Shown piece after piece: positions 1 to 64,000 of a stretch of 64,000 nt of DNA (its first letter is position 1; every line of letters begins with the position of its first letter). The notes under the pieces were generated by a model. It was given only the letters and a program-made list of their open reading frames with translations. It was not told where the DNA came from and searched no databases. Made by a program: the position numbers and the translations under genes. The DNA comes from Tolumonas auensis DSM 9187 (lineage in GTDB: Bacteria; Pseudomonadota; Gammaproteobacteria; Enterobacterales; Aeromonadaceae). The stretch is taken from positions 1,532,501 to 1,596,500 of the forward strand of contig NC_012691.1 in assembly GCF_000023065.1 (NCBI RefSeq), given 5' to 3'.

Positions 1-229
1 GTGCGTCCGTCAACTGGCGTGTTTGCTCACCTTCCGTTATAGCAGTGATGGCGCCAACAGTCTGAAGCGTAGCAATAGGGTCAGCTGAAAAGATATCAAA
101 CCGGCTATCTATATGATCTGCACTGGCAGACTCAAATAATACTGCCCATGGCAGATGCGCAATTTTTGAGAATATCTGCTGCGCTGTCGATTGAATCGGA
201 AATGTTTTTAGGTGAAATGTTGAAGACAT
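1..229 (-). CDS. pabB: Aminodeoxychorismate synthase component I, N-terminal part (cut by left edge)
   Basis: Only the first 76 codons are inside the window; the gene runs off the left end. The ATG at 229 follows an in-frame stop 21 bases upstream. The visible protein contains a HLPWA stretch, then DSRFDI and SADP, which match the N-terminal domain of PabB as I remember it from E. coli (HLPWA, YSRFDI, ADP). PabB, with PabA, converts chorismate and glutamine-derived ammonia to 4-amino-4-deoxychorismate for folate synthesis. The catalytic chorismate-binding domain lies outside the window, so this rests on the N-terminal signature alone. No convincing Shine-Dalgarno sequence precedes the ATG. 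It is divergent from the luxO-like gene, sharing a 192-bp intergenic region. Confidence 0.8.
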   Translation of the reverse strand, partial: MSSTFHLKTFPIQSTAQQIFSKIAHLPWAVLFESASADHIDSRFDIFSADPIATLQTVGAITAITEGEQTRQLTDA

Positions 230-421
230 GTGATAGAAAACACGATGTTACATGGCAGGGGCGATTGGCAAAGCGTATCATAAGAGAGCTTTGGTAACGA
301 ATAATTCTAATCATTTGCAACTGCCGATCTGGGTATGGAAGGCAAAATTACAGCAACAGGATGTTGTGGGTGAGTGCTAAGCTGTACGTAAGAGCACACG
401 AGAAGAACGAAGAGAATAACA

Positions 422-1804
422 ATGACAAATCCATTGGTATATCTGGTAGAGGACAGCGAAATGTTGTCCATGCTCTATCAGGATTATTTGCGTGCAGAAT
501 CCTATGAGATCAAGGCATTCCGCTTTGGGAAGGAAGGTCTGGATGCTTTGAAGGAACAGCCACCGCAGGTGTTGCTGTTAGATCTTGAACTACCGGATAT
601 GGATGGCATGGAATTGCTGCGTTATGTCTGCGAGCAAGGTCTGCCTACCAGTGTCGTGGTGATTACCGCCCATGGTTCAGTTGATATTGCTGTTGAAGCA
701 ATGCGGCACAGTGCGTTTGATTTTCTGACCAAACCATTTGATGGAAAACGGTTATGCACCACGGTGCGGAATGCCGCAAAACATCAGCAACTATCTTCAT
801 TAGTCGATACTTACCGTGCTAATTATGATTTGTCCGGCTTCGGTGGCTTCATTGGCAGCTCACTGTCAATGCAGGCGGTATATCGTATTCTGGAAAGTGC
901 GGCACCCAGTAAAGCGACCGTTTTTATCACCGGGGAAAGTGGCACGGGGAAAGAAGTCTGTGCTGAAACTTTGCATAAAATCAGCCCACGTAAAGACCAG
1001 CCGCTGGTGGTACTGAATTGTGCAGCGATCCCCCGGGATTTGATTGAAAGTGAAATTTTTGGCCATGTAAAAGGCGCATTTACCGGTGCACTGACGGATC
1101 GGGAAGGGGCTGCGGCCCGCGCAAATGGCGGCACACTATTCCTGGATGAAATCTGTGAAATGGAATTGGATCTGCAGGCTAAATTGCTACGTTTTATTCA
1201 GACCGGCACTTTTCAGCGGGTTGGTGGCAGTAAGCTGGAAAGTGTGGATGTACGTTTTGTCTGCGCAACCAACCGTGATCCGATTGCTGAAGTTCAGGCC
1301 GGACGTTTCCGGGAAGACCTTTATTACCGTTTGCATGTCATTCCTATCGCACTGCCACCGTTACGCGAACGGGGTGACGATGTATTGGCAATTGCGCGAC
1401 GTTTCCTTCGTCAGTTTGCGGTGGAAGAAAATAAACATTTTACCGATTTCAGTCCGGAATCAGCGCAAATGTTGCTGAATTATGAATGGCCGGGAAATGT
1501 CAGACAATTGCAGAATGTGGTCCGCAATATCGTGGTTTTACATGACGGTGAGAGAGTCGTGCCTTCCATGTTCCCGCCGCCACTGAACACGGTTCCGGTT
1601 ACAGCGCCTGTCCCGCATACAGTATTGGTTGCTCCGGTTGCAACAACCAGCTCGGATGCTATTCGTCCGATGTGGCTGGTAGAAAAAGAAACGATCGAAA
1701 ATGCGATTGCGGCATGTGACGGAAACATTCCTCAGGCGGCAGCATTACTTGAACTGAGCCCTTCTACCATCTATCGCAAACGGCTGGCCTGGCAGTCGGC
1801 CTGA
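422..1804 (+). CDS. luxO: LuxO-like sigma-54-dependent response regulator
   Basis: A 460-residue NtrC-family activator. Residues 5-120 are a receiver domain with phospho-acceptor D54 (LLLDLELPD), acidic pocket E10/D11 and K104. Residues 143-380 are the AAA+ domain: Walker A GESGTGKE at 171-178, the sigma-54-contacting GAFTGA loop at 218-223 and Walker B LFLDE at 239-243. The C-terminus (about 425-457) is a Fis-type helix-turn-helix (ACDGNIPQAAALLELSPST). Many segments (IGSS.SMQAVYR, AAPSKAT.FITGESGTGKEVCAE) match Vibrio LuxO closely. In vibrios LuxO receives phosphate from the HPt protein LuxU and activates Qrr small RNAs through RpoN. Here no luxU gene follows; instead the operon continues with a FIST protein and a hybrid kinase that has its own HPt domain. 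No Qrr-like sequence was found upstream. Confidence 0.9.
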   Translation: MTNPLVYLVEDSEMLSMLYQDYLRAESYEIKAFRFGKEGLDALKEQPPQVLLLDLELPDMDGMELLRYVCEQGLPTSVVVITAHGSVDIAVEAMRHSAFDFLTKPFDGKRLCTTVRNAAKHQQLSSLVDTYRANYDLSGFGGFIGSSLSMQAVYRILESAAPSKATVFITGESGTGKEVCAETLHKISPRKDQPLVVLNCAAIPRDLIESEIFGHVKGAFTGALTDREGAAARANGGTLFLDEICEMELDLQAKLLRFIQTGTFQRVGGSKLESVDVRFVCATNRDPIAEVQAGRFREDLYYRLHVIPIALPPLRERGDDVLAIARRFLRQFAVEENKHFTDFSPESAQMLLNYEWPGNVRQLQNVVRNIVVLHDGERVVPSMFPPPLNTVPVTAPVPHTVLVAPVATTSSDAIRPMWLVEKETIENAIAACDGNIPQAAALLELSPSTIYRKRLAWQSA

Positions 1805-1837
1805 GTTTCACCGGAAGATTATTGACGGAGTTGGTAT

Positions 1838-2968
1838 ATGAAATGTGTGCTGGTATCAGGCGGTGCCGCTCAGCTGCATCTTGAACTGCAGGCATTGAAT
1901 GCTGATCCGGAGATCCGGTTTGTCATGATGCTGCTGGCTGCGCAAACCGGGATTTCCCATGAGGAAATCAATCATCTGTTGGTGACCAATGCAAAGCCTG
2001 TCATCGGCGGTATCTTTCCTTATGTTTTGTACGATAAATCGTTGCTGACTGCCGGTGTGGTACTTATAGGATTTACCTGTCCGTTTAATATTGCTGTCAT
2101 TCCTGCACTCAGTAAAAATGACTCTGTTGAATCTGAATTGCAAAAGCAGCTTCCCTGGCAGAGTACTGAACGGGGAACTTTATTTACCTTTGTGCATGGC
2201 ATGGGCTCAGGTGTTCAGCGATTAATTGATGGTTTATTTAATCAGTATGGTCTCGAAATAAACTATATCGGTGGCGGCTGCGGCTCATTACAAAAGCTTG
2301 ATCAACCCTGTGTTATTACGCCTCTGGGTATTTTGGCTGATGCCGCCGTGTTGTTAATGGCAAATATTCCAAGCGGTATTGGTGTTGCACATGGCTGGCA
2401 ATCCATTTCCCGGGCTCTCAAGGTCACGGAGGTGGAAGGCAATGAAATTATTTCCATTGACTGGCGACCGGCAGCCGATGTTTACCGCAATATTGTTGAA
2501 GATCACTCCGGACTGCGCTTTGCAGGAATGCCATTTTCAGAAATAGCGCGGGCCTATCCGTTTGGTATTGCAAAACTTGCGGATGAGCTGGTCATTCGTG
2601 ATCCTATCGCGCTTCATGGCCAGCGCATCGTTTGTGTCGGCGAAGTCAGACGTGGTTCTTATGTGCATGTGATGCACGGTAAGCCGGATTATGTTTCTGC
2701 CGCAGCAGGAAGGGCGCGTCAGAAGGCCTCAGAAAATCTGAAAGGGCGTACTCCTCGTCTGATGCTATTCATGGATTGTATTTCGCGGGTGCTGTTTCTG
2801 GGCGAATTATTTTCCCGGGAGCTCAGCCATGTCTCTATACCGGATGTTCCGCTTGCCGGGGCGCTGACTCTGGGGGAAATAGCTAACTGCGGCTATGATT
2901 ATCTGGAGCTTTATAACAAAACATCTGTAGTAGGATTACTGGCCAGTGATACGACAGGGATTAATTGA
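1838..2968 (+). CDS. FIST-domain sensory protein
   Basis: A 376-residue soluble protein with no signal peptide or membrane segment, preceded by GGAG about 8 bases before the ATG. Its layout fits a FIST N domain (roughly 20-215, with the glycine-rich GGGCGSL and the GVAHGW motif) followed by a FIST C domain (roughly 220-355). FIST proteins are predicted small-ligand sensors often encoded beside chemoreceptors or histidine kinases. The stop codon overlaps the start of the downstream hybrid kinase by 23 bases, so the two are probably translationally coupled and act as a sensor-kinase pair. This arrangement recalls the vpsV-vpsS pair of Vibrio cholerae, whose kinase feeds the LuxU-LuxO pathway; here LuxO is in the same operon. 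The ligand is unknown. Confidence 0.82.
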   Translation: MKCVLVSGGAAQLHLELQALNADPEIRFVMMLLAAQTGISHEEINHLLVTNAKPVIGGIFPYVLYDKSLLTAGVVLIGFTCPFNIAVIPALSKNDSVESELQKQLPWQSTERGTLFTFVHGMGSGVQRLIDGLFNQYGLEINYIGGGCGSLQKLDQPCVITPLGILADAAVLLMANIPSGIGVAHGWQSISRALKVTEVEGNEIISIDWRPAADVYRNIVEDHSGLRFAGMPFSEIARAYPFGIAKLADELVIRDPIALHGQRIVCVGEVRRGSYVHVMHGKPDYVSAAAGRARQKASENLKGRTPRLMLFMDCISRVLFLGELFSRELSHVSIPDVPLAGALTLGEIANCGYDYLELYNKTSVVGLLASDTTGIN

Positions 2969-4973
2969 GCAGGAAGTATTACATGAAATTGCCATGTCTA
3001 TTGGCGAGAGTATTGAGCTGGAAAAAATGCTGGCGGAATGTATTCCTGTTTTTCTGCGGGGATTAGGCTGTGCCACGGCCGTCGTTTTGCTGCGGGATGA
3101 GCAAGATGATTTTTATACACCTTCTTACATTTTACCGCGGGCTGCGGTCCGGAATAATTACCTGCATCAGGCTATAAATCACTCACTGGAATGTCTGATT
3201 AACCACGAGCCATTGCCTGTCCCTCTGCGTTATTTTGAATCCGCCGGACTTTATTACTATGCGTGGGCAATACAGGATTTCGGTGCGTTACTGTTGGGCC
3301 GCAGTGCTCCGTTCCGTGAAGGCTTGCTCAGGGAAATGGAGCCTCTTGTTAATAAACTGGCACTGGCACTAACCAGTTGTCGTCAGTACCAACGGTTGAA
3401 ACTGGCACAACAAAGTATGATCCAGGCCAGAGATGAGGCTCAGGCGGCTAATAAAGCTAAAAGCCATTTTCTGGCGACGATGAGCCATGAGATCCGGACA
3501 CCGCTGAATGCGGTGATCAATCTTTCGGAGTTATTGCTGGAAACACAGCTGGATGACCGGCAACGTAAATTAACGCAGGGGGTCTGTGAAGGCGGTCGCT
3601 CGTTGCTGCAACTGGTCAATGATGTACTTGATTTCTCCCGTATAGAAGCTGGCCGGCTGGAACTGGTTACAACATCATTCAGATTGCATGATTTACTTGA
3701 TGGTCTGGCGTCCTTGTTTGAGAAAGAAGCCGTTATAAAGAAACTGCATTTTGGCCTGAGTATTAGTCCGGACGTCCCTGACGTTATTGCTGCTGATCCT
3801 TCCCGGTTACGTCAGATATTGCAAAACCTGCTGGCGAATGCCATTAAATTTACTGAAAAGGGAAGTGTCAGCATTGCTGTAAGAATGTTGGCCGCAAATC
3901 AGCAAAAGCCGCCGGATTCAGTTCCTATGATGATCTTTCACATCAGCGATACAGGTATCGGGATTTCAGAGTCTGATCAGCAACGGCTATTTCAGGAGTT
4001 CTCTCAGGTCGATACGAATCTGGATCGCCGCTTTGGTGGCTCAGGGTTAGGCTTGGCAATTGCCGCCAGGCTGGTCATGTTGATGGGCGGTAAAATCGGT
4101 TGTCATTCAGTTGCAGGAATTGGCAGCACTTTCTGGTTTACCTTACCGGCTAAAACGAATGGTGTTGTGCATGAACAGAATATTGCCGATGACTCCGGCT
4201 TGCTGCCTGTTAATGTGTTGCTGGTGGAAGATAGTCTGACCAACCAGATGGTAGCGACAGCGATGCTGGAAAAAACAGGCTGTCAGATAACCATCGCTAA
4301 TGATGGCTATGAATCTCTGGAGAAAGTCCGGCAGGCCGAATTTGATGTCGTGTTGATGGATGTGTCTATGCCGGGGATGGATGGCCTGGAAGCCACGCGG
4401 CGGATCAGGGCAATGGGCGGTCGTTATCTGACATTACCGATTCTGGCGATGACAGCGCATGCTTTTGCGCATGATCGTGAAGCCTGTTTAGAAGCGGGGA
4501 TGAACGATTATCTGAGTAAACCTCTGCAGCGGGAACAGCTCTATTCATTGCTGAAGAAGTGGGCGTTGAACAATGATAAAGGAATGGTGCCGGAAGTAGT
4601 GCCACCGCCGGTTGCTATGATTGGCACAACGAACCCCATTCTTGATGACCGTATTATTCAGACTCTACTCAATGATACCAGTCCGGATTTATTCAAACAG
4701 CTGGTGGTCATCTTTCTGCAGGAAAGCCGGGAACATTTTGACGCCATGGCGTTATCGATTCCGCAGGGCGATCTTGTGGCTGCGGCAAAGAGTGCGCATG
4801 CGGTTAAGAGTAGTGCCGGAGCACTCGGAGCTGTGGCATTGCAGGATATGTGCGGTCAGCTGGAGATTGCCTGCCGTGAATCCAAACCGCACATCGCGGC
4901 ATTGCTGCAGGCGACGACAAACGTGGCAGAGGCGTCCTGGCAGGCACTGCACAGCCGGTTAAATAAAAGCTGA
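2946..4973 (+). CDS. Soluble hybrid sensor histidine kinase with receiver and HPt domains
   Basis: A 675-residue cytosolic kinase (no transmembrane segments). Residues 1-150 form an uncharacterised, possibly GAF-like input region; 165-240 HisKA with H181 (ATMSHEIRTPLN); 285-402 HATPase with N box (LLANAIKF), G1 (DTGIGI) and G2 (GGSGLGL); 423-540 receiver with phospho-acceptor D472 (LMDVSMPGMDG); 570-675 HPt with H618 (AHAVKSSAGALGA). The phosphorelay H181-D472-H618 could hand phosphate to the receiver of the LuxO-like protein two genes upstream, which would make a separate LuxU unnecessary. The start is a GTG at 2946 inside the end of the FIST gene; an AGGA lies about 10 bases upstream. The lack of its own membrane or periplasmic sensor fits the FIST protein being the ligand-binding partner (inference). 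Confidence 0.9.
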   Translation: MIRQGLIEQEVLHEIAMSIGESIELEKMLAECIPVFLRGLGCATAVVLLRDEQDDFYTPSYILPRAAVRNNYLHQAINHSLECLINHEPLPVPLRYFESAGLYYYAWAIQDFGALLLGRSAPFREGLLREMEPLVNKLALALTSCRQYQRLKLAQQSMIQARDEAQAANKAKSHFLATMSHEIRTPLNAVINLSELLLETQLDDRQRKLTQGVCEGGRSLLQLVNDVLDFSRIEAGRLELVTTSFRLHDLLDGLASLFEKEAVIKKLHFGLSISPDVPDVIAADPSRLRQILQNLLANAIKFTEKGSVSIAVRMLAANQQKPPDSVPMMIFHISDTGIGISESDQQRLFQEFSQVDTNLDRRFGGSGLGLAIAARLVMLMGGKIGCHSVAGIGSTFWFTLPAKTNGVVHEQNIADDSGLLPVNVLLVEDSLTNQMVATAMLEKTGCQITIANDGYESLEKVRQAEFDVVLMDVSMPGMDGLEATRRIRAMGGRYLTLPILAMTAHAFAHDREACLEAGMNDYLSKPLQREQLYSLLKKWALNNDKGMVPEVVPPPVAMIGTTNPILDDRIIQTLLNDTSPDLFKQLVVIFLQESREHFDAMALSIPQGDLVAAAKSAHAVKSSAGALGAVALQDMCGQLEIACRESKPHIAALLQATTNVAEASWQALHSRLNKS

Positions 4974-4992
4974 TTTAACCGGCCGGACGTTT

Positions 4993-6399
4993 TTATTCTA
5001 CTTCGTTATCGGTATCTCTTTCGACATACGCCACTTCGGCAGGCGCTTTCTTGCGCACAGGTGCAAACCCGTCAGTGTCACCCACGTTAGGCGTTGCGTT
5101 ACGTCCCGGTCTGTTTTTAGACTCTTTACGAACCGGTCCCTTCGTTGCCGTGTTCTTATTAAAGGAACGTTTTCCTTGCGCGGCTGCTTTAGCTTCCGCC
5201 AGAGGATGCGCACCTTTACCGGAGAATTTTGTATTCTTCTGTGCCAGCACACCTTTGAATCTGCCTTCCAGTCCGGGTATTACCGTAAAAGTAACTTCAC
5301 GACGCTGCAACGCCATCAATCCCTGAAAGGATACCCAATCTTTAGGGCTGATAAGTGAAACTGCGTTGCCTTGATTGCCGGCACGTCCGGTTCGACCGAT
5401 ACGGTGGATATATTCTTCAGGCAGTTTCGGCATATCGAAGTTAACAACCAGCGAGACATGCAGCAGATCCAGCCCGCGGGCAGCAACATCCGTTGTGAAC
5501 AGTACTTTGGCATGTCCACGGGAGAACTGATCGATCACCTGGTTGCGTTGAGCCTGTTTCATATCGCCGGATAACGCCAGTGCCGGGATATTCAACTCAC
5601 TGTATTGTTTCGCCAGACGCTCGGTATCTTCGCGGGTCGCAAGAAAGACAATTGCCTGCTGATAATCTGGTTGCGACAGCAGATGCTTTAACAGCGCCTG
5701 TTTATGATCCAGATGATCACATAAATGGAAGACTTCATTGATATCGGCATGAATGGCGTGCATTTCGCCGATAGAGATACTCTGCGGTGCTTTCAGGATG
5801 TACCCCGACAGCATTTCCACAGACTGGTTATTCAGCGTTGCGGAAAACAACCAGGTCTGACGCAAACGATGTGATGCGGCTGAATGGATGGCTTTTAATG
5901 CATCAGCAAAACCCAGATCCAGCATGCGGTCTGCTTCATCCAGAACCAGAATTTCCACGCCGTCAAACAGGAAACTGCGGGCAGTCAGGTGGTTTAACAG
6001 ACGTCCTGGTGTTGCCACCAGAATTTCCGGCGTTTTACGCAGCGCTTTAATCTGATCGTTAAAATTCTCGCCACCGAGCACCAGACTGCAGTGAACTTGT
6101 GTACCAGCGACCAGAAAACGAAGCTGTGCATAAACCTGTTTCGCCAGTTCACGTGTCGGCGCCAGAATCAATGCGCGCGGGCCACGGGTAGAAAGCGCTC
6201 TTGAGGTTAACAGCCGATGCATTAACGGAAGCAGATAGGCCAGCGTTTTACCTGAGCCAGTCTTGGAAGCCACGGCAAGATCGCGCCCTATTAACGCATA
6301 AGGGATAGTCTGAGCCTGCACTTCGGTCATCTCGGTGTAATCAAGATGCGCCATGGCCTCTTTTAAGCGTTTATGCATAGTCAGTTCAGCAAAGCGCAA
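4993..6399 (-). CDS. DEAD-box ATP-dependent RNA helicase
   Basis: Two RecA-like helicase domains with the canonical motifs: an aromatic/Q motif at the N-terminus, motif I ASKTGSGKT, Ia PTRELA, motif II DEAD, motif III SAT, and in the second domain TTDVAARGLD and HRIGRTGRAG. The C-terminal 90 residues are basic and low complexity, typical of RNA-binding tails of bacterial RhlE/SrmB-like helicases; they end in an acidic tip. The reading frame can be extended to an ATG at 6438, but a TTG at 6399 has a strong AGGAG seven bases upstream and puts the N-terminus (RFAEL) where this family starts, so I chose it (468 residues). Likely role is RNA remodelling in ribosome assembly or decay; the exact orthologue is uncertain. 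It converges with the hybrid kinase gene. Confidence 0.88.
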   Translation of the reverse strand: MRFAELTMHKRLKEAMAHLDYTEMTEVQAQTIPYALIGRDLAVASKTGSGKTLAYLLPLMHRLLTSRALSTRGPRALILAPTRELAKQVYAQLRFLVAGTQVHCSLVLGGENFNDQIKALRKTPEILVATPGRLLNHLTARSFLFDGVEILVLDEADRMLDLGFADALKAIHSAASHRLRQTWLFSATLNNQSVEMLSGYILKAPQSISIGEMHAIHADINEVFHLCDHLDHKQALLKHLLSQPDYQQAIVFLATREDTERLAKQYSELNIPALALSGDMKQAQRNQVIDQFSRGHAKVLFTTDVAARGLDLLHVSLVVNFDMPKLPEEYIHRIGRTGRAGNQGNAVSLISPKDWVSFQGLMALQRREVTFTVIPGLEGRFKGVLAQKNTKFSGKGAHPLAEAKAAAQGKRSFNKNTATKGPVRKESKNRPGRNATPNVGDTDGFAPVRKKAPAEVAYVERDTDNEVE

Positions 6400-6486
6400 T
6401 GTAAATCTCCTGTTTGGAATTGGCAGATACCTTTTCATGCATTATACCCTGTGCCGGACGCCTGGGCGAACAAAGTCACAATATGA

Positions 6487-6515
6487 TTGACGCGAAGGTG
6501 CAATCTAACTAGATT
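6487..6515 (+). promoter_or_regulatory. Predicted sigma-70 promoter of aroG
   Basis: A -35 TTGACG at 6487-6492 and a -10 TAGATT at 6510-6515 are separated by 17 bases. Transcription would start near 6522, giving a leader of about 54 bases before the aroG start codon. No TyrR box (TGTAAA-N6-TTTACA) is apparent here. Confidence 0.55.
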
Positions 6516-6527
6516 AATTCGCCACAA

Positions 6528-6550
6528 ACGGGCAAACCGGAATTGCCCGT
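6528..6550. promoter_or_regulatory. Perfect 8-bp inverted repeat in the aroG leader
   Basis: ACGGGCAA at 6528-6535 and TTGCCCGT at 6543-6550 flank a 7-base spacer. It sits just downstream of the predicted transcription start and upstream of the GAGG Shine-Dalgarno. There is no U-run after it, so it is more likely an operator or a leader hairpin than a terminator. Confidence 0.45.
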
Positions 6551-6575
6551 AATTAGAAATTGCGCAGAGGTCACG

Positions 6576-7625
6576 ATGTATAAGACAGACGATGTAAGGA
6601 TCAAAGAGATCAAAGAATTATTACCGCCAATCGCATTGCTGGAACGGTACCCTGCGACTGAAACTGCTACGCACACGGCATTTGAAAGTCGTCAGGCTAT
6701 TCATAACATTCTCAATGATCAGGATGACCGTCTGCTGGTTGTGATTGGTCCATGTTCGATTCATGATCCTGAAGTTGCTATCGAATACGGTAAGCGTCTG
6801 CTGGCTATGCGTGAAGAGCTGAAAGATCAGCTGGAAATTGTTATGCGCGTCTATTTCGAAAAACCACGCACAACAGTTGGCTGGAAAGGTCTGATTAACG
6901 ACCCTTATCTGGATAACACCTACAAGATCAACGATGGTTTGCGTATTGGCCGCAAACTGCTGCTGGATCTGAACAACATGGGTATGCCAACAGCGACCGA
7001 GTTCCTGGATATGATCACGCCACAATACATGGCTGATCTGATGAGCTGGGGTGCAATCGGTGCGCGTACCACCGAATCACAGGTTCACCGTGAACTGGCT
7101 TCAGGTCTGTCTTGCCCGGTTGGTTTCAAAAACGGTACTGACGGTACAACCAAAGTGGCTATTGATGCGATCAGTGCTGCAGGTGCATCCCATAATTTCC
7201 TGTCGGTCACTAAATTCGGTCATTCAGCGATTGTTACCACTGAAGGTAACAAGGACTGCCATATCATCCTGCGTGGTGGTAAAGAGCCAAACTACAGTGC
7301 TAAACATGTCGCTGAAGTAGTGAAGGATCTGGAGAAAGCGGATCTGCCAACCAAGATGATGATCGACTTCAGTCATGCCAACAGCTCCAAGCAGTTCAAA
7401 AAGCAGATGGAAGTTTGTACTGATGTTTGTGGTCAGATCGCAGGTGGTAATCACCACATCATGGGCGTTATGGTTGAAAGCCACATGGTGGAAGGTCGTC
7501 AGGATCTGGTTGAAGGTCAGGAACTGATCTGTGGTCAGAGTATCACTGATGCTTGTATTGGCTGGGATGATACAGCTGTATTACTGCGTCAGCTGGCAGC
7601 AGCAGTGAAAACCCGCCGCGGTTAA
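6576..7625 (+). CDS. aroG: 3-deoxy-7-phosphoheptulonate (DAHP) synthase, AroG type
   Basis: Catalyses phosphoenolpyruvate plus erythrose 4-phosphate to DAHP, the first step of the shikimate pathway. The 349-residue protein is nearly collinear with E. coli AroG: RIKEIKELLPP near the start, GPCSIHD, RTTVGWKGLINDP, GARTTESQVHRELASGLS, KNGTDGT, and DFSHANSSKQ. The TESQVHRELASG block and the N-terminal regulatory extension mark it as a class I-alpha, feedback-regulated enzyme, most like the Phe-sensitive isozyme (specificity is inferred from similarity only). An in-frame ATG lies at 6543, but the ATG at 6576 has GAGG five bases upstream and gives the family length. It is monocistronic, with its own promoter and a strong terminator. 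Confidence 0.95.
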   Translation: MYKTDDVRIKEIKELLPPIALLERYPATETATHTAFESRQAIHNILNDQDDRLLVVIGPCSIHDPEVAIEYGKRLLAMREELKDQLEIVMRVYFEKPRTTVGWKGLINDPYLDNTYKINDGLRIGRKLLLDLNNMGMPTATEFLDMITPQYMADLMSWGAIGARTTESQVHRELASGLSCPVGFKNGTDGTTKVAIDAISAAGASHNFLSVTKFGHSAIVTTEGNKDCHIILRGGKEPNYSAKHVAEVVKDLEKADLPTKMMIDFSHANSSKQFKKQMEVCTDVCGQIAGGNHHIMGVMVESHMVEGRQDLVEGQELICGQSITDACIGWDDTAVLLRQLAAAVKTRRG

Positions 7626-7644
7626 TTCAGTCTGCTGACAAATT

Positions 7645-7680
7645 AAAAAGCCCGCTATAAAACAGCGGGCTTTTTGTTTT
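7645..7680. terminator. Bidirectional Rho-independent terminator
   Basis: The arms AGCCCGCT and AGCGGGCT surround a 7-base loop and are flanked by AAAAA on the left and a T-rich run on the right. It lies between the convergent aroG and the HAD phosphatase gene and can serve both. Confidence 0.9.
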
Positions 7681-7689
7681 TAGATATTT

Positions 7690-8340
7690 CTATACCAGAT
7701 GTTCTGCAGAAAGTTCATCAAGGCTGCTTAGCTGTATATCGGCTATTGAAAAGCGAAGGTTCGCGGCATTTGCTGCTTCGGGAATAACAATGGTTTTCAT
7801 TGTGGCGGATTTAGCGGACAGCAGACCATTGAAGCTGTCTTCAATCGCGATACATTCTTTAGGGGTAACGCCCAGTTGCACAGCGGCTTGAATATAGACC
7901 GCAGGATGTGGCTTCCCATATTCTTCGAATTCAGCAGAGTGGCGAATTGAAAAGTAGTGCCCGATATCTAAGCGGGTCAGTACTGCATCGACCAGAGCCA
8001 TCGGGGAGGACGTTGCAAGGCCGATTTTAAATCCTTTAGCCGCGATAGTCTCAAGAGCCTTATGCACGCCGCTTTTTGCTTCTCCGGAGTGCATCACATG
8101 ACTGGCAACCCGTTCAACAATAGTTACTGCTGTTTCTTCTACGCTTGAGCCATCCCAGCGATATTTGTTGTACCAATGTCCAACAAGCGCATCAATACGC
8201 AGCCCCATGGTTTCTTCACATTCTTTTTGCGTAATTTCTACGCCCAGATCTCTTAATACTTCGATCTGAGCCTGTTGCCAGAAGGGTTCTGAATCGATTA
8301 ATACACCATCCATATCGAAAATTACGGCTTTTTTCTGCAT
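7690..8340 (-). CDS. HAD-superfamily sugar-phosphate phosphatase, HxpB/YniC-like
   Basis: A 216-residue HAD hydrolase of the beta-phosphoglucomutase-like subfamily. Motif I is FDMDGVLIDSE (nucleophile D and general acid D two residues later); motif II is the threonine/serine in LATSSP; motif III lysine is in YGKPHP; motif IV is IEDSFNG. The segment LGLRIDALVGHWY and the C-terminal LSSLDEL strongly resemble E. coli YniC (HxpB), a broad-specificity hexitol- and 2-deoxyglucose-6-phosphatase. It stands alone between aroG and the MATE transporter gene. The substrate in this organism is not determined by the sequence. Confidence 0.85.
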   Translation of the reverse strand: MQKKAVIFDMDGVLIDSEPFWQQAQIEVLRDLGVEITQKECEETMGLRIDALVGHWYNKYRWDGSSVEETAVTIVERVASHVMHSGEAKSGVHKALETIAAKGFKIGLATSSPMALVDAVLTRLDIGHYFSIRHSAEFEEYGKPHPAVYIQAAVQLGVTPKECIAIEDSFNGLLSAKSATMKTIVIPEAANAANLRFSIADIQLSSLDELSAEHLV

Positions 8341-8410
8341 CTGAAAATCTCTGAATGTAAGGGAATAATTACTGTACGAACGTTAGGGGTATCCATTCCA
8401 TATGTAAAGC

Positions 8411-8424
8411 TGAAACCGGTTTCA
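8411..8424. promoter_or_regulatory. 14-bp perfect palindrome resembling a LacI-family operator
   Basis: TGAAACCGGTTTCA with a central CG, the usual form of LacI/GalR-family operators; I recall the AscG site of E. coli as this same sequence. It lies about 70 bp upstream of the HAD phosphatase start, in the 132-bp gap before the MATE gene. No LacI-family gene is present in the window. Confidence 0.4.
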
Positions 8425-8472
8425 TGGCGGAAAACGGTGATCAGCATCCCATTTTATCAGTTTGCTTTCCGG

Positions 8473-9831
8473 TTAAATAGTATACACGGCCAGTGTTTTC
8501 CGTAATGTTTTTCGCAACCGGAAAGCCAGCAAGGTTGCGGCTGTTGTCAGACCAATAATGATTCCGATCCAGAAGCCTTGTGGTCCCATGCGCGGGGTTA
8601 TCCAGTCGGTTAATCCCAGCAGAATGCCTGCCGGTACGCCGATCAGCCAGTATGCAAACAGGGTGATCAGGAAGATGACGCGGGTATCTTTAAAACCACG
8701 CAATGCACCGGAAGATATGGCCTGGACAGTATCTGAGAACTGATAGATGGCAGCAAAAATGATCAGGTGAGCGGCCAGCGTGATCACGAACGGCTCTTCG
8801 GTGTACTGTGTCGCAATCCAGTGACGAAGCAGAATGGTCAGCGTTGCCGTAATGACCGTCATTGATAATCCGACAATAAGACCACTGAACACAGCGACCT
8901 TGGCCTGCTGAGGCTGCTGTTCACCCATGGAATGCCCGACACGGATGGTGACGGCATAACCCAGAGACAATGGCAGCATGAAGATCAACGATGAATAGTT
9001 AAGCGCCACCTGGTGGCTGGCAACAATTTCCGGGCCGAGCGGGGCGAGTAATAATGCGACTACCGTAAACAGTGTCACCTCGCAGAATAAGGCCATTGCA
9101 ATCGGTGCACCCAGTTTAAATATCCGCAATATGCTTTCTGTATGCCAGCCAATGAAATGACGGAACAGGCGGTATTCCTGATATGACGGCGATTTAAGGA
9201 CGTACACGGTCATGGCGATGGCCATAAACCACATGACAGCGGCAGATGCAAAACCGCAACCTACACCACCTAATTCGGGTAAGCCCCATACGCCGTAGAT
9301 CAGCAGATAATTGAGCGGAATGTTCAGCAGTAAAGCGGCAAAGCCGATACACATGCCGGGAATGGTATGTGACAGTCCTTCCGCATAATTACGTAATACC
9401 TGATAGTAAAGATACGCGGGCAGACCCAGCAGCATGGCATGCAGATAACCGGTGGTTTTTTCTGCCATCACACTGGAAACGTCCATCAGATGCAGCAGCA
9501 ACGGACTGGTATAAAGCAGGAGTCCGGCGGGAATAAATACCAGCAATGTCAGCCATAAGCCTTGTGCTACCGCGTCCGGAATTTTTTCTTTCTTCTGTGC
9601 ACCGTTTAACTGAGCCACGATCGGCGTCAGTGCCATGATGATGCCCTGACTGGTTAACACTATCGGCAACCAGAAGCTACTGGCAACCGATATGGCAGCC
9701 AGATCGATCGCGCTGTACCGGCCAGCCATAATGGTATCAACCAGTGTCACTGCTGTTTGGGCGACCTGCGCCAGAAGAATAGGTAATGCCAGCCGGACAA
9801 GACGGCGGATTTCCTGTTGATACTGAATCAC
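8473..9831 (-). CDS. norM: MATE-family multidrug efflux transporter, NorM/MdtK type
   Basis: A 452-residue inner-membrane protein with about twelve hydrophobic segments in two MatE repeats. Diagnostic stretches are LALPILLAQVAQTAVTLVDT, MAGRYS, LTPIVAQLNG and the loop PELGGVGCGFASA, all matching MdtK/NorM. These antiporters use Na+ or H+ to expel cationic drugs and dyes such as fluoroquinolones. The start is a GTG at 9831 with AAGG upstream. The gene is followed by the HAD phosphatase and preceded by yaeP on the same strand, without an obvious terminator of its own. Naming it norM rather than mdtK is a matter of convention; the substrate range is not visible in the sequence. Confidence 0.92.
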   Translation of the reverse strand: MIQYQQEIRRLVRLALPILLAQVAQTAVTLVDTIMAGRYSAIDLAAISVASSFWLPIVLTSQGIIMALTPIVAQLNGAQKKEKIPDAVAQGLWLTLLVFIPAGLLLYTSPLLLHLMDVSSVMAEKTTGYLHAMLLGLPAYLYYQVLRNYAEGLSHTIPGMCIGFAALLLNIPLNYLLIYGVWGLPELGGVGCGFASAAVMWFMAIAMTVYVLKSPSYQEYRLFRHFIGWHTESILRIFKLGAPIAMALFCEVTLFTVVALLLAPLGPEIVASHQVALNYSSLIFMLPLSLGYAVTIRVGHSMGEQQPQQAKVAVFSGLIVGLSMTVITATLTILLRHWIATQYTEEPFVITLAAHLIIFAAIYQFSDTVQAISSGALRGFKDTRVIFLITLFAYWLIGVPAGILLGLTDWITPRMGPQGFWIGIIIGLTTAATLLAFRLRKTLRKTLAVYTI

Positions 9832-9856
9832 AACATGACCTTAATATGAGCGGAGA

Positions 9857-9882
9857 TAAAAAAACGCCTGATGTTCAGGCGT
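9857..9882 (-). terminator. Rho-independent terminator after yaeP
   Basis: Read on the minus strand, ACGCCTGA-ACA-TCAGGCGT is followed by seven T. The 5' arm overlaps the stop codon of yaeP, so transcription ends almost immediately after the gene. Confidence 0.8.
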
Positions 9883-10084
9883 CTTCAGAATAATCACTGA
9901 TTAGAAGATTTGCAGCAGCAAAAGCAGCGTTATCACGAACGTCTTCAGGCAGATCCGGATTGTTGGCGATTTGATCCAGTGTTTTTAACACCACACTGAT
10001 TGCATTAGGCATATAGCCTTGATCTCCACTCCCGATTTGACTGTAAACCTCCCTGATTTTTTCGCAGTAGGCGAGGTGTTTCAT
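9875..10084 (-). CDS. yaeP: UPF0253 family protein YaeP
   Basis: A 69-residue soluble protein of unknown function. It aligns with E. coli YaeP along its whole length: YCEKIREVYSQIGSGDQGY near the start and the conserved end AAFAAANLLISDY. The frame extends upstream, but the ATG at 10084 gives the family length and N-terminus. No catalytic or metal-binding residues are evident. It has its own terminator and is flanked by the fructosamine-kinase-like gene and the MATE gene on the same strand. Confidence 0.88.
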   Translation of the reverse strand: MKHLAYCEKIREVYSQIGSGDQGYMPNAISVVLKTLDQIANNPDLPEDVRDNAAFAAANLLISDYSEDA

Positions 10085-10155
10085 CGGTAAATCTCTGTTA
10101 ATTAAAATCGCCGACACTATAGCTATAACCCGCTTAACGTGCCAGTTTATCCCGC

Positions 10156-11025
10156 TCAGATGGCTAAAATCAGTGCAATATGATGCTGCACCCGGGTCTC
10201 AAGTTCAGGATTATTATGTAACTGCACCAGTAGCGGATATAACGCATAAATAACCTGTCTGGTTTCAAATCCCTGCGGTAACCGCCATGTTTCTGTATAT
10301 CCGCGCATAAAGTCGTCACAATCCGGACTAAATGTCGTCAGCCAGGCTAAATCCAGCTCCCGATCACCGCAATAGCAGGCATTATCAGGTAAAAACAGGC
10401 CCGCGCTGGTGACCAGAATATTGTCCGGTAATAATTGGCCATGCAGCAGGCTGGGTTCAGGATGATGATGATGCAGCAATCTGTGTATCACGCTGGTCAT
10501 ATCCGCAATATTAATCAGGTGTCTGCCCTTTTCCTCATGTAACTGCAACTGCCAGCCGATCCGTTGTTCAGAAAAAAATGACGCCCAGTTTTTTTGCCAG
10601 CGATTAGGCTGTATCTGTTCGAAAATAAACGTATCTTCTTCCCAGCCATACATGCCTTGCTGGCAACGCTGGTGCATTCTGGCAAAGCATTTCCCTAATT
10701 CGTACCATTCATCGGCGAGTGGTTGCGTGTTTTCTTTCACATCAAAAGGCTGAAAAACAACAAAGCACTGATCTGAGGTGGTTCCATACAAGATGATTTT
10801 TGGTGATACCAGCCAATCGGCCATGAGCGCTAAATTACGCGTCAAAATATCGAATTTGGCTGCCAATGATTTAGGTGTGATCCGCACAACGAAAGAAATA
10901 ACATGCTTCTGATCGGTTATCCGGTAATAACTGGAATCCGGGGTATGTAGCAATAGCTGATGTTTTTCTATAGTAAACGGTGCATCCATACATTCGGAGA
11001 TCTGTTTAGTAATGGATTGCCACAT
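10156..11025 (-). CDS. Fructosamine-kinase-family protein (YniA-like) lacking catalytic residues
   Basis: A 289-residue protein collinear with E. coli YniA: MWQSI at the start, WQ.NWASFFSEQRIGWQLQL in the middle, PSLLHG followed by ACYCGDRELDLAWL. In active members the catalytic loop reads HGD....N; here it is H195-G196-Q197 with the Asn retained (PDN). The ATP-anchoring lysine of the N-lobe (FVK in YniA) corresponds to R48 (VVR). The metal-binding Asp is kept (D214, PDNACY). The loss of both the catalytic Asp and the Lys suggests a pseudokinase or a changed activity, although the reading frame is intact and the flanking motifs remain conserved, which argues against simple decay. Confidence 0.82.
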   Translation of the reverse strand: MWQSITKQISECMDAPFTIEKHQLLLHTPDSSYYRITDQKHVISFVVRITPKSLAAKFDILTRNLALMADWLVSPKIILYGTTSDQCFVVFQPFDVKENTQPLADEWYELGKCFARMHQRCQQGMYGWEEDTFIFEQIQPNRWQKNWASFFSEQRIGWQLQLHEEKGRHLINIADMTSVIHRLLHHHHPEPSLLHGQLLPDNILVTSAGLFLPDNACYCGDRELDLAWLTTFSPDCDDFMRGYTETWRLPQGFETRQVIYALYPLLVQLHNNPELETRVQHHIALILAI

Positions 11026-11203
11026 ATCAACCTCCAGACTCAGTTCACACGCTGATCAAAGTATAGAGCAGGTTATTGAATTACGGGTGTATCTTTGGTC
11101 ACAGAAGCAGTTTTTGCGAATTTTTCTATATATTTCTGGTACATGAGTGAAATAAAACGGCAGAATAAACAACTATAAAACATAGCATGATATGGAGAGG
11201 TAT

Positions 11204-12361
11204 ATGCCTGCGGTAGAATCAATGGAATTTCTGGATATGCTGATTAAGCTGGCCTATGAAAATGGCTCGGACTTATATCTGTCAACAGGAGCGGTTCCCA
11301 GTATTAAATTTAATGGTGTGCTGACACCAATCCAGCAATTACCGATGAAACCGGGCGAAGTGGCAGCTATTGCCGATGATGTCATGGATGCGGAACAAAA
11401 AGTCATTTTTGAGAAAGAACTGGAAATGAACCTGGCGCTTTCTTTACCCCGGGTTGGCCGTTTCCGCGTCAATATTTTCCGTCAGCGTAATGAGATCTCG
11501 ATTGTAGCCCGTAATATCAAACTTGATATTCCTACTTTTGAAGAGTTAAAGCTGCCACCCGTGTTGCTGGACGTCATCATGCAAAAACGCGGGCTGGTGC
11601 TGTTTGTCGGGGGAACAGGCTCAGGTAAATCAACCTCGTTAGCTGCGCTCATCGATCATCGTAACCGGAATACCAGTGGTCATATCATTACCATTGAAGA
11701 TCCTATCGAATATATTCATCCGCACAAGAAAAGTATCATCAACCAGCGTGAAGTCGGTGTGGATACCCGCAGTTTTCATGCCGCACTGAAAAATACATTA
11801 CGTCAGGCTCCGGACGTGATCCTGATCGGGGAAATCCGCGATCGTGAAACCATGGAACATGCGCTGGCCTTTGCTGAAACCGGTCATTTGGCTATTTCAA
11901 CGTTGCATGCTAACAATGCGAACCAGGCATTGGATCGTATTATTAACTTCTTCCCGGAAGAGCGGCACGCGCAGCTGATGAACGATCTGGGTAATAACCT
12001 GAAGGCGTTTGTATCACAACGACTGGTAAAAACAGTGGATGGCAAGCGTCATGCTGCGGTCGAGATTTTGTTAGGTACGGCAACCATTCAGGATATGATC
12101 CGCCGTGGTGATTTCTCCAACATCAAAGAAATCATGGAGAAATCGGTCAACCTGGGCATGAAGACGTTTGACCAGTGCCTGTTTGAGCTTTATTGCGAAG
12201 GTATTATTGATGAAGAAGAGGCATTGCGTAATGCAGACTCCCTCAATAACCTGAAACTGAAGATCAAATTACATGATGAAAATGGCGCTCTGGAAATCAA
12301 AGGGCCGGCCTTGAACTGGGAACTTGATCCTGTCAAACGTGATGAGCCGGGTTTCCTGTAA
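11204..12361 (+). CDS. pilU: Type IV pilus retraction ATPase PilU
   Basis: A 385-residue PilT-family hexameric ATPase. Walker A is GGTGSGKST, the Asp box is ITIEDPIEY, Walker B is APDVILIGEIRD, and the His box is AETGHLAISTLHANN. The N-terminal MEFLDMLI, the HKKSIINQREVGVDT segment and the long acidic C-terminal tail after the ATPase core mark it as PilU rather than PilT. PilU works with PilT to power pilus retraction in twitching and DNA uptake. In most relatives pilT lies immediately upstream; here no pilT is adjacent. I chose the ATG at 11204, which has GGAGAGG just upstream, over an ATG twelve bases earlier. Confidence 0.93.
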   Translation: MPAVESMEFLDMLIKLAYENGSDLYLSTGAVPSIKFNGVLTPIQQLPMKPGEVAAIADDVMDAEQKVIFEKELEMNLALSLPRVGRFRVNIFRQRNEISIVARNIKLDIPTFEELKLPPVLLDVIMQKRGLVLFVGGTGSGKSTSLAALIDHRNRNTSGHIITIEDPIEYIHPHKKSIINQREVGVDTRSFHAALKNTLRQAPDVILIGEIRDRETMEHALAFAETGHLAISTLHANNANQALDRIINFFPEERHAQLMNDLGNNLKAFVSQRLVKTVDGKRHAAVEILLGTATIQDMIRRGDFSNIKEIMEKSVNLGMKTFDQCLFELYCEGIIDEEEALRNADSLNNLKLKIKLHDENGALEIKGPALNWELDPVKRDEPGFL

Positions 12362-12388
12362 CCGATAAGCATTAGTTTCTTATATTCA

Positions 12389-12412
12389 GACCGGCTTTTG
12401 CCGGTCTTCTTC
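12389..12412 (+). terminator. Rho-independent terminator after pilU
   Basis: GACCGGC and GCCGGTC form a 7-bp stem with a TTTT loop, followed by TTCTTCATTATTT. The tail is only moderately T-rich. Confidence 0.6.
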
Positions 12413-12428
12413 ATTATTTGAGGTTGTT

Positions 12429-13313
12429 ATGTCATTGGAATGGCTGGCCCTGGTGTCTGCTTTTTTATGGGCCTGTGCCAGTTTGTTGTCCGTGATTCCT
12501 GCCCGGCATTTGGGAACATTCGCGTTTAGTCGCTGGCGTATGGCCTGTGTCAGTCTGATGCTGGGAGCGATGAGTCTGGTCAGCGGTGGTTTTTATACAC
12601 TGTCACTGACACAAATGGGAATGATGGCTGTTTCAGGTCTGATCGGTATTTTTATCGGTGATACCTGCCTGTATGCCTGCATGAACCGCATTGGTCCGCG
12701 CCGCGCCAGCCTTCTCTTCGCGACGCATGCGGCATTTTCTGCATTATTTGGGATCTGGTTATTTCAGGAGCGACTCTCTCTGCAGGGATGGACGGGCGCT
12801 GCGTTGGTTTTTGCCGGTGTTTTGGTTGCGGTCGCGTTTAGTGGCGCTAAAACACAAAAACTCGAATATACCCATGGCGCTTTGTGGTTGAGTCTGAGTC
12901 TGGGGCTTATGGCCGCGTTGTGCCAGTCGCTGGGAACTATTATTGCAAAGCCCGTTATGGTTGCCGGTGCAGATCCGATTGCTGCTTCATGCGTCCGCAT
13001 GCTGGTGGCTTTTGCTGCTCATGGCGGTTTAAGACTGGCACAGGTGCCATTCAGTAAACCAACATCACCCATCAATCTGCGGGTTTTAGGCATTATTGCG
13101 CTTAACGGTCTGCTGGCGATGGTGATGGGGATGACGATCTTTCTGTTTGCGCTGAGACACGGCAATGTGACCTTAGTGGCAATCATGTCATCGACTTCAC
13201 CGGTCATGCTATTGCCGATACTCTGGATTTTCACCCGCCAGAGACCCGGTGCGGGCTCATGGCTGGGTGCCATACTGGTGGTGTTCGGAACAGCTTTAGT
13301 GCTGGCGCGTTAA
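12429..13313 (+). CDS. EamA/DMT-family transporter
   Basis: A 294-residue inner-membrane protein with about ten hydrophobic segments arranged as two EamA repeats of roughly 140 residues each; the second repeat begins near LGLMAALCQSLG. Members of the drug/metabolite transporter superfamily export amino acids, nucleosides or other small metabolites, but nothing here identifies the substrate. The start ATG is preceded by GAGG. The stop codon overlaps the stop codon of the convergent rsuA gene by two bases (13311-13312). Confidence 0.85.
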   Translation: MSLEWLALVSAFLWACASLLSVIPARHLGTFAFSRWRMACVSLMLGAMSLVSGGFYTLSLTQMGMMAVSGLIGIFIGDTCLYACMNRIGPRRASLLFATHAAFSALFGIWLFQERLSLQGWTGAALVFAGVLVAVAFSGAKTQKLEYTHGALWLSLSLGLMAALCQSLGTIIAKPVMVAGADPIAASCVRMLVAFAAHGGLRLAQVPFSKPTSPINLRVLGIIALNGLLAMVMGMTIFLFALRHGNVTLVAIMSSTSPVMLLPILWIFTRQRPGAGSWLGAILVVFGTALVLAR

Positions 13314-14005
13314 AAGAGGCTGATCTCTTCGGGAGTCAGTTCGCGGTAACTTCCTTCCGGGAGATCTGCATCTAAAACCAACTCACCAATCCGTTCGCGG
13401 TGTAAGCGTTCGACATGATTACCGACAGCGGCAAACATACGTTTTACCTGATGATATTTGCCTTCATGAATAGTCAGCAAAACTTCCTGAGGCGTAATCG
13501 TTTCCAGTTGTGCCGGACGCGTTACCTGGGTTTCGCTGCGCAATAAAATCCCCTTGGCAAAAATTTCCTCTGTCTCCGGCGATATCGGTTCAGCCAGCCA
13601 TACCCGGTATGTCTTGTCACACTGTTTTCGTGGCGAGGTGACCCGGTGAGACCATTGGCCGTCATTTGTGACCAGCACTAACCCGGTGGTATCGGCATCA
13701 AGCCGGCCAGCCGCATGTAGTTCACTGGCGCAGGGCAAATCAAACAGTCGTGTGATACCCGGATGGCTGGCATCACCATTTGCACAGACATAGCCCTGTG
13801 GCTTATGCAGCATAAAGTAGTAAAGTTTTTCTCCGGGGGTATCCAGAGGCTTATCATCCAGCAGGACACTATCCTGTTCGGTGACATGCTGAGCGCCACT
13901 TTTGATGATCAGACTATTCACGCTGATCCGTCCGGCCTTGAGCAACTGCGAAGCCTGGGAACGGGATATTCCAAGACATTGATGAAGATGTTTATCTAAG
14001 CGCAT
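13310..14005 (-). CDS. rsuA: 16S rRNA pseudouridine(516) synthase RsuA
   Basis: Isomerises U516 of 16S rRNA to pseudouridine. The 231-residue protein has an N-terminal S4 RNA-binding domain (MRLDKHLHQCLGISRSQASQ, residues 1-58) and the RsuA/RluB catalytic domain with the active-site Asp in AAGRLDADTTGLVL. The C-terminal half (EGKYHQVKRMFAAVGNHVERLHRERIG) is strongly conserved. The frame extends to 14065, but the ATG at 14005 gives exactly the family N-terminus. Convergent with the EamA transporter gene, ends overlapping. Confidence 0.93.
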   Translation of the reverse strand: MRLDKHLHQCLGISRSQASQLLKAGRISVNSLIIKSGAQHVTEQDSVLLDDKPLDTPGEKLYYFMLHKPQGYVCANGDASHPGITRLFDLPCASELHAAGRLDADTTGLVLVTNDGQWSHRVTSPRKQCDKTYRVWLAEPISPETEEIFAKGILLRSETQVTRPAQLETITPQEVLLTIHEGKYHQVKRMFAAVGNHVERLHRERIGELVLDADLPEGSYRELTPEEISLF

Positions 14006-14028
14006 TATGGGTCTGTTTTGTGAAACGA

Positions 14029-14640
14029 TTAGTTTATTGCGGGGTAGTGTACCGCACCGGCGCAATGGTTAGTGAGTTCTGTTTTAAATGCCTGCACCTG
14101 AGCACTGGCAATCTGTAAGGACATCGAAACCTGTAAATCGTAGCTTATCTGCTCATCCTCCACATCGTAGCGGCTCAATACATGGCGCACGGCAGATTCC
14201 AGCGCATAGTCATAGCGTAGCTGAACTTGCTGACGTGAAACTTTCAGCTTAAGAGGTAATCCTTCCAGTACACCACTGACCGCATCCGAATATGCCCGCT
14301 GCAGGCCGCCGGTGCCGAGCTTGATACCGCCGAAATAGCGGACCACGGCGACGACAATTTCACCCATGCCACTGTGCTGCAATACCTTGAGCATCGGACG
14401 CCCGGCAGTACCTCCAGGTTCACCATCATCACTCATCGACATCACTGTCGTATCAGGTGCTCCGGCAATATAGGCCCAGCAAACATGACGCGCCTGAGGG
14501 TGCAGAGCACGAATGGAGCGTATAAAGTGATCGGCAGCCTCACGATGACTGGCCTGCGCGGCATAGCAGATAAACTGACTACGTTTGATTTCAAACTCGA
14601 ACTGGTGCTCTGAGGCAGGAATGTTATAGGAAGCTGTCAT
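14029..14640 (-). CDS. yigZ: IMPACT-family protein YigZ
   Basis: A 203-residue cytosolic protein of the UPF0029/IMPACT family. The N-terminal domain carries the family signature: RSQFI, then MSDDGEPGGTAGRPML, then VVAVVRYFGGIKLGTGGLQRAY. The C-terminal domain of about 65 residues (from LRYDYA) is the DUF1949 ferredoxin-like fold typical of YigZ. The function in bacteria is unproven; a role in translation or as a regulatory binding protein has been suggested. The longer frame up to 14721 includes a transcription terminator of the neighbouring gene, so the ATG at 14640 is the sensible start. It lies 23 bases upstream of rsuA on the same strand. Confidence 0.88.
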   Translation of the reverse strand: MTASYNIPASEHQFEFEIKRSQFICYAAQASHREAADHFIRSIRALHPQARHVCWAYIAGAPDTTVMSMSDDGEPGGTAGRPMLKVLQHSGMGEIVVAVVRYFGGIKLGTGGLQRAYSDAVSGVLEGLPLKLKVSRQQVQLRYDYALESAVRHVLSRYDVEDEQISYDLQVSMSLQIASAQVQAFKTELTNHCAGAVHYPAIN

Positions 14641-14703
14641 TGATACAAACAGATACGGTTTAATGAACGTATTATGCCACGTTCCGAACTCATTTGCGGG
14701 CAA

Positions 14704-14739
14704 TAAAAAAAGGCTCTGCAATGAAGTCCATGCAGAGCC
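14704..14739 (-). terminator. Rho-independent terminator of the NAD(P)-binding protein gene
   Basis: Inverted repeat GGCTCTGCA (14712-14720) and TGCAGAGCC (14731-14739) with a 10-base loop. On the minus strand the stem is followed by a run of seven T. Confidence 0.85.
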
Positions 14740-14765
14740 GGTATCTGATTTCTTAAGCTACGGCC

Positions 14766-15407
14766 TTAGTAAGCTACGGTAAAACGACGCTGGTTATAAC
14801 GCGGCGCGGCAATTTCTTCCACGATAGCGACTGCCAGATCTTCTACACTGATACGGGCCGGCTGATCGTCATTAAATAACACCGCATCATCGCCATAACG
14901 GAACTGACCGGTTCTTTTCCCCGGTTCAAGAAATACCGCTGGTGAAATGAAGCGCCAGTTAAGTTCTTTCTCATTTTTGAGCTGATTCAGCACTTCGCGG
15001 GCACCCAATGCACCTTCTTTCCATTCTGCCGGAAATTGCGGGGTATCTACCAGTTGTACGCCCGGCGCGACTTCCAGACTACCGGCACCACCAACCACTA
15101 ACAGCGAAGGTACTTTTGCCTGTTTGGTTGCGTTAACAATATGAGCGGAACCTTCAATCATCTGACTCTGGATATTCGGATTCGTCCAGCCTGGGTTATA
15201 GGCACTGATCACGGCATCATGACCACGCAGTACATCGGCTAATGCCGCTTCATCAAAAACAGAGACAGCCTTTGCGGTCAGTGAAGGATGTACGGCTAAT
15301 TTTTCCGGATGACGAACAATTGCAGTGACATCGTGCCCTTGCTGCAGGGCTTCTTGTAATACGGCTGAGCCGACAAAACCGGTGGCGCCGATAATTGCTA
15401 ATTTCAT
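14766..15407 (-). CDS. NAD(P)-binding oxidoreductase/epimerase-like protein
   Basis: A 213-residue Rossmann-fold protein. The N-terminus has the dinucleotide-binding motif IGATGFVGSAVLQEA (GxxGxxG), followed by VRHPEKL, which suggests NADP(H) preference. The overall form matches the small NAD(P)H-binding (NmrA/atypical SDR, YwnB-like) family, whose substrates are mostly unknown. There is no YxxxK catalytic pair, so it may be a sensor or a quinone/flavin-reductase-like protein rather than a classical dehydrogenase. It is divergent from a LysR-type gene with a 101-bp gap, so that regulator probably controls it. GAGG precedes the start. Confidence 0.8.
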   Translation of the reverse strand: MKLAIIGATGFVGSAVLQEALQQGHDVTAIVRHPEKLAVHPSLTAKAVSVFDEAALADVLRGHDAVISAYNPGWTNPNIQSQMIEGSAHIVNATKQAKVPSLLVVGGAGSLEVAPGVQLVDTPQFPAEWKEGALGAREVLNQLKNEKELNWRFISPAVFLEPGKRTGQFRYGDDAVLFNDDQPARISVEDLAVAIVEEIAAPRYNQRRFTVAY

Positions 15408-15508
15408 TTGATGTTTCCTCTTTGCTAGTTGATGGGGAACAGTCTAATCAGTTAACCTGAATTGATAATCCATCGTTAATCGCTATCACTCTTTAGGAAA
15501 ACTTAATA

Positions 15509-16399
15509 ATGCTGAATTGGGATCGCTTGCGTGGCATGGTGGTTTTCGCTTCCGTTGTTGAGTCCGGCTCAATGACTTCCGCGGCGGATAAGCTGGGTAT
15601 GACAGCCTCCGCTGTTAGTCAGCATATACGACAATTGGAACAATCGCTGGGTGTGACGCTGTTACATCGCTCTACGAGAAAATTAACACTTAGCGAAGCG
15701 GGGCGGCATTTTTACCCCGGCACTGCGGCAATGATTAGCGCCGTCCGTGAAGCTGAAGAGGGGTTGCAGATCTTGCGTGATCAGCCGGTCGGAGAAGTAA
15801 AGATCACCGCACCGCTGGGATTAAGTCACGGGCCGCTGAATAGCGTTCTGATCCCATTCATGCAGCAATATCCGGGGTTGAAAATCACCTTGGATTGCAG
15901 TGATGTTGAACGTGATCTCATTGCAGAAGGCTATGATCTGGCTATCAGGTTCGGGCCACTGAAAGACTCGGCGCTGGTAGCTCAACGTTTAACCAGTTGT
16001 CGCATGATAGCCGTTGCTACACCTGCGTATCTTGATAATGCCGGCATCCCGCAGCAACCTGAGCAATTAATGCAATTACGCTGGATCTTGTCGCAACCTC
16101 AGACATCGCTTTCGTTACAGCATACGCATGGTCAGCGCTGGCAGGGGAAAGTGAAAGCACAATTGGTGGGTAGTGATATATTGTTACAGCGGCAATGGTG
16201 TCTGGCTCATATGGGAGTATCAATACAACCCTATAGTGAGATTATCGAGTTACTGGCAGATGAAACACTGGTGCCGGTATTGCCTGACTGGCAGTCACCG
16301 TCAGCCGGGTTATACGCCGTGACGCCGGGTAAAGATATTCCGGCTAAAGCAAAAATGATCATTGATGCACTTAAGCTGTTTTTCAGGAAATATGAGTAG
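15509..16399 (+). CDS. LysR-family transcriptional regulator
   Basis: A 296-residue LysR-type regulator. The N-terminal winged helix-turn-helix (residues 4-62) reads FASVVESGSMTSAADKLGMTASAVSQHIRQLE, followed by the linker helix and a substrate-binding domain (90-293) starting at GEVKITAPLGL. Within the family it resembles the group that regulates adjacent, divergently transcribed oxidoreductases. The neighbouring NAD(P)-binding protein gene is the obvious candidate target. The inducer is unknown. Confidence 0.9.
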   Translation: MLNWDRLRGMVVFASVVESGSMTSAADKLGMTASAVSQHIRQLEQSLGVTLLHRSTRKLTLSEAGRHFYPGTAAMISAVREAEEGLQILRDQPVGEVKITAPLGLSHGPLNSVLIPFMQQYPGLKITLDCSDVERDLIAEGYDLAIRFGPLKDSALVAQRLTSCRMIAVATPAYLDNAGIPQQPEQLMQLRWILSQPQTSLSLQHTHGQRWQGKVKAQLVGSDILLQRQWCLAHMGVSIQPYSEIIELLADETLVPVLPDWQSPSAGLYAVTPGKDIPAKAKMIIDALKLFFRKYE

Positions 16400-16435
16400 T
16401 TTAATGCTGTTCCATTGGTGAAACAGGAGAGAATA

Positions 16436-16894
16436 ATGAGTCTGATCGGAAACCTTATATGGTTTGTCTTTGGCGGTGTAGTGATGGGGTTAGGCTGGTG
16501 GCTGGCTGGTTTGCTGGCATTAATTACGATTGTTGGTATCCCGTGGGCGAAAGCCTGTTTTGTGATTGGTCAGTTTGCTTTTTTCCCGTTTGGTAAAGAG
16601 GCGATTAGTCGTAAAGATCTCTATCTGAAAGAAGATATTGGTACCGGACCTTTTGGTCTGGTTGGCAATGTGATCTGGTTTCTGTTCGCCGGGATCTGGC
16701 TGGCGTTCGGACATATCTGTTCGGCTATCGCGTGTTTCGTGACTATCATCGGTATTCCGTTTGCTATTCAGCATCTGAAACTGGCGGGCATTGCATTAGC
16801 GCCGATCGGTATGACTATCGTGCCAAAAGAGCTGGCCGCAGCTGTTCGAGGTCAGAGCGCGGCAGCAGAACTCAATAATCGTCGATCCCGATAA
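16436..16894 (+). CDS. yccF: YccF-domain inner-membrane protein
   Basis: A 152-residue protein with two YccF repeats, each a pair of hydrophobic helices: NLIWFVFGGVVMGLGWW at the start and NVIWFLFAGIWLAFGH in the second half, each followed by a glycine/proline motif (VGIPWAKACF, IGIPFAIQHLKLA). The function is unknown. The ATG at 16436 has AGGAGAG upstream and is preferred over one 21 bases earlier. The DUF1848 gene starts only five bases after the stop, so the pair is probably translationally coupled. Confidence 0.88.
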   Translation: MSLIGNLIWFVFGGVVMGLGWWLAGLLALITIVGIPWAKACFVIGQFAFFPFGKEAISRKDLYLKEDIGTGPFGLVGNVIWFLFAGIWLAFGHICSAIACFVTIIGIPFAIQHLKLAGIALAPIGMTIVPKELAAAVRGQSAAAELNNRRSR

Positions 16895-16899
16895 GTTAT

Positions 16900-17805
16900 A
16901 TGATCATCAGTGCCAGCCGACGTACTGATATCCCGGCTTTTTATTCCGATTGGTTTATGAACCGGATAAAAGCCGGGTTTGTGATGACGAGGAATCCGTT
17001 TAACAGCAAACAGATCCGGCAAATATCGTTACTGCCGGCAGATGTGGATGTGATCGTCTTCTGGACCCGAAATGCTTTTCCCATGTTAAAGCACCTGAAT
17101 CTGCTGGACGAAATGGGCTATCGCTATTATTTCCAGTACACCATCACCGGTTATCCCCGGGCATTAGAAACTACAACGCTGCATCCATTAAAAGCGATCG
17201 ATAATTTTATTAAGTTATCGCAACAGATTGGCAAAGAAAAAGTGATCTGGCGTTACGATCCCATCCTGTTATGTAATTTGCTGCCAGCAGAAGAACATAT
17301 TCGCTTGTTCTCCAGAATTGCCGGATTACTACGGGGATATACGACGCGTGTGGTGGTCAGTTTCGCTGATTTTTATAAGAAAACGGAAAGAAATCTGCGG
17401 GGTGTCGGTGATTTAACGGTCAGCGATATCACGCAGAACAGAGAACAGTATTCTGAATTATCAAAAGCATTAAGTCAGATTGCCGCCGCGCATGAAATGG
17501 AAATATTTTCCTGTTCAGAAAAGGTGATCGATCCGGAACATGATATTCCGCACGGAGCCTGTATTGATGCGGCATTGATAGAAAAACTATTTCACCTGCA
17601 TTTATCTGTGAAGAAGGATAAAAATCAGCGCACAGAATGTTTATGCGTACAGAGCGTGGATATCGGGGCGTATAACACCTGTGTGCATGGCTGCCAGTAC
17701 TGCTACGCAACCTACCATCATCAACAGGCAGTCAGGAACTATAAGCAACATGATCCTGACAGCCCATTCTTACTAAATCCCGCAGAACTGATACCTGTCC
17801 GTTAG
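16900..17805 (+). CDS. DUF1848 family protein with C-terminal cysteine cluster
   Basis: A 301-residue protein that opens with MIISASRRTDIPAFYSDWF, the hallmark of DUF1848. The middle contains VIWRYDPILL and VSFADFY. Near the C-terminus is a cysteine cluster, CLCVQSVDIGAYNTC followed by VHGCQYCYAT. The CxxxCxYCYA spacing resembles an iron-sulphur ligand set of radical-SAM proteins, but here it sits at the C-terminal end instead of the N-terminus. The biochemical role is unknown. The gene lies next to two more cysteine-cluster genes (YkgJ-like and SPL-type radical SAM) on the opposite strand, which suggests a shared theme of Fe-S or nucleic-acid repair chemistry (inference). Confidence 0.82.
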   Translation: MIISASRRTDIPAFYSDWFMNRIKAGFVMTRNPFNSKQIRQISLLPADVDVIVFWTRNAFPMLKHLNLLDEMGYRYYFQYTITGYPRALETTTLHPLKAIDNFIKLSQQIGKEKVIWRYDPILLCNLLPAEEHIRLFSRIAGLLRGYTTRVVVSFADFYKKTERNLRGVGDLTVSDITQNREQYSELSKALSQIAAAHEMEIFSCSEKVIDPEHDIPHGACIDAALIEKLFHLHLSVKKDKNQRTECLCVQSVDIGAYNTCVHGCQYCYATYHHQQAVRNYKQHDPDSPFLLNPAELIPVR

Positions 17806-17847
17806 TAAATCAATCCGAACAACGGTCAAGGCGCTTACTTACCAACA

Positions 17848-18144
17848 CTATTCATTCAAATATTCTTTCCGCTCAGTAATGCATTCATCTGCACCCATTT
17901 CAAATTCTCTGCAGATTAAGGGGCGATGATCGTAAATTGTACACATCAACGTGTCGCGATCGAGTGCGGCGCACCAGCCATCGTCCAGGCGTGCCATGAC
18001 CTGGCCACCCCACGGATCTATAGCAATATAGTGTTCCGGAACGCCTGTATCGGTAATCAGCATCACCTCTAAGCGACAGCAACAGGCCTCACAATTTGCA
18101 CATGTTATCTTTGGTTCATCTAAAACTTTTACTTCAATAGTCAT
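17848..18144 (-). CDS. YkgJ-family cysteine cluster protein
   Basis: A 98-residue small protein with the CxxCxxxCC-type cluster near the start (CANCEACCCRL) and two further cysteines (DTLMCTIYDHRPLICREF). This is the zinc/iron-chelating YkgJ domain found in many bacteria with no assigned function. The frame begins at an ATG at 18144. It lies between the DUF1848 gene (convergent) and the radical-SAM gene (same strand, 70 bases upstream). Confidence 0.85.
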   Translation of the reverse strand: MTIEVKVLDEPKITCANCEACCCRLEVMLITDTGVPEHYIAIDPWGGQVMARLDDGWCAALDRDTLMCTIYDHRPLICREFEMGADECITERKEYLNE

Positions 18145-18214
18145 AAATCACTGCAGCAGGTGATAAGTAATCAGCTTATGTATACGCTATTCCGAAGATA
18201 AATGGCTAAATTAC

Positions 18215-18958
18215 TCAGAAAAATATATGACACTCGATTCCCAGCTGTGTGCATTTATACATAATTTCCTGACCAACAAAATCGAAGTATTCATCAGAGC
18301 GTTTATCTTCCAGATGATACTTTTTGTATATGAAATCAGCGTAGTTATAATTCATGCGGTCAACATAAATGTAATCAACGATCCCTTCGAGCATCTCTAC
18401 CAAATCTTCCGCTCCCGGAAGGATAGGGGCAATCATTGCGTAAGTTCTGATCCCCGACTGATGCAACTCAGCTAGTGAGTTTAAGCGCTCCATTATTGAT
18501 GGTGCATGGGGCTCAAACAGTTTTCTGATCTCATCGTCTGCGGTGGTAATAGAAAACCCAACTTCAAAGTGCTTTGCCTCCTTGATAATGTCGATGTCGC
18601 GGAGAACTAATGGCGAACGCGTTTGAATTACAACAGGCCAGTCATTCTGCGCCAATATCTGCAAACATTTTCTGGTTAACTCATATTTTGCTTCCAGAGG
18701 CTGATAGGGGTCGCATACTCCGCTGATCCATACTTTAGCTTTCTTTTTCTTATTGATTTCCTTTTGTAATAGCTCGGCTGCATTAATTTTTACATCAACA
18801 AATTCGCCCCAAGGCTCTTTATGACCGGTAAAGCGTTTCATATATCGCGCATAACAATATGAGCAACCGTGCTGGCAACCAACATAAGGGTTAACCACAT
18901 AGTCATAAACTTTAGATGCAGAGAGGATCGACTTGGATTGAATCTCGTTTATGTTCAT
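18215..18958 (-). CDS. SPL-family (spore photoproduct lyase-like) radical SAM protein
   Basis: A 247-residue protein with the radical-SAM [4Fe-4S] ligand set at the N-terminus, in NPYVGCQHGCSYCYARY (CxxxCxYC). It continues with WISGVCDPYQPLE and VVIQTRSPLVLRDID, which are typical of the SPL/Rv2578c-like radical SAM group. It would cleave S-adenosylmethionine to a 5'-deoxyadenosyl radical; the target is unknown, and real spore photoproduct lyase is not expected in this non-sporulating lineage. DNA repair or modification is a possibility only. Its codon usage appears more A+T-rich than the neighbours (many AAA/AAT/ATA codons), which may indicate acquisition. Confidence 0.85.
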   Translation of the reverse strand: MNINEIQSKSILSASKVYDYVVNPYVGCQHGCSYCYARYMKRFTGHKEPWGEFVDVKINAAELLQKEINKKKKAKVWISGVCDPYQPLEAKYELTRKCLQILAQNDWPVVIQTRSPLVLRDIDIIKEAKHFEVGFSITTADDEIRKLFEPHAPSIMERLNSLAELHQSGIRTYAMIAPILPGAEDLVEMLEGIVDYIYVDRMNYNYADFIYKKYHLEDKRSDEYFDFVGQEIMYKCTQLGIECHIFF

Positions 18959-19037
18959 ACATTATGTATCCTTGCAGAGAAATATAAGGATATTTGACCT
19001 GTGGCATCTGTCCGTATAGATGGTGTGATCTAACGAC

Positions 19038-19421
19038 TCAGGGCTGACTCAGCAGAAGATAGCCGGCCAGTCCCATTCCCAGTATCCCCAGCATAAACGA
19101 TAAAAGGACGGCAAATGATTTGGAGTACCTGGGGGGCAGATCGGTTTGAGGCAACTGAGATATATATCTGTAGTGCTGAACGGCGGCAATAACGATCGTC
19201 AACGAACCGGTGATAACAAAAAGGATACCCATGAAGGCAGATAAAGAGGTGTGTGATACTGCCGGAATGCTTTGTAATTGAGCTTCAAACAGTTGAATAA
19301 ATAATCCAAAGCGGGAAACAACAAAACCAAGAGCAATAATTGTCAGCCCGGTGCGTAACCAGGCCAGCAAGGTACGCTCAGCTGCAAAAAACACACGGGG
19401 ATCAGATTCAGATATGGGCAT
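19038..19421 (-). CDS. DUF202 family (YidH-like) inner-membrane protein
   Basis: A 127-residue protein with the DUF202 signature FFAAERTLLAWLRTGLTIIALGFVV at the N-terminus and three hydrophobic segments (about 23-45, 65-85 and 100-122). Function unknown; the family includes E. coli YidH and YidG. The frame can be extended upstream to 19490, but starting at the ATG at 19421 places the AERTxLAWxRT motif near the N-terminus as in the family. An AGGA lies about 11 bases upstream. Confidence 0.82.
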   Translation of the reverse strand: MPISESDPRVFFAAERTLLAWLRTGLTIIALGFVVSRFGLFIQLFEAQLQSIPAVSHTSLSAFMGILFVITGSLTIVIAAVQHYRYISQLPQTDLPPRYSKSFAVLLSFMLGILGMGLAGYLLLSQP

Positions 19422-19513
19422 AATCAGGGTGTCCTGGATGGAGTCAAGGCATCGTTCTTCTGCATTAAGGATAGCGGAAATCAGAAGCAACAGAAACCGA
19501 TGCTTTCATGCAC

Positions 19514-19539
19514 AAAAAAGCCTCCGTTATAAGGAGGCT
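19514..19539 (-). terminator. Rho-independent terminator of the alginate lyase gene
   Basis: On the minus strand AGCCTCC-TTATAAC-GGAGGCT is followed by six T (A run at 19514-19519 on the plus strand). Confidence 0.85.
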
Positions 19540-19567
19540 AAAAGAAAAGGAGAATCATGAAGCAAGC

Positions 19568-20317
19568 TTAGTGCGTGGAGACCATTGAACCGAAACGAAC
19601 TTTACAACCTGCACCCGGGGTTGTATCTGCGCCAATTTTTTCCTGACAGTAAGAACCCGCTTTAAAATAAAACTTCTGAAGTTTCCAGTTAGGGTCGGTG
19701 CCAACATAGTCATAAGTTGCAGTGCCGCCACCAGCTACACTAACGTTTACTACTCCGGCATTAGAATCAATGGTGTAACAGAATTTGTTAGCGCCCGGAG
19801 AGGCCAGTTTGGTTTTGATTTCACCATTCTCGCCGTTTTCCTGACGCTTGATCTGTGCATATACATCGCCGTTATACCACTGCAGTTTGACCAGTGGTAC
19901 ACCGTAGCTATGGATCTGACCGATAATCACTTTTTTGCTCATGGAAACCTGAGATACCCACACACATGCCTGTAAGGTATGGTGTCCTTCCCAGTTCCAG
20001 TCATCACGTGAATTATCACCAATGATTTCACGCAATTCGGAACGGGGATATGAGGAGTTTGGCGTCGTTGCCAGTTTGCCGTTTACAGGCGTCCAGAAAG
20101 TCATTTTACCTTTATCATCCAGATAGAAATATTTACTGGCGTAACCGGCCATTATTTCGTCTGGTGATATTTCTGCTGCATCACCGCTACTATCGGCAAT
20201 CGGCAATGTTATTTTCCATTGACGTAAATCGAAATTACCTGTGGCGGGTGAAATATAAGTGGTGGCTGCTTGTACTGATGCCATAGATAACAGGCATAAC
20301 AAAATTAATTTCTTCAT
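19568..20317 (-). CDS. Secreted alginate lyase, polysaccharide lyase family 7
   Basis: A 249-residue protein with a signal peptide (MKKLILLCLLSMASVQA, cleavage before ATTY) and a single PL7 jelly-roll domain. The three PL7 catalytic blocks are present: RSELRE, QIH, and YFKAGSYCQ (family consensus YFKAGxYNQ). It would cut alginate by beta-elimination in the periplasm or outside the cell. The QIH form of the second block has been linked to activity on G-containing blocks, but that is only a tendency. The ATG at 20317 is preferred to an in-frame one 36 bases earlier because it starts the signal peptide. It is transcribed divergently from the alginate biosynthesis operon, across a 980-bp regulatory region. 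Confidence 0.92.
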   Translation of the reverse strand: MKKLILLCLLSMASVQAATTYISPATGNFDLRQWKITLPIADSSGDAAEISPDEIMAGYASKYFYLDDKGKMTFWTPVNGKLATTPNSSYPRSELREIIGDNSRDDWNWEGHHTLQACVWVSQVSMSKKVIIGQIHSYGVPLVKLQWYNGDVYAQIKRQENGENGEIKTKLASPGANKFCYTIDSNAGVVNVSVAGGGTATYDYVGTDPNWKLQKFYFKAGSYCQEKIGADTTPGAGCKVRFGSMVSTH

Positions 20318-20494
20318 ATAGCTACTCAAAAAATATAAAAATATAATCACCACACCTTTCGGATGGTGATGAGTGAAATTCCAGAAATGGAAAATTAAAT
20401 ACGCAGGAATAGCTCTTCCTGAATCAGGGAATTGCTATTTCAACATCGTATATCCGATTTCATCAAATCTGATTTTTGGGGGGGGGTATATATT

Positions 20495-20537
20495 CCGCAG
20501 TAGTTTCCGCTGGCATATGCAACGGAAACTATTGCGG
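20495..20537. repeat. Long inverted repeat (15-bp arms)
   Basis: CCGCAGTAGTTTCCG (20495-20509) pairs with CGGAAACTATTGCGG (20523-20537), 14 of 15 positions Watson-Crick plus one G-U, with a 13-base loop. There is no T-run on either side, so it is not a simple terminator. It could be an RNA element, an operator or the remnant of a mobile sequence. Confidence 0.6.
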
Positions 20538-20625
20538 ACAGAGGTATCGTTCGCATCAGCTTTCATCTGGAAGTCCTCGAGCTCTTCAAGGCAATTACAC
20601 ACCTGTGCTAATTCTCACAGGGCGG

Positions 20626-20658
20626 TACCCGGATATAATCTACAGACATTACCCGGAT
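20626..20658. repeat. 9-bp direct repeat, possible paired activator site
   Basis: TACCCGGAT occurs at 20626-20634 and again at 20650-20658, 24 bp start to start, slightly more than two helical turns. Identical spaced repeats in a divergent promoter region suggest a protein-binding pair. Confidence 0.4.
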
Positions 20659-21006
20659 GCATTTATCATGACGGAATTAAAATAAATATCAATATGTGAT
20701 TTTTTGAAAACTTATATTTAATAAGTAACTTCATGATAGATATAATAATTTATTTTTCGTTCTTTTGAATTATTCCGGTGGGATTTATATGGGTTTGTTT
20801 ATGCAAATAAAGACTATTTTGGTGCATTCTCTTTCTATATTAATTGAATTAAGTAATTAACATAGTAACAAATATATTAAAACCTATATTACTTCTTCAT
20901 AAATTAGTTTTATGAAAATAATGTTAATCCTATTGCTGCTATATCATGCAGTTTTTATGATTTTTGATTTAAATTGGTGCGAATGGAATATTCTGGGGTT
21001 GCAAAG

Positions 21007-21022
21007 TGGTGCAAAAATGGCT
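21007..21022 (+). promoter_or_regulatory. Candidate sigma-54 promoter (distal)
   Basis: TGGTGCAAAAATGGCT has the invariant GG (21008-21009) and GC (21020-21021) ten bases apart and matches 9 of 12 informative positions of TGGCACR-N4-TTGCW. It is about 275 bp from algD. Confidence 0.35.
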
Positions 21023-21177
21023 TTTTTTAAATTAGTTCTTCCTTATAAATAAGTGAATAACAGGTGTTAATTGAAACTCATTGGTTAAAAAATGAACAGG
21101 TAAATGATAATAAAAATCAGTCCCTTGGTTTGGGTTTCGGAAGTTTCGTGTTACTGAAATGTTAAATTGGTTAAAAT

Positions 21178-21194
21178 TTGGCCAGTTTTATGCT
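21178..21194 (+). promoter_or_regulatory. Candidate sigma-54 promoter upstream of algD
   Basis: TTGGCCAGTTTTATGCT has GG at 21180-21181 and GC at 21192-21193, ten bases apart, and matches 9 of 12 informative positions of the RpoN consensus. A start near 21205 would leave a 93-base leader before algD. A sigma-54 activator of LuxO type is encoded 20 kb away in the same window. Confidence 0.45.
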
Positions 21195-21297
21195 CTTAAT
21201 CACACTGCGTTAAACATATCGTATTGGGAGAGTGCTGTTGACTTAGTTCATGGTGTCAATGCATCACAATGGAATGCATAACTGAAAGGAGCGCTTC

Positions 21298-22608
21298 ATG
21301 CGTATCAGTATTTTTGGTATGGGTTATGTCGGCGCAGTTTGTACTGCCTGCCTTGCACAGCGTGGCCACCTGATTATCGGGGTCGATGTTTCCAAACAAA
21401 AAGTGGAGCTAATCAATGCGGGCCGTTCGCCCATTGTTGAACCTGGGTTGGATGAACTGCTGACGGCAGGAAAAATCGCCGGACGTATCAGAGCCACGAC
21501 AGACTATATGGATGCCATCCATAACAGTGACATTACAATGGTGTGTGTACCGACTCCGAGCAAACGTAACGGGGATCTGAGTCTGGAATATATTGAAGCC
21601 GTGTGCCGTGAAATAGGCATGGCGATGCGCGAAAAAACCTCCCGTCATACGGTTATTATCCGCAGTACTGTTCTGCCGGGAACGGTGAAAGAGACGGTGT
21701 TACCTATTCTCGAAGATTGTGCCCAGATGAAAGCGGGTGCTGATTTCGGGTTGGGTGTTAACCCGGAATTCCTGCGTGAAAGTACGGCGATTCGTGATTA
21801 TGACGAGCCACCTATGACCGTAGTTGGCGTGTTGGACGAAGAAACCGGCCGTTTGATGGAGCAGCTTTACAGCGACTTACATGCACCGTTTATCTGCAAA
21901 CCTATCGAAGTCGCGGAAATGGTGAAATACACCTGCAATGTCTGGCATGCCGTTAAAGTCAGCTTTGCGAATGAAATCGGCAGTATTGCAAAAGCGCTGA
22001 ATGTGGATGGCCGTGAGGTCATGAATGTGGTGTGCCGTGATCATAAACTGAATATATCCAGTTATTACATGAAACCAGGTTTTGCATTCGGTGGTTCGTG
22101 CTTGCCGAAGGATGTCCGGGCACTCAATTACCGGGCTGCCAAACTGGATATTCACACTCCGCTGATTTCATCGGTCATGGCGAGTAATGAATATCAGGTC
22201 AAGCGTGCGTTTGAGGTGATTGAGTCACTGAATAAACGCCGGGTGGGGATGCTGGGGTTGAGCTTCAAAGCTGAAACGGATGATCTGCGCGAAAGCCCGC
22301 TGGTTGAACTGGCGGAGATGTTGATAGGTAAAGGATATCAACTCTCCATTTATGACCGCAACGTTAAGTTTGCCAGCGTACACGGTGCTAACCGTGATTA
22401 CATCAACGGCAAAATTCCTCATGTTTCTTCACTGCTGGCGGAAAACGAATCGGATTTACTCGACAACGTTGATGTTTTGATTGTCGGTAATAAAGATAAG
22501 GCTTTCCAGGCCATGATGGAGTCGTGGCCTGAGGATAAATATCTGGTCGATCTGGCCGGGTTCATGACCAATACCTCTGTGTTTAATAAACAGGGTATTT
22601 GCTGGTAA
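21298..22608 (+). CDS. algD: GDP-mannose 6-dehydrogenase
   Basis: Oxidises GDP-mannose to GDP-mannuronic acid with two NAD+, the committed step of alginate synthesis. The 436-residue length equals that of Pseudomonas AlgD and the sequence is collinear: N-terminal Rossmann motif FGMGYVGAVC, then NPEFLRESTAI, the catalytic cysteine C268 in GGSCLPKDVRAL, and the C-terminal LDLAGFMTN-like end finishing in GICW as in AlgD. The conserved LSFKAETDDLRESPLVEL block is present. AAGGAG lies seven bases before the ATG. First gene of a fifteen-kilobase operon in which all genes run the same way. Confidence 0.97.
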   Translation: MRISIFGMGYVGAVCTACLAQRGHLIIGVDVSKQKVELINAGRSPIVEPGLDELLTAGKIAGRIRATTDYMDAIHNSDITMVCVPTPSKRNGDLSLEYIEAVCREIGMAMREKTSRHTVIIRSTVLPGTVKETVLPILEDCAQMKAGADFGLGVNPEFLRESTAIRDYDEPPMTVVGVLDEETGRLMEQLYSDLHAPFICKPIEVAEMVKYTCNVWHAVKVSFANEIGSIAKALNVDGREVMNVVCRDHKLNISSYYMKPGFAFGGSCLPKDVRALNYRAAKLDIHTPLISSVMASNEYQVKRAFEVIESLNKRRVGMLGLSFKAETDDLRESPLVELAEMLIGKGYQLSIYDRNVKFASVHGANRDYINGKIPHVSSLLAENESDLLDNVDVLIVGNKDKAFQAMMESWPEDKYLVDLAGFMTNTSVFNKQGICW

Positions 22609-22768
22609 CAACGGGTCGGCAGTCCGTCGTTCTGACTGTTGCTTGTTAATCACTGATCGCACACTTTTGCTCCATTAATTAATGGGTTGGGGTTTCTTTT
22701 CCCTGTGTTCTGCAAAAGTGTTGCGATCCCCTGATTATTCCTGCCGGGAATGGCGGAATGGGGGCGTT

Positions 22769-24241
22769 ATGGAACGGATGCAAACGATTTCCGGCTGGTT
22801 TCTATTAGGTTCTCTGCTGTGTGCTTTAGCACTGATGGTGCCGCCGTCTGTGTTTAAAACTGATCATCCGGAGTTTCTGCTGGTGGTCGGTGGTGTGGGG
22901 ATTTGGCGATATAGCGTCGGCCTTATGCATTATCTGCGTGGACTGTTTTTCTGTTACGTAGTGTTTCCCCGTCACCGGAAACTGGCTGTAAAAGCAGAGG
23001 CCGAACAACCGCCGTCACACATCTATCTGATGGTGACCAGTTTTCGTATTGATGCGATGACAACAGCAATGGTCTACCGGTCGGTGATTGCCGAGGCGAT
23101 CGCCTGCGGTTATCCGGCTACGGTCGTGGCATCAATTGTCGAGATGTCGGATGAATCACTGATCAATATGTTATGGCAACAGGCGAATCCGCCTGCGGAG
23201 CGGGTGACGTTGCACTTTGTGCGTATTCCCGGCACGGGTAAGCGCGATGGATTGGCTAACGGCTTTCGGGCAATCGCCCGGGATATGCCGGATAAGCAGG
23301 CGCTGGTGGCGGTTGTGGATGGCGATACTGTGTTATCGGATGGCATTATCCGGAAATCCTGCCCTTATTTTTCGTTATTCCCTCAGGTCGGGGCCCTGAC
23401 GACGAATGAATATTGCGATGTGTTAGGCAGTTACTGGATGAGCCAGTGGCACAAGCTGCGTTTTGCACAGCGTCATATCAGCATGTGTTCCATGGCGCTG
23501 TCCAAACGGGTGTTGACGCTGACCGGCAGAATGTCGTTATTCCGTGCCGAGGTTGTTACAGAACCCGATTTTATTTCTGACGTGGAAAATGATCATCTGG
23601 ATCACTGGCGGCTGGGACGTTTCAAATTTCTGACCGGTGATGATAAATCCAGCTGGTACAGCATGATGCGGCAGGGCTGGGATACCTATTATGTGCCGGA
23701 TGCGGAGATCACCACCGTAGAGCATCCGCCCTCAAAGCATTTTCTGGCGGCTGCACGCCAGCTGATGTTCCGCTGGTATGGCAATTCATTGCGACAAAAC
23801 TCCCGTGCCACCCGTCTAGGGGGAAAACGGCTGGGCTGGTTCACCTATTACGTATTGTTTGATCAGCGGATCTCGATGTGGACCAGTGTATTGGGGCTGA
23901 CAGCGGCTGTGTTGGCGGCAATCAAGTATGACATCGGCTATCTGGTGATCTATTTACTGTGGATTGCGCTGACCCGGACGGTGGTTTCGCTGATGTTACT
24001 GGCCTCTGGCCACCATGTGGGGCCGGGGTTTCCGCTCATGCTGTATTTCAATCAAATCTTTGGTTCATTAATCAAAATCTATGTGGTGTTTCGTTTGGAT
24101 CGTCAGTCGTGGACACGTCAAAACACCAAACTCAAACATGATCATGGTGCTTTTCAAACCTGGTTTAACCGCTGGTCCACCTCTGCTATGACGTTTTCGG
24201 CAGTCAGTGTGTTTCTTGCGGTAGTCGTTCATCTGGTTTAG
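22769..24241 (+). CDS. alg8: Alginate polymerase, GT2 glycosyltransferase Alg8
   Basis: A 490-residue inner-membrane family-2 glycosyltransferase that polymerises GDP-mannuronate into polymannuronate. N-terminal membrane segments (about 7-25 and 35-65) precede the catalytic domain: [36 protein letters not shown] (DxD metal site), then [18 protein letters not shown] and the QxxRW-like stretch [16 protein letters not shown]. Several C-terminal membrane segments follow. Alignment with Pseudomonas Alg8 (MHRLKQAAGW) fixes the start at the ATG at 22769 instead of 22682. It acts with Alg44, encoded next. Confidence 0.95.
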
Positions 24242-24304
24242 TCCGGCCAGCTGTTAATGCCAGCGACAGGGCGCCATTGAGGCTGCAAAGGAAGGGGATG
24301 AAAG

Positions 24305-25492
24305 ATGACAACTGCAAACTTGAATCTGGTTCATGAAACCGAAGCTCAGCGACGTCATGCCCGGGTGAAAATTCCAGCGCGTTTGATCGTTACAGATCAT
24401 CAACATAATCAATATGTACTGGAAATTAATGAGATTTCAGCCAGCGGCTTCAGTGTGGTTGATGAAGAGTCCCGTTTACACCTGAAACACATCTATAAGG
24501 GACGCCTGTTATTTATCTTTGACTCGGTTGAATTTGTACTGAAAGTGAATTTTCAGGTGATAAATGAACTCATGGAAGAACATCGTTTTGGCTGTGAGTT
24601 TCAGGATCTGGGAATACAGGAAGTATCAACCTTGCGGTTACTGATCAGCAAATTCCTCGGTGGCGAGATCGCCCGGGTTAATGACGTTCTGACGACCATG
24701 AACCGGGAAAACTTCACGAAAGCGAGAAAAGTGAATACCAGTGCAGGGTTAACCGGCTGGGCACGGGTCAAGGCATTGTCGGTGACGCTGGTCGTGTTTG
24801 CGATTGGCCTTGGTGCCTTTATCTCTTTGCTGACGACGCTGGCAACACATTTTCTGATGACCAATGCCCGCAGCGCGTCGGTGGTATTACCACAGCTCTC
24901 AGTGTTGATGCCAAGAGAAGGCAACGTCGACTTACTGGTGAAAATCGGGAGTCAGGTCAAAGCGGGTATGCCGGTCGCCCGGATACAGGCGCCGTGGACT
25001 GAACAGTTAACGACCATGCTGAAAAGCAGCGCATCGTCCGATCCTGAATTGCTTTCATTGTTACAAACACAAATGAATTACCCCCTGACGAGCCCCTGCG
25101 ATTGTGGGGTGGTCGGTGTGGGTGTGATGGCTGACGGACAGTTTCTGGAGCGGGATAAAGCAGTGGTACAGCTGGTGCCAGCGCAGAGTAAACCTTATAT
25201 ACAGGCGAATTTTGATTATGCCGATTACGCCGGTTTGACTGCAGGCTCAAAAGTCTCTCTGACCTTACCGGGTTTATCTCCTGAACTGAGCGGTACCGTG
25301 AGTCAGGTAGTAATGAATGAACAAATGCCTAATCAAACGCAGGGGGTTGTTTCGGTCGTGGTGATTCCGGATAAACCGCTTCCGGCTGCAGCGGTAGGTT
25401 CTCCTGTGGCGGTATCGATAGCGCCTTCCTGGCTGGGGCAGTTATACCAGACGGCGCAGGAATTACTTACCAGGATTATTCCCACTCCCTGA
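24305..25492 (+). CDS. alg44: Alginate co-polymerase Alg44 with PilZ c-di-GMP domain
   Basis: A 395-residue inner-membrane protein needed for alginate polymerisation. Residues 14-110 are a PilZ domain: RRHAR (R16, R20) and the second motif EISASG (E43, S45, G48). In Pseudomonas Alg44 the corresponding acidic residue is Asp (DLSAGG), so this protein has a conservative D-to-E change in the c-di-GMP site. A membrane segment at about 160-185 is followed by a periplasmic barrel-sandwich/HlyD-like domain with SPCDC, as in Alg44. It implies post-translational activation of the polymer synthase by c-di-GMP. Confidence 0.93.
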   Translation: MTTANLNLVHETEAQRRHARVKIPARLIVTDHQHNQYVLEINEISASGFSVVDEESRLHLKHIYKGRLLFIFDSVEFVLKVNFQVINELMEEHRFGCEFQDLGIQEVSTLRLLISKFLGGEIARVNDVLTTMNRENFTKARKVNTSAGLTGWARVKALSVTLVVFAIGLGAFISLLTTLATHFLMTNARSASVVLPQLSVLMPREGNVDLLVKIGSQVKAGMPVARIQAPWTEQLTTMLKSSASSDPELLSLLQTQMNYPLTSPCDCGVVGVGVMADGQFLERDKAVVQLVPAQSKPYIQANFDYADYAGLTAGSKVSLTLPGLSPELSGTVSQVVMNEQMPNQTQGVVSVVVIPDKPLPAAAVGSPVAVSIAPSWLGQLYQTAQELLTRIIPTP

Positions 25493-25503
25493 GAGGGCAA
25501 GTC

Positions 25504-26772
25504 ATGAAACACTCTATTCTGTTGATTTTATTAATAAGTGGTGGGTTGCTGGCCTGTCAGAATAAAACCACTCAGCTCCAGAAAAAAAGCCGGATCGATA
25601 TCAATCCGGTCACACAATGGCACTCCTTGCAGGAGTCGGGTTATGCCGGTGCCAGACCGGAACCCGGCGAAACGCGGGAAATGCTGTGGGCTCAGCAGAC
25701 ACGCCGAGGCGATGTCGCGTATGAGCTGATCATGTTCTACAGCCAGTATCCGCAGCACCCCGGCAAAGATAAATTACTGACGCTTGTCCGGCAGGCCGAT
25801 AAACGCCTGGCACCCAGTCAGCGTATCTGGCTCTGGGCCATGCTACGTCTGCCGGATGCCCTGAAAACAGAAACCACCGCGGCAGAGTTAAAGTCAGTCT
25901 GCCAGAACATCGCGGTGACTACGCCGGCATTTGGCTACACGCAACCTTCTAATCTGCAGTTATGCCGGCGTTTGCAACTGATGGCATTACGTCAGCAAGG
26001 TGACGCAGGATGGCCTGAACTGTTTGCGGCAATAAAAGCTGATCTGGATTCTAACCGTCTGCTGGACAGTGATGTTGTGCCGTTGATGACAACATTAACC
26101 AGCAGTTCTTCAGGGGCGCCGATGAGTAAACCGGCGATCGAGCTGGCAAGTCTGGCCGGTGGACGGAATCCGCAGGTCGAACTGATGCTGGCTGGTTTAT
26201 TACTCGGTCAGCCTGGCGAAGACGCAGAAACCAGCCAAATCGAAAAACGTCTCGTGGTATTGCATCAGCAAGGGGAAAAACAGGCTGCCTATTTACTCGG
26301 TCGTCTTTATCTGGAAGGGCGCAGAACAGTAGCGGATCCCCATAAAGCCGAAAACTGGCTGAAACAAAGTACCGAATTACCTGAAGCCAGTTATTTACTG
26401 GGACGACTGTACCTCAGTGGCATGCTGGATGGTGAGCTTCGTGTGCAGGAAGGTATAAACCTATTGGTCAAAGCAGCAAGAGAAGGCTACAGCAAAGCGG
26501 ACGTTGCTCTGGCAGATGCCTTCCTCCATACGCCGGGAATAAAAGCGAATCCTGTTTATGCCTGGGTTTTTGCCTCCCTTGCATTGGAACAACGGCCTGA
26601 CAGCCGCAAAGAGCAACAGCGGTTAGCCGATCTGAAATTAGATCTGCGCCAGCAGCAACAGGCTTCGGTGTTATTGGCGCAAGAGCGCAATAGCAGAAAA
26701 TTCAGAACAGCAGCACAGCTACCTCAGCTTCAGACACAAGTCAGTCAGACTGAGTTAGTCAGTAATTTCTAA
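25504..26772 (+). CDS. algK: AlgK-like outer-membrane lipoprotein with Sel1/TPR repeats
   Basis: A 422-residue lipoprotein. The signal sequence ends in the lipobox LLAC (cysteine at residue 18). The mature protein is alpha-helical, with Sel1-type repeats recognisable near AAYLLGRLYLEGRRTVADPHKAENWLKQ and ASYLLGRLYLSG. AlgK in Pseudomonas is a TPR lipoprotein that positions the AlgE porin and links the synthase to the outer membrane. Its place after alg44 and before algG is the standard one, but the algE gene that should follow is missing. Assignment rests on architecture and position more than on detailed sequence identity. Confidence 0.82.
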   Translation: MKHSILLILLISGGLLACQNKTTQLQKKSRIDINPVTQWHSLQESGYAGARPEPGETREMLWAQQTRRGDVAYELIMFYSQYPQHPGKDKLLTLVRQADKRLAPSQRIWLWAMLRLPDALKTETTAAELKSVCQNIAVTTPAFGYTQPSNLQLCRRLQLMALRQQGDAGWPELFAAIKADLDSNRLLDSDVVPLMTTLTSSSSGAPMSKPAIELASLAGGRNPQVELMLAGLLLGQPGEDAETSQIEKRLVVLHQQGEKQAAYLLGRLYLEGRRTVADPHKAENWLKQSTELPEASYLLGRLYLSGMLDGELRVQEGINLLVKAAREGYSKADVALADAFLHTPGIKANPVYAWVFASLALEQRPDSRKEQQRLADLKLDLRQQQQASVLLAQERNSRKFRTAAQLPQLQTQVSQTELVSNF

Positions 26773-26823
26773 CCGGAATGATGTTCTGTCCGCATTGCGG
26801 AACCGCTGATCAAGGAGTTGATC

Positions 26824-28377
26824 ATGAACAGAATGCTATTAGTCAGTATTACGGCTGCAGGATTGATGCTGGCGAGCCTGGTACAGGCTGTTCCTTATGA
26901 TATTCAGACTATTCAGCAAAATATGCTGGTTCAGGCTGTGCCTGAACTTCCGGATCTGAGCCGTTATACCCGACAAGCGGTGCTTGAGAAGCAGGCTAAA
27001 TGGCATAAAAAAACAGAAAAAGTCAATTTAGAGCGCATGATCAACGACATTGCTACCCGGAAATTTTTCAAAGGCGGCAAGTTAGGTGTATGGGCGAAAA
27101 AACAGGGGCAATTCCCGAAAGCCGTGTTTGTGCATGATGGTTTGCTGACGTTACCTGCACTTCACCAGCGTTTGCCTGATGCGTTAGTCAAGCTGAACAG
27201 TCATCAGTATTTACTGCGTTACCCGATTGTTGTCATGAACGGTGCGGCTTTGGCGATCTCGCCGGGAGAAGAGTTGTTAATGTCGCATGAACGCGGCAGT
27301 TTTGTGGTTAATGCCGGTGACTTTTTCATGGTGGACGGTGCCTTGCGTGGCTGGCGCGAAAAAGAAAAGGCTCCGGCCCGTTATGACGGTAACCGCGAGG
27401 AATACCGCCCGTTCTATATAGGCTGGAGTGGTTCCGGTACATACATCTATGGTTCTTTACTGGAGAGCCTGGGGTCATATAACAGTAAAGCGTATGGCTT
27501 TACACTCTCTACTTATACCGAACAGGATAGAATGTATGCGCCGATCGGGCTGAACCTCCATCAACGACCAACCGGCTGGCTGATCAACAGTCGGATCACC
27601 GATGTCTATTATGGTTTTTATTCCTATGAAGCCGAAAATGTCGCACTCGTCGGCAATAAATATTACGACAACATCTATTACGGTATTGATCCGCATGATC
27701 ACTCCTACCGCCTGATCATTGCTAAGAACGAAGTCTGGGGAACCCGCGAACGTCACGGCATCATCGGCTCACGGGATGTCAGCCATTCCTACATATTTGG
27801 CAATGTCACTCACGACAACAAACTGGCCGGTATCATGCTGGATCGGGCCAGCAATCATAATGTCATCGTACAGAACAGCAGTTATAACAACGGCAGTGAT
27901 GGCATCTCTATTTATGAAAGCCATCAGAACCTGATTGCCGCCAACCAGATCTACAACAACAAATTCCACGGTATTCGCTTTCGTAACAGCCTGGCTATCC
28001 GCATGCAGGACAACGTGATCCTGCAAAATGGCCGATATGGAATTTACGGTCATCTCAGTGATCTCATGGTTACCTATGACGCTGATTCAGGACATGAACC
28101 ACGCGATCTGAAATTAGATCCCTATGAAATGCGGGGCTCGGGTTCTGTCTCCGGCGGGATCATTGCCATGAACGGCAGCGGTGCGTTGTTTACCCAGGGG
28201 CTTGAAGAGATCGGCATTGGCAAACTGACCCTGGATCAAAATGGTCGTCGCGGCAACATCACGCTGGGCGGTGATTTATTGCCCTACAGCGATGAAATCG
28301 CCCGGGTATGGTATGGCGATTCCGCACCCGTTTATTTCCGTCAACCGCATTTATCACGCATGAATGGCCAGGGATGA
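26824..28377 (+). CDS. algG: Mannuronan C5-epimerase AlgG
   Basis: A 517-residue periplasmic enzyme that converts some D-mannuronate residues of the nascent chain to L-guluronate. Signal peptide MNRMLLVSITAAGLMLASLVQA (first 22 residues). The C-terminal two thirds is a right-handed parallel beta-helix of CASH repeats; the active-site DPHD motif is at 289-292 (YYGIDPHDHS), and segments such as ERHGIIGSRDV and FHGIRFRNS match Pseudomonas AlgG. The ATG at 26824 has AAGGAG six bases upstream. AlgG also protects the chain from AlgL as part of the periplasmic scaffold. Only 51 bases separate it from algK, leaving no room for algE. Confidence 0.95.
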   Translation: MNRMLLVSITAAGLMLASLVQAVPYDIQTIQQNMLVQAVPELPDLSRYTRQAVLEKQAKWHKKTEKVNLERMINDIATRKFFKGGKLGVWAKKQGQFPKAVFVHDGLLTLPALHQRLPDALVKLNSHQYLLRYPIVVMNGAALAISPGEELLMSHERGSFVVNAGDFFMVDGALRGWREKEKAPARYDGNREEYRPFYIGWSGSGTYIYGSLLESLGSYNSKAYGFTLSTYTEQDRMYAPIGLNLHQRPTGWLINSRITDVYYGFYSYEAENVALVGNKYYDNIYYGIDPHDHSYRLIIAKNEVWGTRERHGIIGSRDVSHSYIFGNVTHDNKLAGIMLDRASNHNVIVQNSSYNNGSDGISIYESHQNLIAANQIYNNKFHGIRFRNSLAIRMQDNVILQNGRYGIYGHLSDLMVTYDADSGHEPRDLKLDPYEMRGSGSVSGGIIAMNGSGALFTQGLEEIGIGKLTLDQNGRRGNITLGGDLLPYSDEIARVWYGDSAPVYFRQPHLSRMNGQG

Positions 28378-28388
28378 GGAGACAGATC

Positions 28389-29750
28389 ATGACAAATTAC
28401 CGGAATATGTTGATGGTCGTAGCTCTGGTATGTGGTTCATCACTCGCAGCCACTCCCGGGAGTGCAAATGATCCCCAATATGTGGCTGAACCTTGTTGTC
28501 AGCTGTGCCCTGATGCTCAGCAGGGAAATGCGAATGTCCCCGGTGGATTACAGGAAGGGCGTGATGGCTGGTTATTCACGTCAGCCAGTCGGGCATTGGC
28601 ACCCGCGGATTCAGAATACCGGATGTTGTTGTCGTTATTTGCACGGCAATTAGCAGAAAAAGGCACTTCTCTGATGCTGGTGATGCCGCCGCCGCGTTCA
28701 TTGATGTATGCCGAAAAACAACGGGGAAAAAGCGATGCGGATAGTTTGCAGATGTATCTGCAAACGCTGAATGAGTTCCGACAAGCGGGGATCCAGGTTC
28801 CAGCCTATGAACAACTATTACTTCAGACCGGGGAGAAAACCGAGCCGTTTTTCTTCAAGCGGGATCTGAACTGGACATCGGCCGGCGCGCGTAAAAGCGC
28901 AGATTTTGTGGCGACGGAGATCCGCAAGTTACCACTATTTCATCAATTACCGGAACAGCGTTTCGTCACACAAACCCAGGGCTGGCTGAAAGTAAGTGGC
29001 GAGTTAAATAATCAGTCCGGCGCGGCGTGCGGGGGGCAACGTTACCCGCTGGAATATACACCACACGTTGTAACGCAGGCTGTCAGCGACGACACGAATA
29101 AACCCAATCGTATTTTGCTGGTGGGCTCCAGCCGCTCTGTAGACAGCCATTTTAATTTCAATGGATTTCTGCAACAGGCGCTGGCCCGCAAGATTGAAAA
29201 TCATACCGATGCCACCGGCAACAGCACTCAGAGCTGGCTGAAAATGTTAGCTTCAGATCGTTTCCAGCATCAGCCGCCGGCTCTGGTCTTATGGGAGTTG
29301 CCCTATGAAAGCCGGGAATTAAGCACATCTCTTTTACGTCAAATGGTGGCACTGGTCGGGAATGGTTGTGAAACCAGACCTGTGCTTCTGCATGAGGTAA
29401 AAACCATTTCCGTGCCGCAAACAGAAGATCTGATATTTGCCAATAAGTTGCTTGAAACCGCGCCGGAACAACTGGTCTTTGATCTGACTTTTAATAATCC
29501 CAAAATCGAGCAACTGCTGCTGACCGTCTGGTTTTCTGATGGAGGCAAAAGTGATTTTCAAATCAGGAAAAATACAGCTTCCGTGACGGATGGTCGTTTC
29601 AGCTTTGTTCTCGGAAACATTCAGTCCAAACAACAGCGCCAGTTCGTGTCGATGGATTTGACCCTTCCCGACAGTCAGAGCCGGAATCTCAAAGTCAGCG
29701 CCAATGTATGCCGTTTGCAGGGCAAGTTACTACAGGCAGCGGGGAGATAA
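28389..29750 (+). CDS. algX: AlgX-like alginate scaffold protein with altered acetyltransferase site
   Basis: A 453-residue periplasmic protein with an N-terminal signal peptide and AlgX architecture: an SGNH-like domain (about 55-330) and a C-terminal carbohydrate-binding module (about 345-453). FFFKRDLNWTSAGAR aligns with the Pseudomonas segment FFRTDHHWTPYGAR, where Asp174 and His176 are catalytic. Here the Asp is kept (D159) but the His is N161 (codon AAC at 28869-28871). The nucleophile region is VGSSRS (245-250), with the Ser retained. Loss of the His predicts no O-acetyltransferase activity, consistent with the missing algI/J/F genes; a scaffold role would remain. GAGGAGA precedes the ATG at 28389. 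Confidence 0.9.
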   Translation: MTNYRNMLMVVALVCGSSLAATPGSANDPQYVAEPCCQLCPDAQQGNANVPGGLQEGRDGWLFTSASRALAPADSEYRMLLSLFARQLAEKGTSLMLVMPPPRSLMYAEKQRGKSDADSLQMYLQTLNEFRQAGIQVPAYEQLLLQTGEKTEPFFFKRDLNWTSAGARKSADFVATEIRKLPLFHQLPEQRFVTQTQGWLKVSGELNNQSGAACGGQRYPLEYTPHVVTQAVSDDTNKPNRILLVGSSRSVDSHFNFNGFLQQALARKIENHTDATGNSTQSWLKMLASDRFQHQPPALVLWELPYESRELSTSLLRQMVALVGNGCETRPVLLHEVKTISVPQTEDLIFANKLLETAPEQLVFDLTFNNPKIEQLLLTVWFSDGGKSDFQIRKNTASVTDGRFSFVLGNIQSKQQRQFVSMDLTLPDSQSRNLKVSANVCRLQGKLLQAAGR

Positions 29751-29752
29751 CC

Positions 29753-30907
29753 ATGAAACAGCCTCTCTGGTTTTTAGGTATATGGTTCATGGCTGCTCAG
29801 GTTCAGGCTGAATTACTGGCTCCCGGGGGGTATCTGCAAGGTTCTTTGCAATTAAAGGAATCCGGTAAAGCGTTGGTTTGTCCGGCTGTCGCTGTGTACT
29901 CCGGTGAACTGGATCTGCCGAGTAAATATGTACAGACAGAAAAATCAAAAGATGTGATTGATGAAGAGAATGATGCCCGTTATAAGGCACTTTCTGCACC
30001 CATGTCAGATTTACAGCAACTTTCCGCCACCATGACAGACCGATTGTTTAAGGGGAAAGGGACGGCGGGAGACATGGCCTGTTTACGTCGTCACTGGCTG
30101 GCCTGGGCGGAAGCGGATGCCTTATTGCAACCGGCTAAAACTGCATCCGGTAAGGCGGTGCGTAAATGGACACTGGCTGCGATTTCGGCCAACTATCTGA
30201 AAATAAAGCTGAATCTTCCATCAGAAGATACGCCGTTATTTCCCAAAACCGAGCAACAGGCGTTAGAAAACTGGCTGGCAAAATTAGCCATGGAAGTCAT
30301 GCCCGACTACAGCAATCGCCGGCCGGAGCAAATTAATAATCACGACTACTGGGCGGCCTGGGGGGTGATGGCAACAGCTGTGGTGCTGAACCGGCAGGAT
30401 ATGTTCGATTGGGCCGGTAACGTTTATCAAACCGCAATGATGCAAATTACCGCGGAAGGCATTTTGCCCAATGAGCTGAAACGCCGCAGCAAAGCACTCA
30501 GTTATCACAATTTTGCACTGCAGCCGCTGGTCTTGCTGGCTGCATTTGGTGAGGCCAATCAACAGCATTGGCTGGAAGCAAAAAATTCCGCACTCCAGCG
30601 ACTGGCGAATCTGGTGATCAACAATGTCGATGACAGCCATTCACTGGAACAAGCCGCAGGCGTGAAACAGGCTGATGAAAGCTTGCGCGAACACAGCCGG
30701 CTTTCATGGTTAGCCCCCTACATCGCCATCTCCGGAGATAAGCGCTGGCTGCCGTTACTCAAATCATTATCGTCGCTGAAAACCACCCGGCTCGGCGGCG
30801 ATCTGCAATATCTCTATCTGCGAAATGAGCCTGGGCTGGCTGATAAACAAGCCCGTGTAGTCGTAGGGACGATGACGATCCCGAACAACATGGAGCAACA
30901 ATCATGA
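29753..30907 (+). CDS. algL: Periplasmic poly(beta-D-mannuronate) lyase AlgL (PL5)
   Basis: A 384-residue PL5 lyase with signal peptide (MKQPLWFLGIWFMAAQVQA). The diagnostic motif is INNHDYWAAW (NNHSYWAAW in Pseudomonas), with the second conserved region KRRSKALSYHNFAL containing the Arg and Tyr used in beta-elimination. AlgL degrades polymer that is mislocalised in the periplasm during export, and is essential or nearly so in strains that make alginate. It follows algX directly (three-base gap), and its TGA overlaps the ATG of algA (ATGA). Confidence 0.93.
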   Translation: MKQPLWFLGIWFMAAQVQAELLAPGGYLQGSLQLKESGKALVCPAVAVYSGELDLPSKYVQTEKSKDVIDEENDARYKALSAPMSDLQQLSATMTDRLFKGKGTAGDMACLRRHWLAWAEADALLQPAKTASGKAVRKWTLAAISANYLKIKLNLPSEDTPLFPKTEQQALENWLAKLAMEVMPDYSNRRPEQINNHDYWAAWGVMATAVVLNRQDMFDWAGNVYQTAMMQITAEGILPNELKRRSKALSYHNFALQPLVLLAAFGEANQQHWLEAKNSALQRLANLVINNVDDSHSLEQAAGVKQADESLREHSRLSWLAPYIAISGDKRWLPLLKSLSSLKTTRLGGDLQYLYLRNEPGLADKQARVVVGTMTIPNNMEQQS

Positions 30908-32373
30908 TTCCTGTGATTTTGTCTGGTGGTAGTGGCTCACGACTCTGGCCGCTTTCCCGTAAACAGTATCCAAAGCAATTTCTGAATCTGTTGGGAGAAC
31001 ACACACTTTTACAGCAGACAGTAATGAGATTACCGGAAAAACAGTTCGGTAAACCATTTCTGGTTTGTAATCAGCTGCACCGGTTTATTGTCCGGGAGCA
31101 AATGCAGCATATCAAACGGTCAACCCACAGTGTGTTGCTTGAACCGTTTGGCCGGAATACAGCACCTGCCGTGGCACTGTCCGCCATGCTGATTCTTGAA
31201 GAACAAGATGATGATCTGATGCTGGTGTTGCCGGCTGATCATGTGATCCGTGATGTTCCGGCTTTTCATGCAGCGCTGGAACGGGGCCGGGTCGCAGCGG
31301 AACAGGGCAAGCTGGTGTTATTCGGTATCGTGCCGACCGCACCGGAGACCGGCTATGGCTATGTGAAAAGTCATAACGTCAATGGCATGGAGGCCGTGCC
31401 AGTAGAACGATTTGTCGAAAAACCAGATCGAGCTACCGCCATCAACTTCCTGGCCAGTGGCGATTATTTCTGGAACAGCGGCATCTTTATGTTTAAAGCC
31501 AGCCGCTACCTTCAGGAACTGAAGAAATTCCAGCCGTACATCTACGATAACTGCCAGTTGTCGCTGGAGCGTAAATTCCGCGATCTCGATTTCTGGCGTA
31601 TCGATCCGGACAGTTTCGCTTTCTGTCCTGACGATTCCATTGACTACGCCATCATGGAAAAAACCGATGATGCGGTAGTAGTGCCACTACAGGCCGGATG
31701 GAGTGATGTCGGTAGCTGGTCTGCGTTGTGGGAAGAGCAGGACAAAGACGAGAACTTCAATCTGGTAAAAGGCGAAGCTGAACTGATAGATACCGGGCAC
31801 AGCTATGTTCATACCACTCATCGTCTGGTTAGTCTGATCGGTATGCAGGATACCGTCGTGATAGAAACCAAAGACGCGGTACTGGTTGCGAATATCAACA
31901 AAGTGCAGGACGTGAAACAGCTGGTGAAACAGCTGGAAAAAGAAGATCGCCCGGAAGTGCAGCACCACCGGGAAAAATTCCGGCCCTGGGGCAGTGTGGA
32001 TTCCATTGATAAAGGCCAGCGGTTTGGTGTCCGGCATATGGTGATTCAACCAGGGCAAAGCATTTCGTTACACCGGCATTTACACCGGTCCGAACATTGG
32101 GTGGTTGTTTCCGGGTGTGCGCAGGCCACGATCGGAGAAGAGACCGTTCTGATGGGCGAAAACCAGTCGACCTATATTCCGGCAGGAATCTTTCACCGCC
32201 TCAGCAACCCCGGCCAGGTGCCACTGGAGATCATCGAGATCCAGACCGGGAGTTATTTGCAGGATAACGATATTGAACGCATCGCGGATATGTATGGCCG
32301 TGTCAATGAACGGGATTCAGTGCCTGTTCAGGGCTGGCCTATGGCGCAAGGCGTTCGGATCATTCCGCATTAA
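30904..32373 (+). CDS. algA: Bifunctional mannose-6-phosphate isomerase / mannose-1-phosphate guanylyltransferase
   Basis: A 489-residue enzyme with both ends of the GDP-mannose route. The N-terminal nucleotidyltransferase domain has GGSGSRLWPLSRKQYPKQF (guanylyltransferase signature) and FVEKPD; the C-terminal cupin (about 385-470) is the type II phosphomannose isomerase domain with LHRHLHRSEHWVVV. It makes mannose 6-phosphate from fructose 6-phosphate and GDP-mannose from mannose 1-phosphate. The start overlaps algL by four bases, indicating translational coupling. In Pseudomonas algA is the last gene of the operon; here three more genes follow. Confidence 0.95.
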   Translation: MIPVILSGGSGSRLWPLSRKQYPKQFLNLLGEHTLLQQTVMRLPEKQFGKPFLVCNQLHRFIVREQMQHIKRSTHSVLLEPFGRNTAPAVALSAMLILEEQDDDLMLVLPADHVIRDVPAFHAALERGRVAAEQGKLVLFGIVPTAPETGYGYVKSHNVNGMEAVPVERFVEKPDRATAINFLASGDYFWNSGIFMFKASRYLQELKKFQPYIYDNCQLSLERKFRDLDFWRIDPDSFAFCPDDSIDYAIMEKTDDAVVVPLQAGWSDVGSWSALWEEQDKDENFNLVKGEAELIDTGHSYVHTTHRLVSLIGMQDTVVIETKDAVLVANINKVQDVKQLVKQLEKEDRPEVQHHREKFRPWGSVDSIDKGQRFGVRHMVIQPGQSISLHRHLHRSEHWVVVSGCAQATIGEETVLMGENQSTYIPAGIFHRLSNPGQVPLEIIEIQTGSYLQDNDIERIADMYGRVNERDSVPVQGWPMAQGVRIIPH

Positions 32374-32467
32374 CTCAATAACAAATGCCGGGTTGACTGG
32401 TGCCGATAACAGGCACTGGTCAGTCATAGTGCGCAATCGGAACAGTTGATAGCAGAGGAAAAGCAAA

Positions 32468-33841
32468 ATGGGATCATTTAATTGCTTTAAGGCCTACGAT
32501 ATTCGTGGGCGACTCGGTGAAGAGCTTGATGAAGATGTTGCTTATCGTATTGGTCGTGCTTTCGTCCGATACCTCAGTGCCCATTCGGTTGTAGTCGGTG
32601 GTGACGTCCGCCTTTCGAGTGAGCCTTTAAAACAAGCCTTGATCCAGGGGCTGCGTGACAGTGGTGCCAATGTCATCGATCTGGGTATGACCGGTACAGA
32701 AGAAATATATTTTGCTACCTGGTTTTTAGGTGTTGATGGCGGTATCGAAGTGACCGCATCCCACAATCCAATCGATTATAACGGAATGAAACTGGTCAGA
32801 GAGGGAAGTCGCCCGATCAGTGGTGATACCGGATTAGGCGAAATCCGGCGTATGGCTGAAATGATCGACTATGGTCCGCAAGCAGAAACTCCCGGGAGCT
32901 ACCGCAAAGAGAGTTTGCTTTCTGCTTATGTTGATCACCTGATGACGTATATCGATCTCGAAAACATTCAGCCAACCCGACTGGTGGTCAACTCGGGTAA
33001 TGGTGCTGCAGGGCATGTCATTGATGCAATTGAGCGTGTTTTCATCAGCCGGAACGTGCCGGTCGAGTTTATCAAGATCCATCATGAACCCGACGGTACC
33101 TTTCCGCATGGTATTCCTAATCCGCTGTTACCTGAAAATCGCAGCGATACCGAGCGGGCAGTTCAGGCGTATGGCGCCAGAATGGGCATTGCGTGGGATG
33201 GTGATTTCGACCGTTGCTTCCTGTTTGATGAACATGGCGAGTTCATCGAAGGTTATTACATTGTGGGCTTGCTGGCGGAAAGTTTCCTGCTCAAGAAACC
33301 GGGTGCCAGCATCATTTACGATCCCCGTCTGACCTGGAATACCGAAGAAATTGTCGCTGACAATGGTGGTATTCCGGTTATGTCAAAGACCGGGCATGCG
33401 TTTATTAAAGAACGGATGCGGGCAGAAGATGCCATTTATGGTGGTGAGATGAGCGCACATCATTACTTCCGCGATTTTGCTTACTGCGACAGTGGCATGA
33501 TCCCATGGTTGTTAGTGCTGGAACTGCTTTCCGTCCGGGGCAAACCGCTCTCCACGCTGGTGGAGGAAAGGATCGCCCGTTTTCCATCCCCCGGTGAAAT
33601 CAACAGCCATCTCAGCGAACCGCAACATGCCATACAGCGAGTATTGGCCACATACAGCAATGCCGCCCGGCACATCGATTACACCGATGGGATCAGTCTT
33701 ACCTTTGATGACTGGCGATTTAATCTGCGTAGCTCAAATACCGAACCGGTTGTCCGGCTCAACGTTGAATCACGTGGCAACGTGGCGTTGATGCAGGAAA
33801 AAACCGATGAAATATTAACGCTGTTGCGTCAGGGAGGATGA
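32468..33841 (+). CDS. cpsG: Phosphomannomutase (CpsG/ManB type)
   Basis: A 457-residue alpha-D-phosphohexomutase that converts mannose 6-phosphate to mannose 1-phosphate. The phosphoserine loop is [13 protein letters not shown], the metal loop is [10 protein letters not shown], the sugar loop is [13 protein letters not shown], and the C-terminal phosphate loop is LRSSNTEPV. Overall it resembles enterobacterial CpsG/ManB (FKAYDIRG near the start) more than Pseudomonas AlgC. Pseudomonas algC is unlinked to its alginate operon, so its inclusion here makes the cluster self-sufficient for GDP-mannose. GAGGAA lies before the ATG. Confidence 0.93.
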
Positions 33842-33845
33842 AATC

Positions 33846-35105
33846 ATGAAAATGAAGGAAGAAACATTTCAGGCGGTATGGCAGGCCATTGGCAGTGAAT
33901 CACTGCAACAACCACTCTGGCTGAAAAATAGTTTGCAACACTATGAGTGGGGCACAACCGACGTTTTACCCTGGTTGCTGGGTATTGCCAATCCGGAGCA
34001 ACAACCTCAGGCTGAGGTCTGGGTCGGGGCACATCCCAAGGCACCTTCAGAAGTTATTTTCCCTGAGGGCAGCGTCATGCTGGATAAACTGATCGACAGT
34101 CAACCCCATGCGGTACTGGGTGCGCATTCGATCACACGTTTCGGGCCAAAACTCCCGTTTTTATTCAAAATTCTCTCTGCCAGAAAGGCTCTGTCCATTC
34201 AGGTTCATCCTGACTTGGCTCAGGCACAAGCCGGGTTTGCGCATGAGGAGGCTGTTGGCATTCCGATTACCGCGCCAGAACGTAATTATCCGGATGCCAA
34301 TCATAAGCCGGAGCTGCTGTATGCCTTGACCCCGTTTTACGGATTGATTGGTTTCCGGCCGATTGACGAAATAGTGCGTCTGTTAACGCTGGCCGGTGAA
34401 CAGCAATTACTGCAATGGGCAGAGCATCTGCAAAAAGGGAGAGAATCTGCATTAGTTCCCTTTTATCGCTGGCTTTTGTTGTTATCACACAAAGAGGTTA
34501 CACATTTACTGTCTGCCATATCACCCAGCCTGCAATTCAATCCGGAACCGACATTTACCGAGATCCAGCGACTGGCGCATGAATACCCGGCTGATAGCGG
34601 TGTTCTCGCTCCGCTGGTATTGAATCTGGTATCTCTGGTTCCGGGGGAGGCAATCTTCATTCCGGCCAGAACCCCGCATGCTTATTTGCGGGGTACGGGT
34701 ATCGAAGTCATGGCCTGTTCCGACAATGTGCTGCGGGCCGGATTGACGCCAAAACATATCTCCCCCGGTGAGCTGCTGAACACAGTGATATTCCAGAGTA
34801 TGCAACCAGAAATCATACGACCGGCAGTTGTTGGAATGGAACAACGCTTTTCTGTTCCGGTGGATGATTTTGAGTTGTCGATTGTGCGTCTGCAACAGGG
34901 GGATCATTTCCCTGCGGGTATGTCGGCCGATGCAGAGTTGCTCTATTGCCTGAAAGGTGAAGTTTCACTGACGAATGAACTCGGCGAGTCCTGGCTATTA
35001 GCACCGGCAACAAGTGTGTTATTGCCTGCCGCCAGTACAGGATGGCAATTAAGTGGTTATGGAAAGATAGCCCGAGTGCGTATCAGACCGTCGTTGATGC
35101 ATTAA
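33846..35105 (+). CDS. manA: Mannose-6-phosphate isomerase, type I
   Basis: A 419-residue zinc-dependent isomerase of the ManA family. Recognisable segments are WGTTDVLPWLLG, AEVWVGAHPKAPS, FLFKILSARKALSIQVHPDLAQA (zinc ligands in the QVHP region), NHKPELLYAL and IFIPARTPHAYLRGTGIEVMACSDNVLRAGLTPKH (the last two sets are standard ManA motifs). It duplicates the isomerase activity already present in the C-terminal domain of AlgA, so the operon carries both type I and type II isomerases. The start follows the cpsG stop by four bases with GGAGGA upstream. Confidence 0.94.
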   Translation: MKMKEETFQAVWQAIGSESLQQPLWLKNSLQHYEWGTTDVLPWLLGIANPEQQPQAEVWVGAHPKAPSEVIFPEGSVMLDKLIDSQPHAVLGAHSITRFGPKLPFLFKILSARKALSIQVHPDLAQAQAGFAHEEAVGIPITAPERNYPDANHKPELLYALTPFYGLIGFRPIDEIVRLLTLAGEQQLLQWAEHLQKGRESALVPFYRWLLLLSHKEVTHLLSAISPSLQFNPEPTFTEIQRLAHEYPADSGVLAPLVLNLVSLVPGEAIFIPARTPHAYLRGTGIEVMACSDNVLRAGLTPKHISPGELLNTVIFQSMQPEIIRPAVVGMEQRFSVPVDDFELSIVRLQQGDHFPAGMSADAELLYCLKGEVSLTNELGESWLLAPATSVLLPAASTGWQLSGYGKIARVRIRPSLMH

Positions 35106-35167
35106 TCAATGTGGCCTGATTTTTAATTATGCAGAAAAATCAGGCTGCGTTATCCGGAGAAAAGCTC

Positions 35168-36463
35168 ATGAAACTAAATGTGCTCATCTTTTTATCGTTG
35201 TCAGTCTGGCTGTGGTCAGCGCAGGCCAGCGGAAGTTGCAGTAGTACCAATGTGCGTTATGCCAGTTCAAGTAACATCCTTTATATACAGACCGGCGGGG
35301 TTTGCGGGCTGGGTGAGATTTCCGCCTTCAGACCGAAACAACTGGTGAATCAGGGCAGTGGAGTCTATTTGCTTAAAACCAATCTGAAATTGACGGATGG
35401 GTCGGTTTTGCTGGTGGATGGTGATGACCTTGCTGCGCCAGTATCTGAACTCCGGCTATTGTCTAACAATACGGGTACAACAAATAGCGTGGTGAATATC
35501 ACCGCCGATTACGGGACAGTACAGATCAATAACACGAAAATCACCTCGTGGGATGAAGCTGTTCAAGGGCCGGATACAGAATATGGCACGTATAAACGCG
35601 CTTATATCAGAGTTCGGTCATCGACAGTGGATAAGCAATCCCGTATGGATATTTCCAACAGCGATATTGGGTATCTCGGTTATTACGCGTCTGAATCGTA
35701 TGGGCTGACGTGGAAGGTAACCGGTCCGTTAACTCAAGTCCGGGTGTTCGGTAATATTATTAATAGCCGTATTCATCATAACTACTTCGGTGTGTTCACC
35801 TATGGCGCGTACGGCATGATGATCAGTGATAATGAAGTCGATCACAATGTGAAGTATGGCCTTGATCCACATGATGATTCTGATTACCTCAGTATCATTG
35901 GCAATAGCGCTCATCACAATGGTAATCACGGCATTATCTGCTCACAGCGTTGTGACAATCTGGTGATCCGCGATAACAGCAGTTACAGCAATACCGGACA
36001 CGGCATCATGCTACATCGTTCGGTTGACTACACACTGGTGGAGAATAATCTGGTTTTTGATAATACAGATACGGGCATCGCATTATTTGAAAGTAACAAT
36101 AACGTGCTGAGGGGGAATATCGTGCAAGGTAATGTACGTGGGATCCGCCTGTCCGTTGGTTCATCAAATAATCAGATTGAAGGTAATATGATTTTTGGCA
36201 ATACGGGAAACAGCATATATACCTATCAGGGCTCAGATACACCTGCGCGGGCCGGTAATGATGGTATCAACCGGAATAATAACTGGTTCCAAAATACGGT
36301 GACCGCCAGTGGCAACTACGTTCTTAAATTGAATGCCACCGATCAGGATAGTTTCAGTGATAATGATTTTACTGGGAATCCAGACGCCAAATTTTCGGTA
36401 CAAGGCGCCACGAACACCAGTTATACCAATAATCTGCTGGATCCGGGCATGACGTTACCCTGA
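35168..36463 (+). CDS. Second secreted parallel beta-helix C5-epimerase-like protein
   Basis: A 431-residue protein with a signal peptide (MKLNVLIFLSLSVWLWSAQA) and a right-handed parallel beta-helix from about 150 to 400. Its repeats have the form NxIxxNxxxGI, and the epimerase active-site motif is present as KYGLDPHDDSDY (DPHD at 233-236), in the same context as in AlgG. It lacks the long AlgG N-terminal region. It has a cysteine-containing N-terminal domain (about 20-60) of unknown type. The likely role is further mannuronate epimerisation, possibly outside the cell; a polysaccharide lyase cannot be excluded from the fold alone. GGAG precedes the ATG at 35168; a strong terminator follows, so it is probably the last gene of the operon. 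Confidence 0.8.
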   Translation: MKLNVLIFLSLSVWLWSAQASGSCSSTNVRYASSSNILYIQTGGVCGLGEISAFRPKQLVNQGSGVYLLKTNLKLTDGSVLLVDGDDLAAPVSELRLLSNNTGTTNSVVNITADYGTVQINNTKITSWDEAVQGPDTEYGTYKRAYIRVRSSTVDKQSRMDISNSDIGYLGYYASESYGLTWKVTGPLTQVRVFGNIINSRIHHNYFGVFTYGAYGMMISDNEVDHNVKYGLDPHDDSDYLSIIGNSAHHNGNHGIICSQRCDNLVIRDNSSYSNTGHGIMLHRSVDYTLVENNLVFDNTDTGIALFESNNNVLRGNIVQGNVRGIRLSVGSSNNQIEGNMIFGNTGNSIYTYQGSDTPARAGNDGINRNNNWFQNTVTASGNYVLKLNATDQDSFSDNDFTGNPDAKFSVQGATNTSYTNNLLDPGMTLP

Positions 36464-36492
36464 GACAAACTGACTGAAAAAAGCGTAAACGA

Positions 36493-36522
36493 AAAAGGCC
36501 ACCTGAATTCAGGTGGCCTTTT
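36493..36522. terminator. Bidirectional terminator at the end of the alginate operon
   Basis: A perfect 30-bp palindrome centred on GAATTC (36505-36510), with AAAA and TTTT at its ends. It separates the alginate operon from the convergent tRNA-fMet gene and can stop transcription from both sides. Confidence 0.9.
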
Positions 36523-36527
36523 AAATT

Positions 36528-36604
<77 letters not shown>

Positions 36605-36616
36605 TCAATGGAGCGC

Positions 36617-36645
36617 ATAATAGTGATCCGAATCACGTATGGCAA
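36617..36645 (-). promoter_or_regulatory. Promoter of tRNA-fMet with stringent-type discriminator
   Basis: On the minus strand: -35 TTGCCA (36645-36640), 17-bp spacer, -10 TATTAT (36622-36617), followed by a G+C-rich discriminator GCGCTCC typical of growth-rate-controlled stable RNA promoters. The transcript would start only a few bases before the mature 5' end. Confidence 0.75.
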
Positions 36646-36793
36646 GAGGTATTTCGATATTAATTATCAATTGCTCAATAAGTTAGCAATTCGCTCTAAA
36701 TTCAGACATGCAGTAACTTACCCTCAATTCATATCTGTTTTATCAATTCACAGCTATAATGCACGTTTATTTGTTCCAATGAATTAGAGACGA

Positions 36794-38932
36794 ATGGCTG
36801 ACTTTTTTGCAACATGCCCGAAAGGGTTAGAATCTATACTGGCTGCTGAATTATCCCGATTTGGCGCATCTGACGTTAGAGAAACGGTAGCAGGTGTCGC
36901 ATTTAGTGGTGAACTTGAGGTGGCATACCGGGCATGTTTGTGGAGTCGCTTCGCTTCCCGTATCGCACTGGAGTTAACCTCTTTTTCTGCCGATACCGAT
37001 CTGGATCTTTATCTCGGCTGTTTTAACGTGCAGTGGGAAACGCATTTCTCTGTTGATCAATCCTTTGCCGTCGATTTCTCCGGCACCTCCAAAGCCATCA
37101 ATAACACGCAATACGGCGCCTTGAAAGTCAAAGATGCGATTGTGGATCGTTTTACCAAGCGCAGCGGTATCCGGCCTTCCGTGGATAAAAAAATACCGGA
37201 TGCACGCGTGATGGTGCACTGGAAAAAAGATACCGTGACTGTTTCTCTCGACTTGTCCGGCCCGGCGCTGCATCAGCGTGGCTACCGTGATGAAACCGGT
37301 GAAGCACCACTGAAAGAGAATCTGGCCGCCGCTGTTTTAGCGCGTAGTGGCTGGCAGAATGAACCGCTGTTAGATCCGATGTGCGGTTCAGGAACTCTGT
37401 TGATCGAAGCTGCCATGCAGCTTTGCGATATGGCACCGGGTTTGTTGCGTCGTCGTTTCGGCTTTGAAAGCTGGTTACAGCATCAGCCGGAAGTCTGGCA
37501 GCCGATCATTGCCGAAGCCTCTGTGCGTGCGAAACGCGGACATAAAGAAGCCCTGCTGCAGCCAGATCGTTTTGTCGGTTTTGATGTTGATAGCCGTGTA
37601 TTACAGCGCGCTAAAGCAAATGCGAACCGCGCTGGCGTTGGCGATCTGATCCGTTTTGAACAATCAGATGTGATGCAATTGCACAACCCATGGCCGGGCA
37701 GTAAAGGCTTTTTAGTCAGTAACCCACCGTATGGTGAACGTCTGGGTGAATTCCCTGAACTGCTGAAGTTATATCAAAGTTTAGGCAGCGCATTGCGTAC
37801 CGAGTTTCAGGGCTGGCGCGTGACAATTTTATCCGCATCACCGGAACTATTGAGCTGTCTGCGTCTGCGCGCAGAAAAACAATACCGTCTATTTAATGGC
37901 GCGTTGGAATGTCAGCTACGTAATTATCAAATTGCTGATAACTCTGTCGCATCACAGAAAACGGTGGCGGAAGATTTTGCTAACCGTCTGCGCAAAAATA
38001 TCAAAACGTTGGATAAATGGGCTCAGCAGGAAGGTCTTGATGCTTATCGTATCTACGATGCTGATTTGCCCGATTATAATGTGGCGATCGACCGTTACAC
38101 CAACCATCTGATTATTCAGGAATATGCACCGCCGAAAACTATTCCGGAGCATGTTGCGCGTCAGCGTATTCTCGATTTGATGCAGGCGGCTATCGAAGTC
38201 ACCGGCGTGCCGGGTAAAAATGTGATCTTGAAAGTCCGTGAACGCCAGAAAGGTGAATCGCAATATCAGAAACTGAATGCCGAAGGGCAGTTGCTTGAAG
38301 TGAAAGAGTACAATGCGAAGTTTTTGGTCAACCTGCGTGATTATCTGGATACCGGTCTGTTCCTGGATCACCGTTATACCCGTCGTATGTTAGGGCAACT
38401 GGCCAAAGGAAAGGATTTCCTCAATCTGTTCTCTTATACCGGAACTGCCACAGTGCATGCAGCACTCGGCGGCGCACGTACCACCACGACCGTGGATATG
38501 TCTCGTACCTATCTGAACTGGGCGCGCGATAACATGCGGCACAATGGCTTAACGAGTTGGCAGCATAAGTTTGAACAGGCTGATTGTCTCGACTGGTTAC
38601 GCCATTGCGAACAGACCTTTGATCTGATCTTTATCGATCCGCCGACGTTCTCGAACTCCAAGCGTATGGACGATACGTTCGATGTTCAGCGCGATCATAT
38701 TGATGTTATGGCGATGCTGAAGAAAATTCTGAACCCAGACGGCTTGATTGTTTTCTCGAATAACAAACGTCAGTTCAAAATGGATTTTAATGGTCTCGCT
38801 GAGTTGGGTTTAGTCGCTGAAAATATCAGTGCTAAAACCTTGCCGAAAGATTTTGCGCGGAATCCGCATATTCATAACAGCTGGCTGATCCGTCATGCAC
38901 CAAAGACTGACGTATCGCAGGAGCAGGCATAA
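36794..38932 (+). CDS. rlmL: Bifunctional 23S rRNA methyltransferase RlmKL
   Basis: A 712-residue fusion that methylates G2445 (N2, RlmL part) and G2069 (N7, RlmK part) of 23S rRNA. The N-terminal THUMP domain (about 45-155) is followed by the RlmL methyltransferase, with LLDPMCGSGTLLIEAA and the catalytic NPPYGERL, and then the RlmK methyltransferase, with LNLFSYTGTATVHAALGGA and FIDPPTFSNSKRM. Length and order match E. coli RlmKL. The ATP-binding protein gene uup follows five bases after the stop, as in E. coli. Confidence 0.96.
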   Translation: MADFFATCPKGLESILAAELSRFGASDVRETVAGVAFSGELEVAYRACLWSRFASRIALELTSFSADTDLDLYLGCFNVQWETHFSVDQSFAVDFSGTSKAINNTQYGALKVKDAIVDRFTKRSGIRPSVDKKIPDARVMVHWKKDTVTVSLDLSGPALHQRGYRDETGEAPLKENLAAAVLARSGWQNEPLLDPMCGSGTLLIEAAMQLCDMAPGLLRRRFGFESWLQHQPEVWQPIIAEASVRAKRGHKEALLQPDRFVGFDVDSRVLQRAKANANRAGVGDLIRFEQSDVMQLHNPWPGSKGFLVSNPPYGERLGEFPELLKLYQSLGSALRTEFQGWRVTILSASPELLSCLRLRAEKQYRLFNGALECQLRNYQIADNSVASQKTVAEDFANRLRKNIKTLDKWAQQEGLDAYRIYDADLPDYNVAIDRYTNHLIIQEYAPPKTIPEHVARQRILDLMQAAIEVTGVPGKNVILKVRERQKGESQYQKLNAEGQLLEVKEYNAKFLVNLRDYLDTGLFLDHRYTRRMLGQLAKGKDFLNLFSYTGTATVHAALGGARTTTTVDMSRTYLNWARDNMRHNGLTSWQHKFEQADCLDWLRHCEQTFDLIFIDPPTFSNSKRMDDTFDVQRDHIDVMAMLKKILNPDGLIVFSNNKRQFKMDFNGLAELGLVAENISAKTLPKDFARNPHIHNSWLIRHAPKTDVSQEQA

Positions 38933-38937
38933 CCGTT

Positions 38938-40860
38938 ATGGCTATTTTTTCTATTCAACAGGGTTATCTCTCATACAGCGCAGCGCCGTTACTCGATCAT
39001 GTAGAGCTACACATTGAGTCTGGCGAGCGTCTGTGTCTGGTTGGCCGTAATGGCGCGGGTAAATCCACACTGATGAAAGTGATCAGTGGTGAGGTTTTGC
39101 TGGATGACGGCTCGATAACTCATTTGCAGGATCTGAAAATTGCCCGTTTAGAGCAGGACCCGCCACAAACAGAATCTGCCACCGTCTATGACTATGTGGC
39201 TGATGGTGTGGCTGAACTGGGCAAGATCCTGGCCGATTATCACCACCAACTCACGCTATTGGCTGATCACCATGATGACGATCGCGTCATGCGCCGTCTG
39301 AGCGAATTGCAAGAGCAGCTCGATCAGCAACAAGGCTGGCAATTCGATACCCGCATCAGTCAGATCCTCAGCCTGTTATCACTGACGGCCGATACATCTC
39401 TGGCTGATTTATCCGGTGGCTGGTTGCGTAAGGTCGCATTAGCCCGTGCGCTGGTTAATGAGCCTGATTTATTGCTGCTTGATGAACCAACCAACCATCT
39501 GGATATCGACTCTATCGCCTGGCTGGAAGATTTTTTACGTCAATACAAAGGCGCTATTGTTTTTATCAGTCATGACCGTGAATTTATCCAACGCATGGCA
39601 ACCCGTATTGTCGATCTGGATCGGGGCGTATTAACCTCCTGGCCGGGAAACTACGATGCCTATCTGGCAGGCAAAGAAGAGTGGTTGCGGGTTGAAGAGC
39701 TGAAAAATGCCCAGTTTGATAAAAAACTGGCGCAGGAAGAAGTCTGGATCCGACAAGGCGTTAAAGCGCGTCGTACCCGTAATGAAGGCCGTGTCCGGGC
39801 ACTGAAAGCATTGCGTATGGAACGTGGCGATCGACGCGAAAAAGTCGGTACCTCTAAAATTCAGCTGGATGAAGCGGTTCGTTCCGGGAAAATTATCTTT
39901 GAAGGCGAGGGCGTCAATTACAGTATCGAAGGGAAATCCCTGATCCGTAATTTTGACTTCCGCGTGATGCGTGGCGATAAGATTGCACTGATTGGTCCTA
40001 ATGGCTGCGGTAAAACAACGCTCATTAAATTATTGCTGGGCGATCTTCAGCCGGATAGTGGCACTTTGTATTGTGGCACCAAGCTGGAAGTTGCTTATTT
40101 TGACCAGTATCGGCAGCAGCTTGATCCGGAAAAGACAGTCATGGATAACGTGGCAGATGGCCGTCAGGAAGTCGATTTCGCGGGTCGTCGCCGACATATA
40201 CTAGGTTATCTGCAGGATTTCCTGTTCGAACCGAAACGGGCGATGACACCTGTCAAAGCACTTTCCGGCGGTGAAAAGAATCGTTTATTGCTGGCTAAGC
40301 TTTTTCTGAAGCCATGTAACCTGCTGATTCTCGACGAACCAACCAACGATCTGGATATTGAAACACTGGAATTACTGGAAGAGTTACTGGCGGAATATCA
40401 GGGCACACTGTTGCTGGTCAGTCATGATCGACGCTTCATTGATAATACCGTGACACACAGCTGGTTGTTTGAAGGCGATGGCCGGATCACGCCTTATGTC
40501 GGTGGTTTTGCCGATGTTATGGCTACTCGTCAGCAACAGTCAGCAAAAATAGTTGCATCGGCGCCAGTAACAAAAAGTACGCCTGATGCGCGTGATAAAG
40601 AAGAAAAACCAGCAATACCGAAAAAAACTCGTAAACTTTCGTATAAGTTGCAGTCAGAACTGGACGGACTACCGGCTCAACTGGAACAATTAGAAGCGAA
40701 GATCGACTCGATACAATCTCAGATCAATCAACCTGACTTTTTCAGTTTGCCGGTAGAGCGCACCAAAGAAATTTTAGATGCCCTGCAACAAGCTGAATTG
40801 AATTTGGAACAGGCTTTCGCCCGCTGGGAAGAGCTGGAAGCGATGAAGAACGAGGAATAG
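38938..40860 (+). CDS. uup: ABC-F family ATPase Uup
   Basis: A 640-residue soluble protein with two ABC ATPase domains and no membrane segments. Walker A motifs are GRNGAGKST and GPNGCGKTT; signature motifs are LSGGWLRK and LSGGEKNR; Walker B are LLLLDEPTNHLD and LLILDEPTNDLD. The inter-domain linker is the basic arm of ABC-F proteins. The C-terminal about 80 residues form a coiled coil (QLEQLEAKIDSIQSQ), the DNA/ribosome-binding tail characteristic of Uup. Uup affects transposon precise excision and ribosome function. Probably co-transcribed with rlmL and the DUF3466 gene. Confidence 0.94.
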   Translation: MAIFSIQQGYLSYSAAPLLDHVELHIESGERLCLVGRNGAGKSTLMKVISGEVLLDDGSITHLQDLKIARLEQDPPQTESATVYDYVADGVAELGKILADYHHQLTLLADHHDDDRVMRRLSELQEQLDQQQGWQFDTRISQILSLLSLTADTSLADLSGGWLRKVALARALVNEPDLLLLDEPTNHLDIDSIAWLEDFLRQYKGAIVFISHDREFIQRMATRIVDLDRGVLTSWPGNYDAYLAGKEEWLRVEELKNAQFDKKLAQEEVWIRQGVKARRTRNEGRVRALKALRMERGDRREKVGTSKIQLDEAVRSGKIIFEGEGVNYSIEGKSLIRNFDFRVMRGDKIALIGPNGCGKTTLIKLLLGDLQPDSGTLYCGTKLEVAYFDQYRQQLDPEKTVMDNVADGRQEVDFAGRRRHILGYLQDFLFEPKRAMTPVKALSGGEKNRLLLAKLFLKPCNLLILDEPTNDLDIETLELLEELLAEYQGTLLLVSHDRRFIDNTVTHSWLFEGDGRITPYVGGFADVMATRQQQSAKIVASAPVTKSTPDARDKEEKPAIPKKTRKLSYKLQSELDGLPAQLEQLEAKIDSIQSQINQPDFFSLPVERTKEILDALQQAELNLEQAFARWEELEAMKNEE

Positions 40861-40866
40861 TGTCTA

Positions 40867-42579
40867 ATGAAAATGAACCGAATTGCAGCTTTGCTGCCTT
40901 TGTTGCTGGCTGGCGCGGTTTCAGCTGCGCAGAGTCCTTTTTATACGATTACAGAAGTCGCGACTTCTGCTGACAGAGGCGATGCTAATTTTGGTCCCTG
41001 GGCATTAAGTATCTCCGGTGATGGTTCAACTGTTGCGACGTTAGCGGTTACCAGTAACTGGTATTCCTATTTCCGTATGGTACCAACAGGTATGGATCTG
41101 GCACACCGCTTCAGATATGAAAGTGGATGTGATGGTATTTTATCTTCTGCAACGTGTGATGCGTATTTAGATAACAGTAACACTGCATCTCAATGGTTTG
41201 CTGATTTAAACAGTAATGCTGATCAAACTTATAATGTGATCGCTAGTGGTGTCTCATCAGGAACTATCACAACTGATACCATCGCTGAATCAGATGGCAT
41301 TGTTACCCGTTATGGCCGTGATGCCAGTGAAGTGACCTCTGTTGGCTATGTCTCACTCTCCGAACATAGAAGAAAAGCGGTCGCTACTGTTGCCGATACA
41401 TCAGTGGATGTAACGAATGGCACGGATTACGCTTTTGCTTCCGCGTATGACATTATTCCGGTCGGTACTAATTATCTGGTGCTGGGTTCTGCCGGAAACA
41501 TAAAGAGTACGGCCTATAACTACTGCTACAGTAACGCAAGTATTGAAGATTACAGTCAATATTGCCCTGGTTATGAAACGCAGGCGGCATTCTGGCTGGT
41601 GAACTCTGCCGGTGTTACGGCTACACAACGTGCAGCGTCCTACAATACATCAGAATCAACAGATTATCCTTACACCGCCAGCGCGATGAAGGTGGCGTAT
41701 GTTGATGGAAGTTATGTTGCGGTAGGTTATTCAGCGACAGAAGGCTACAACTCTCAACCGAAGAATCTGGCCACTTTCTGGAATTTAGGGGCGCTGAGTT
41801 CAACCGGAACATTGCCTTCAGGGTTAACTTCTACAGCAATCTTCGCTGATTCGGGCGATAACCCGGGTACTGATGACGATGACACGATTGATAACAGCTG
41901 GGCTGTTGACATCAACGAAGATGGTTACATCGTTGGTAACCGTGTGTACCGCAGACTGGTCAGCCGTAATTACCCAACGCAGATGTTTGTTGCCAGATAC
42001 AGCGCCGGCGCTATTACATCTACATCGATCCCTGTTTCGACCGATGGCGTTAACTCCGAAGCAGCAGCCCTGAACAATAGCAACCAAGTTGTTGGCTGGA
42101 CGGATGAACGCAGTGTCACGACTCAGCCGGTTTATGGCTCGGTACCGCGTCTGCAGGAAGCGTTCCTGTATAACATCACTTCAGGTAGTCGTTATGCAAT
42201 TAACGATCTGATTTGTGGTCTTGATGATGCGGGAGCAAAAACCTGTACCCAGAACGGCAAATACTATTACATCGAATATGCGAATGACATTCTGGATGAC
42301 GGCACCATTCTGGCGTCTGCGCGTCGCTATGACAGTTATGACGACTGGTCAGCCTTGAGCAATGGTACCAATGTTGTAATTAAGCTGGCTGCGAACTATT
42401 CATTCAGTAATGGTGATGTTCCATCTGGTTATGTAGTGGATAATCAGTTGCCAGTATTTGACTACGGTGCAAGCAGCGGTAGCAGTGGTGGTGGTAGTTT
42501 CGGCTTCTTTGGTTTGATCGCTATGGCAGGTGCTGCGCTGGCTGGTCAATATCGCCGTTTCGTAAAGAAAGAGTCATGA
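40867..42579 (+). CDS. DUF3466 exported protein with GlyGly-CTERM anchor
   Basis: A 570-residue exported protein with a signal peptide (MKMNRIAALLPLLLAGAVSAA) and a Thr/Ser/Asn-rich mature part containing HAF-like repeats such as WAVDINEDGYIVGNRV and AAALNNSNQVVGWTDE. The C-terminus is SSGGGSFGFFGLIAMAGAAL followed by a basic tail: a Gly-rich linker, a hydrophobic helix and Arg/Lys, the GlyGly-CTERM sorting signal recognised by rhombosortase and associated with type II secretion. The family (DUF3466) is typical of Vibrio, Shewanella and Aeromonas at this position before rmf. Function unknown. Confidence 0.85.
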   Translation: MKMNRIAALLPLLLAGAVSAAQSPFYTITEVATSADRGDANFGPWALSISGDGSTVATLAVTSNWYSYFRMVPTGMDLAHRFRYESGCDGILSSATCDAYLDNSNTASQWFADLNSNADQTYNVIASGVSSGTITTDTIAESDGIVTRYGRDASEVTSVGYVSLSEHRRKAVATVADTSVDVTNGTDYAFASAYDIIPVGTNYLVLGSAGNIKSTAYNYCYSNASIEDYSQYCPGYETQAAFWLVNSAGVTATQRAASYNTSESTDYPYTASAMKVAYVDGSYVAVGYSATEGYNSQPKNLATFWNLGALSSTGTLPSGLTSTAIFADSGDNPGTDDDDTIDNSWAVDINEDGYIVGNRVYRRLVSRNYPTQMFVARYSAGAITSTSIPVSTDGVNSEAAALNNSNQVVGWTDERSVTTQPVYGSVPRLQEAFLYNITSGSRYAINDLICGLDDAGAKTCTQNGKYYYIEYANDILDDGTILASARRYDSYDDWSALSNGTNVVIKLAANYSFSNGDVPSGYVVDNQLPVFDYGASSGSSGGGSFGFFGLIAMAGAALAGQYRRFVKKES

Positions 42580-42637
42580 TTCCGTCACAGTATCATGATG
42601 AAATTGGGTTTCAGCACAAAAAACTAACGATTTTCTA

Positions 42638-42666
42638 TTGATCTTAGTGCCCTGATCCGATATCAA
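42638..42666 (+). promoter_or_regulatory. Candidate rmf promoter
   Basis: -35 TTGATC at 42638-42643 and -10 TATCAA at 42661-42666 with a 17-bp spacer. The start would fall near 42672, within the left arm of the hairpin described next. Confidence 0.45.
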
Positions 42667-42668
42667 TT

Positions 42669-42703
42669 AAGACGACAGAGATACAGAGGCTGTCGTCTTT
42701 TTT
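42669..42703 (+). terminator. Terminator-like hairpin between the DUF3466 gene and rmf
   Basis: AAGACGACAG (42669-42678) pairs with CTGTCGTCTT (42690-42699) around an 11-base loop, followed by TTTT. It can terminate the rlmL-uup-DUF3466 operon. It ends only 26 bases before the rmf start codon, so a promoter for rmf must lie upstream of, or within, this hairpin. Confidence 0.75.
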
Positions 42704-42729
42704 CATTGTGGAAAAGAGGGTTAATAAGT

Positions 42730-42906
42730 ATGAAGAGACAGAAAAGAGATCGTTTAGAAAGAGCGCGTACTAAAGGGTACCAGGCTGGCTTGGCTGGGCG
42801 TTCTAAAGAGCTCTGTCCTTATCAATGCATAGATGCAAGAGGCTATTGGCTGGGTGGCTGGCGAGATGCGGTAGATGAACGCTCTCAGGGATATATGGTT
42901 AATTAA
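42730..42906 (+). CDS. rmf: Ribosome modulation factor
   Basis: A 58-residue basic protein that dimerises 70S ribosomes into inactive 100S particles in stationary phase. The sequence is typical of the family: MKRQKRDRLERARTKGYQAG at the start, then CPYQCIDARGYWLGGWRDA. The ATG at 42730 is preferred over an in-frame one 24 bases earlier, giving the family N-terminus; GAGG lies about 10 bases upstream. The gene order rmf-fabA-lonH matches E. coli, although fabA is on the opposite strand. Confidence 0.95.
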   Translation: MKRQKRDRLERARTKGYQAGLAGRSKELCPYQCIDARGYWLGGWRDAVDERSQGYMVN

Positions 42907-42920
42907 TCACAAATTCATGT

Positions 42921-42947
42921 AAAAAGGCTCACACTGTGAGCCTTTTT
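42921..42947. terminator. Bidirectional terminator between rmf and fabA
   Basis: AAAAAGGCTCAC and GTGAGCCTTTTT form a 12-bp stem with a 3-base loop, including A and T runs, so it can serve both convergent genes. Confidence 0.9.
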
Positions 42948-42970
42948 ACTTTGGGTCATATCTGAAAAAA

Positions 42971-43516
42971 TCAGAACGATGACGTGTCCTGGAACAGACC
43001 CACTTTCAGATCAGTTGCCGAGTAAATCGGACGGCCGTCAACTTCAACCACACCATCAGCAATACCCATGATCAGTTTACGCATGATGACGCGTTTCATC
43101 TGGATTTTATAAGTTACTTTCTTCGCTGTTGGCAGGATCTGGCCAGTGAATTTCACTTCACCAACGCCTAATGCACGGCCTTTACCCGGGCCACCTTTCC
43201 AGCCAAGGAAGAAACCAACCAGCTGCCACATTGCATCCAGACCCAGACAGCCAGGCATAACCGGATCACCTGGGAAATGGCAATCAAAGAACCATAAATT
43301 GGATGCGATATCCAGCTCGGCAATAATCTCGCCTTTTCCGAATGCACCGTCAGTGTCAGTGATTTTAGCAATGCGATCCATCATCAGCATATTAGGTGCT
43401 GGTAATTGGCTGTTGCCTTCACCAAACAACTCACCACGGCTACAAGCCAGCAGGTCTTCTTTAGTGAAACTGTTACGACCCTGATCGCACAGGGATACTT
43501 TAGGAGTATTGGTCAT
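42971..43516 (-). CDS. fabA: 3-hydroxydecanoyl-ACP dehydratase/isomerase
   Basis: Dehydrates 3-hydroxyacyl-ACP and isomerises trans-2- to cis-3-decenoyl-ACP, the branch point for anaerobic unsaturated fatty acid synthesis. The protein shows [21 protein letters not shown], the catalytic His and Asp in [25 protein letters not shown], and the end [12 protein letters not shown] give the ATG at 43516 (181 residues); an in-frame GTG at 43528 has AAGGA 10 bases upstream and is an equally good or better start, and a TTG at 43537 is also open. The extra N-terminal residues compared with E. coli (172) remain uncertain. Confidence 0.95.
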
Positions 43517-43585
43517 TTCTGCTGACACGCTTATCAAATCCTTATAGTCAATTTTGAACTGGAGAATCTACCCAACATACCGCTA

Positions 43586-45577
43586 CTAAGCAAGTCCAAC
43601 CAGTGTATGAAATCTACGGAAAAATGTGCTGAACAGCCCATTTCTGCTTGCGGAACCATTTAAGTCATCTAATCTGCGTCTGATCCGGCCAAACAGCGTT
43701 CGCTCATCATCTATTGAGCCGGCAGGACATCCCATCAACAATTCGACAGCTTCTTCAACATGACCAACCGGATAAATATGGAATTGCCCGTTTTTGACGG
43801 CATCGACCACTTCATCTGACAGAATCAGTTGCAGGTAGTTTGATTCAGGTATTACAACACCCTGTTTTCCGTTCAGGCCCTGAATAGAGCAAACGCGGAA
43901 GAAACCTTCGATTTTCTCATTCAGTCCGCCTACGGGCTGAACATTACCAAACTGATCGACCGCACCGGTTACCGCCAGATGCTGATAAATAGGTTGCTGT
44001 GCCAGTGCGGAAAGCAAAGCACAAAGACCCGTCAGAGCGGCGCTGTCACCATCTATTTCACTGTACGATTGCTCGAACACCAGATTGGCAGAAAGCGGCG
44101 AGGGGTTCTCGGCACCGAATAATGTAGAAAGATAGCCGTGAATGATCATCATTGCTTTTGCATGGATATGACCGGCTAATTCTGCTTTACGTTCAATATC
44201 CGATACATCGCCGTCACCCATATGCACGGTGGCTGTCAGGCGAACGGGCTCACCAAAGTCATAGGGATGTCCCATGATCTGAATAACAGACAGCCCGTTA
44301 ATCTGACCAACAACTTCGCCCTCTGTTTGCAACAACATCTGTTCATCAACAATACTTTGATCGGACTGCTCAACGATGTAATTCAGACGGTATTCCTGCT
44401 CAGCCAATGCTGCCTTGATATGCAGGACACTGATCAGTTCTGCACCTTGTTCTTTGGCGATGCTGTTTGCCAGTTGCATCAGGGCAACAAGCTGGTTTTC
44501 GGCAAAAGAAAGAATGCGTTGATGCTCACACAAGCGACAGGAGAAACGCATCAGCTCTTTAACCGCCGGAGCATCAAAATCCAGCAGTTCCCAGTTATTA
44601 CGGATATGACTCAGTAAACCAATGAACAGGTTTTGCGTATCATCGTCGTAAGGGAATTCAGCAACCAGATCGGTGCGTAAAAAAGTTTTCTCTGCAAACT
44701 CATTATCCAGCAGGTTGAATTCGGCAATGGAAATGCGATCGCCAACCAGAATCAGCTTGATATCAAGCGGAGTGGCTTCTGGCTGGAAGAATGGGGTTTG
44801 TGGAGGTGTATCTTCCGGTGCTGACCAGTCAAGATAACCGGTTGTCAGTGCATTGTGCAGCTTGAACCAGAGTTGCGGTTTCATCAGCAATTCATCGACC
44901 GGGATGATCAGATAGCCGCCATTGGCTTCACGCAGTAATCCGGCTTCCAGTAAATGATGGTTACTGTAAACACTTCCCTGTTCAGTGACATAGTTAATGG
45001 CACCGAACAACGAACGCCAGGTTAAATCGCGGGCATAAATAACAGGAGGCTGCGGTTGAAGCTGATGGATCATCAGATTCATTAATACCGGATGGGTAAA
45101 CACGCCATCTTGTGCCACATGCGCGGAGAGTTCAGTAAGATATTCAGCAAGTTTTTCATTATTATCCTGTTTCTTCAGGATCTTCTTTACCAGCTCTTCG
45201 GCATCTAAGCGTAAGCGTAACAGCTTAAACAGATCATCCAGTAAGTCGCAGAATTCCGGACCCGTGCCAGATTTCAGTTGCAGCCAGATTGGACGGAACG
45301 GATTTTTCAGATTCTCAGTATAACAAAGGTCAAAACTGCGATTGAAAGGGGTCGGACAGTCATCAATCAGATCCATGATAACCCGTTCGTAGTTGACGGC
45401 AGGATAACCACTCAATAGCAGTGCCGGGCAACTCTGACTCGCAGTGTTGAGACGCAAGATAGCTGATGCAGCACGTTCCTGCGTTTCTGCAAAACTAATT
45501 GGTTGTACAGACGATAATTTTTCAAACGACAAGTCTGAAAATCTGGGAAGAAGGGCTTCTGCAGCTAGTTCTGTCAC
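43586..45577 (-). CDS. lonH: Lon-related protease LonH (YcbZ family)
   Basis: A 663-residue Lon-like protein. The C-terminal 200 residues are the Lon protease domain with catalytic Ser in EIDGDSAALTG and the Lys exactly 43 residues later (GLNEKIEGFF), the same spacing as Ser679/Lys722 of E. coli Lon. The N-terminal region lacks a Walker A GxxxxGK[ST]; the equivalent position reads LLLSGYPAVNY, so ATP use is doubtful. A Lon-like helical region precedes the protease. Position beside fabA is as in E. coli, but matP, which follows there, is missing here. Substrates unknown. Confidence 0.88.
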   Translation of the reverse strand: MTELAAEALLPRFSDLSFEKLSSVQPISFAETQERAASAILRLNTASQSCPALLLSGYPAVNYERVIMDLIDDCPTPFNRSFDLCYTENLKNPFRPIWLQLKSGTGPEFCDLLDDLFKLLRLRLDAEELVKKILKKQDNNEKLAEYLTELSAHVAQDGVFTHPVLMNLMIHQLQPQPPVIYARDLTWRSLFGAINYVTEQGSVYSNHHLLEAGLLREANGGYLIIPVDELLMKPQLWFKLHNALTTGYLDWSAPEDTPPQTPFFQPEATPLDIKLILVGDRISIAEFNLLDNEFAEKTFLRTDLVAEFPYDDDTQNLFIGLLSHIRNNWELLDFDAPAVKELMRFSCRLCEHQRILSFAENQLVALMQLANSIAKEQGAELISVLHIKAALAEQEYRLNYIVEQSDQSIVDEQMLLQTEGEVVGQINGLSVIQIMGHPYDFGEPVRLTATVHMGDGDVSDIERKAELAGHIHAKAMMIIHGYLSTLFGAENPSPLSANLVFEQSYSEIDGDSAALTGLCALLSALAQQPIYQHLAVTGAVDQFGNVQPVGGLNEKIEGFFRVCSIQGLNGKQGVVIPESNYLQLILSDEVVDAVKNGQFHIYPVGHVEEAVELLMGCPAGSIDDERTLFGRIRRRLDDLNGSASRNGLFSTFFRRFHTLVGLA

Positions 45578-46029
45578 TTAGATTTAATTCCTTTGTAATA
45601 GACATCAATGATTATACCTGACCGCGCTGACAAACCCATCTCTTCTCTCAGCGCTGAAAACATTAAGTTTTGTAATTTGGTTACATAAATGAAATTAAAA
45701 TAATATAAAATCAGCAAGAATAATGATCTGGAACAACAAATGTCATGCATGAGTCTATTCCTTAATCGATATCCATTCTGAATCCGTAAAAAAATTACAA
45801 AACATGCTGGACATTTGTTCTATCTGGATCAAAAATACACTCATTGACTAAGCATCTGCTTCGTCGCCAAGTTTCCTTTGTTGTTGTGTGTTGTTGCCCC
45901 TCAAGTGGTTGCCGGTGATTCACCCCCACTAAAATCAGTTGAAAGGGCTTTATTTTTGCTGATATTGTCAGTGCCTCGTTTTTGGGGGTAACCGAAAGGT
46001 TACCCCTTTTATTTTTGGTTTTTTTTCTG
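45578..46029. other. 452-bp non-coding region between lonH and tapT; possible structured leader or small RNA
   Basis: No credible protein gene. The left half is A+T-rich and probably holds divergent promoters. From about 45840 to 46016 on the plus strand the sequence has the look of a structured RNA: a G/U-only stretch (45878-45896), a bulged hairpin (AGTGG at 45904-45908 with CCACT at 45926-45930, enclosing GGTG/CACC), a U-rich segment and then a perfect terminator hairpin. Confidence 0.5.
45984..46016 (+). terminator. Terminator-like hairpin with GAAA tetraloop, immediately upstream of tapT
   Basis: GGGGTAACC (45985-45993) and GGTTACCCC (45998-46006) form a perfect 9-bp stem closed by a GAAA tetraloop and followed by TTTTATTTTT. 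It ends about 14 bases before the tapT start codon, leaving no room for a separate tapT promoter, so it looks like an attenuator or the end of a small RNA. Confidence 0.8.
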
Positions 46030-46707
46030 ATGAATGCATTCCAACTTCTCCGACAGCAACGTTTAGCCAGAGCGACAAAACCATTCAATGCCCGCGGCGG
46101 CTCTATCGTCCGCTGTGAGGGGTGCGGGTTACCAGTACACTTGTGTGCTTGTGAATTAAAGCCTCAGGGTGTCCCGAATGCTGCTTTCTGCCTGCTGATG
46201 TATGACGCAGAACCATTGAAACCATCTAATACGGGTCGTCTGATCGCGGATGTCTTTCCGCATGATACGCACGCATTTTTGTGGTCACGGATGGAAGTGG
46301 ATGAAAAGTTACTGGCATTACTGAACGATCCGGCTTATTCGCCGGTTGTGGTGTTTCCTGATAGCTATGTAACAGACGAAGAGCGTGTTGTTCTGTCTTC
46401 TACAGAAACACTGAAAACACGGCCTTTATATATTCTGTTAGACGGAACCTGGCGCGAAGCAAGTAAAATGTTTCGCAAGAGTCCGTATCTGAATCAGTTC
46501 CCGGTTATATCTGTACAGCCGGAAACGCTGTCAACTTACCGGTTGCGTGTTGCCGCGCATGATAATCAGCTTTGCACCGCTGAAGTAGCATGCTGCCTGC
46601 TCCAGCAACAGGGTGATACAACATCTTCTGTATTACTTCACCAGTGGTTCTCTGTATTCCGCGAACGTTATCTGAAAATCAAACCTCATCACAAAGCCGA
46701 AGCATAA
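46030..46707 (+). CDS. tapT: tRNA-uridine aminocarboxypropyltransferase (DTW domain)
   Basis: A 225-residue DTW-domain enzyme that adds the acp group from S-adenosylmethionine to U47 of tRNA (acp3U). The zinc-binding cysteines are in RCEGCGLPVHLCAC, the family motif appears as LLDGTWREASKM (D.TW), and PxSYxT-like VVVFPDSYVTDEE precedes it. The frame continues upstream to 45982 through the terminator hairpin; the first sensible start is the ATG at 46030. It has no Shine-Dalgarno, only a U-rich stretch (T8CTG), so translation may depend on S1 or on read-through structure. Confidence 0.88.
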   Translation: MNAFQLLRQQRLARATKPFNARGGSIVRCEGCGLPVHLCACELKPQGVPNAAFCLLMYDAEPLKPSNTGRLIADVFPHDTHAFLWSRMEVDEKLLALLNDPAYSPVVVFPDSYVTDEERVVLSSTETLKTRPLYILLDGTWREASKMFRKSPYLNQFPVISVQPETLSTYRLRVAAHDNQLCTAEVACCLLQQQGDTTSSVLLHQWFSVFRERYLKIKPHHKAEA

Positions 46708-46758
46708 TATTTAATTGTTAGTAACTGAGCAGACAATTAAAAAATAAACGCCACAAAT

Positions 46759-46777
46759 GGGAATGAAAATCATTTTT
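46759..46777. promoter_or_regulatory. Fur-box-like site
   Basis: GGGAATGAAAATCATTTTT matches 14 of 19 positions of GATAATGATAATCATTATC. It overlaps the expected -35 region of a promoter whose -10 would be TATACT at 46783-46788, an ideal position for iron-dependent repression of the gene starting at 46834. Confidence 0.6.
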
Positions 46778-46833
46778 CATACTATACTCTAAATGCATCT
46801 TTTCCCTGATTAAACTAATCTGAGGATTTTGCT

Positions 46834-47370
46834 ATGAAAGTTAACAAAAGCTACATGCCTGTGTGGCTGGTATTAATGACTGTTTTTGGCGTCAACGCCG
46901 CAAATCATGAACAACTTCTGAAGGATGCACTAAGCGCAGCGCCTCCTTCTTTGCGTGATAAAGTAACCGTTATGGACTGGAATCACAATGTACTCCAGAA
47001 GGGAACGGATGGTACATATACCTGTTTTCCAACACCTGCTCAGCTGCAAGGAACTGCGCCTATGTGTATGGATGCAGCCTGGATGGAATGGGCTGATGCA
47101 TGGATGAACAAGAAACCATTTGAGGCTAAAACCATTGGTATTTCATACATGTTAGCGGGTGATGAGGGGGCAAGTAATATCGATCCATATGCGAAAGGCG
47201 AAACGGCAGATAATCAGTGGGTTAAAGAAGGCCCGCATTTAATGATTATTACCCCGAATAAAAATCATTTAAATTCTTTACCAACTGATCCTCATAACGG
47301 TGGTCCTTACGTTATGTGGAAAGACACACCTTATGCTCATATTATGGTGCCTGTTGGAGAGAAAAAATAA
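46834..47370 (+). CDS. Exported protein of unknown function, predicted Fur-regulated
   Basis: A 178-residue protein with an N-terminal signal peptide (about 22 residues, ending VNAA). The mature part contains VTVMDWNHNVLQKG, two cysteines (CFPTP...MCMD) that could form a disulphide, IGISYMLAGDEGASN, and a C-terminal stretch PTDPHNGGPYVMW followed by YAHIMVPVG. I recognise a recurring hypothetical family in proteobacteria but no assigned function. Histidine and methionine content is high, which could suit metal binding. The Fur-box-like site before it suggests a role under iron limitation (inference). It is monocistronic, with the convergent yfaE next. Confidence 0.75.
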   Translation: MKVNKSYMPVWLVLMTVFGVNAANHEQLLKDALSAAPPSLRDKVTVMDWNHNVLQKGTDGTYTCFPTPAQLQGTAPMCMDAAWMEWADAWMNKKPFEAKTIGISYMLAGDEGASNIDPYAKGETADNQWVKEGPHLMIITPNKNHLNSLPTDPHNGGPYVMWKDTPYAHIMVPVGEKK

Positions 47371-47409
47371 TTGATGGCAGGGCATCAGCTTTATCTGTGG
47401 TGCCCTGGA

Positions 47410-47688
47410 TCAAGCCTCTTCACTGCAGCTGATCGGATAAGAAAAAACCAGTTCCACATCTGATTTGGGGATGGTGCGGCAGGTCAGGATTTCATTTTTA
47501 CCGGTTAAGGCCAGAGCATCAAGCTGGGCGACTTCACCTTTCAGCAGATGGCAACGGCAGACGCCGCATAAACCGCTGCGGCACTGGTATTCAGGATGAA
47601 AACCCGCCTGTTCCAGTTGATCAAGTAACAGTTCACGGGTGTTTCCGTGAACTGTCTGATTATTAATGGTAATTTTCACTGAACTCAC
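47410..47688 (-). CDS. yfaE: 2Fe-2S ferredoxin YfaE, radical-cofactor maintenance for NrdB
   Basis: A 92-residue plant-type ferredoxin with the cluster ligands in [13 protein letters not shown] and a fourth cysteine in ILTCRT. YfaE delivers electrons to NrdB to rebuild its diferric-tyrosyl cofactor. It begins at a GTG whose bases overlap the TGA of nrdB (GTGA), so the two are translationally coupled, as in E. coli. Confidence 0.93.
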
Positions 47689-48818
47689 AGTTCAAATCCA
47701 TCAAGATCCCCGGTATTGATTTCAGCATCAATCTGGCCTACCAGATAGGAACTGATTTCTACTTCCTGCGGTGCTACCTGTACGTTATCAGAATTCAGCC
47801 AGGTATTGATCCATGGCAGCGGATTCTGACGATCTGCATCGAAAGCCAGCGGTAAACCCACGCCCTGCATACGCACGTTGGTAATAAATTCAACATACTG
47901 GCAAAGAATGTCTTTGTTCAGGCCCAGCATAGAACCATCTTTAAACAGATAAGATGCCCATTCCTTTTCCTGTTCGGCTGCTTTTTTGAACAGAGCGAAA
48001 CACTCATCATGCAGTTCGCGGGCAATTTCCGCCATTTCCGGGTCATCATTGCCTTCGCGAAGAATGTTCAGCATATGCTGCGTTCCGGTCAGGTGCAGTG
48101 CTTCATCGCGGGCAATCATTTTGATGATCTTGGCATTGCCTTCCATCAGTTCCCGTTCGGCAAAGGCAAATGAACAGGCAAAACTGACATAGAAACGGAT
48201 CGCTTCCAGTGCGTTAACGCTCATCAGACACAGATAGAGTTTCTTTTTCAGTTCGCGGCGTGAAACGACAACTGTTTTACCATTCACCTGATGTGTGCCT
48301 TCACCCAGCAACTGCCAGTATTGCGTCAGCTCAATCAGTTCGTCGTAATAACCGGCAATATCTTCCGCACGTTTGATGATTTGTTCATTAACGACGATGT
48401 CATCAAACACAACAGCCGGATCATTCACGATATTACGGATGATATGGGTGTAGGAACGCGAATGAATGGTTTCAGAGAAGGCCCAGGTTTCAATCCAGGT
48501 TTCCAGTTCCGGTAAAGAAACCAGTGGCAGTAACGCCACGTTCGGACTACGACCCTGAATAGAATCCAGCAGGGTCTGATATTTCAGATTCGAGATGAAA
48601 ATATGCTGTTCATGTGGCGGTAACGTCTGATAGTCGATGCGATCCTGGGATACATCGACTTCTTCCGGACGCCAGAAGAAAGAGAGCTGTTTCTCGATAA
48701 GGCGTTCGAAAACTTCATATTTTTGTTGGTCATAACGTGCCACGTTGACGGTCTGACCAAAGAACATCGGTTCTTTGCGGGCATCATTTGGTTGTTTGGA
48801 GAAAGTGCTATACGCCAT
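47685..48818 (-). CDS. nrdB: Ribonucleoside-diphosphate reductase beta subunit (class Ia)
   Basis: A 377-residue diiron protein carrying the tyrosyl radical. Ligand and radical region [19 protein letters not shown] contains the Glu, His and Tyr equivalent to E115, H118 and Y122 of E. coli; the second set is in [12 protein letters not shown]. The C-terminus ends in a short acidic tail that docks on NrdA. The frame is open up to 48878, but the ATG at 48818 starts the standard sequence MAYSTFSK, with AGGA about nine bases upstream. The 180 bases between nrdA and nrdB are mostly occupied by a palindromic repeat. Confidence 0.96.
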
Positions 48819-48833
48819 TATTCTATTCCTGCT

Positions 48834-48961
48834 TATACCCTTCGTACTTGAAGTTGCAGCGTCGTTGACGGCACTCACTCACCCCAATCACATAGCTTAT
48901 CTATGTTCATGGGGATTCGTTCACTTGTCGCCTTGCCGCAACTCCAATTACTTTGGGTATA
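48834..48961. repeat. 128-bp ERIC-like palindromic intergenic element between nrdA and nrdB
   Basis: The element starts with TATACCC (48834-48840) and ends with GGGTATA (48955-48961). Inner arms include GAAGTTGC near the left and GCAACTCC near the right, CACCCCAAT/ATGGGGATT, and a central CATAG-CTTAT-CTATG. Size, termini and overall symmetry resemble the about 127-bp ERIC and Yersinia palindromic repeats of enterobacteria, as I remember them. It is non-coding and transcribed within the nrdAB mRNA, where it would fold into a long hairpin. Confidence 0.8.
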
Positions 48962-48998
48962 CTAGTATTAAGGCCTCTCAGTGAGAGGCCATACCTGC

Positions 48999-51275
48999 TT
49001 AAATCTTACATGCCCCGCCAGAACAATCATCGCTCTGGGCTACCTGCAATTGTGCATCGTCAGCACCATCCCGGGTGTTATGGTAATACAGCGTTTTCAG
49101 ACCGTATTTGTAGGCGGTTAACAGATCTTTCAGCAGTTGTTTCATCGGCACTTTGTGGCCTTCAAACCGGCTCGGATCATAGCTGGTATTTGCGGAAATC
49201 GCCTGATCGACAAACTTCTGCATTACGCCGACTAATTGCAGATAACCATCGTTATTTGGCTGGCTCCACAGTAACTCGTAGTTATCTTTCAGTTCCGTGT
49301 AATCAGGCACAACCTGACGCAGGATGCCATCTTTCGACGCTTTCACGCTGATCAGACCGCGCGGTGGTTCGATACCATTAGTGGCATTCGCGATCTGACT
49401 GGATGTTTCAGATGGCATCAGTGCCGTCAGTGTCGAGTTACGCAGACCATGCTGCCGGATCTCGTGACGCAAACTGTCCCAATCTAACAGCAACGGTTCC
49501 TGGCACAGATCGTCCAGATCACGTTTGTAAGTATCGATCGGCAGAATACCCTGAGCATACGTGGTTTCATTGAAACGTGGGCATGCACCGAATTCCTTCG
49601 CCAGTTTTACAGACGCTTTCAGCAGATAATACTGGATCGCTTCAAAAGTACGGTGCGTCAGGCCAAGCGCTGAGCCATCAGAGTAACGCACACCATTTTT
49701 CGCCAGATAATAAGCATAGTTGATAACACCAATGCCCAGCGGACGACGCCACATTGCGCCATTTTTAGCAGCAGGAATCGGATAATCCTGATAATCCAGC
49801 AGTGCATCCAGAGCACGAACGGCCAGCTCGGCCAGCGGTTCCAGCTCATCCAGTGATTCAATGGCACCCAGGTTAAAGGCAGACAGTGTACACAGGGCGA
49901 TCTCGCCATTCTCATCCAGATAATGATCCAGCGGTTTGGTTGGCAGAGCGATTTCCAGACAGAGGTTGCTCTGACGAACCGGTGCTACTGCAGGGTCAAA
50001 CGGGCTGTGCGTATTGCAATGATCTACGTTCTGAATATAGATACGACCGGTACCGGCACGTTCCTGCATTAACAGCGAGAACAGCTCTACTGCTTTCATC
50101 TGACGTTTGCGAATAGCCGGATCTTTCTCATATTGCAGATACAGACGCTCAAACTCAGCCTGATCAGCAAAGAAAGCATCGTATAAACCGGGTGCATCAG
50201 AAGGCGAGAACAGGGTGATATTACCGCCCTGGATCAGACGCTGATACATCAGACGGTTGATCTGAACGCCGTAGTCCATATGACGTACACGGTTCTCTTC
50301 CACACCACGGTTATTTTTCAGAACCAGCAGTGATTCAACTTCCAGATGCCATAACGGATAGAACACAGTTGCCGCGCCACCACGAACACCACCCTGAGAG
50401 CAGCATTTCACTGCAGTCTGGAAATATTTATAAAATGGGATACAGCCGGTATGGAAAGCTTCGCCGCCACGGATTTCACTACCCAGAGCACGGATCCGGC
50501 CTGCGTTGATACCGATACCGGCACGCTGGGAAACATAACGCACGATAGAAGAGGCTGTCGCGTTGATAGAATCCAGACTGTCACCACACTCAATCAGTAC
50601 ACAGGAGCTGAATTGACGGGTAGGGGTACGCACGCCAGACATGATCGGTGTTGGCAGAGAAATCTTGAAGGTAGAAACTGCATCGTAAAAACGTTTGATG
50701 TAATCCAGACGCGTGGTTCTTGGATAATTAGCAAACAGACATGCTGCCACCAGCATATACAGGAACTGCGGGCTCTCGTAAATCTCACCGGTAACGCGGT
50801 TTTGCAGCAGATATTTGCCTTCCAGCTGTTTCACTGCGGCGTAAGCGAAATGCATATCGCGCTCGTGAGCCAGATAACCGTCCAGCAGATCGAATTCTTC
50901 TTTGCTGTAATCGGTCAGCAGTTGCTGGTCGTAACGACCGGCTTCAACCTGTGTTTTGACTTGTTCAAAAAGAGAAGGCGGTGTGAAGCCACCATAAGCT
51001 TTTTTGCGCAGATGGAACATCGCCAGACGTGCTGCCATATACTGGTAATCTGGCGCTTGTTCGGAAATCAGATCGGCGGCAGATTTGATCAACGTCTCAT
51101 GGATGTCAGAAGTGCGGATACCGTCATAAAACTGGATGTGTGCGCTGAGTTCGACTTGCGAAACCGATACACCTTGCAGGCCTTCCGCCGCCCAGGTTAC
51201 AACGCGGTGAATTTTATCCAGATCCAGTGCTTCGGTATGATTATCCCGTTTCGTGACCATCAGGCTAGCTGTCAT
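48999..51275 (-). CDS. nrdA: Ribonucleoside-diphosphate reductase alpha subunit (class Ia)
   Basis: A 758-residue catalytic subunit that reduces all four ribonucleoside diphosphates. An N-terminal ATP-cone (about 5-95) supports dATP inhibition. Active-site residues are seen in SSCVLIECGDS (first redox Cys), NLCLEIALPT (thiyl-radical Cys and the Asn/Glu pair), and the C-terminal redox pair in CSGGACKI. Near-identity with E. coli NrdA extends over long blocks such as RIYIQNVDHCNTHSPFDP. GGGAG lies six to seven bases before the ATG. Upstream lies a candidate NrdR site. Confidence 0.97.
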   Translation of the reverse strand: MTASLMVTKRDNHTEALDLDKIHRVVTWAAEGLQGVSVSQVELSAHIQFYDGIRTSDIHETLIKSAADLISEQAPDYQYMAARLAMFHLRKKAYGGFTPPSLFEQVKTQVEAGRYDQQLLTDYSKEEFDLLDGYLAHERDMHFAYAAVKQLEGKYLLQNRVTGEIYESPQFLYMLVAACLFANYPRTTRLDYIKRFYDAVSTFKISLPTPIMSGVRTPTRQFSSCVLIECGDSLDSINATASSIVRYVSQRAGIGINAGRIRALGSEIRGGEAFHTGCIPFYKYFQTAVKCCSQGGVRGGAATVFYPLWHLEVESLLVLKNNRGVEENRVRHMDYGVQINRLMYQRLIQGGNITLFSPSDAPGLYDAFFADQAEFERLYLQYEKDPAIRKRQMKAVELFSLLMQERAGTGRIYIQNVDHCNTHSPFDPAVAPVRQSNLCLEIALPTKPLDHYLDENGEIALCTLSAFNLGAIESLDELEPLAELAVRALDALLDYQDYPIPAAKNGAMWRRPLGIGVINYAYYLAKNGVRYSDGSALGLTHRTFEAIQYYLLKASVKLAKEFGACPRFNETTYAQGILPIDTYKRDLDDLCQEPLLLDWDSLRHEIRQHGLRNSTLTALMPSETSSQIANATNGIEPPRGLISVKASKDGILRQVVPDYTELKDNYELLWSQPNNDGYLQLVGVMQKFVDQAISANTSYDPSRFEGHKVPMKQLLKDLLTAYKYGLKTLYYHNTRDGADDAQLQVAQSDDCSGGACKI

Positions 51276-51302
51276 GGTGACTCCCGTAGTTGTTTATGAA
51301 AA

Positions 51303-51339
51303 ACACAATATGTAGTGCTTATGATGTATATAAAATACA
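51303..51339. promoter_or_regulatory. Candidate NrdR-binding region upstream of nrdA
   Basis: ACACAATATGTAGTGC at 51303-51318 fits the NrdR box consensus (ACACWATATWTWGTGT, 12-13 of 16). A second symmetric site, TGTAT-ATAAA-ATACA at 51325-51339, lies two helical turns away. NrdR boxes usually come in pairs before nrd operons, though typical spacing is nearer 31 bp. Confidence 0.5.
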
Positions 51340-51412
51340 ACATAAAGAATAAAAGCGATAGCTTGACAAAAACTGGTTGATGAAAAATTTAGCAGTAAAT
51401 CACAGGAAGGTA

Positions 51413-51442
51413 CAAAATAAACAGCACCGGAGAAGTGCTGTT
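51413..51442 (-). terminator. Rho-independent terminator of the ubiG-mupP operon
   Basis: On the minus strand AACAGCAC-TTCTCCG-GTGCTGTT is followed by TTATTTT. Confidence 0.75.
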
Positions 51443-51464
51443 TAGTGTAAAAGGAAGCTGATTT

Positions 51465-52133
51465 TCAGCGGGATAACCACTTCAGTAAACTGTGTGGATC
51501 AGACATTTCCACATCGGCTTGCCATTCTGAGAGTAACTCAGTTTCTGCGATATAGCCCCAGGCTGCTATCGCTGTTTTCATGCCGGCATTCCGGCCCGCT
51601 TCTATATCCCGGATATGATCGCCGACATATAAACAGTCTTTTGCCTGTACACCGATCTGAGCGCAGGCATACCATAATGGCTCCGGATGTGGCTTGCGCA
51701 CCGGTAAAGTATCTGCACTCACTGTGGTTGCACAGCCCGGTAATTCCTTAACCAGAGCCAGTAACGGTTCAGTGAGAAACGCAGGTTTATTGGTGACAAC
51801 CCCCCACGGGATCAGGCTTTGGTTTAACCAGTTGATCAGCTCGATCATGCCATCATAGGGGCGGGTACCCACATACAAATGCTGAGCATAAAAATCCAGC
51901 AATTGCTGGCGTAAAACCGCCAGATCATGCTCGGTTTGCTCGATGTCAGTTAACCCGGCCTTAATCAATGCCAATGCACCATCCGAAGCGGTTTGTCTGA
52001 TCACTGAATCGGATAAGGGTGCTTTACCGATTTGTCCTAAAACAAAATTAGCGGCTGCTCCCAGATCAGGCGCTGTATCGAGCAGCGTACCATCCAGATC
52101 AAATAATACGGCGGAAAAACGGGAATGGCTCAT
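51465..52133 (-). CDS. HAD-family phosphatase, MupP / phosphoglycolate phosphatase-like
   Basis: A 222-residue HAD-IA hydrolase: motif [15 protein letters not shown], motif [10 protein letters not shown], motif III lysine in VRKPHPEP, motif [18 protein letters not shown]. The combination of WGVVTNKP, DIxAGRxAG and WGYI and the position next to ubiG resemble Pseudomonas MupP, which dephosphorylates N-acetylmuramate 6-phosphate in cell-wall recycling; in enterics the closest named relative is Gph. Which substrate applies here is not decided by sequence. Its start overlaps the ubiG stop by four bases. Confidence 0.85.
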
Positions 52134-52828
52134 AGTGGTTTTTCACAGAAAATCTGATAGTTAACAGAAACATCATCTGACAATTTAAAATGTTCAGTCA
52201 GCGGATTATAGCGCACACCCGCTACCTTCCTGGTCAGCAAGTCCGCGCTGTCACAGCAGCGGATAAGTTCTGCCGGGCGGATAAATTTCGCGTGATCGTG
52301 TGTGCCTTTAGGAACGATCTTCAATACTTGTTCTGCCGCCAGAATCATCAGTAACCAGGATTGTTTCGTGCGGTTGATCGTTGAGAAAAAAAGTTTTCCG
52401 CCCGGTTTGGCTAATTTGGCGCAAGCGCGAACAATCGATGCCGGATCAGGCACATGTTCCAGCATTTCCATACAGGTGACGACATCAAATGAAGCAGGGC
52501 GCTGTTCCGCCAGCTCTTCGACGGTGATGCGCTGATAATCGAGTTTCACATTTTGTTCTAACGCATGCAGGCGAGCAACCTGCAACGGCTCATGGCCCAT
52601 ATCAATGCCTAAAACCTGAGCACCTTGCTTTGCCATGCTTTCGCTTAAAATACCGCCGCCGCAGCCGACATCAAGCACTTGTTTGCCAAATAAACCTTCG
52701 CAATGATCGGAAATCCACTCCAGACGCAGCGGATTCATCAGGTGTAATGGTTTGAAATCACCGTGAGGATCCCACCAGTTACTGGCAATGGCTTCAAATT
52801 TAGCTATTTCCTGAGAATCAACATTCAT
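52130..52828 (-). CDS. ubiG: Ubiquinone O-methyltransferase UbiG
   Basis: A 232-residue S-adenosylmethionine-dependent methyltransferase that performs both O-methylations of ubiquinone synthesis. SAM-binding motif I is [29 protein letters not shown] is motif II/post-II; the N-terminal [20 protein letters not shown] block is unique to UbiG. It is divergent from gyrA (162-bp gap) and overlaps the following phosphatase gene. Confidence 0.95.
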
Positions 52829-52914
52829 TTAGCGCTGTCCTTCATGACAGTTTGGGGTTGGTATCAGTGCATTATATCCAACGAGTTAGCTTAAAACAGG
52901 TGATCTGTCAGCGA

Positions 52915-52943
52915 TTGGGGAAATCCATCATTTGTGATAGAAT
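52915..52943 (+). promoter_or_regulatory. Predicted gyrA promoter
   Basis: -35 TTGGGG (52915-52920), 17-bp spacer, -10 TAGAAT (52938-52943), about 48 bp upstream of the gyrA start codon. A weak -35 fits a promoter sensitive to supercoiling. Confidence 0.6.
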
Positions 52944-52990
52944 TCGCCACTATTGCTTTCAAGTAGCTTGAAGTAGGAATACATAATTAT

Positions 52991-55579
52991 ATGAGCGATC
53001 TAGCCAAAGAGATCATCCCGATAAATATCGAAGACGAGTTACGTAACTCTTATCTCGATTATGCAATGAGTGTCATCGTCGGGCGTGCACTGCCAGACGT
53101 GCGGGATGGTTTAAAACCAGTGCATCGTCGTGTTTTATTTGCGATGCACGAGTTGAGTAACGACTGGAACAAACCTTATAAGAAATCTGCCCGTGTCGTC
53201 GGTGACGTGATCGGTAAATATCACCCACACGGTGACTCAGCGGTATACGACACTATCGTTCGTATGGCGCAGGATTTCTCCATGCGTTACACACTGGTCG
53301 ATGGTCAGGGTAACTTCGGTTCTGTAGACGGCGACTCCGCTGCTGCGATGCGTTATACCGAAATCCGTATGGACCGCATCGCTCATGAGCTGCTGGCTGA
53401 TCTGGAAAAAGAAACTGTCGATTGGGTTCCTAACTATGACGGCACAGAGCAAATCCCGGCTGTTATGCCAACGAAGATCCCTAACCTGCTGGTAAACGGT
53501 TCGTCCGGTATTGCGGTAGGTATGGCGACCAATATTCCGCCACACAACCTGACTGAAGTCGTCGATGGTTGTCTGGCACTGATGGAAAACTCAGAATTAA
53601 CGATTGATGAGTTGATCCAGCTGATCCCAGGTCCTGATTTCCCAACAGGCGGTATCATCAATGGCCGTTCCGGTATCCTTGATGCGTACCGTACTGGTCG
53701 TGGCAAAATTTATGTGCGTGCGCGTACTGAAATTGAAACTGACGAGAAGAACGGTAAAGAATCCATTATCGTCACTGAGTTGCCATATACCGTCAACAAA
53801 GCCCGTTTGGTAGAAAAAATTGCCGAGCTGGTAAAAGATAAAAAAATCGAAGGTATTACTGCGCTGCGCGATGAGTCTGACAAAGACGGTATGCGTGTGG
53901 TGATTGAATTGCGTCGTGGCGAGCTGACCGAGGTTATGCTGAATAATCTCTACACGCACACACAGATGCAAAACGTGTTCGGTATCAACATGGTGGCGCT
54001 GGTTAATGGCCAACCAAAAACACTGAATCTGAAAGAGATTCTGGCTGCCTTTATCGACCATCGTCGTGAAGTAGTTACTCGCCGTACCGTATTTGAATTA
54101 CGTAAAGCGCGTGAACGTGCACATATTCTGGAAGGTCTGGCGATTGCGCTGGCGAATATCGACCCGGTTATTGAGTTGATCAAAAACTCCTCCAGCCCGG
54201 CAGAAGCGAAACAAGGTCTTGTTGCCCGTGGTTGGGCGCTGGGTGCTGTAGCTGAAATGCTGGAACGTGCTGGTGGTGATGCGGCACGTCCTGAATGGCT
54301 GGAACCAGAATTCGGTATCCGTGATGACCATTACTTCCTGACTGAACAACAAGCTCAAGCCATTCTGGATCTGCGTCTGCACAAACTGACCGGTCTGGAA
54401 CATGAAAAAATTCTGGATGAATACCGTGAATTGTTGGGCGAAATCGCTGAACTGCTGCGTATTTTGGCTAGCCCAGAACGTTTGATGGAAGTCATTCGTG
54501 AAGAACTGGAATTTGTGAAATCTCAGTTCGGTGATAAACGTCGTACCGAAATTCAGGCCGCCAGCATCGAAATCAACATGGAAGATCTGATCACACCGGA
54601 AGACGTGGTGGTAACACTGTCGCACGAAGGCTATGTGAAATATCAGCCATTGTCTGACTACGAAGCGCAGCGTCGTGGTGGTCGTGGTAAAGCCGCGGCG
54701 AAAGTAAAAGATGAAGATTTCGTTGAACAACTGTTAGTGGCGAATACTCACGACACCATTCTCTGCTTCTCAACGCAGGGTAAAGTGTACTGGCTGAAAG
54801 TTTATCAATTGCCTGAAGCCAGCCGTACCGCACGTGGCCGTCCGATTATCAACCTGTTACCACTGGATGAAAACGAACGTATTACCGCGATTCTGCCGGT
54901 TAAATCTTACGATGATGATAAGTATGTCTTCTTCGCAACCGGTGATGGTACGGTGAAAAAGACAGAACTGTCTGCTTATTCCCGTCCGTTGTCATCAGGT
55001 ATCCGTGCTATTAACCTGAATGAAGGTGATTCACTGATTGGTGTCGCCATCACTGATGGTAACAGCGAAATTATGCTGTTCTCTGATGCCGGTAAAGTTG
55101 TCCGGTTCAACGAAAGTGATGTTCGTTCCATGGGTCGTACCGCAACGGGTGTTCGTGGTATGAAACTGGGTGAAACGGATAAAGTCGTTTCGCTGATCGT
55201 TCCTCAGAATGGCGGTGCTATCCTGACTGCAACCGAAAATGGTTACGGTAAGCGTACTGATCTGGCGGAATATCCGGTGAAGAGCCGTGCAACATTGGGC
55301 GTGATCTCGATTCAGGTGACTGAGCGTAACGGTAAGGTGGTCGGTGCGATTCAGGTTGATGAATCAGATGAAATCATGCTGATCACCAACGCTGGCACAC
55401 TGGTTCGTACCCGTGTCTCAGAAGTTGGATTGATTGGCCGTAACACCGCCGGTGTTCGTCTGATCCGTACTGCGGAAGATGAGAAACTGGTTAGCCTGGA
55501 ACGTGTTGCAGAACCGGAAGGCGACGAGTCAGACGCTGAAGGTGATGTTGATTCATCTGAAGAAACATCAGCTGAATAA
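52991..55579 (+). CDS. gyrA: DNA gyrase subunit A
   Basis: An 862-residue type II topoisomerase subunit that breaks and rejoins DNA. The catalytic tyrosine is Y122 ([10 protein letters not shown]). The quinolone-resistance region has S83 and D87 ([11 protein letters not shown]), the susceptible state. The C-terminal DNA-wrapping beta-pinwheel begins near residue 530 and has the GyrA box as QRRGGRG. A highly acidic tail (residues 840-862) follows. The protein is collinear with E. coli GyrA, slightly shorter at the tail. Confidence 0.98.
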
Positions 55580-55601
55580 AGTCAGAGAGAGGACGTAGTA
55601 C

Positions 55602-56279
55602 ATGAACGCATGGAAATTCTGGTTAGCAGCTACGCTGTTTAGTGGAATTCAGACGGTCTCTGTAGCTGCAACAGACTCTGGCGAAAAGAATGTGCCAGCA
55701 AAACCGTCACTGGTGACACCTGAAGTGATGGCGAAATACGCCATCACCAAACAGACGATGGATAAGAAACCGAACTGTAACGATGTTACAGTTCCGCTTC
55801 TGTCGGCTTTTTGTGAGCGGCCAATTCTGACTTCGCTGGACGGTAAAATCCGTCAGCTGATGCAGGAATTACCGTCCAAACAGGCTCAGTATCCGCAGTT
55901 TGATTTGCAGAAAGATCAGCAGTCATGGCTGACTCGTCATGATAACTGTATGCAAGATAAAGACCTGAAAATGTGTCTGGAGCTTTCCTATATGGAACGA
56001 TTGTCTGAACTGCAATCACAGTTCGGGCTTGTTCCGCAGGAAGGTCCAATCCATTATCAGTGCGGTGCTGACAAACAGGATGTCTGGCTGACGTTTTATG
56101 CAACCTCACTGCCTGCGGTCATTGTGAAGAATAATGATCAATACCGTGAAGCGTTTATGGGTCCACTCAGTCGGGGTGTGAAATACACCTCACATGAGCT
56201 GATCGTCGAAGAACGTAAACAGGCCGCGACTATCCATTGGGATGATAAAACACTGGATTGTCAGCAACGGGCTGATTAA
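55602..56279 (+). CDS. Periplasmic LprI/MliC-type lysozyme-inhibitor-like protein
   Basis: A 225-residue exported protein with a signal peptide (about 23 residues). Residues 55-145 resemble the LprI/DUF1311 helical domain: paired cysteines, a spaced tryptophan and WLTRHDNC...MCLELSYMERLSEL. Residues 150-222 resemble an MliC/PliC lysozyme inhibitor beta-barrel: YQCG at the start, then VKYTSHELIVEERKQAATIHW, ending with DC. Both domains are linked to protection from C-type lysozyme, so a role in host or predator lysozyme defence is plausible. The assignment rests on motif pattern only. It lies 22 bases downstream of gyrA and may be read from it. Confidence 0.72.
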   Translation: MNAWKFWLAATLFSGIQTVSVAATDSGEKNVPAKPSLVTPEVMAKYAITKQTMDKKPNCNDVTVPLLSAFCERPILTSLDGKIRQLMQELPSKQAQYPQFDLQKDQQSWLTRHDNCMQDKDLKMCLELSYMERLSELQSQFGLVPQEGPIHYQCGADKQDVWLTFYATSLPAVIVKNNDQYREAFMGPLSRGVKYTSHELIVEERKQAATIHWDDKTLDCQQRAD

Positions 56280-56303
56280 TTCCAGTATTTTTTAGTTCTG
56301 CTG

Positions 56304-56334
56304 AAAGGACAAGCCAATGCTTGTCCTTTTTCTT
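56304..56334. terminator. Bidirectional terminator between the lysozyme-inhibitor-like gene and purK
   Basis: AAAGGACAAGC (56304-56314) and GCTTGTCCTTT (56319-56329) with a CAAT loop, followed by TTTTTC. Confidence 0.88.
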
Positions 56335-56340
56335 TCCTGT

Positions 56341-57483
56341 CTATGCAGACAATTTCTGCCGTACATTTGCGGCCATCAGATCCCAATTCCCGGATTGCTC
56401 AGTGAGGATCGTCAAATGCCCCATTTTTCTGCCCGGGCGGGGTTCCTCTTTCCCATATAAATGGAGTTTCAGTGCCGGAATGGAGAGTAATGCCTGCCAG
56501 TCTGGTGTTTTTGTCTGTCCGTCGGAACCCTGATACCAGTGATCGCCGAGAATATTGATCATGATCGCGGATGAGTGCGCCCGGCTATCGCCTAACGGCA
56601 AACCGCACAGAGCCCGAACCTGCTGTTCAAATTGCGAGGTATAACAGGCGTCTATGGTTGCATGTCCTGAATTATGCGGTCTGGGCGCAATTTCATTCAC
56701 CAGCAATTGGCCACCGGCTACAAAAAATTCCACTGCCATCGTGCCGATATAATCCATTTTCCCGGCGATCAGTCTGGCAATGCTTTCTGCTTCTACTCTT
56801 AAATGATCGGGGAATGCCGGTGCCGGCATAACGGATACATCAAGGATACCGTGCTTATGCACATTTTGCGCAACAGGGAAAAATTCTATATTTCCGCAGT
56901 CATCCCGGGCCAGAACAACCGAAACTTCGTAATCCAGGTCCAATTTTTTTTCCAGTACACAGGGTTGTGAATTGAACTGGTTAAATGCGGCTAATGCTTC
57001 AGATTTATTTTCTACAATCTGCTGACCTTTACCGTCATATCCCGAGCTGGCGAGCTTGATGATGCCCGGATAGATGCTGGCCGGTGACATCAGGATGTCC
57101 TGTTCAGTGGTAATGTTCAGGCTGGCAGCATGCGGAATGTCATGTGCCTGCAGAAAGCTTTTTTCACGACTTCGGTTCTGGCAGATCCGCACTGCTGCTG
57201 CATCTGGCCGGACAGGAATATGACCCGCCAGATAATCCAGTGTATCAGCCGGAATATTCTCGAACTCGGTGGTCACTGCGGCGCAGATTGTCGCCATATA
57301 ATTTAAGGCATTAACATCATCATAAGCAGCGATGATGTGTTCATCGGCAATTTGTCCTGCCACGCTTTGTTTATCAGGATCAAGCACCAGTACGCGGTAA
57401 CCCAGTTTATGTGCAGCCAGAACAAAGTAGCGACCTAACTGGCCGCCACCTAAAACACCAATTGTTGCTGGAGGCAGGATCAT
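56341..57483 (-). CDS. purK: 5-(carboxyamino)imidazole ribonucleotide synthase
   Basis: A 380-residue ATP-grasp enzyme: AIR plus ATP plus bicarbonate gives N5-CAIR in purine synthesis. The N-terminal [20 protein letters not shown] is the PurK signature; the ATP-grasp region includes [12 protein letters not shown] and [24 protein letters not shown], with the conserved metal and active-site residues. The start overlaps the purE stop by four bases. Because PurK uses bicarbonate directly, the transporter genes sbtA-sbtB immediately upstream of purE are a notable context. Confidence 0.95.
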
Positions 57484-58007
57484 TCAGCGTTCTCCGGCTC
57501 AAGGCTCATTTCCATCACCATGTCATGCTGACGTTGGCGATACGCAGTCAGCTGCTCAGTCGATGACTTGGCATAGTTCGGATTGCCAGCCGAGATCATG
57601 GCGACGGCAAATAATGCGGCGTTGGCCGCGCCGGCTTCGCCGATCGCAAATGTGGCAACCGGAATGCCTTTCGGCATTTGAACGATAGATAACAGCGAAT
57701 CCATCCCCTTCAGATATTTGGACGGAACAGGAACACCTAATACCGGAACGGTTGTCTTGGCTGCCAGCATGCCGGGGAGATGTGCGGCACCACCGGCACC
57801 GGCAATAACCGCGGATAATCCTCTTTGCCGGGCGGTTGAGGCATAGTCAAAAAGCAGATCCGGCGTCCGGTGTGCTGAAACAACCTTGGCTTCATAAGGA
57901 ATACCAAATTCGTCCAGAATGGCGGCGGCAGCCTGCATCACAGGCCAATCAGACTTCGAGCCCATCACAATACCAATAATCGGTGCTGTTTTGTTTTCCT
58001 GATCCAT
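57480..58007 (-). CDS. purE: N5-carboxyaminoimidazole ribonucleotide mutase
   Basis: A 175-residue class I PurE that moves the carboxylate of N5-CAIR to C4. Signature segments are [31 protein letters not shown] and [12 protein letters not shown]. The frame is open to 58160, but the ATG at 58007 has GGAG five to six bases upstream and starts the standard sequence. Only 44 bases separate it from sbtB, without a terminator, and no convincing full PurR box is visible there, so purEK is probably read from the sbtA promoter at least in part. Confidence 0.94.
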
Positions 58008-58051
58008 GTTTACTCCGGTATTAAGGTAACTTTTGCGGGATATTAAAAATC

Positions 58052-58351
58052 TCAGGGAAGCAGTATTTCTGCTTCCTGAAGAAAGGCCATCATGGCGTAA
58101 TCGGGGTAATAACGTTTTTTGATATGCGTCAGCACCTGTTCTGCCTGTGCGCGGGTGCATATCACATCAATTCTGATATTGGCCTTTTCATCCCAGGCTG
58201 CGTCGCGCAGTCCATGTCGTCCGCGGCCCCGGGCGTCTGAAACGGTATAGCCTGTAATTCCCATCTGCTCTGCATCCCGCAGGATGGATTGTTCGATTGC
58301 TGCCTCAGTGATAATGGTGAGTAATGTTCTTTTCTCTGTCAGTACTGTCAT
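58052..58351 (-). CDS. sbtB: PII-like protein SbtB
   Basis: A 99-residue PII-superfamily protein. [18 protein letters not shown] is the beta2/T-loop approach, and the C-terminal [22 protein letters not shown] matches the end of cyanobacterial SbtB (DYAGIIY..EAEVL), without its CGPDGC redox tail. SbtB binds adenine nucleotides such as cAMP and AMP and gates SbtA. The ATG at 58351 overlaps the sbtA stop (ATGA), so the pair is translationally coupled. The same frame is open further upstream inside sbtA, but that part is only a shadow. Confidence 0.85.
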
Positions 58352-59289
58352 AAACTCACTCCGGTCAGCATCTGCGCAAAATGGTGATATAAGGGGATCC
58401 CGATGATAATGTTGAAAGGGAACGTGATTCCAAGCACTGCGGATAAAGAGAGCGCCGGGTTTGCTTCCGGTACGGCTAAACGCATCGTTGCCGGAACCGC
58501 AATATAGGAAGCGCTTGCCGCCAGGACGGCCAGCAAGGTAATCCCTCCGGCGGATAATCCGATGAGAACACCACAGGCCATACCGAGTACCGCTGATATC
58601 AGCGGCATCGTGATACCAAATGCGATGATCACGATGCCATTCCGGCGCAGATCGCCCACTTGCTTTGCAACAATCAACCCCATTTCCATCAGGAACAGCG
58701 CCAGTGCACCTTTGAAGAGGTCGAAAAACAAACCTTTGATGGATGAAAGTCCGTCCGGACCAGCAATCCATCCGATGATCATCCCACCCAGCAGTAACGT
58801 GACGCCTTTGCCGAAAAAGGTTTCATGCGCGAGTTGTCGCCAGTCAGTGCCTTTTTTAACACCGCGGACCAGAATAATGCCTGCCATGATGGCGGGAATT
58901 TCCATCACCGCCAGAAAGACCGCCATCTGCGATTCAAACCCGATGTTCTTTGTCATCAGCCAGTTAGAGCCTACCGCGAAAGTAGCAACACTGACTGAAC
59001 CATAGTGGGCTGCTGTTGCAGCTGCGTTAGCCCGGTCGAAACGGCATAAATACTTGAGAATGGAAAATGCGATCAGTGTCTGAATAATGCCTAATGTAAT
59101 GACCGCCAGAAGCTGCGGTGCCAGAGAAAAAACAGATTGTTGTGCAAGACCCTGACCGCCTTTCAGACCGATAGCTATCAGTAAAAACACAGACAAGGAA
59201 TCATAAAGTGCAGAAGGTAATTTAAGCTCCGACTTCACCAGACCGGCCAGTAATCCGAACACAAAAAAAAGCACTACAATATCCGGCAT
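58348..59289 (-). CDS. sbtA: SbtA-family sodium-dependent bicarbonate transporter
   Basis: A 313-residue inner-membrane protein with about ten transmembrane helices in two inverted repeats. Key segments are IGLKGGQGLA in the first half and AASASYIAVPATMRLAVPEANPALSLSAVLGITFPFNI in the second, which are the substrate-site motifs of SbtA. In cyanobacteria SbtA imports bicarbonate with Na+. The start is given as the ATG at 59289; AAAGGAG lies 13 bases upstream, and a TTG at 59301 is an alternative but too close to that site. It is divergent from a NhaR-like regulator. Confidence 0.88.
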   Translation of the reverse strand: MPDIVVLFFVFGLLAGLVKSELKLPSALYDSLSVFLLIAIGLKGGQGLAQQSVFSLAPQLLAVITLGIIQTLIAFSILKYLCRFDRANAAATAAHYGSVSVATFAVGSNWLMTKNIGFESQMAVFLAVMEIPAIMAGIILVRGVKKGTDWRQLAHETFFGKGVTLLLGGMIIGWIAGPDGLSSIKGLFFDLFKGALALFLMEMGLIVAKQVGDLRRNGIVIIAFGITMPLISAVLGMACGVLIGLSAGGITLLAVLAASASYIAVPATMRLAVPEANPALSLSAVLGITFPFNIIIGIPLYHHFAQMLTGVSL

Positions 59290-59404
59290 AGACGACTTCA
59301 AGCTCCTTTGCTCTGAATTCGGACATCTTTCTGATACGCCTGTTCATTTCCTGGAAATACGGCTGACAGGGTATCGACGGCGCCATGGTAGACTTGTTTG
59401 TTAA

Positions 59405-59450
59405 TCGAAAAAATCAGATTATTACTGAGTAATATTCGAAAAAAACTGAT
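59405..59450. promoter_or_regulatory. Tandem 15-bp repeats in the sbtA / LysR-regulator intergenic region
   Basis: TCGAAAAAATCAGAT (59405-59419) and TCGAAAAAAACTGAT (59436-59450) recur with a 31-bp period, three helical turns. They lie just upstream of the regulator start and are likely binding sites of the NhaR-like protein itself. Confidence 0.5.
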
Positions 59451-59465
59451 CAAGGAGCTATGACA

Positions 59466-60377
59466 ATGCTGAACTATAAGCAGCTCTACTATTTCTGGAA
59501 TGTCGCCAAAACCGGAAGTATTACCCGTACCGCAGAAAAACTGCACCTGACTCCGCAAACAATCAGTGGTCAGTTGGCCGAATTTGAACGAAACCTGGGC
59601 GTTGATCTGTTCCGCCGAACCGGAAAACGCTTCGAGCTGACAACGGCCGGTAAAATGGCGTTATCACATGCGGATGATCTGTTTCAGATCGGTAACGAGC
59701 TGGAGCAATTACTGCGTCATGGCGTGAACAGCAGTGAACAGTCGTTCCGGATTGGTATTGCCGATGCGGTTCCGAGATCGCTGGCATATCAGTTGCTGGC
59801 TCCGGTTATCTCTCTTCCTGTACCGGTACGCCTTGTTTGTCATGAAGATAAACTGGATCGGTTATTCGCGGAATTGGCAATTCATAAGCTGGATCTGGTG
59901 ATTGCAGATCAGCCGTTACCCTCTGAGCTGGGAGTGAAGGGATATAATCACGAGCTGGGCCGCTGCTCTGTCACTTTTTGTGCGGTACCGGAGCTGGCAG
60001 AACGATATGCTCCGGGATTTCCATCTTCTTTAAATAATGCCCCCATGTTATTGCCGGGTGATAAAACCTCGATGCAGGCATTGCTCGATCGCTGGTTCAG
60101 TAAATGTCAGATCCACCCGCATATTATTGGTAAATTTGATGACAGTGCGCTGATGAAAGCATTCGGCAAAGCCGGTGCCGGGATATTTCCGGTGCCGTCA
60201 GTGATGGTGGATGAAGTCAGAGCACAATATGGTGCCGATGTTCTGGGTGTCATACCTGACGCGCTTATCCGGTATTACGCCATATCCGTTGAACGTCGTA
60301 TTACACATCCGGCAGTTCTGGCGGTCAGTCAGGCGGCGAAAAAAATATTATTTACAGAGAAAAATGCAGAGCGTTAA
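59466..60377 (+). CDS. LysR-family regulator, NhaR-like
   Basis: A 303-residue LysR-type regulator. The N-terminal helix-turn-helix MLNYKQLYYFWNVAKTGSITRTAEKLHLTPQTISGQLAEFE and the effector-domain segment FDDSALMKAFGKAGAGIFPVPS match E. coli NhaR closely. NhaR activates the Na+/H+ antiporter gene nhaA in response to Na+; here the gene stands divergent from sbtA, a Na+-dependent bicarbonate transporter, with tandem repeats in between, so sbtA-sbtB(-purEK) is the likely target. AAGGAG lies eight bases before the ATG at 59466; an ATG six bases earlier is too close to it. Confidence 0.88.
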   Translation: MLNYKQLYYFWNVAKTGSITRTAEKLHLTPQTISGQLAEFERNLGVDLFRRTGKRFELTTAGKMALSHADDLFQIGNELEQLLRHGVNSSEQSFRIGIADAVPRSLAYQLLAPVISLPVPVRLVCHEDKLDRLFAELAIHKLDLVIADQPLPSELGVKGYNHELGRCSVTFCAVPELAERYAPGFPSSLNNAPMLLPGDKTSMQALLDRWFSKCQIHPHIIGKFDDSALMKAFGKAGAGIFPVPSVMVDEVRAQYGADVLGVIPDALIRYYAISVERRITHPAVLAVSQAAKKILFTEKNAER

Positions 60378-60467
60378 TTGATCGGACGGGAATGATGTCG
60401 TTCTGATTAAATTGGCGAATTTGTGGCAGATAAGTAGAATGGCGGCCTGCAATATTGAGGTCGCACC

Positions 60468-61451
60468 ATGTCATCACCATTATCATCACTGACCGTATCA
60501 CCAGGCCGGGTCATTCTTGCACCGATGGAAGGGGTGCTGGATTCTTTGCTGCGGGAAATTCTGACCGCCGTTAACCATTATGACCTCTGCGTCACCGAAT
60601 TTGTGCGGGTGGTTGATCAGCTGCTGACCCGTAAGACGCTGTATCGCCTTTGTCCGGAATTATTACATGGTGGAAAAACGACCAGCGGTACTCCGGTAAG
60701 AGTTCAGCTGCTGGGGCAGCATCCGCAGTGGCTGGCTGAAAATGCAGTATTAGCGACAGAATTAGGTTCTCCCGGTATTGATATCAACTTTGGCTGTCCG
60801 GCTCGCAGAGTCAATAACTCATGCGGCGGCGCGGCATTACTGAAAGAACCGGAAAGTATTTATCGGATCCTGCGTACTGTCCGTGATGCCTTACCTGCGG
60901 AGCAGCTATTATCTGCCAAAGTCAGACTTGGCTGGAGTTCGCCGGATGAATGTCACGAGATCATTGATGCGGTAATACAGGGCGGAGCAGGTGAACTGGC
61001 AATTCATGCGCGCACCAAAGAAGATGGTTACAAAGCCGATGCCATTAAGTGGGAATGGATAAACACATTACGTCCAAAAATTAACATTCCGCTGATAGCG
61101 AACGGCGAGATCTGGAATGCGGCAGATGCTATGCGTTGCCGGCAGATAACAGGCTGCAATGATCTGATGGTCGGGCGGGGCGCATTGCAATTACCTAATC
61201 TTGGCGCAGTAATAGCAAAAAATGCAACGGCAATGATGTGGTCAGAAGTAATGGGATTATTGCTGCAGTATGCTGACGCGGCATTACAGCAACCCCGATC
61301 GGATTATTTACCGAGCCGGTTAAAACAATGGCTGGTCTTCCTGAAACAGCAATATCCGGAAGCAGCAGAGCTCTTTATGTCGATACGTACAGTACATGAT
61401 ACTTCGGCATTTGTTGAACAACTTAACGCTGCTAAAACAAAGCGGGCCTGA
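60468..61451 (+). CDS. dusC: tRNA-dihydrouridine(16) synthase DusC
   Basis: A 327-residue flavoprotein that reduces U16 of tRNA. RVILAPMEGVLDSLLRE is the DusC form of the N-terminal motif; the catalytic cysteine is in NFGCPARRVN; the FMN-binding parts are KVRLGW, IHARTKEDGY and LIANGEIW, MVGRGAL. The PVRVQLLGQ.PQWLAENA block is nearly the same as in E. coli DusC. The protein is about 12 residues longer at the N-terminus. GAGG precedes the ATG. Confidence 0.93.
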   Translation: MSSPLSSLTVSPGRVILAPMEGVLDSLLREILTAVNHYDLCVTEFVRVVDQLLTRKTLYRLCPELLHGGKTTSGTPVRVQLLGQHPQWLAENAVLATELGSPGIDINFGCPARRVNNSCGGAALLKEPESIYRILRTVRDALPAEQLLSAKVRLGWSSPDECHEIIDAVIQGGAGELAIHARTKEDGYKADAIKWEWINTLRPKINIPLIANGEIWNAADAMRCRQITGCNDLMVGRGALQLPNLGAVIAKNATAMMWSEVMGLLLQYADAALQQPRSDYLPSRLKQWLVFLKQQYPEAAELFMSIRTVHDTSAFVEQLNAAKTKRA

Positions 61452-61464
61452 TCGCCCGCTTTAA
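61436..61464. terminator. Terminator between dusC and rnt
   Basis: AAAGCGGGC (61439-61447) and GCCCGCTTT (61454-61462) around a 6-base loop. The T-rich flank is better on the minus strand (TTTGTTTT), so it suits rnt more than dusC. Confidence 0.7.
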
Positions 61465-61470
61465 GTCATT

Positions 61471-62091
61471 TCATTCTGAATCCGCCAGTGGCCAGCCACC
61501 GAGTGATTTCCATTTGTTTACAATATAACAGAACAATTCTGCCGTGCGCTCGGTGTCGTACAGCGCAGAATGTGCTTCATTATTATCAAATGGAATAGCT
61601 GCTGTCTGACATGCTTTGGCCAGCACAGTCTGACCTAATGCCAGACCAGCTAGCGCCGCTGTATCGAAAGTTGCAAATGGATGGAATGGATTCCGTTTCA
61701 GCGATGCACGTTCCGATGCGGCCATCATAAAGCTATGGTCGAACGTCGCATTATGGGCAACCACGATGGCACGATTACAACCTTCAGCTTTCATTCCTTT
61801 GCGAATGATTTTGAATGTCTCATGTAACGCATCGTATTCGCTGACGGCTCCGCGTAACGGATTAAATGGATCAATACCATTAAAATCAATGGCGGCTTTT
61901 TCAATGTTGGCACCTTCAAAAGGTTCAACATGGAAATGAATCGTCTGATCCAGTGATAACCAGCCATCCTGATCCATTTTTAAAGTTGTCGCTGCCATTT
62001 CCAGCAATGCGTCCGTTTTCGGGTTAAACCCGGCAGTTTCAACATCAATCACAACCGGGTAATAACCGCGAAAGCGTTCTTTCAAGCACAT
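61471..62091 (-). CDS. rnt: Ribonuclease T
   Basis: A 206-residue DEDDh exoribonuclease that trims 3' ends of tRNA and other stable RNAs. ExoI is [10 protein letters not shown], ExoII is [12 protein letters not shown] and ExoIII is [17 protein letters not shown], with the catalytic Asp, Glu, Asp and His visible. It is preceded on the same strand by uraA (33-bp gap). Confidence 0.94.
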
Positions 62092-62124
62092 AAACAGATA
62101 CCAACTCAGAATGAATTATAAAAA

Positions 62125-63390
62125 TTAAGGTTCGCGGATTTCCTGCGTGCTCATCAGGCCCATTTTTTCAAACAGGCTAAACAGCAGACTTACGACAATC
62201 GCAAGTAAAGTAGCCAGTGCCATCCCTTTCAGAGAAACGGTGCCTACCTCGATATGCGCACCAGATAAACCGACGATCAGTACGATAGAGGTCAGGATCA
62301 GGTTTTTCGGCTTGCTGTAATCTACTTTTGATTCAACCAGTATACGGATACCAGACGCTGCGATAACACCGAACAGCAGCAGGGAAACACCGCCCATTAC
62401 CGCTACCGGGATACTACCAATGATCGCAGTAAATTTACCCAGGAATGCCATAACGATAGAAATCACCGCTGCACCGCCAATAACCCAGACGCTGTAAACG
62501 CGGGTAATGGCCATTACACCGATATTTTCACCGTAGGTCGTAGTGGGTACTGAACCAAAGAAACCAGACAGTGTAGTCGAAACGCCATCACCCATCAGCG
62601 AACGATGCAGACCAGGGTCTTTTTTCAGATCTTTGCCGATGATTTTTTCAGTCACGATAAAGTGACCGATATGCTCTGCAATTACAACGAACGCCGCAGG
62701 TAAAACAGTGATGATGGCGCCCCAGTTCAGAACAGGGGTGTAAAACGTCGGGACAGAGAATACAGATGCGGTATTCACGGCATCAAACTTCACCATGCCC
62801 ATCGACAGAGCCAGCAAATAACCGGCAACAATAGCAATCAGGATCGGGATAACGCCCAGGAAACCACGGAACAGAACGGAACCAAACACCACCACACCGA
62901 AGGTGAACATAGAAACTGTTACCGTGGAAGCATCCAGAGTTTTTGCAGTTAATCCGGCCATATCAGCAGCAACCGGTGCCAGCTCCAGACCGATGATCGC
63001 AACGATAGCGCCCATTGCTGCCGGAGGGAAAACCACATCAATCCAGCGATAACCAAAGGTTTTAATAATTAAGGCAACCGAGATAAAGATAAGACCAGAA
63101 GCAATAAAGCCACCCAGTGCAGCTTCATAGCTAAGTGTGGTCATTACAGCAAATACAGGCGACAGAAATGCAAAACTGGAACCCAGATAGGCAGGCACTT
63201 TACCCTGACACAGTATCAGGTAAATCAACGTACCAATACCGTTGAATAACAATACAGTACCCGGATCGATTTTGAACAGCATCGGCACAAGAACGGATGC
63301 GCCGAACATGGCGAATAAATGTTGCAGGCTTAACGGAATGGATTGAAGCAACGGCGGGCGTTCATCAACCTGAATAATCTGTCTGCGCAC
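62125..63390 (-). CDS. uraA: Uracil permease UraA
   Basis: A 421-residue NCS2-family inner-membrane H+-symporter with 14 hydrophobic segments. VDERPPLLQSIPLSLQHLFAM, LGSSFAF (TM3 substrate site), AEHIGHF and GSVPTTTYGENIG (TM8-TM10 motifs) match E. coli UraA closely. The frame extends to 63444, but the GTG at 63390 has AAGGAG six bases upstream and gives the UraA N-terminus, so I use it. Downstream on the same strand is rnt. Confidence 0.94.
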   Translation of the reverse strand: MRRQIIQVDERPPLLQSIPLSLQHLFAMFGASVLVPMLFKIDPGTVLLFNGIGTLIYLILCQGKVPAYLGSSFAFLSPVFAVMTTLSYEAALGGFIASGLIFISVALIIKTFGYRWIDVVFPPAAMGAIVAIIGLELAPVAADMAGLTAKTLDASTVTVSMFTFGVVVFGSVLFRGFLGVIPILIAIVAGYLLALSMGMVKFDAVNTASVFSVPTFYTPVLNWGAIITVLPAAFVVIAEHIGHFIVTEKIIGKDLKKDPGLHRSLMGDGVSTTLSGFFGSVPTTTYGENIGVMAITRVYSVWVIGGAAVISIVMAFLGKFTAIIGSIPVAVMGGVSLLLFGVIAASGIRILVESKVDYSKPKNLILTSIVLIVGLSGAHIEVGTVSLKGMALATLLAIVVSLLFSLFEKMGLMSTQEIREP

Positions 63391-63574
63391 AGACGTCTCC
63401 TTTCTTTGAGTGAGGCAATCATAAAATCCAAAAAATCGGAACATTATCGCAAAAACAGGCTTCTATTTATATGGGGAACAGTATAAATAGCCATTGAAAT
63501 AATAATCCTGAATACCTGATTTTGTTGCCGGTAAGGGGAATAAAATGGGAGACGATGAGACGGTAGCCTGGTTG

Positions 63575-63602
63575 TAAAAACGGCCTCATCATGAGGCCGT
63601 CT
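63575..63602 (-). terminator. Rho-independent terminator of gloA
   Basis: ACGGCCTCAT and ATGAGGCCGT (63580-63600) form a 10-bp stem with a one-base centre; on the minus strand it is followed by five T. Confidence 0.85.
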
Positions 63603-63610
63603 TATATTGC

Positions 63611-64000
63611 TTAAGCGCCCAGACCTTTGCCAGCATCTTTCTTGTTAATCAGCTCGATCTTGTAACCATCCGGATCTTCAACAAAAGCGATAACCGTAGT
63701 ACCGCCTTTTACCGGGCCGGGTTCACGGGTGATTTTCGCACCAGCAGCACGAAGTGCATCGCAAGTGGCATAAATATCTTCCGCTTCCAGAGCAATGTGA
63801 CCATAAGCAGTACCCAGCTCATAGCTTTCAACGCCCCAGTTATAAGTCAACTCAATGACGGCTTCATCCGTTTCTTCACCATAACCAACGAAGGCCAGAG
63901 AGTATTTGTACTCTTCGTTGTCACTCTGACGCAGTAATTTCATACCTAAGACTTCAGTATAAAACTTAATAGAACGTTCTAAATTACCAACACGTAACAT
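63611..64000 (-). CDS. gloA: Lactoylglutathione lyase (glyoxalase I), start cut by right edge
   Basis: Converts the methylglyoxal-glutathione hemithioacetal to S-lactoylglutathione. The visible 129 residues begin at [14 protein letters not shown], so about six N-terminal residues (RLLHT in E. coli, including the first metal-ligand His) lie beyond the window. The other parts are [17 protein letters not shown] (Glu ligand), GTAYGHIAL (His ligand) and [12 protein letters not shown] (Glu ligand). The Ni2+-type enterobacterial form is expected from similarity. Confidence 0.95.

Follow-up and report, generated by a model that had tools for sequence, protein, structure and literature searches.

AlgE is regarded as the pore through which alginate leaves the cell, and the full standard alginate gene order was found in 71 of the 80 loci compared here. 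Tolumonas auensis is a lake bacterium of which a cultured type strain exists. In the sections of PMC9734138 consulted, secretion is described as surviving the deletion of AlgI, AlgJ or AlgF and as compromised by deletion of AlgX, while alginate operons without outer-membrane transport genes have already been published as atypical, as seen in the consulted parts of PMC7112194 (PLoS Comput Biol 2020). In order to see how the T. auensis locus compares, we analyzed a window of 64,000 nucleotides (the whole stretch of DNA considered) from its genome, which consists of one contig of 3,471,292 bp, together with a sample of 11 Tolumonas genomes, six with the operon (T. auensis and five relatives) and five without.

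ORFs and domain searches of the window gave the order algD-alg8-alg44-algK-algG-algX-algL-algA-algC-manA-epimerase (Table 1), with all reading frames open. The coordinates and the order from algD to algA described in an earlier note on this DNA were correct on re-check, as were the two absences that it had pointed out. The algK stop (26772) and the algG ATG (26824) leave a gap of only 51 bp, so algE cannot fit there; this gap is 47 bp in the five relatives vs. 1318–1397 bp in three AlgE-bearing order-mates. The end of the algL ORF (30907) overlaps the start of algA (30904), and algI-J-F therefore do not lie between them. Chance and an assembly or sequencing gap were ruled out as the cause, given the one-contig genome and the shared gene order and equivalent short gap in the relatives. 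Rfam at gathering scores found one tRNA and nothing else between 16000 and 42600.

Table 1. Features of the T. auensis alginate locus (positions within the window).
Feature	Position	Strand	Evidence
PL7 alginate lyase (Alginate_lyase2)	19568..20353	-	PF08787 1.4e-50; divergent from algD
Divergent control region, AT-rich (33% GC), 944 bp	20354..21297	.	Blocks conserved in three relatives
algD, GDP-mannose dehydrogenase	21298..22608	+	PF03721/00984/03720; 92% identity to three relatives
alg8, GT2 mannuronan synthase	22769..24241	+	PF13641; 91% to relatives, 71% to G131 Alg8; ORF open from 22682, start chosen by comparison with relatives
alg44, PilZ (c-di-GMP) co-polymerase	24305..25492	+	PF07238, PF13437; Alg44 4rt0 1.4e-17
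algK, TPR/Sel1 outer-membrane lipoprotein	25504..26772	+	NF038194 3.6e-30; structures 7ula_B, 3e4b
algK-algG gap, usual algE position, 51 bp	26773..26823	.	ORF ends
algG, periplasmic mannuronan C5-epimerase	26824..28377	+	NF038177 3.8e-126; 4nk6 8e-100, DPHD kept
algX, SGNH + CBM	28389..29750	+	PF16822, PF16824; 4knc 5.7e-51
algL, PL5 periplasmic mannuronate lyase	29753..30907	+	PF05426; 4ozv 1.2e-65
algA, PMI-GMP	30904..32373	+	TIGR01479 6e-207
algC/cpsG-like phosphomannomutase	32468..33841	+	PGM_PMM I-IV
manA, type I phosphomannose isomerase	33846..35105	+	PF20511
Second AlgG-like C5-epimerase (Epi2)	35129..36463	+	NF038177 5.3e-35 (below cut-off); 4ozy 7.9e-22

The GDP-mannuronate supply set (AlgA, AlgC, AlgD; domain/family matches) is present in T. 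auensis, as are both the synthase Alg8 and its co-polymerase Alg44. Read by eye, AlgG and AlgL retain their catalytic motifs (in AlgL, the equivalents of H202, R249, and Y256 appear to be kept); Epi2 retains DPHD, and the N-termini of Epi2 and of the PL7 lyase look like Sec signals, again by eye. The nearest solved structure of the PL7 lyase is 2cws (A1-II', 1.2e-38). At the sequence level, intact genes are present for making the sugar nucleotide, for the synthase (Alg8/Alg44), for two epimerases (AlgG, Epi2), and for two lyases (AlgL, PL7). A plasmid search with AlgG returned 11 records (nine from Rhizobium, plus Jannaschia and Tateyamaria), every one below 60% identity and with less than 80% of the query covered.

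The search of the whole genome for AlgE that the earlier note had proposed was carried out with a 15-row profile, which recovered AlgE in all three positive controls (E < 1e-149) and detected none in the 11 Tolumonas genomes at E ≤ 10; the 18-strand outer-membrane pore of the alginate secretion system was thus not found in T. auensis. An earlier 3-row profile, run without control genomes, had likewise given 0/11. PF13372 was dropped as the sole AlgE probe because it misses the genuine AlgE of locus L027, although this protein is 54% identical to an AlgE that PF13372 does detect. Outside Tolumonas, AlgE was present at all 84 loci where this could be tested (78, plus three from order-mates and three from class-mates), and all six operon-carrying Tolumonas genomes found have one identical reduced gene set. 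In the Alg8 tree, Tolumonas (node value 100) falls within a group (99) that contains the AlgE-bearing Vibrio, Aestuariibacter, and G131. By parsimony, AlgE was probably ancestral and would have been lost before T. auensis and its five relatives split.

The searches for AlgI and AlgJ, also proposed beforehand, gave no MBOAT protein (PF03062, AlgI) at E ≤ 1 in any of the 11 genomes, T. auensis included, and in T. auensis a single place matching PF16822 at E ≤ 1, which is AlgX itself, leaving no second SGNH/ALGX protein as a candidate AlgJ. AlgF was not found within the operon of the six genomes carrying it. In T. auensis AlgX the catalytic His is replaced by Asn (RDLNW), which breaks the Asp-His-Ser triad, while the AlgK-binding N-terminus (AEPC) is retained. 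The triad was broken in 2 of 89 rows, T. auensis and Pseudomonas insulae, both with loci lacking algIJF, and in none of the 77 rows whose locus has these genes. As a genus trait the loss was ruled out, since among the Tolumonas rows it is confined to T. auensis; the five relatives and G131 keep D, H, and S although their loci lack algIJF, a pattern that a purely scaffolding AlgX does not predict.

AlgK was found as an outer-membrane TPR lipoprotein (lipobox Cys18, C-terminus ELVSNF), but a divergent one, scoring 105 bits against the 700-bit equivalog cut-off of NF038194. An N-terminal TPR segment of 52 aa, retained by the relatives, is missing, a loss that counts against export, and in the alignment 12 aa more are missing in the tail. 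The structure model (pLDDT 79.2) is entirely helical and its nearest structures are those of AlgK (3e4b and 7ula), by which a fusion of AlgK to a barrel was ruled out; PHROGs gave one family of unknown function. For the AlgK-AlgX contacts listed in section 6 of PMC9734138 (AlgX E35; AlgK Q372, R383, G402, and R404), the T. auensis equivalents counted by eye are E, Q, R, G, and K.

As the AlgK-binding N-terminus of AlgX and the groove residues of AlgK persist, AlgX has very probably been kept as a structural guide and not as an acetylase. There is a strong case that T. auensis does not O-acetylate, and its product is predicted to be non-acetylated, as the earlier note had proposed, because AlgI and AlgJ were not found in the genome and the catalytic His of AlgX is lost.

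Among the five relatives, dN/dS ranged from 0.012 to 0.115 in 12 of 12 genes (AlgK 0.115, AlgX 0.093), which points to purifying selection on the operon genes there; on the T. auensis branch it was not measurable, synonymous sites being saturated or nearly so in most genes. AlgD, Alg8, and AlgA of T. auensis are 91–92% identical to those of the relatives, while AlgX and AlgK both reach 56–58% against three of them; in six Pseudomonas/Azotobacter pairs with Alg8 at ~ 91% identity, AlgX averages 83% and AlgK 76%. Likewise, in trees of six proteins, AlgX and AlgK evolved fastest when measured against Pseudomonas. Such unusually fast evolution is as expected after partners have been changed or lost. 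The acceleration also fits relaxed constraint without export.

We consider it very probable that the T. auensis operon is a real, selected, non-acetylating alginate system without AlgE. Tolumonas would make a partly epimerized, non-acetylated alginate, having dispensed with AlgE, and the AlgK-AlgX complex would hand the chain to the outer membrane, possibly through a pore encoded elsewhere and not homologous to AlgE. That the selected system has kept AlgK-AlgX as its exit complex and exports through such a pore is a reading we favor tentatively, at just under an even chance; the more specific version, in which AlgK-AlgX docks on an unrelated outer-membrane pore and T. auensis AlgX has turned from acetylase into pure chain guide, is put forward with somewhat more reserve. 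The AlgE-profile and barrel searches brought up no candidate pore in T. auensis, which counts against export of this kind. Of the routes considered in the earlier note, an unlinked AlgE did not survive the controlled search, and a different pore and a polymer that stays periplasmic both still stand.

The main rival, which is a serious possibility though not a probable one, holds that no polymer is exported: Alg8/Alg44 would deliver mannuronan into the periplasm, AlgG and Epi2 would epimerize it, and AlgL and PL7 would break it down into unsaturated oligouronides, which would exit by general porins or be kept as a periplasmic glycan. According to the parts of the sources consulted, AlgK, AlgX or AlgG mutants yield unsaturated oligomers, the expected AlgL product (PMC4444821), and periplasmic polymer is cleared by AlgL (PMC8829089). 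The two conserved lyases match solved active enzymes along their length, the PL7 gene (~ 70% identical) occupies the equivalent position in three relatives (L109–L111) despite different outer flanks, and the rapid evolution of AlgK and AlgX agrees with this account. It would, however, make AlgK and AlgX dispensable, yet both have low dN/dS among the relatives and their mutual contact residues persist; moreover, the PL7 gene points away from the operon, and its product may act extracellularly.

Improbable, by comparison, is an AlgE orthologue diverged beyond profile detection or replaced by L117, a PF13372-type barrel of 396 aa. The failure of PF13372 on the L027 AlgE speaks for it, and L117 scores 31.1 bits in a whole-protein scan (cut-off 25.2) and occurs in all five operon-carrying relatives (one as a fragment) but in none of the five operon-less Tolumonas genomes, three of which are only 63–87% complete. 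Against this, the controlled 15-row profile found nothing in Tolumonas, a search with L117 gave nothing in T. auensis at E ≤ 0.001 and a match of only 56 residues in G255, and the distribution of L117 tracks one close clade, where the adjacent gene looks by eye like cheB and not like an alginate gene. L117 was thus ruled out as a general exporter. A decaying relic, unused after the loss of AlgE and AlgIJF, is very unlikely, for although T. auensis AlgX has lost its His and AlgK part of its TPR, the frames are open, dN/dS is low among the relatives (the T. auensis branch being near-saturated for most genes), AlgD, Alg8, and AlgA are highly conserved, and the PL7-alg-Epi2 unit is retained in two different genomic settings.

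What stands out is that AlgE is missing from six related genomes with the pathway otherwise kept. No experiment showing a uronic polymer from Tolumonas was found in the portions of the literature consulted, and a term search of PMC3236046 and PMC4653933 met neither "alginate" nor "polysaccharide". The cultured type strain allows one to ask whether AlgK-AlgX works with another pore or the pathway makes an oligouronide or periplasmic glycan; the expected product, a naturally non-acetylated, epimerized alginate, would be of interest for gels.

T. auensis shares algD, alg8, alg44, algK, algG, algX, algL, and algA with Pseudomonas and Azotobacter in identical order, but lacks AlgE and AlgI/J/F, carries Asn for the catalytic His of AlgX, and has algC, manA, Epi2, and a divergent PL7 in addition. 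The earlier note had taken cpsG, manA, and the second epimerase as gains, but they are not peculiar to this operon: the algA-algC-manA arrangement also occurs in Vibrio fluminensis (L032) and in an AlgE-bearing order-mate (L025), and a 42% identical epimerase adjoins the AlgE-bearing operon of G131. PL7 and Epi2 genes also neighbor the alginate operon in L027. The note did not mention the divergent PL7 lyase, the loss in the AlgX active site, or the shortening of AlgK. It placed T. auensis outside the usual Pseudomonas/Azotobacter range; alginate clusters are also found in Vibrio, Aestuariibacter, and Stagnimonas. The operons of V. fluminensis, Aestuariibacter, and G131, whose Alg8 is closest outside the genus, all differ in having AlgE; L031 and L032 have algIJF, and L027 has AlgE without algIJF in its locus. 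The atypical operons of PMC7112194, whose main text, as far as consulted, does not mention Tolumonas, belong to environmental, deep-sea bacteria and lack algKE together, whereas Tolumonas has kept AlgK and AlgX and lost AlgE alone. The divergent alginate-like clusters L135–L137 of the same class resemble T. auensis in having no acetylation genes in the stretch examined, but there they have AlgE and AlgK and no AlgX or AlgL. Finally, the P. insulae UL073 locus (L034) likewise combines a broken AlgX triad with the lack of algIJF, but retains AlgE, and the two species would represent two natural separations of the catalytic and structural roles of AlgX.

Open reading frames and family assignments upheld the gene order that the earlier note had claimed for the alginate operon of T. 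auensis (genome of a single contig, 3,471,292 bases), including the 51 bases between algK and algG and the position of algA immediately 3' of algL, with which it overlaps. The PL7 alginate lyase gene, which that note's finding had passed over, is counted here within the unit, since it adjoins algD in three of the five other operon-carrying Tolumonas genomes (the relatives) as well, where the outer flanks are unlike those of the window. These differing neighbours suggest that the alginate block has moved; in the window, the genes flanking the unit near tRNA-Met are what we take to be rlmKL and uup.

Features of the alginate unit and its surroundings (window positions unless a locus is named)
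Feature	Position	Strand	Remark
algD, alg8, alg44, algK, algG, algX, algL, algA, phosphomannomutase, manA, second AlgG-like epimerase (Epi2)	21298-36463		ORFs and families
PL7 alginate lyase	19568-20353		divergent from operon
NtrC-like half site	20813		ACTATTTTGGTGC
Sigma54-like element	21179-21194		GG-N10-GC
AlgK tail	26752-26769		ELVSNF
tRNA-Met gene	36528-36604	-	64 bp past the unit's last gene
L117 barrel (G256)	L117:802-1992		PF13372-type; neighbour resembles cheB (by eye)

In three relatives, open reading frames of the downstream flanks (L112-L114) place nitrogenase genes at most about 14 kb from the operon end (nifH identified in L114, and nifD, nifK and nifE in L112, by family scan), separated from the unit by genes for a regulator of AraC type, a GH3 protein and an alpha-amylase. 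A connection between alginate and nitrogen fixation has been discussed for Azotobacter, and by analogy a similar tie is possible in the Tolumonas relatives. The sigma54-like element and the NtrC-like half site, both called from consensus patterns, are aligned in the control regions of T. auensis and three relatives. They are weak candidates for regulatory signals: shuffled control regions yield about 0.5 sigma54-like and 3-4 NtrC-like matches each, and a 3-mismatch scan did not pick up the sigma54-like element in the relative G252.

AlgE was searched for in whole genomes. PF13372 had no match in T. auensis at E ≤ 10, but this family is a weak AlgE probe, as it overlooks the AlgE of the order-mate G131, which is 54% identical to an AlgE that it detects. 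A three-protein AlgE profile, which matches P. aeruginosa AlgE in the PDB (5e-66), gave nothing in the 11 Tolumonas genomes (run without a control genome), and neither did a 15-row profile at E ≤ 10, which recovered 3/3 AlgE-bearing controls at E < 1e-149, each of them also a row in that profile. Completeness is < 90% for four Tolumonas genomes, the operon-carrying G251 among them.

Within the order, 5 of 247 genomes had an AlgX match at E ≤ 1e-10, and within the genus 6 of 11 carry the operon (T. auensis included in both counts; of the five that lack it, three have a completeness of 63-87%). The gene set is identical and AlgE is absent in all five relatives. AlgE loss was seen only in Tolumonas in this survey, the 84 other loci all carrying AlgE: 78/78 non-Tolumonas loci from the best 80 of at least 534 in a contig scan (mostly Pseudomonas; in L106 AlgE is interrupted by the contig end), 3/3 testable order-mates (L025, L027, L028; L026 was left out), and 3/3 class-mates with AlgG at E ≤ 1e-60 among 369 genomes (L135-L137). 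These divergent class-mate loci hold Alg44, AlgG, AlgE and AlgK, with Alg8 in L135 and L137 and an additional gene of ~320 aa in L135 (there without a Pfam family) and L136; AlgX, AlgL and algIJF were not found in the fetched stretch. In a quick Alg8 tree, Tolumonas formed one clade (branch value 100) inside a group (99) with Vibrio fluminensis, Aestuariibacter and G131. These three are all AlgE-bearing; by parsimony, the gene would have disappeared on the stem leading to Tolumonas. The order algA-algC-manA is common to Tolumonas, V. fluminensis and L025, while PL7 and Epi2 are common to Tolumonas and the G131 locus.

Of the acetylation proteins, AlgI and AlgJ were likewise not found in the T. 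auensis genome. MBOAT (AlgI) had no match in any of the 11 Tolumonas genomes (the same search was positive in 4 of 14 control genomes, alginate producers not among them), and AlgJ was not found in T. auensis, as the sole PF16822 place is AlgX itself. Absence of algIJF from the locus was more frequent than AlgE loss (G131, Pseudomonas insulae UL073, L135-L137). AlgX D174, H176 and S269 are reported as required for acetylation (PMC4148444), and alignment to 4knc puts Asn at the catalytic His in the window. In a survey of 89 AlgX rows, one per locus (87 different sequences; Pseudomonas predominates and the rows are not independent of each other), the triad was broken only here and in P. insulae (His to Tyr, Ser to Gly), algIJF being missing from both loci; P. 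insulae differs in having AlgE. The triad was intact in 77/77 rows with algIJF in the locus (L061 and L026, at contig edges, are left out of the algIJF tally, and L086 has no AlgX row), yet it is also kept in the five relatives and G131 although algIJF is absent from the locus there.

Pairwise dN/dS was 0.012-0.115 for 12/12 genes (10 pairs; PL7, 3 pairs), figures that concern the five relatives and not the T. auensis branch, as synonymous sites between window and relatives are saturated or nearly so. In six Pseudomonas/Azotobacter pairs with 90-92% Alg8 identity, from 350 sampled, mean identity was 83% for AlgX, 76% for AlgK, 85% for AlgG and 82% for AlgL; the values for T. auensis against three relatives were 56-58% for AlgX and AlgK, 70% for AlgG and 72-73% for AlgL. 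Tree distances agree with this comparison at matched Alg8 (ratio of T. auensis-relative distance to the Pseudomonas/Azotobacter mean: Alg8 0.33, Alg44 0.51, AlgL 0.54, AlgG 0.67, AlgK 0.79, AlgX 0.84). Outgroup distances are about equal for T. auensis and the relatives, hence the acceleration does not belong to T. auensis alone.

T. auensis AlgK retains the lipobox Cys. Compared with the relatives, it is missing 52 aa of the N-terminal TPR part and 12 aa close to the C-terminus. Its predicted structure is an all-helical TPR solenoid (pLDDT 79.2; residues 1-52 and 403-422 < 50), nearest to AlgK 3e4b and 7ula. The tail, ELVNNF in the relatives and absent from other AlgK rows, is conserved despite about 57% overall identity, and a role as docking signal is possible. 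Reported AlgK-AlgX contacts include AlgX residues 30-37 and AlgK Q372, R383, G402 and R404 (PMC9734138); by eye, the T. auensis alignments have AEPC in AlgX and Q, R, G, K in AlgK, and AlgL, AlgG, Epi2 and PL7 seem to retain their catalytic motifs.

We propose that the chain would be synthesised and then epimerised without acetylation, that AlgX would guide it unacetylated to AlgK, and that it would exit through a pore non-homologous to AlgE. Secretion is reported to persist after deletion of AlgI, J or F and to be compromised by deletion of AlgX (PMC9734138). Such a pore is our first choice for the missing step because AlgK, AlgX and their mutual contact survive; the explanation as a whole, this export included, is held tentatively and falls a little short of probable. 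Close behind stands a product of lyase-trimmed oligouronides or a periplasmic glycan, given that known producers mutated in AlgK, AlgX or AlgG are reported to yield unsaturated oligomers (PMC4444821). A 396-aa barrel (L117; PF13372 31.1 bits against a cut-off of 25.2 in a whole-protein scan, the same places falling under the cut-off in the genome search) could be the pore in four relatives, being full-length in G251, G252 (with a second, broken copy), G253 and G256 and a 56-residue match in G255, but it is ruled out for T. auensis, which, like the five members of the genus that lack the operon, has no match.

No paper in the part of the literature covered on Tolumonas alginate or exopolysaccharide, or on missing algE, seems to describe this case. 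Atypical alginate operons that have lost loci for outer-membrane transport (algKE) or for modification have already been reported (PMC7112194, whose main text does not include Tolumonas), and the AlgE-less operon of Tolumonas adds to them.
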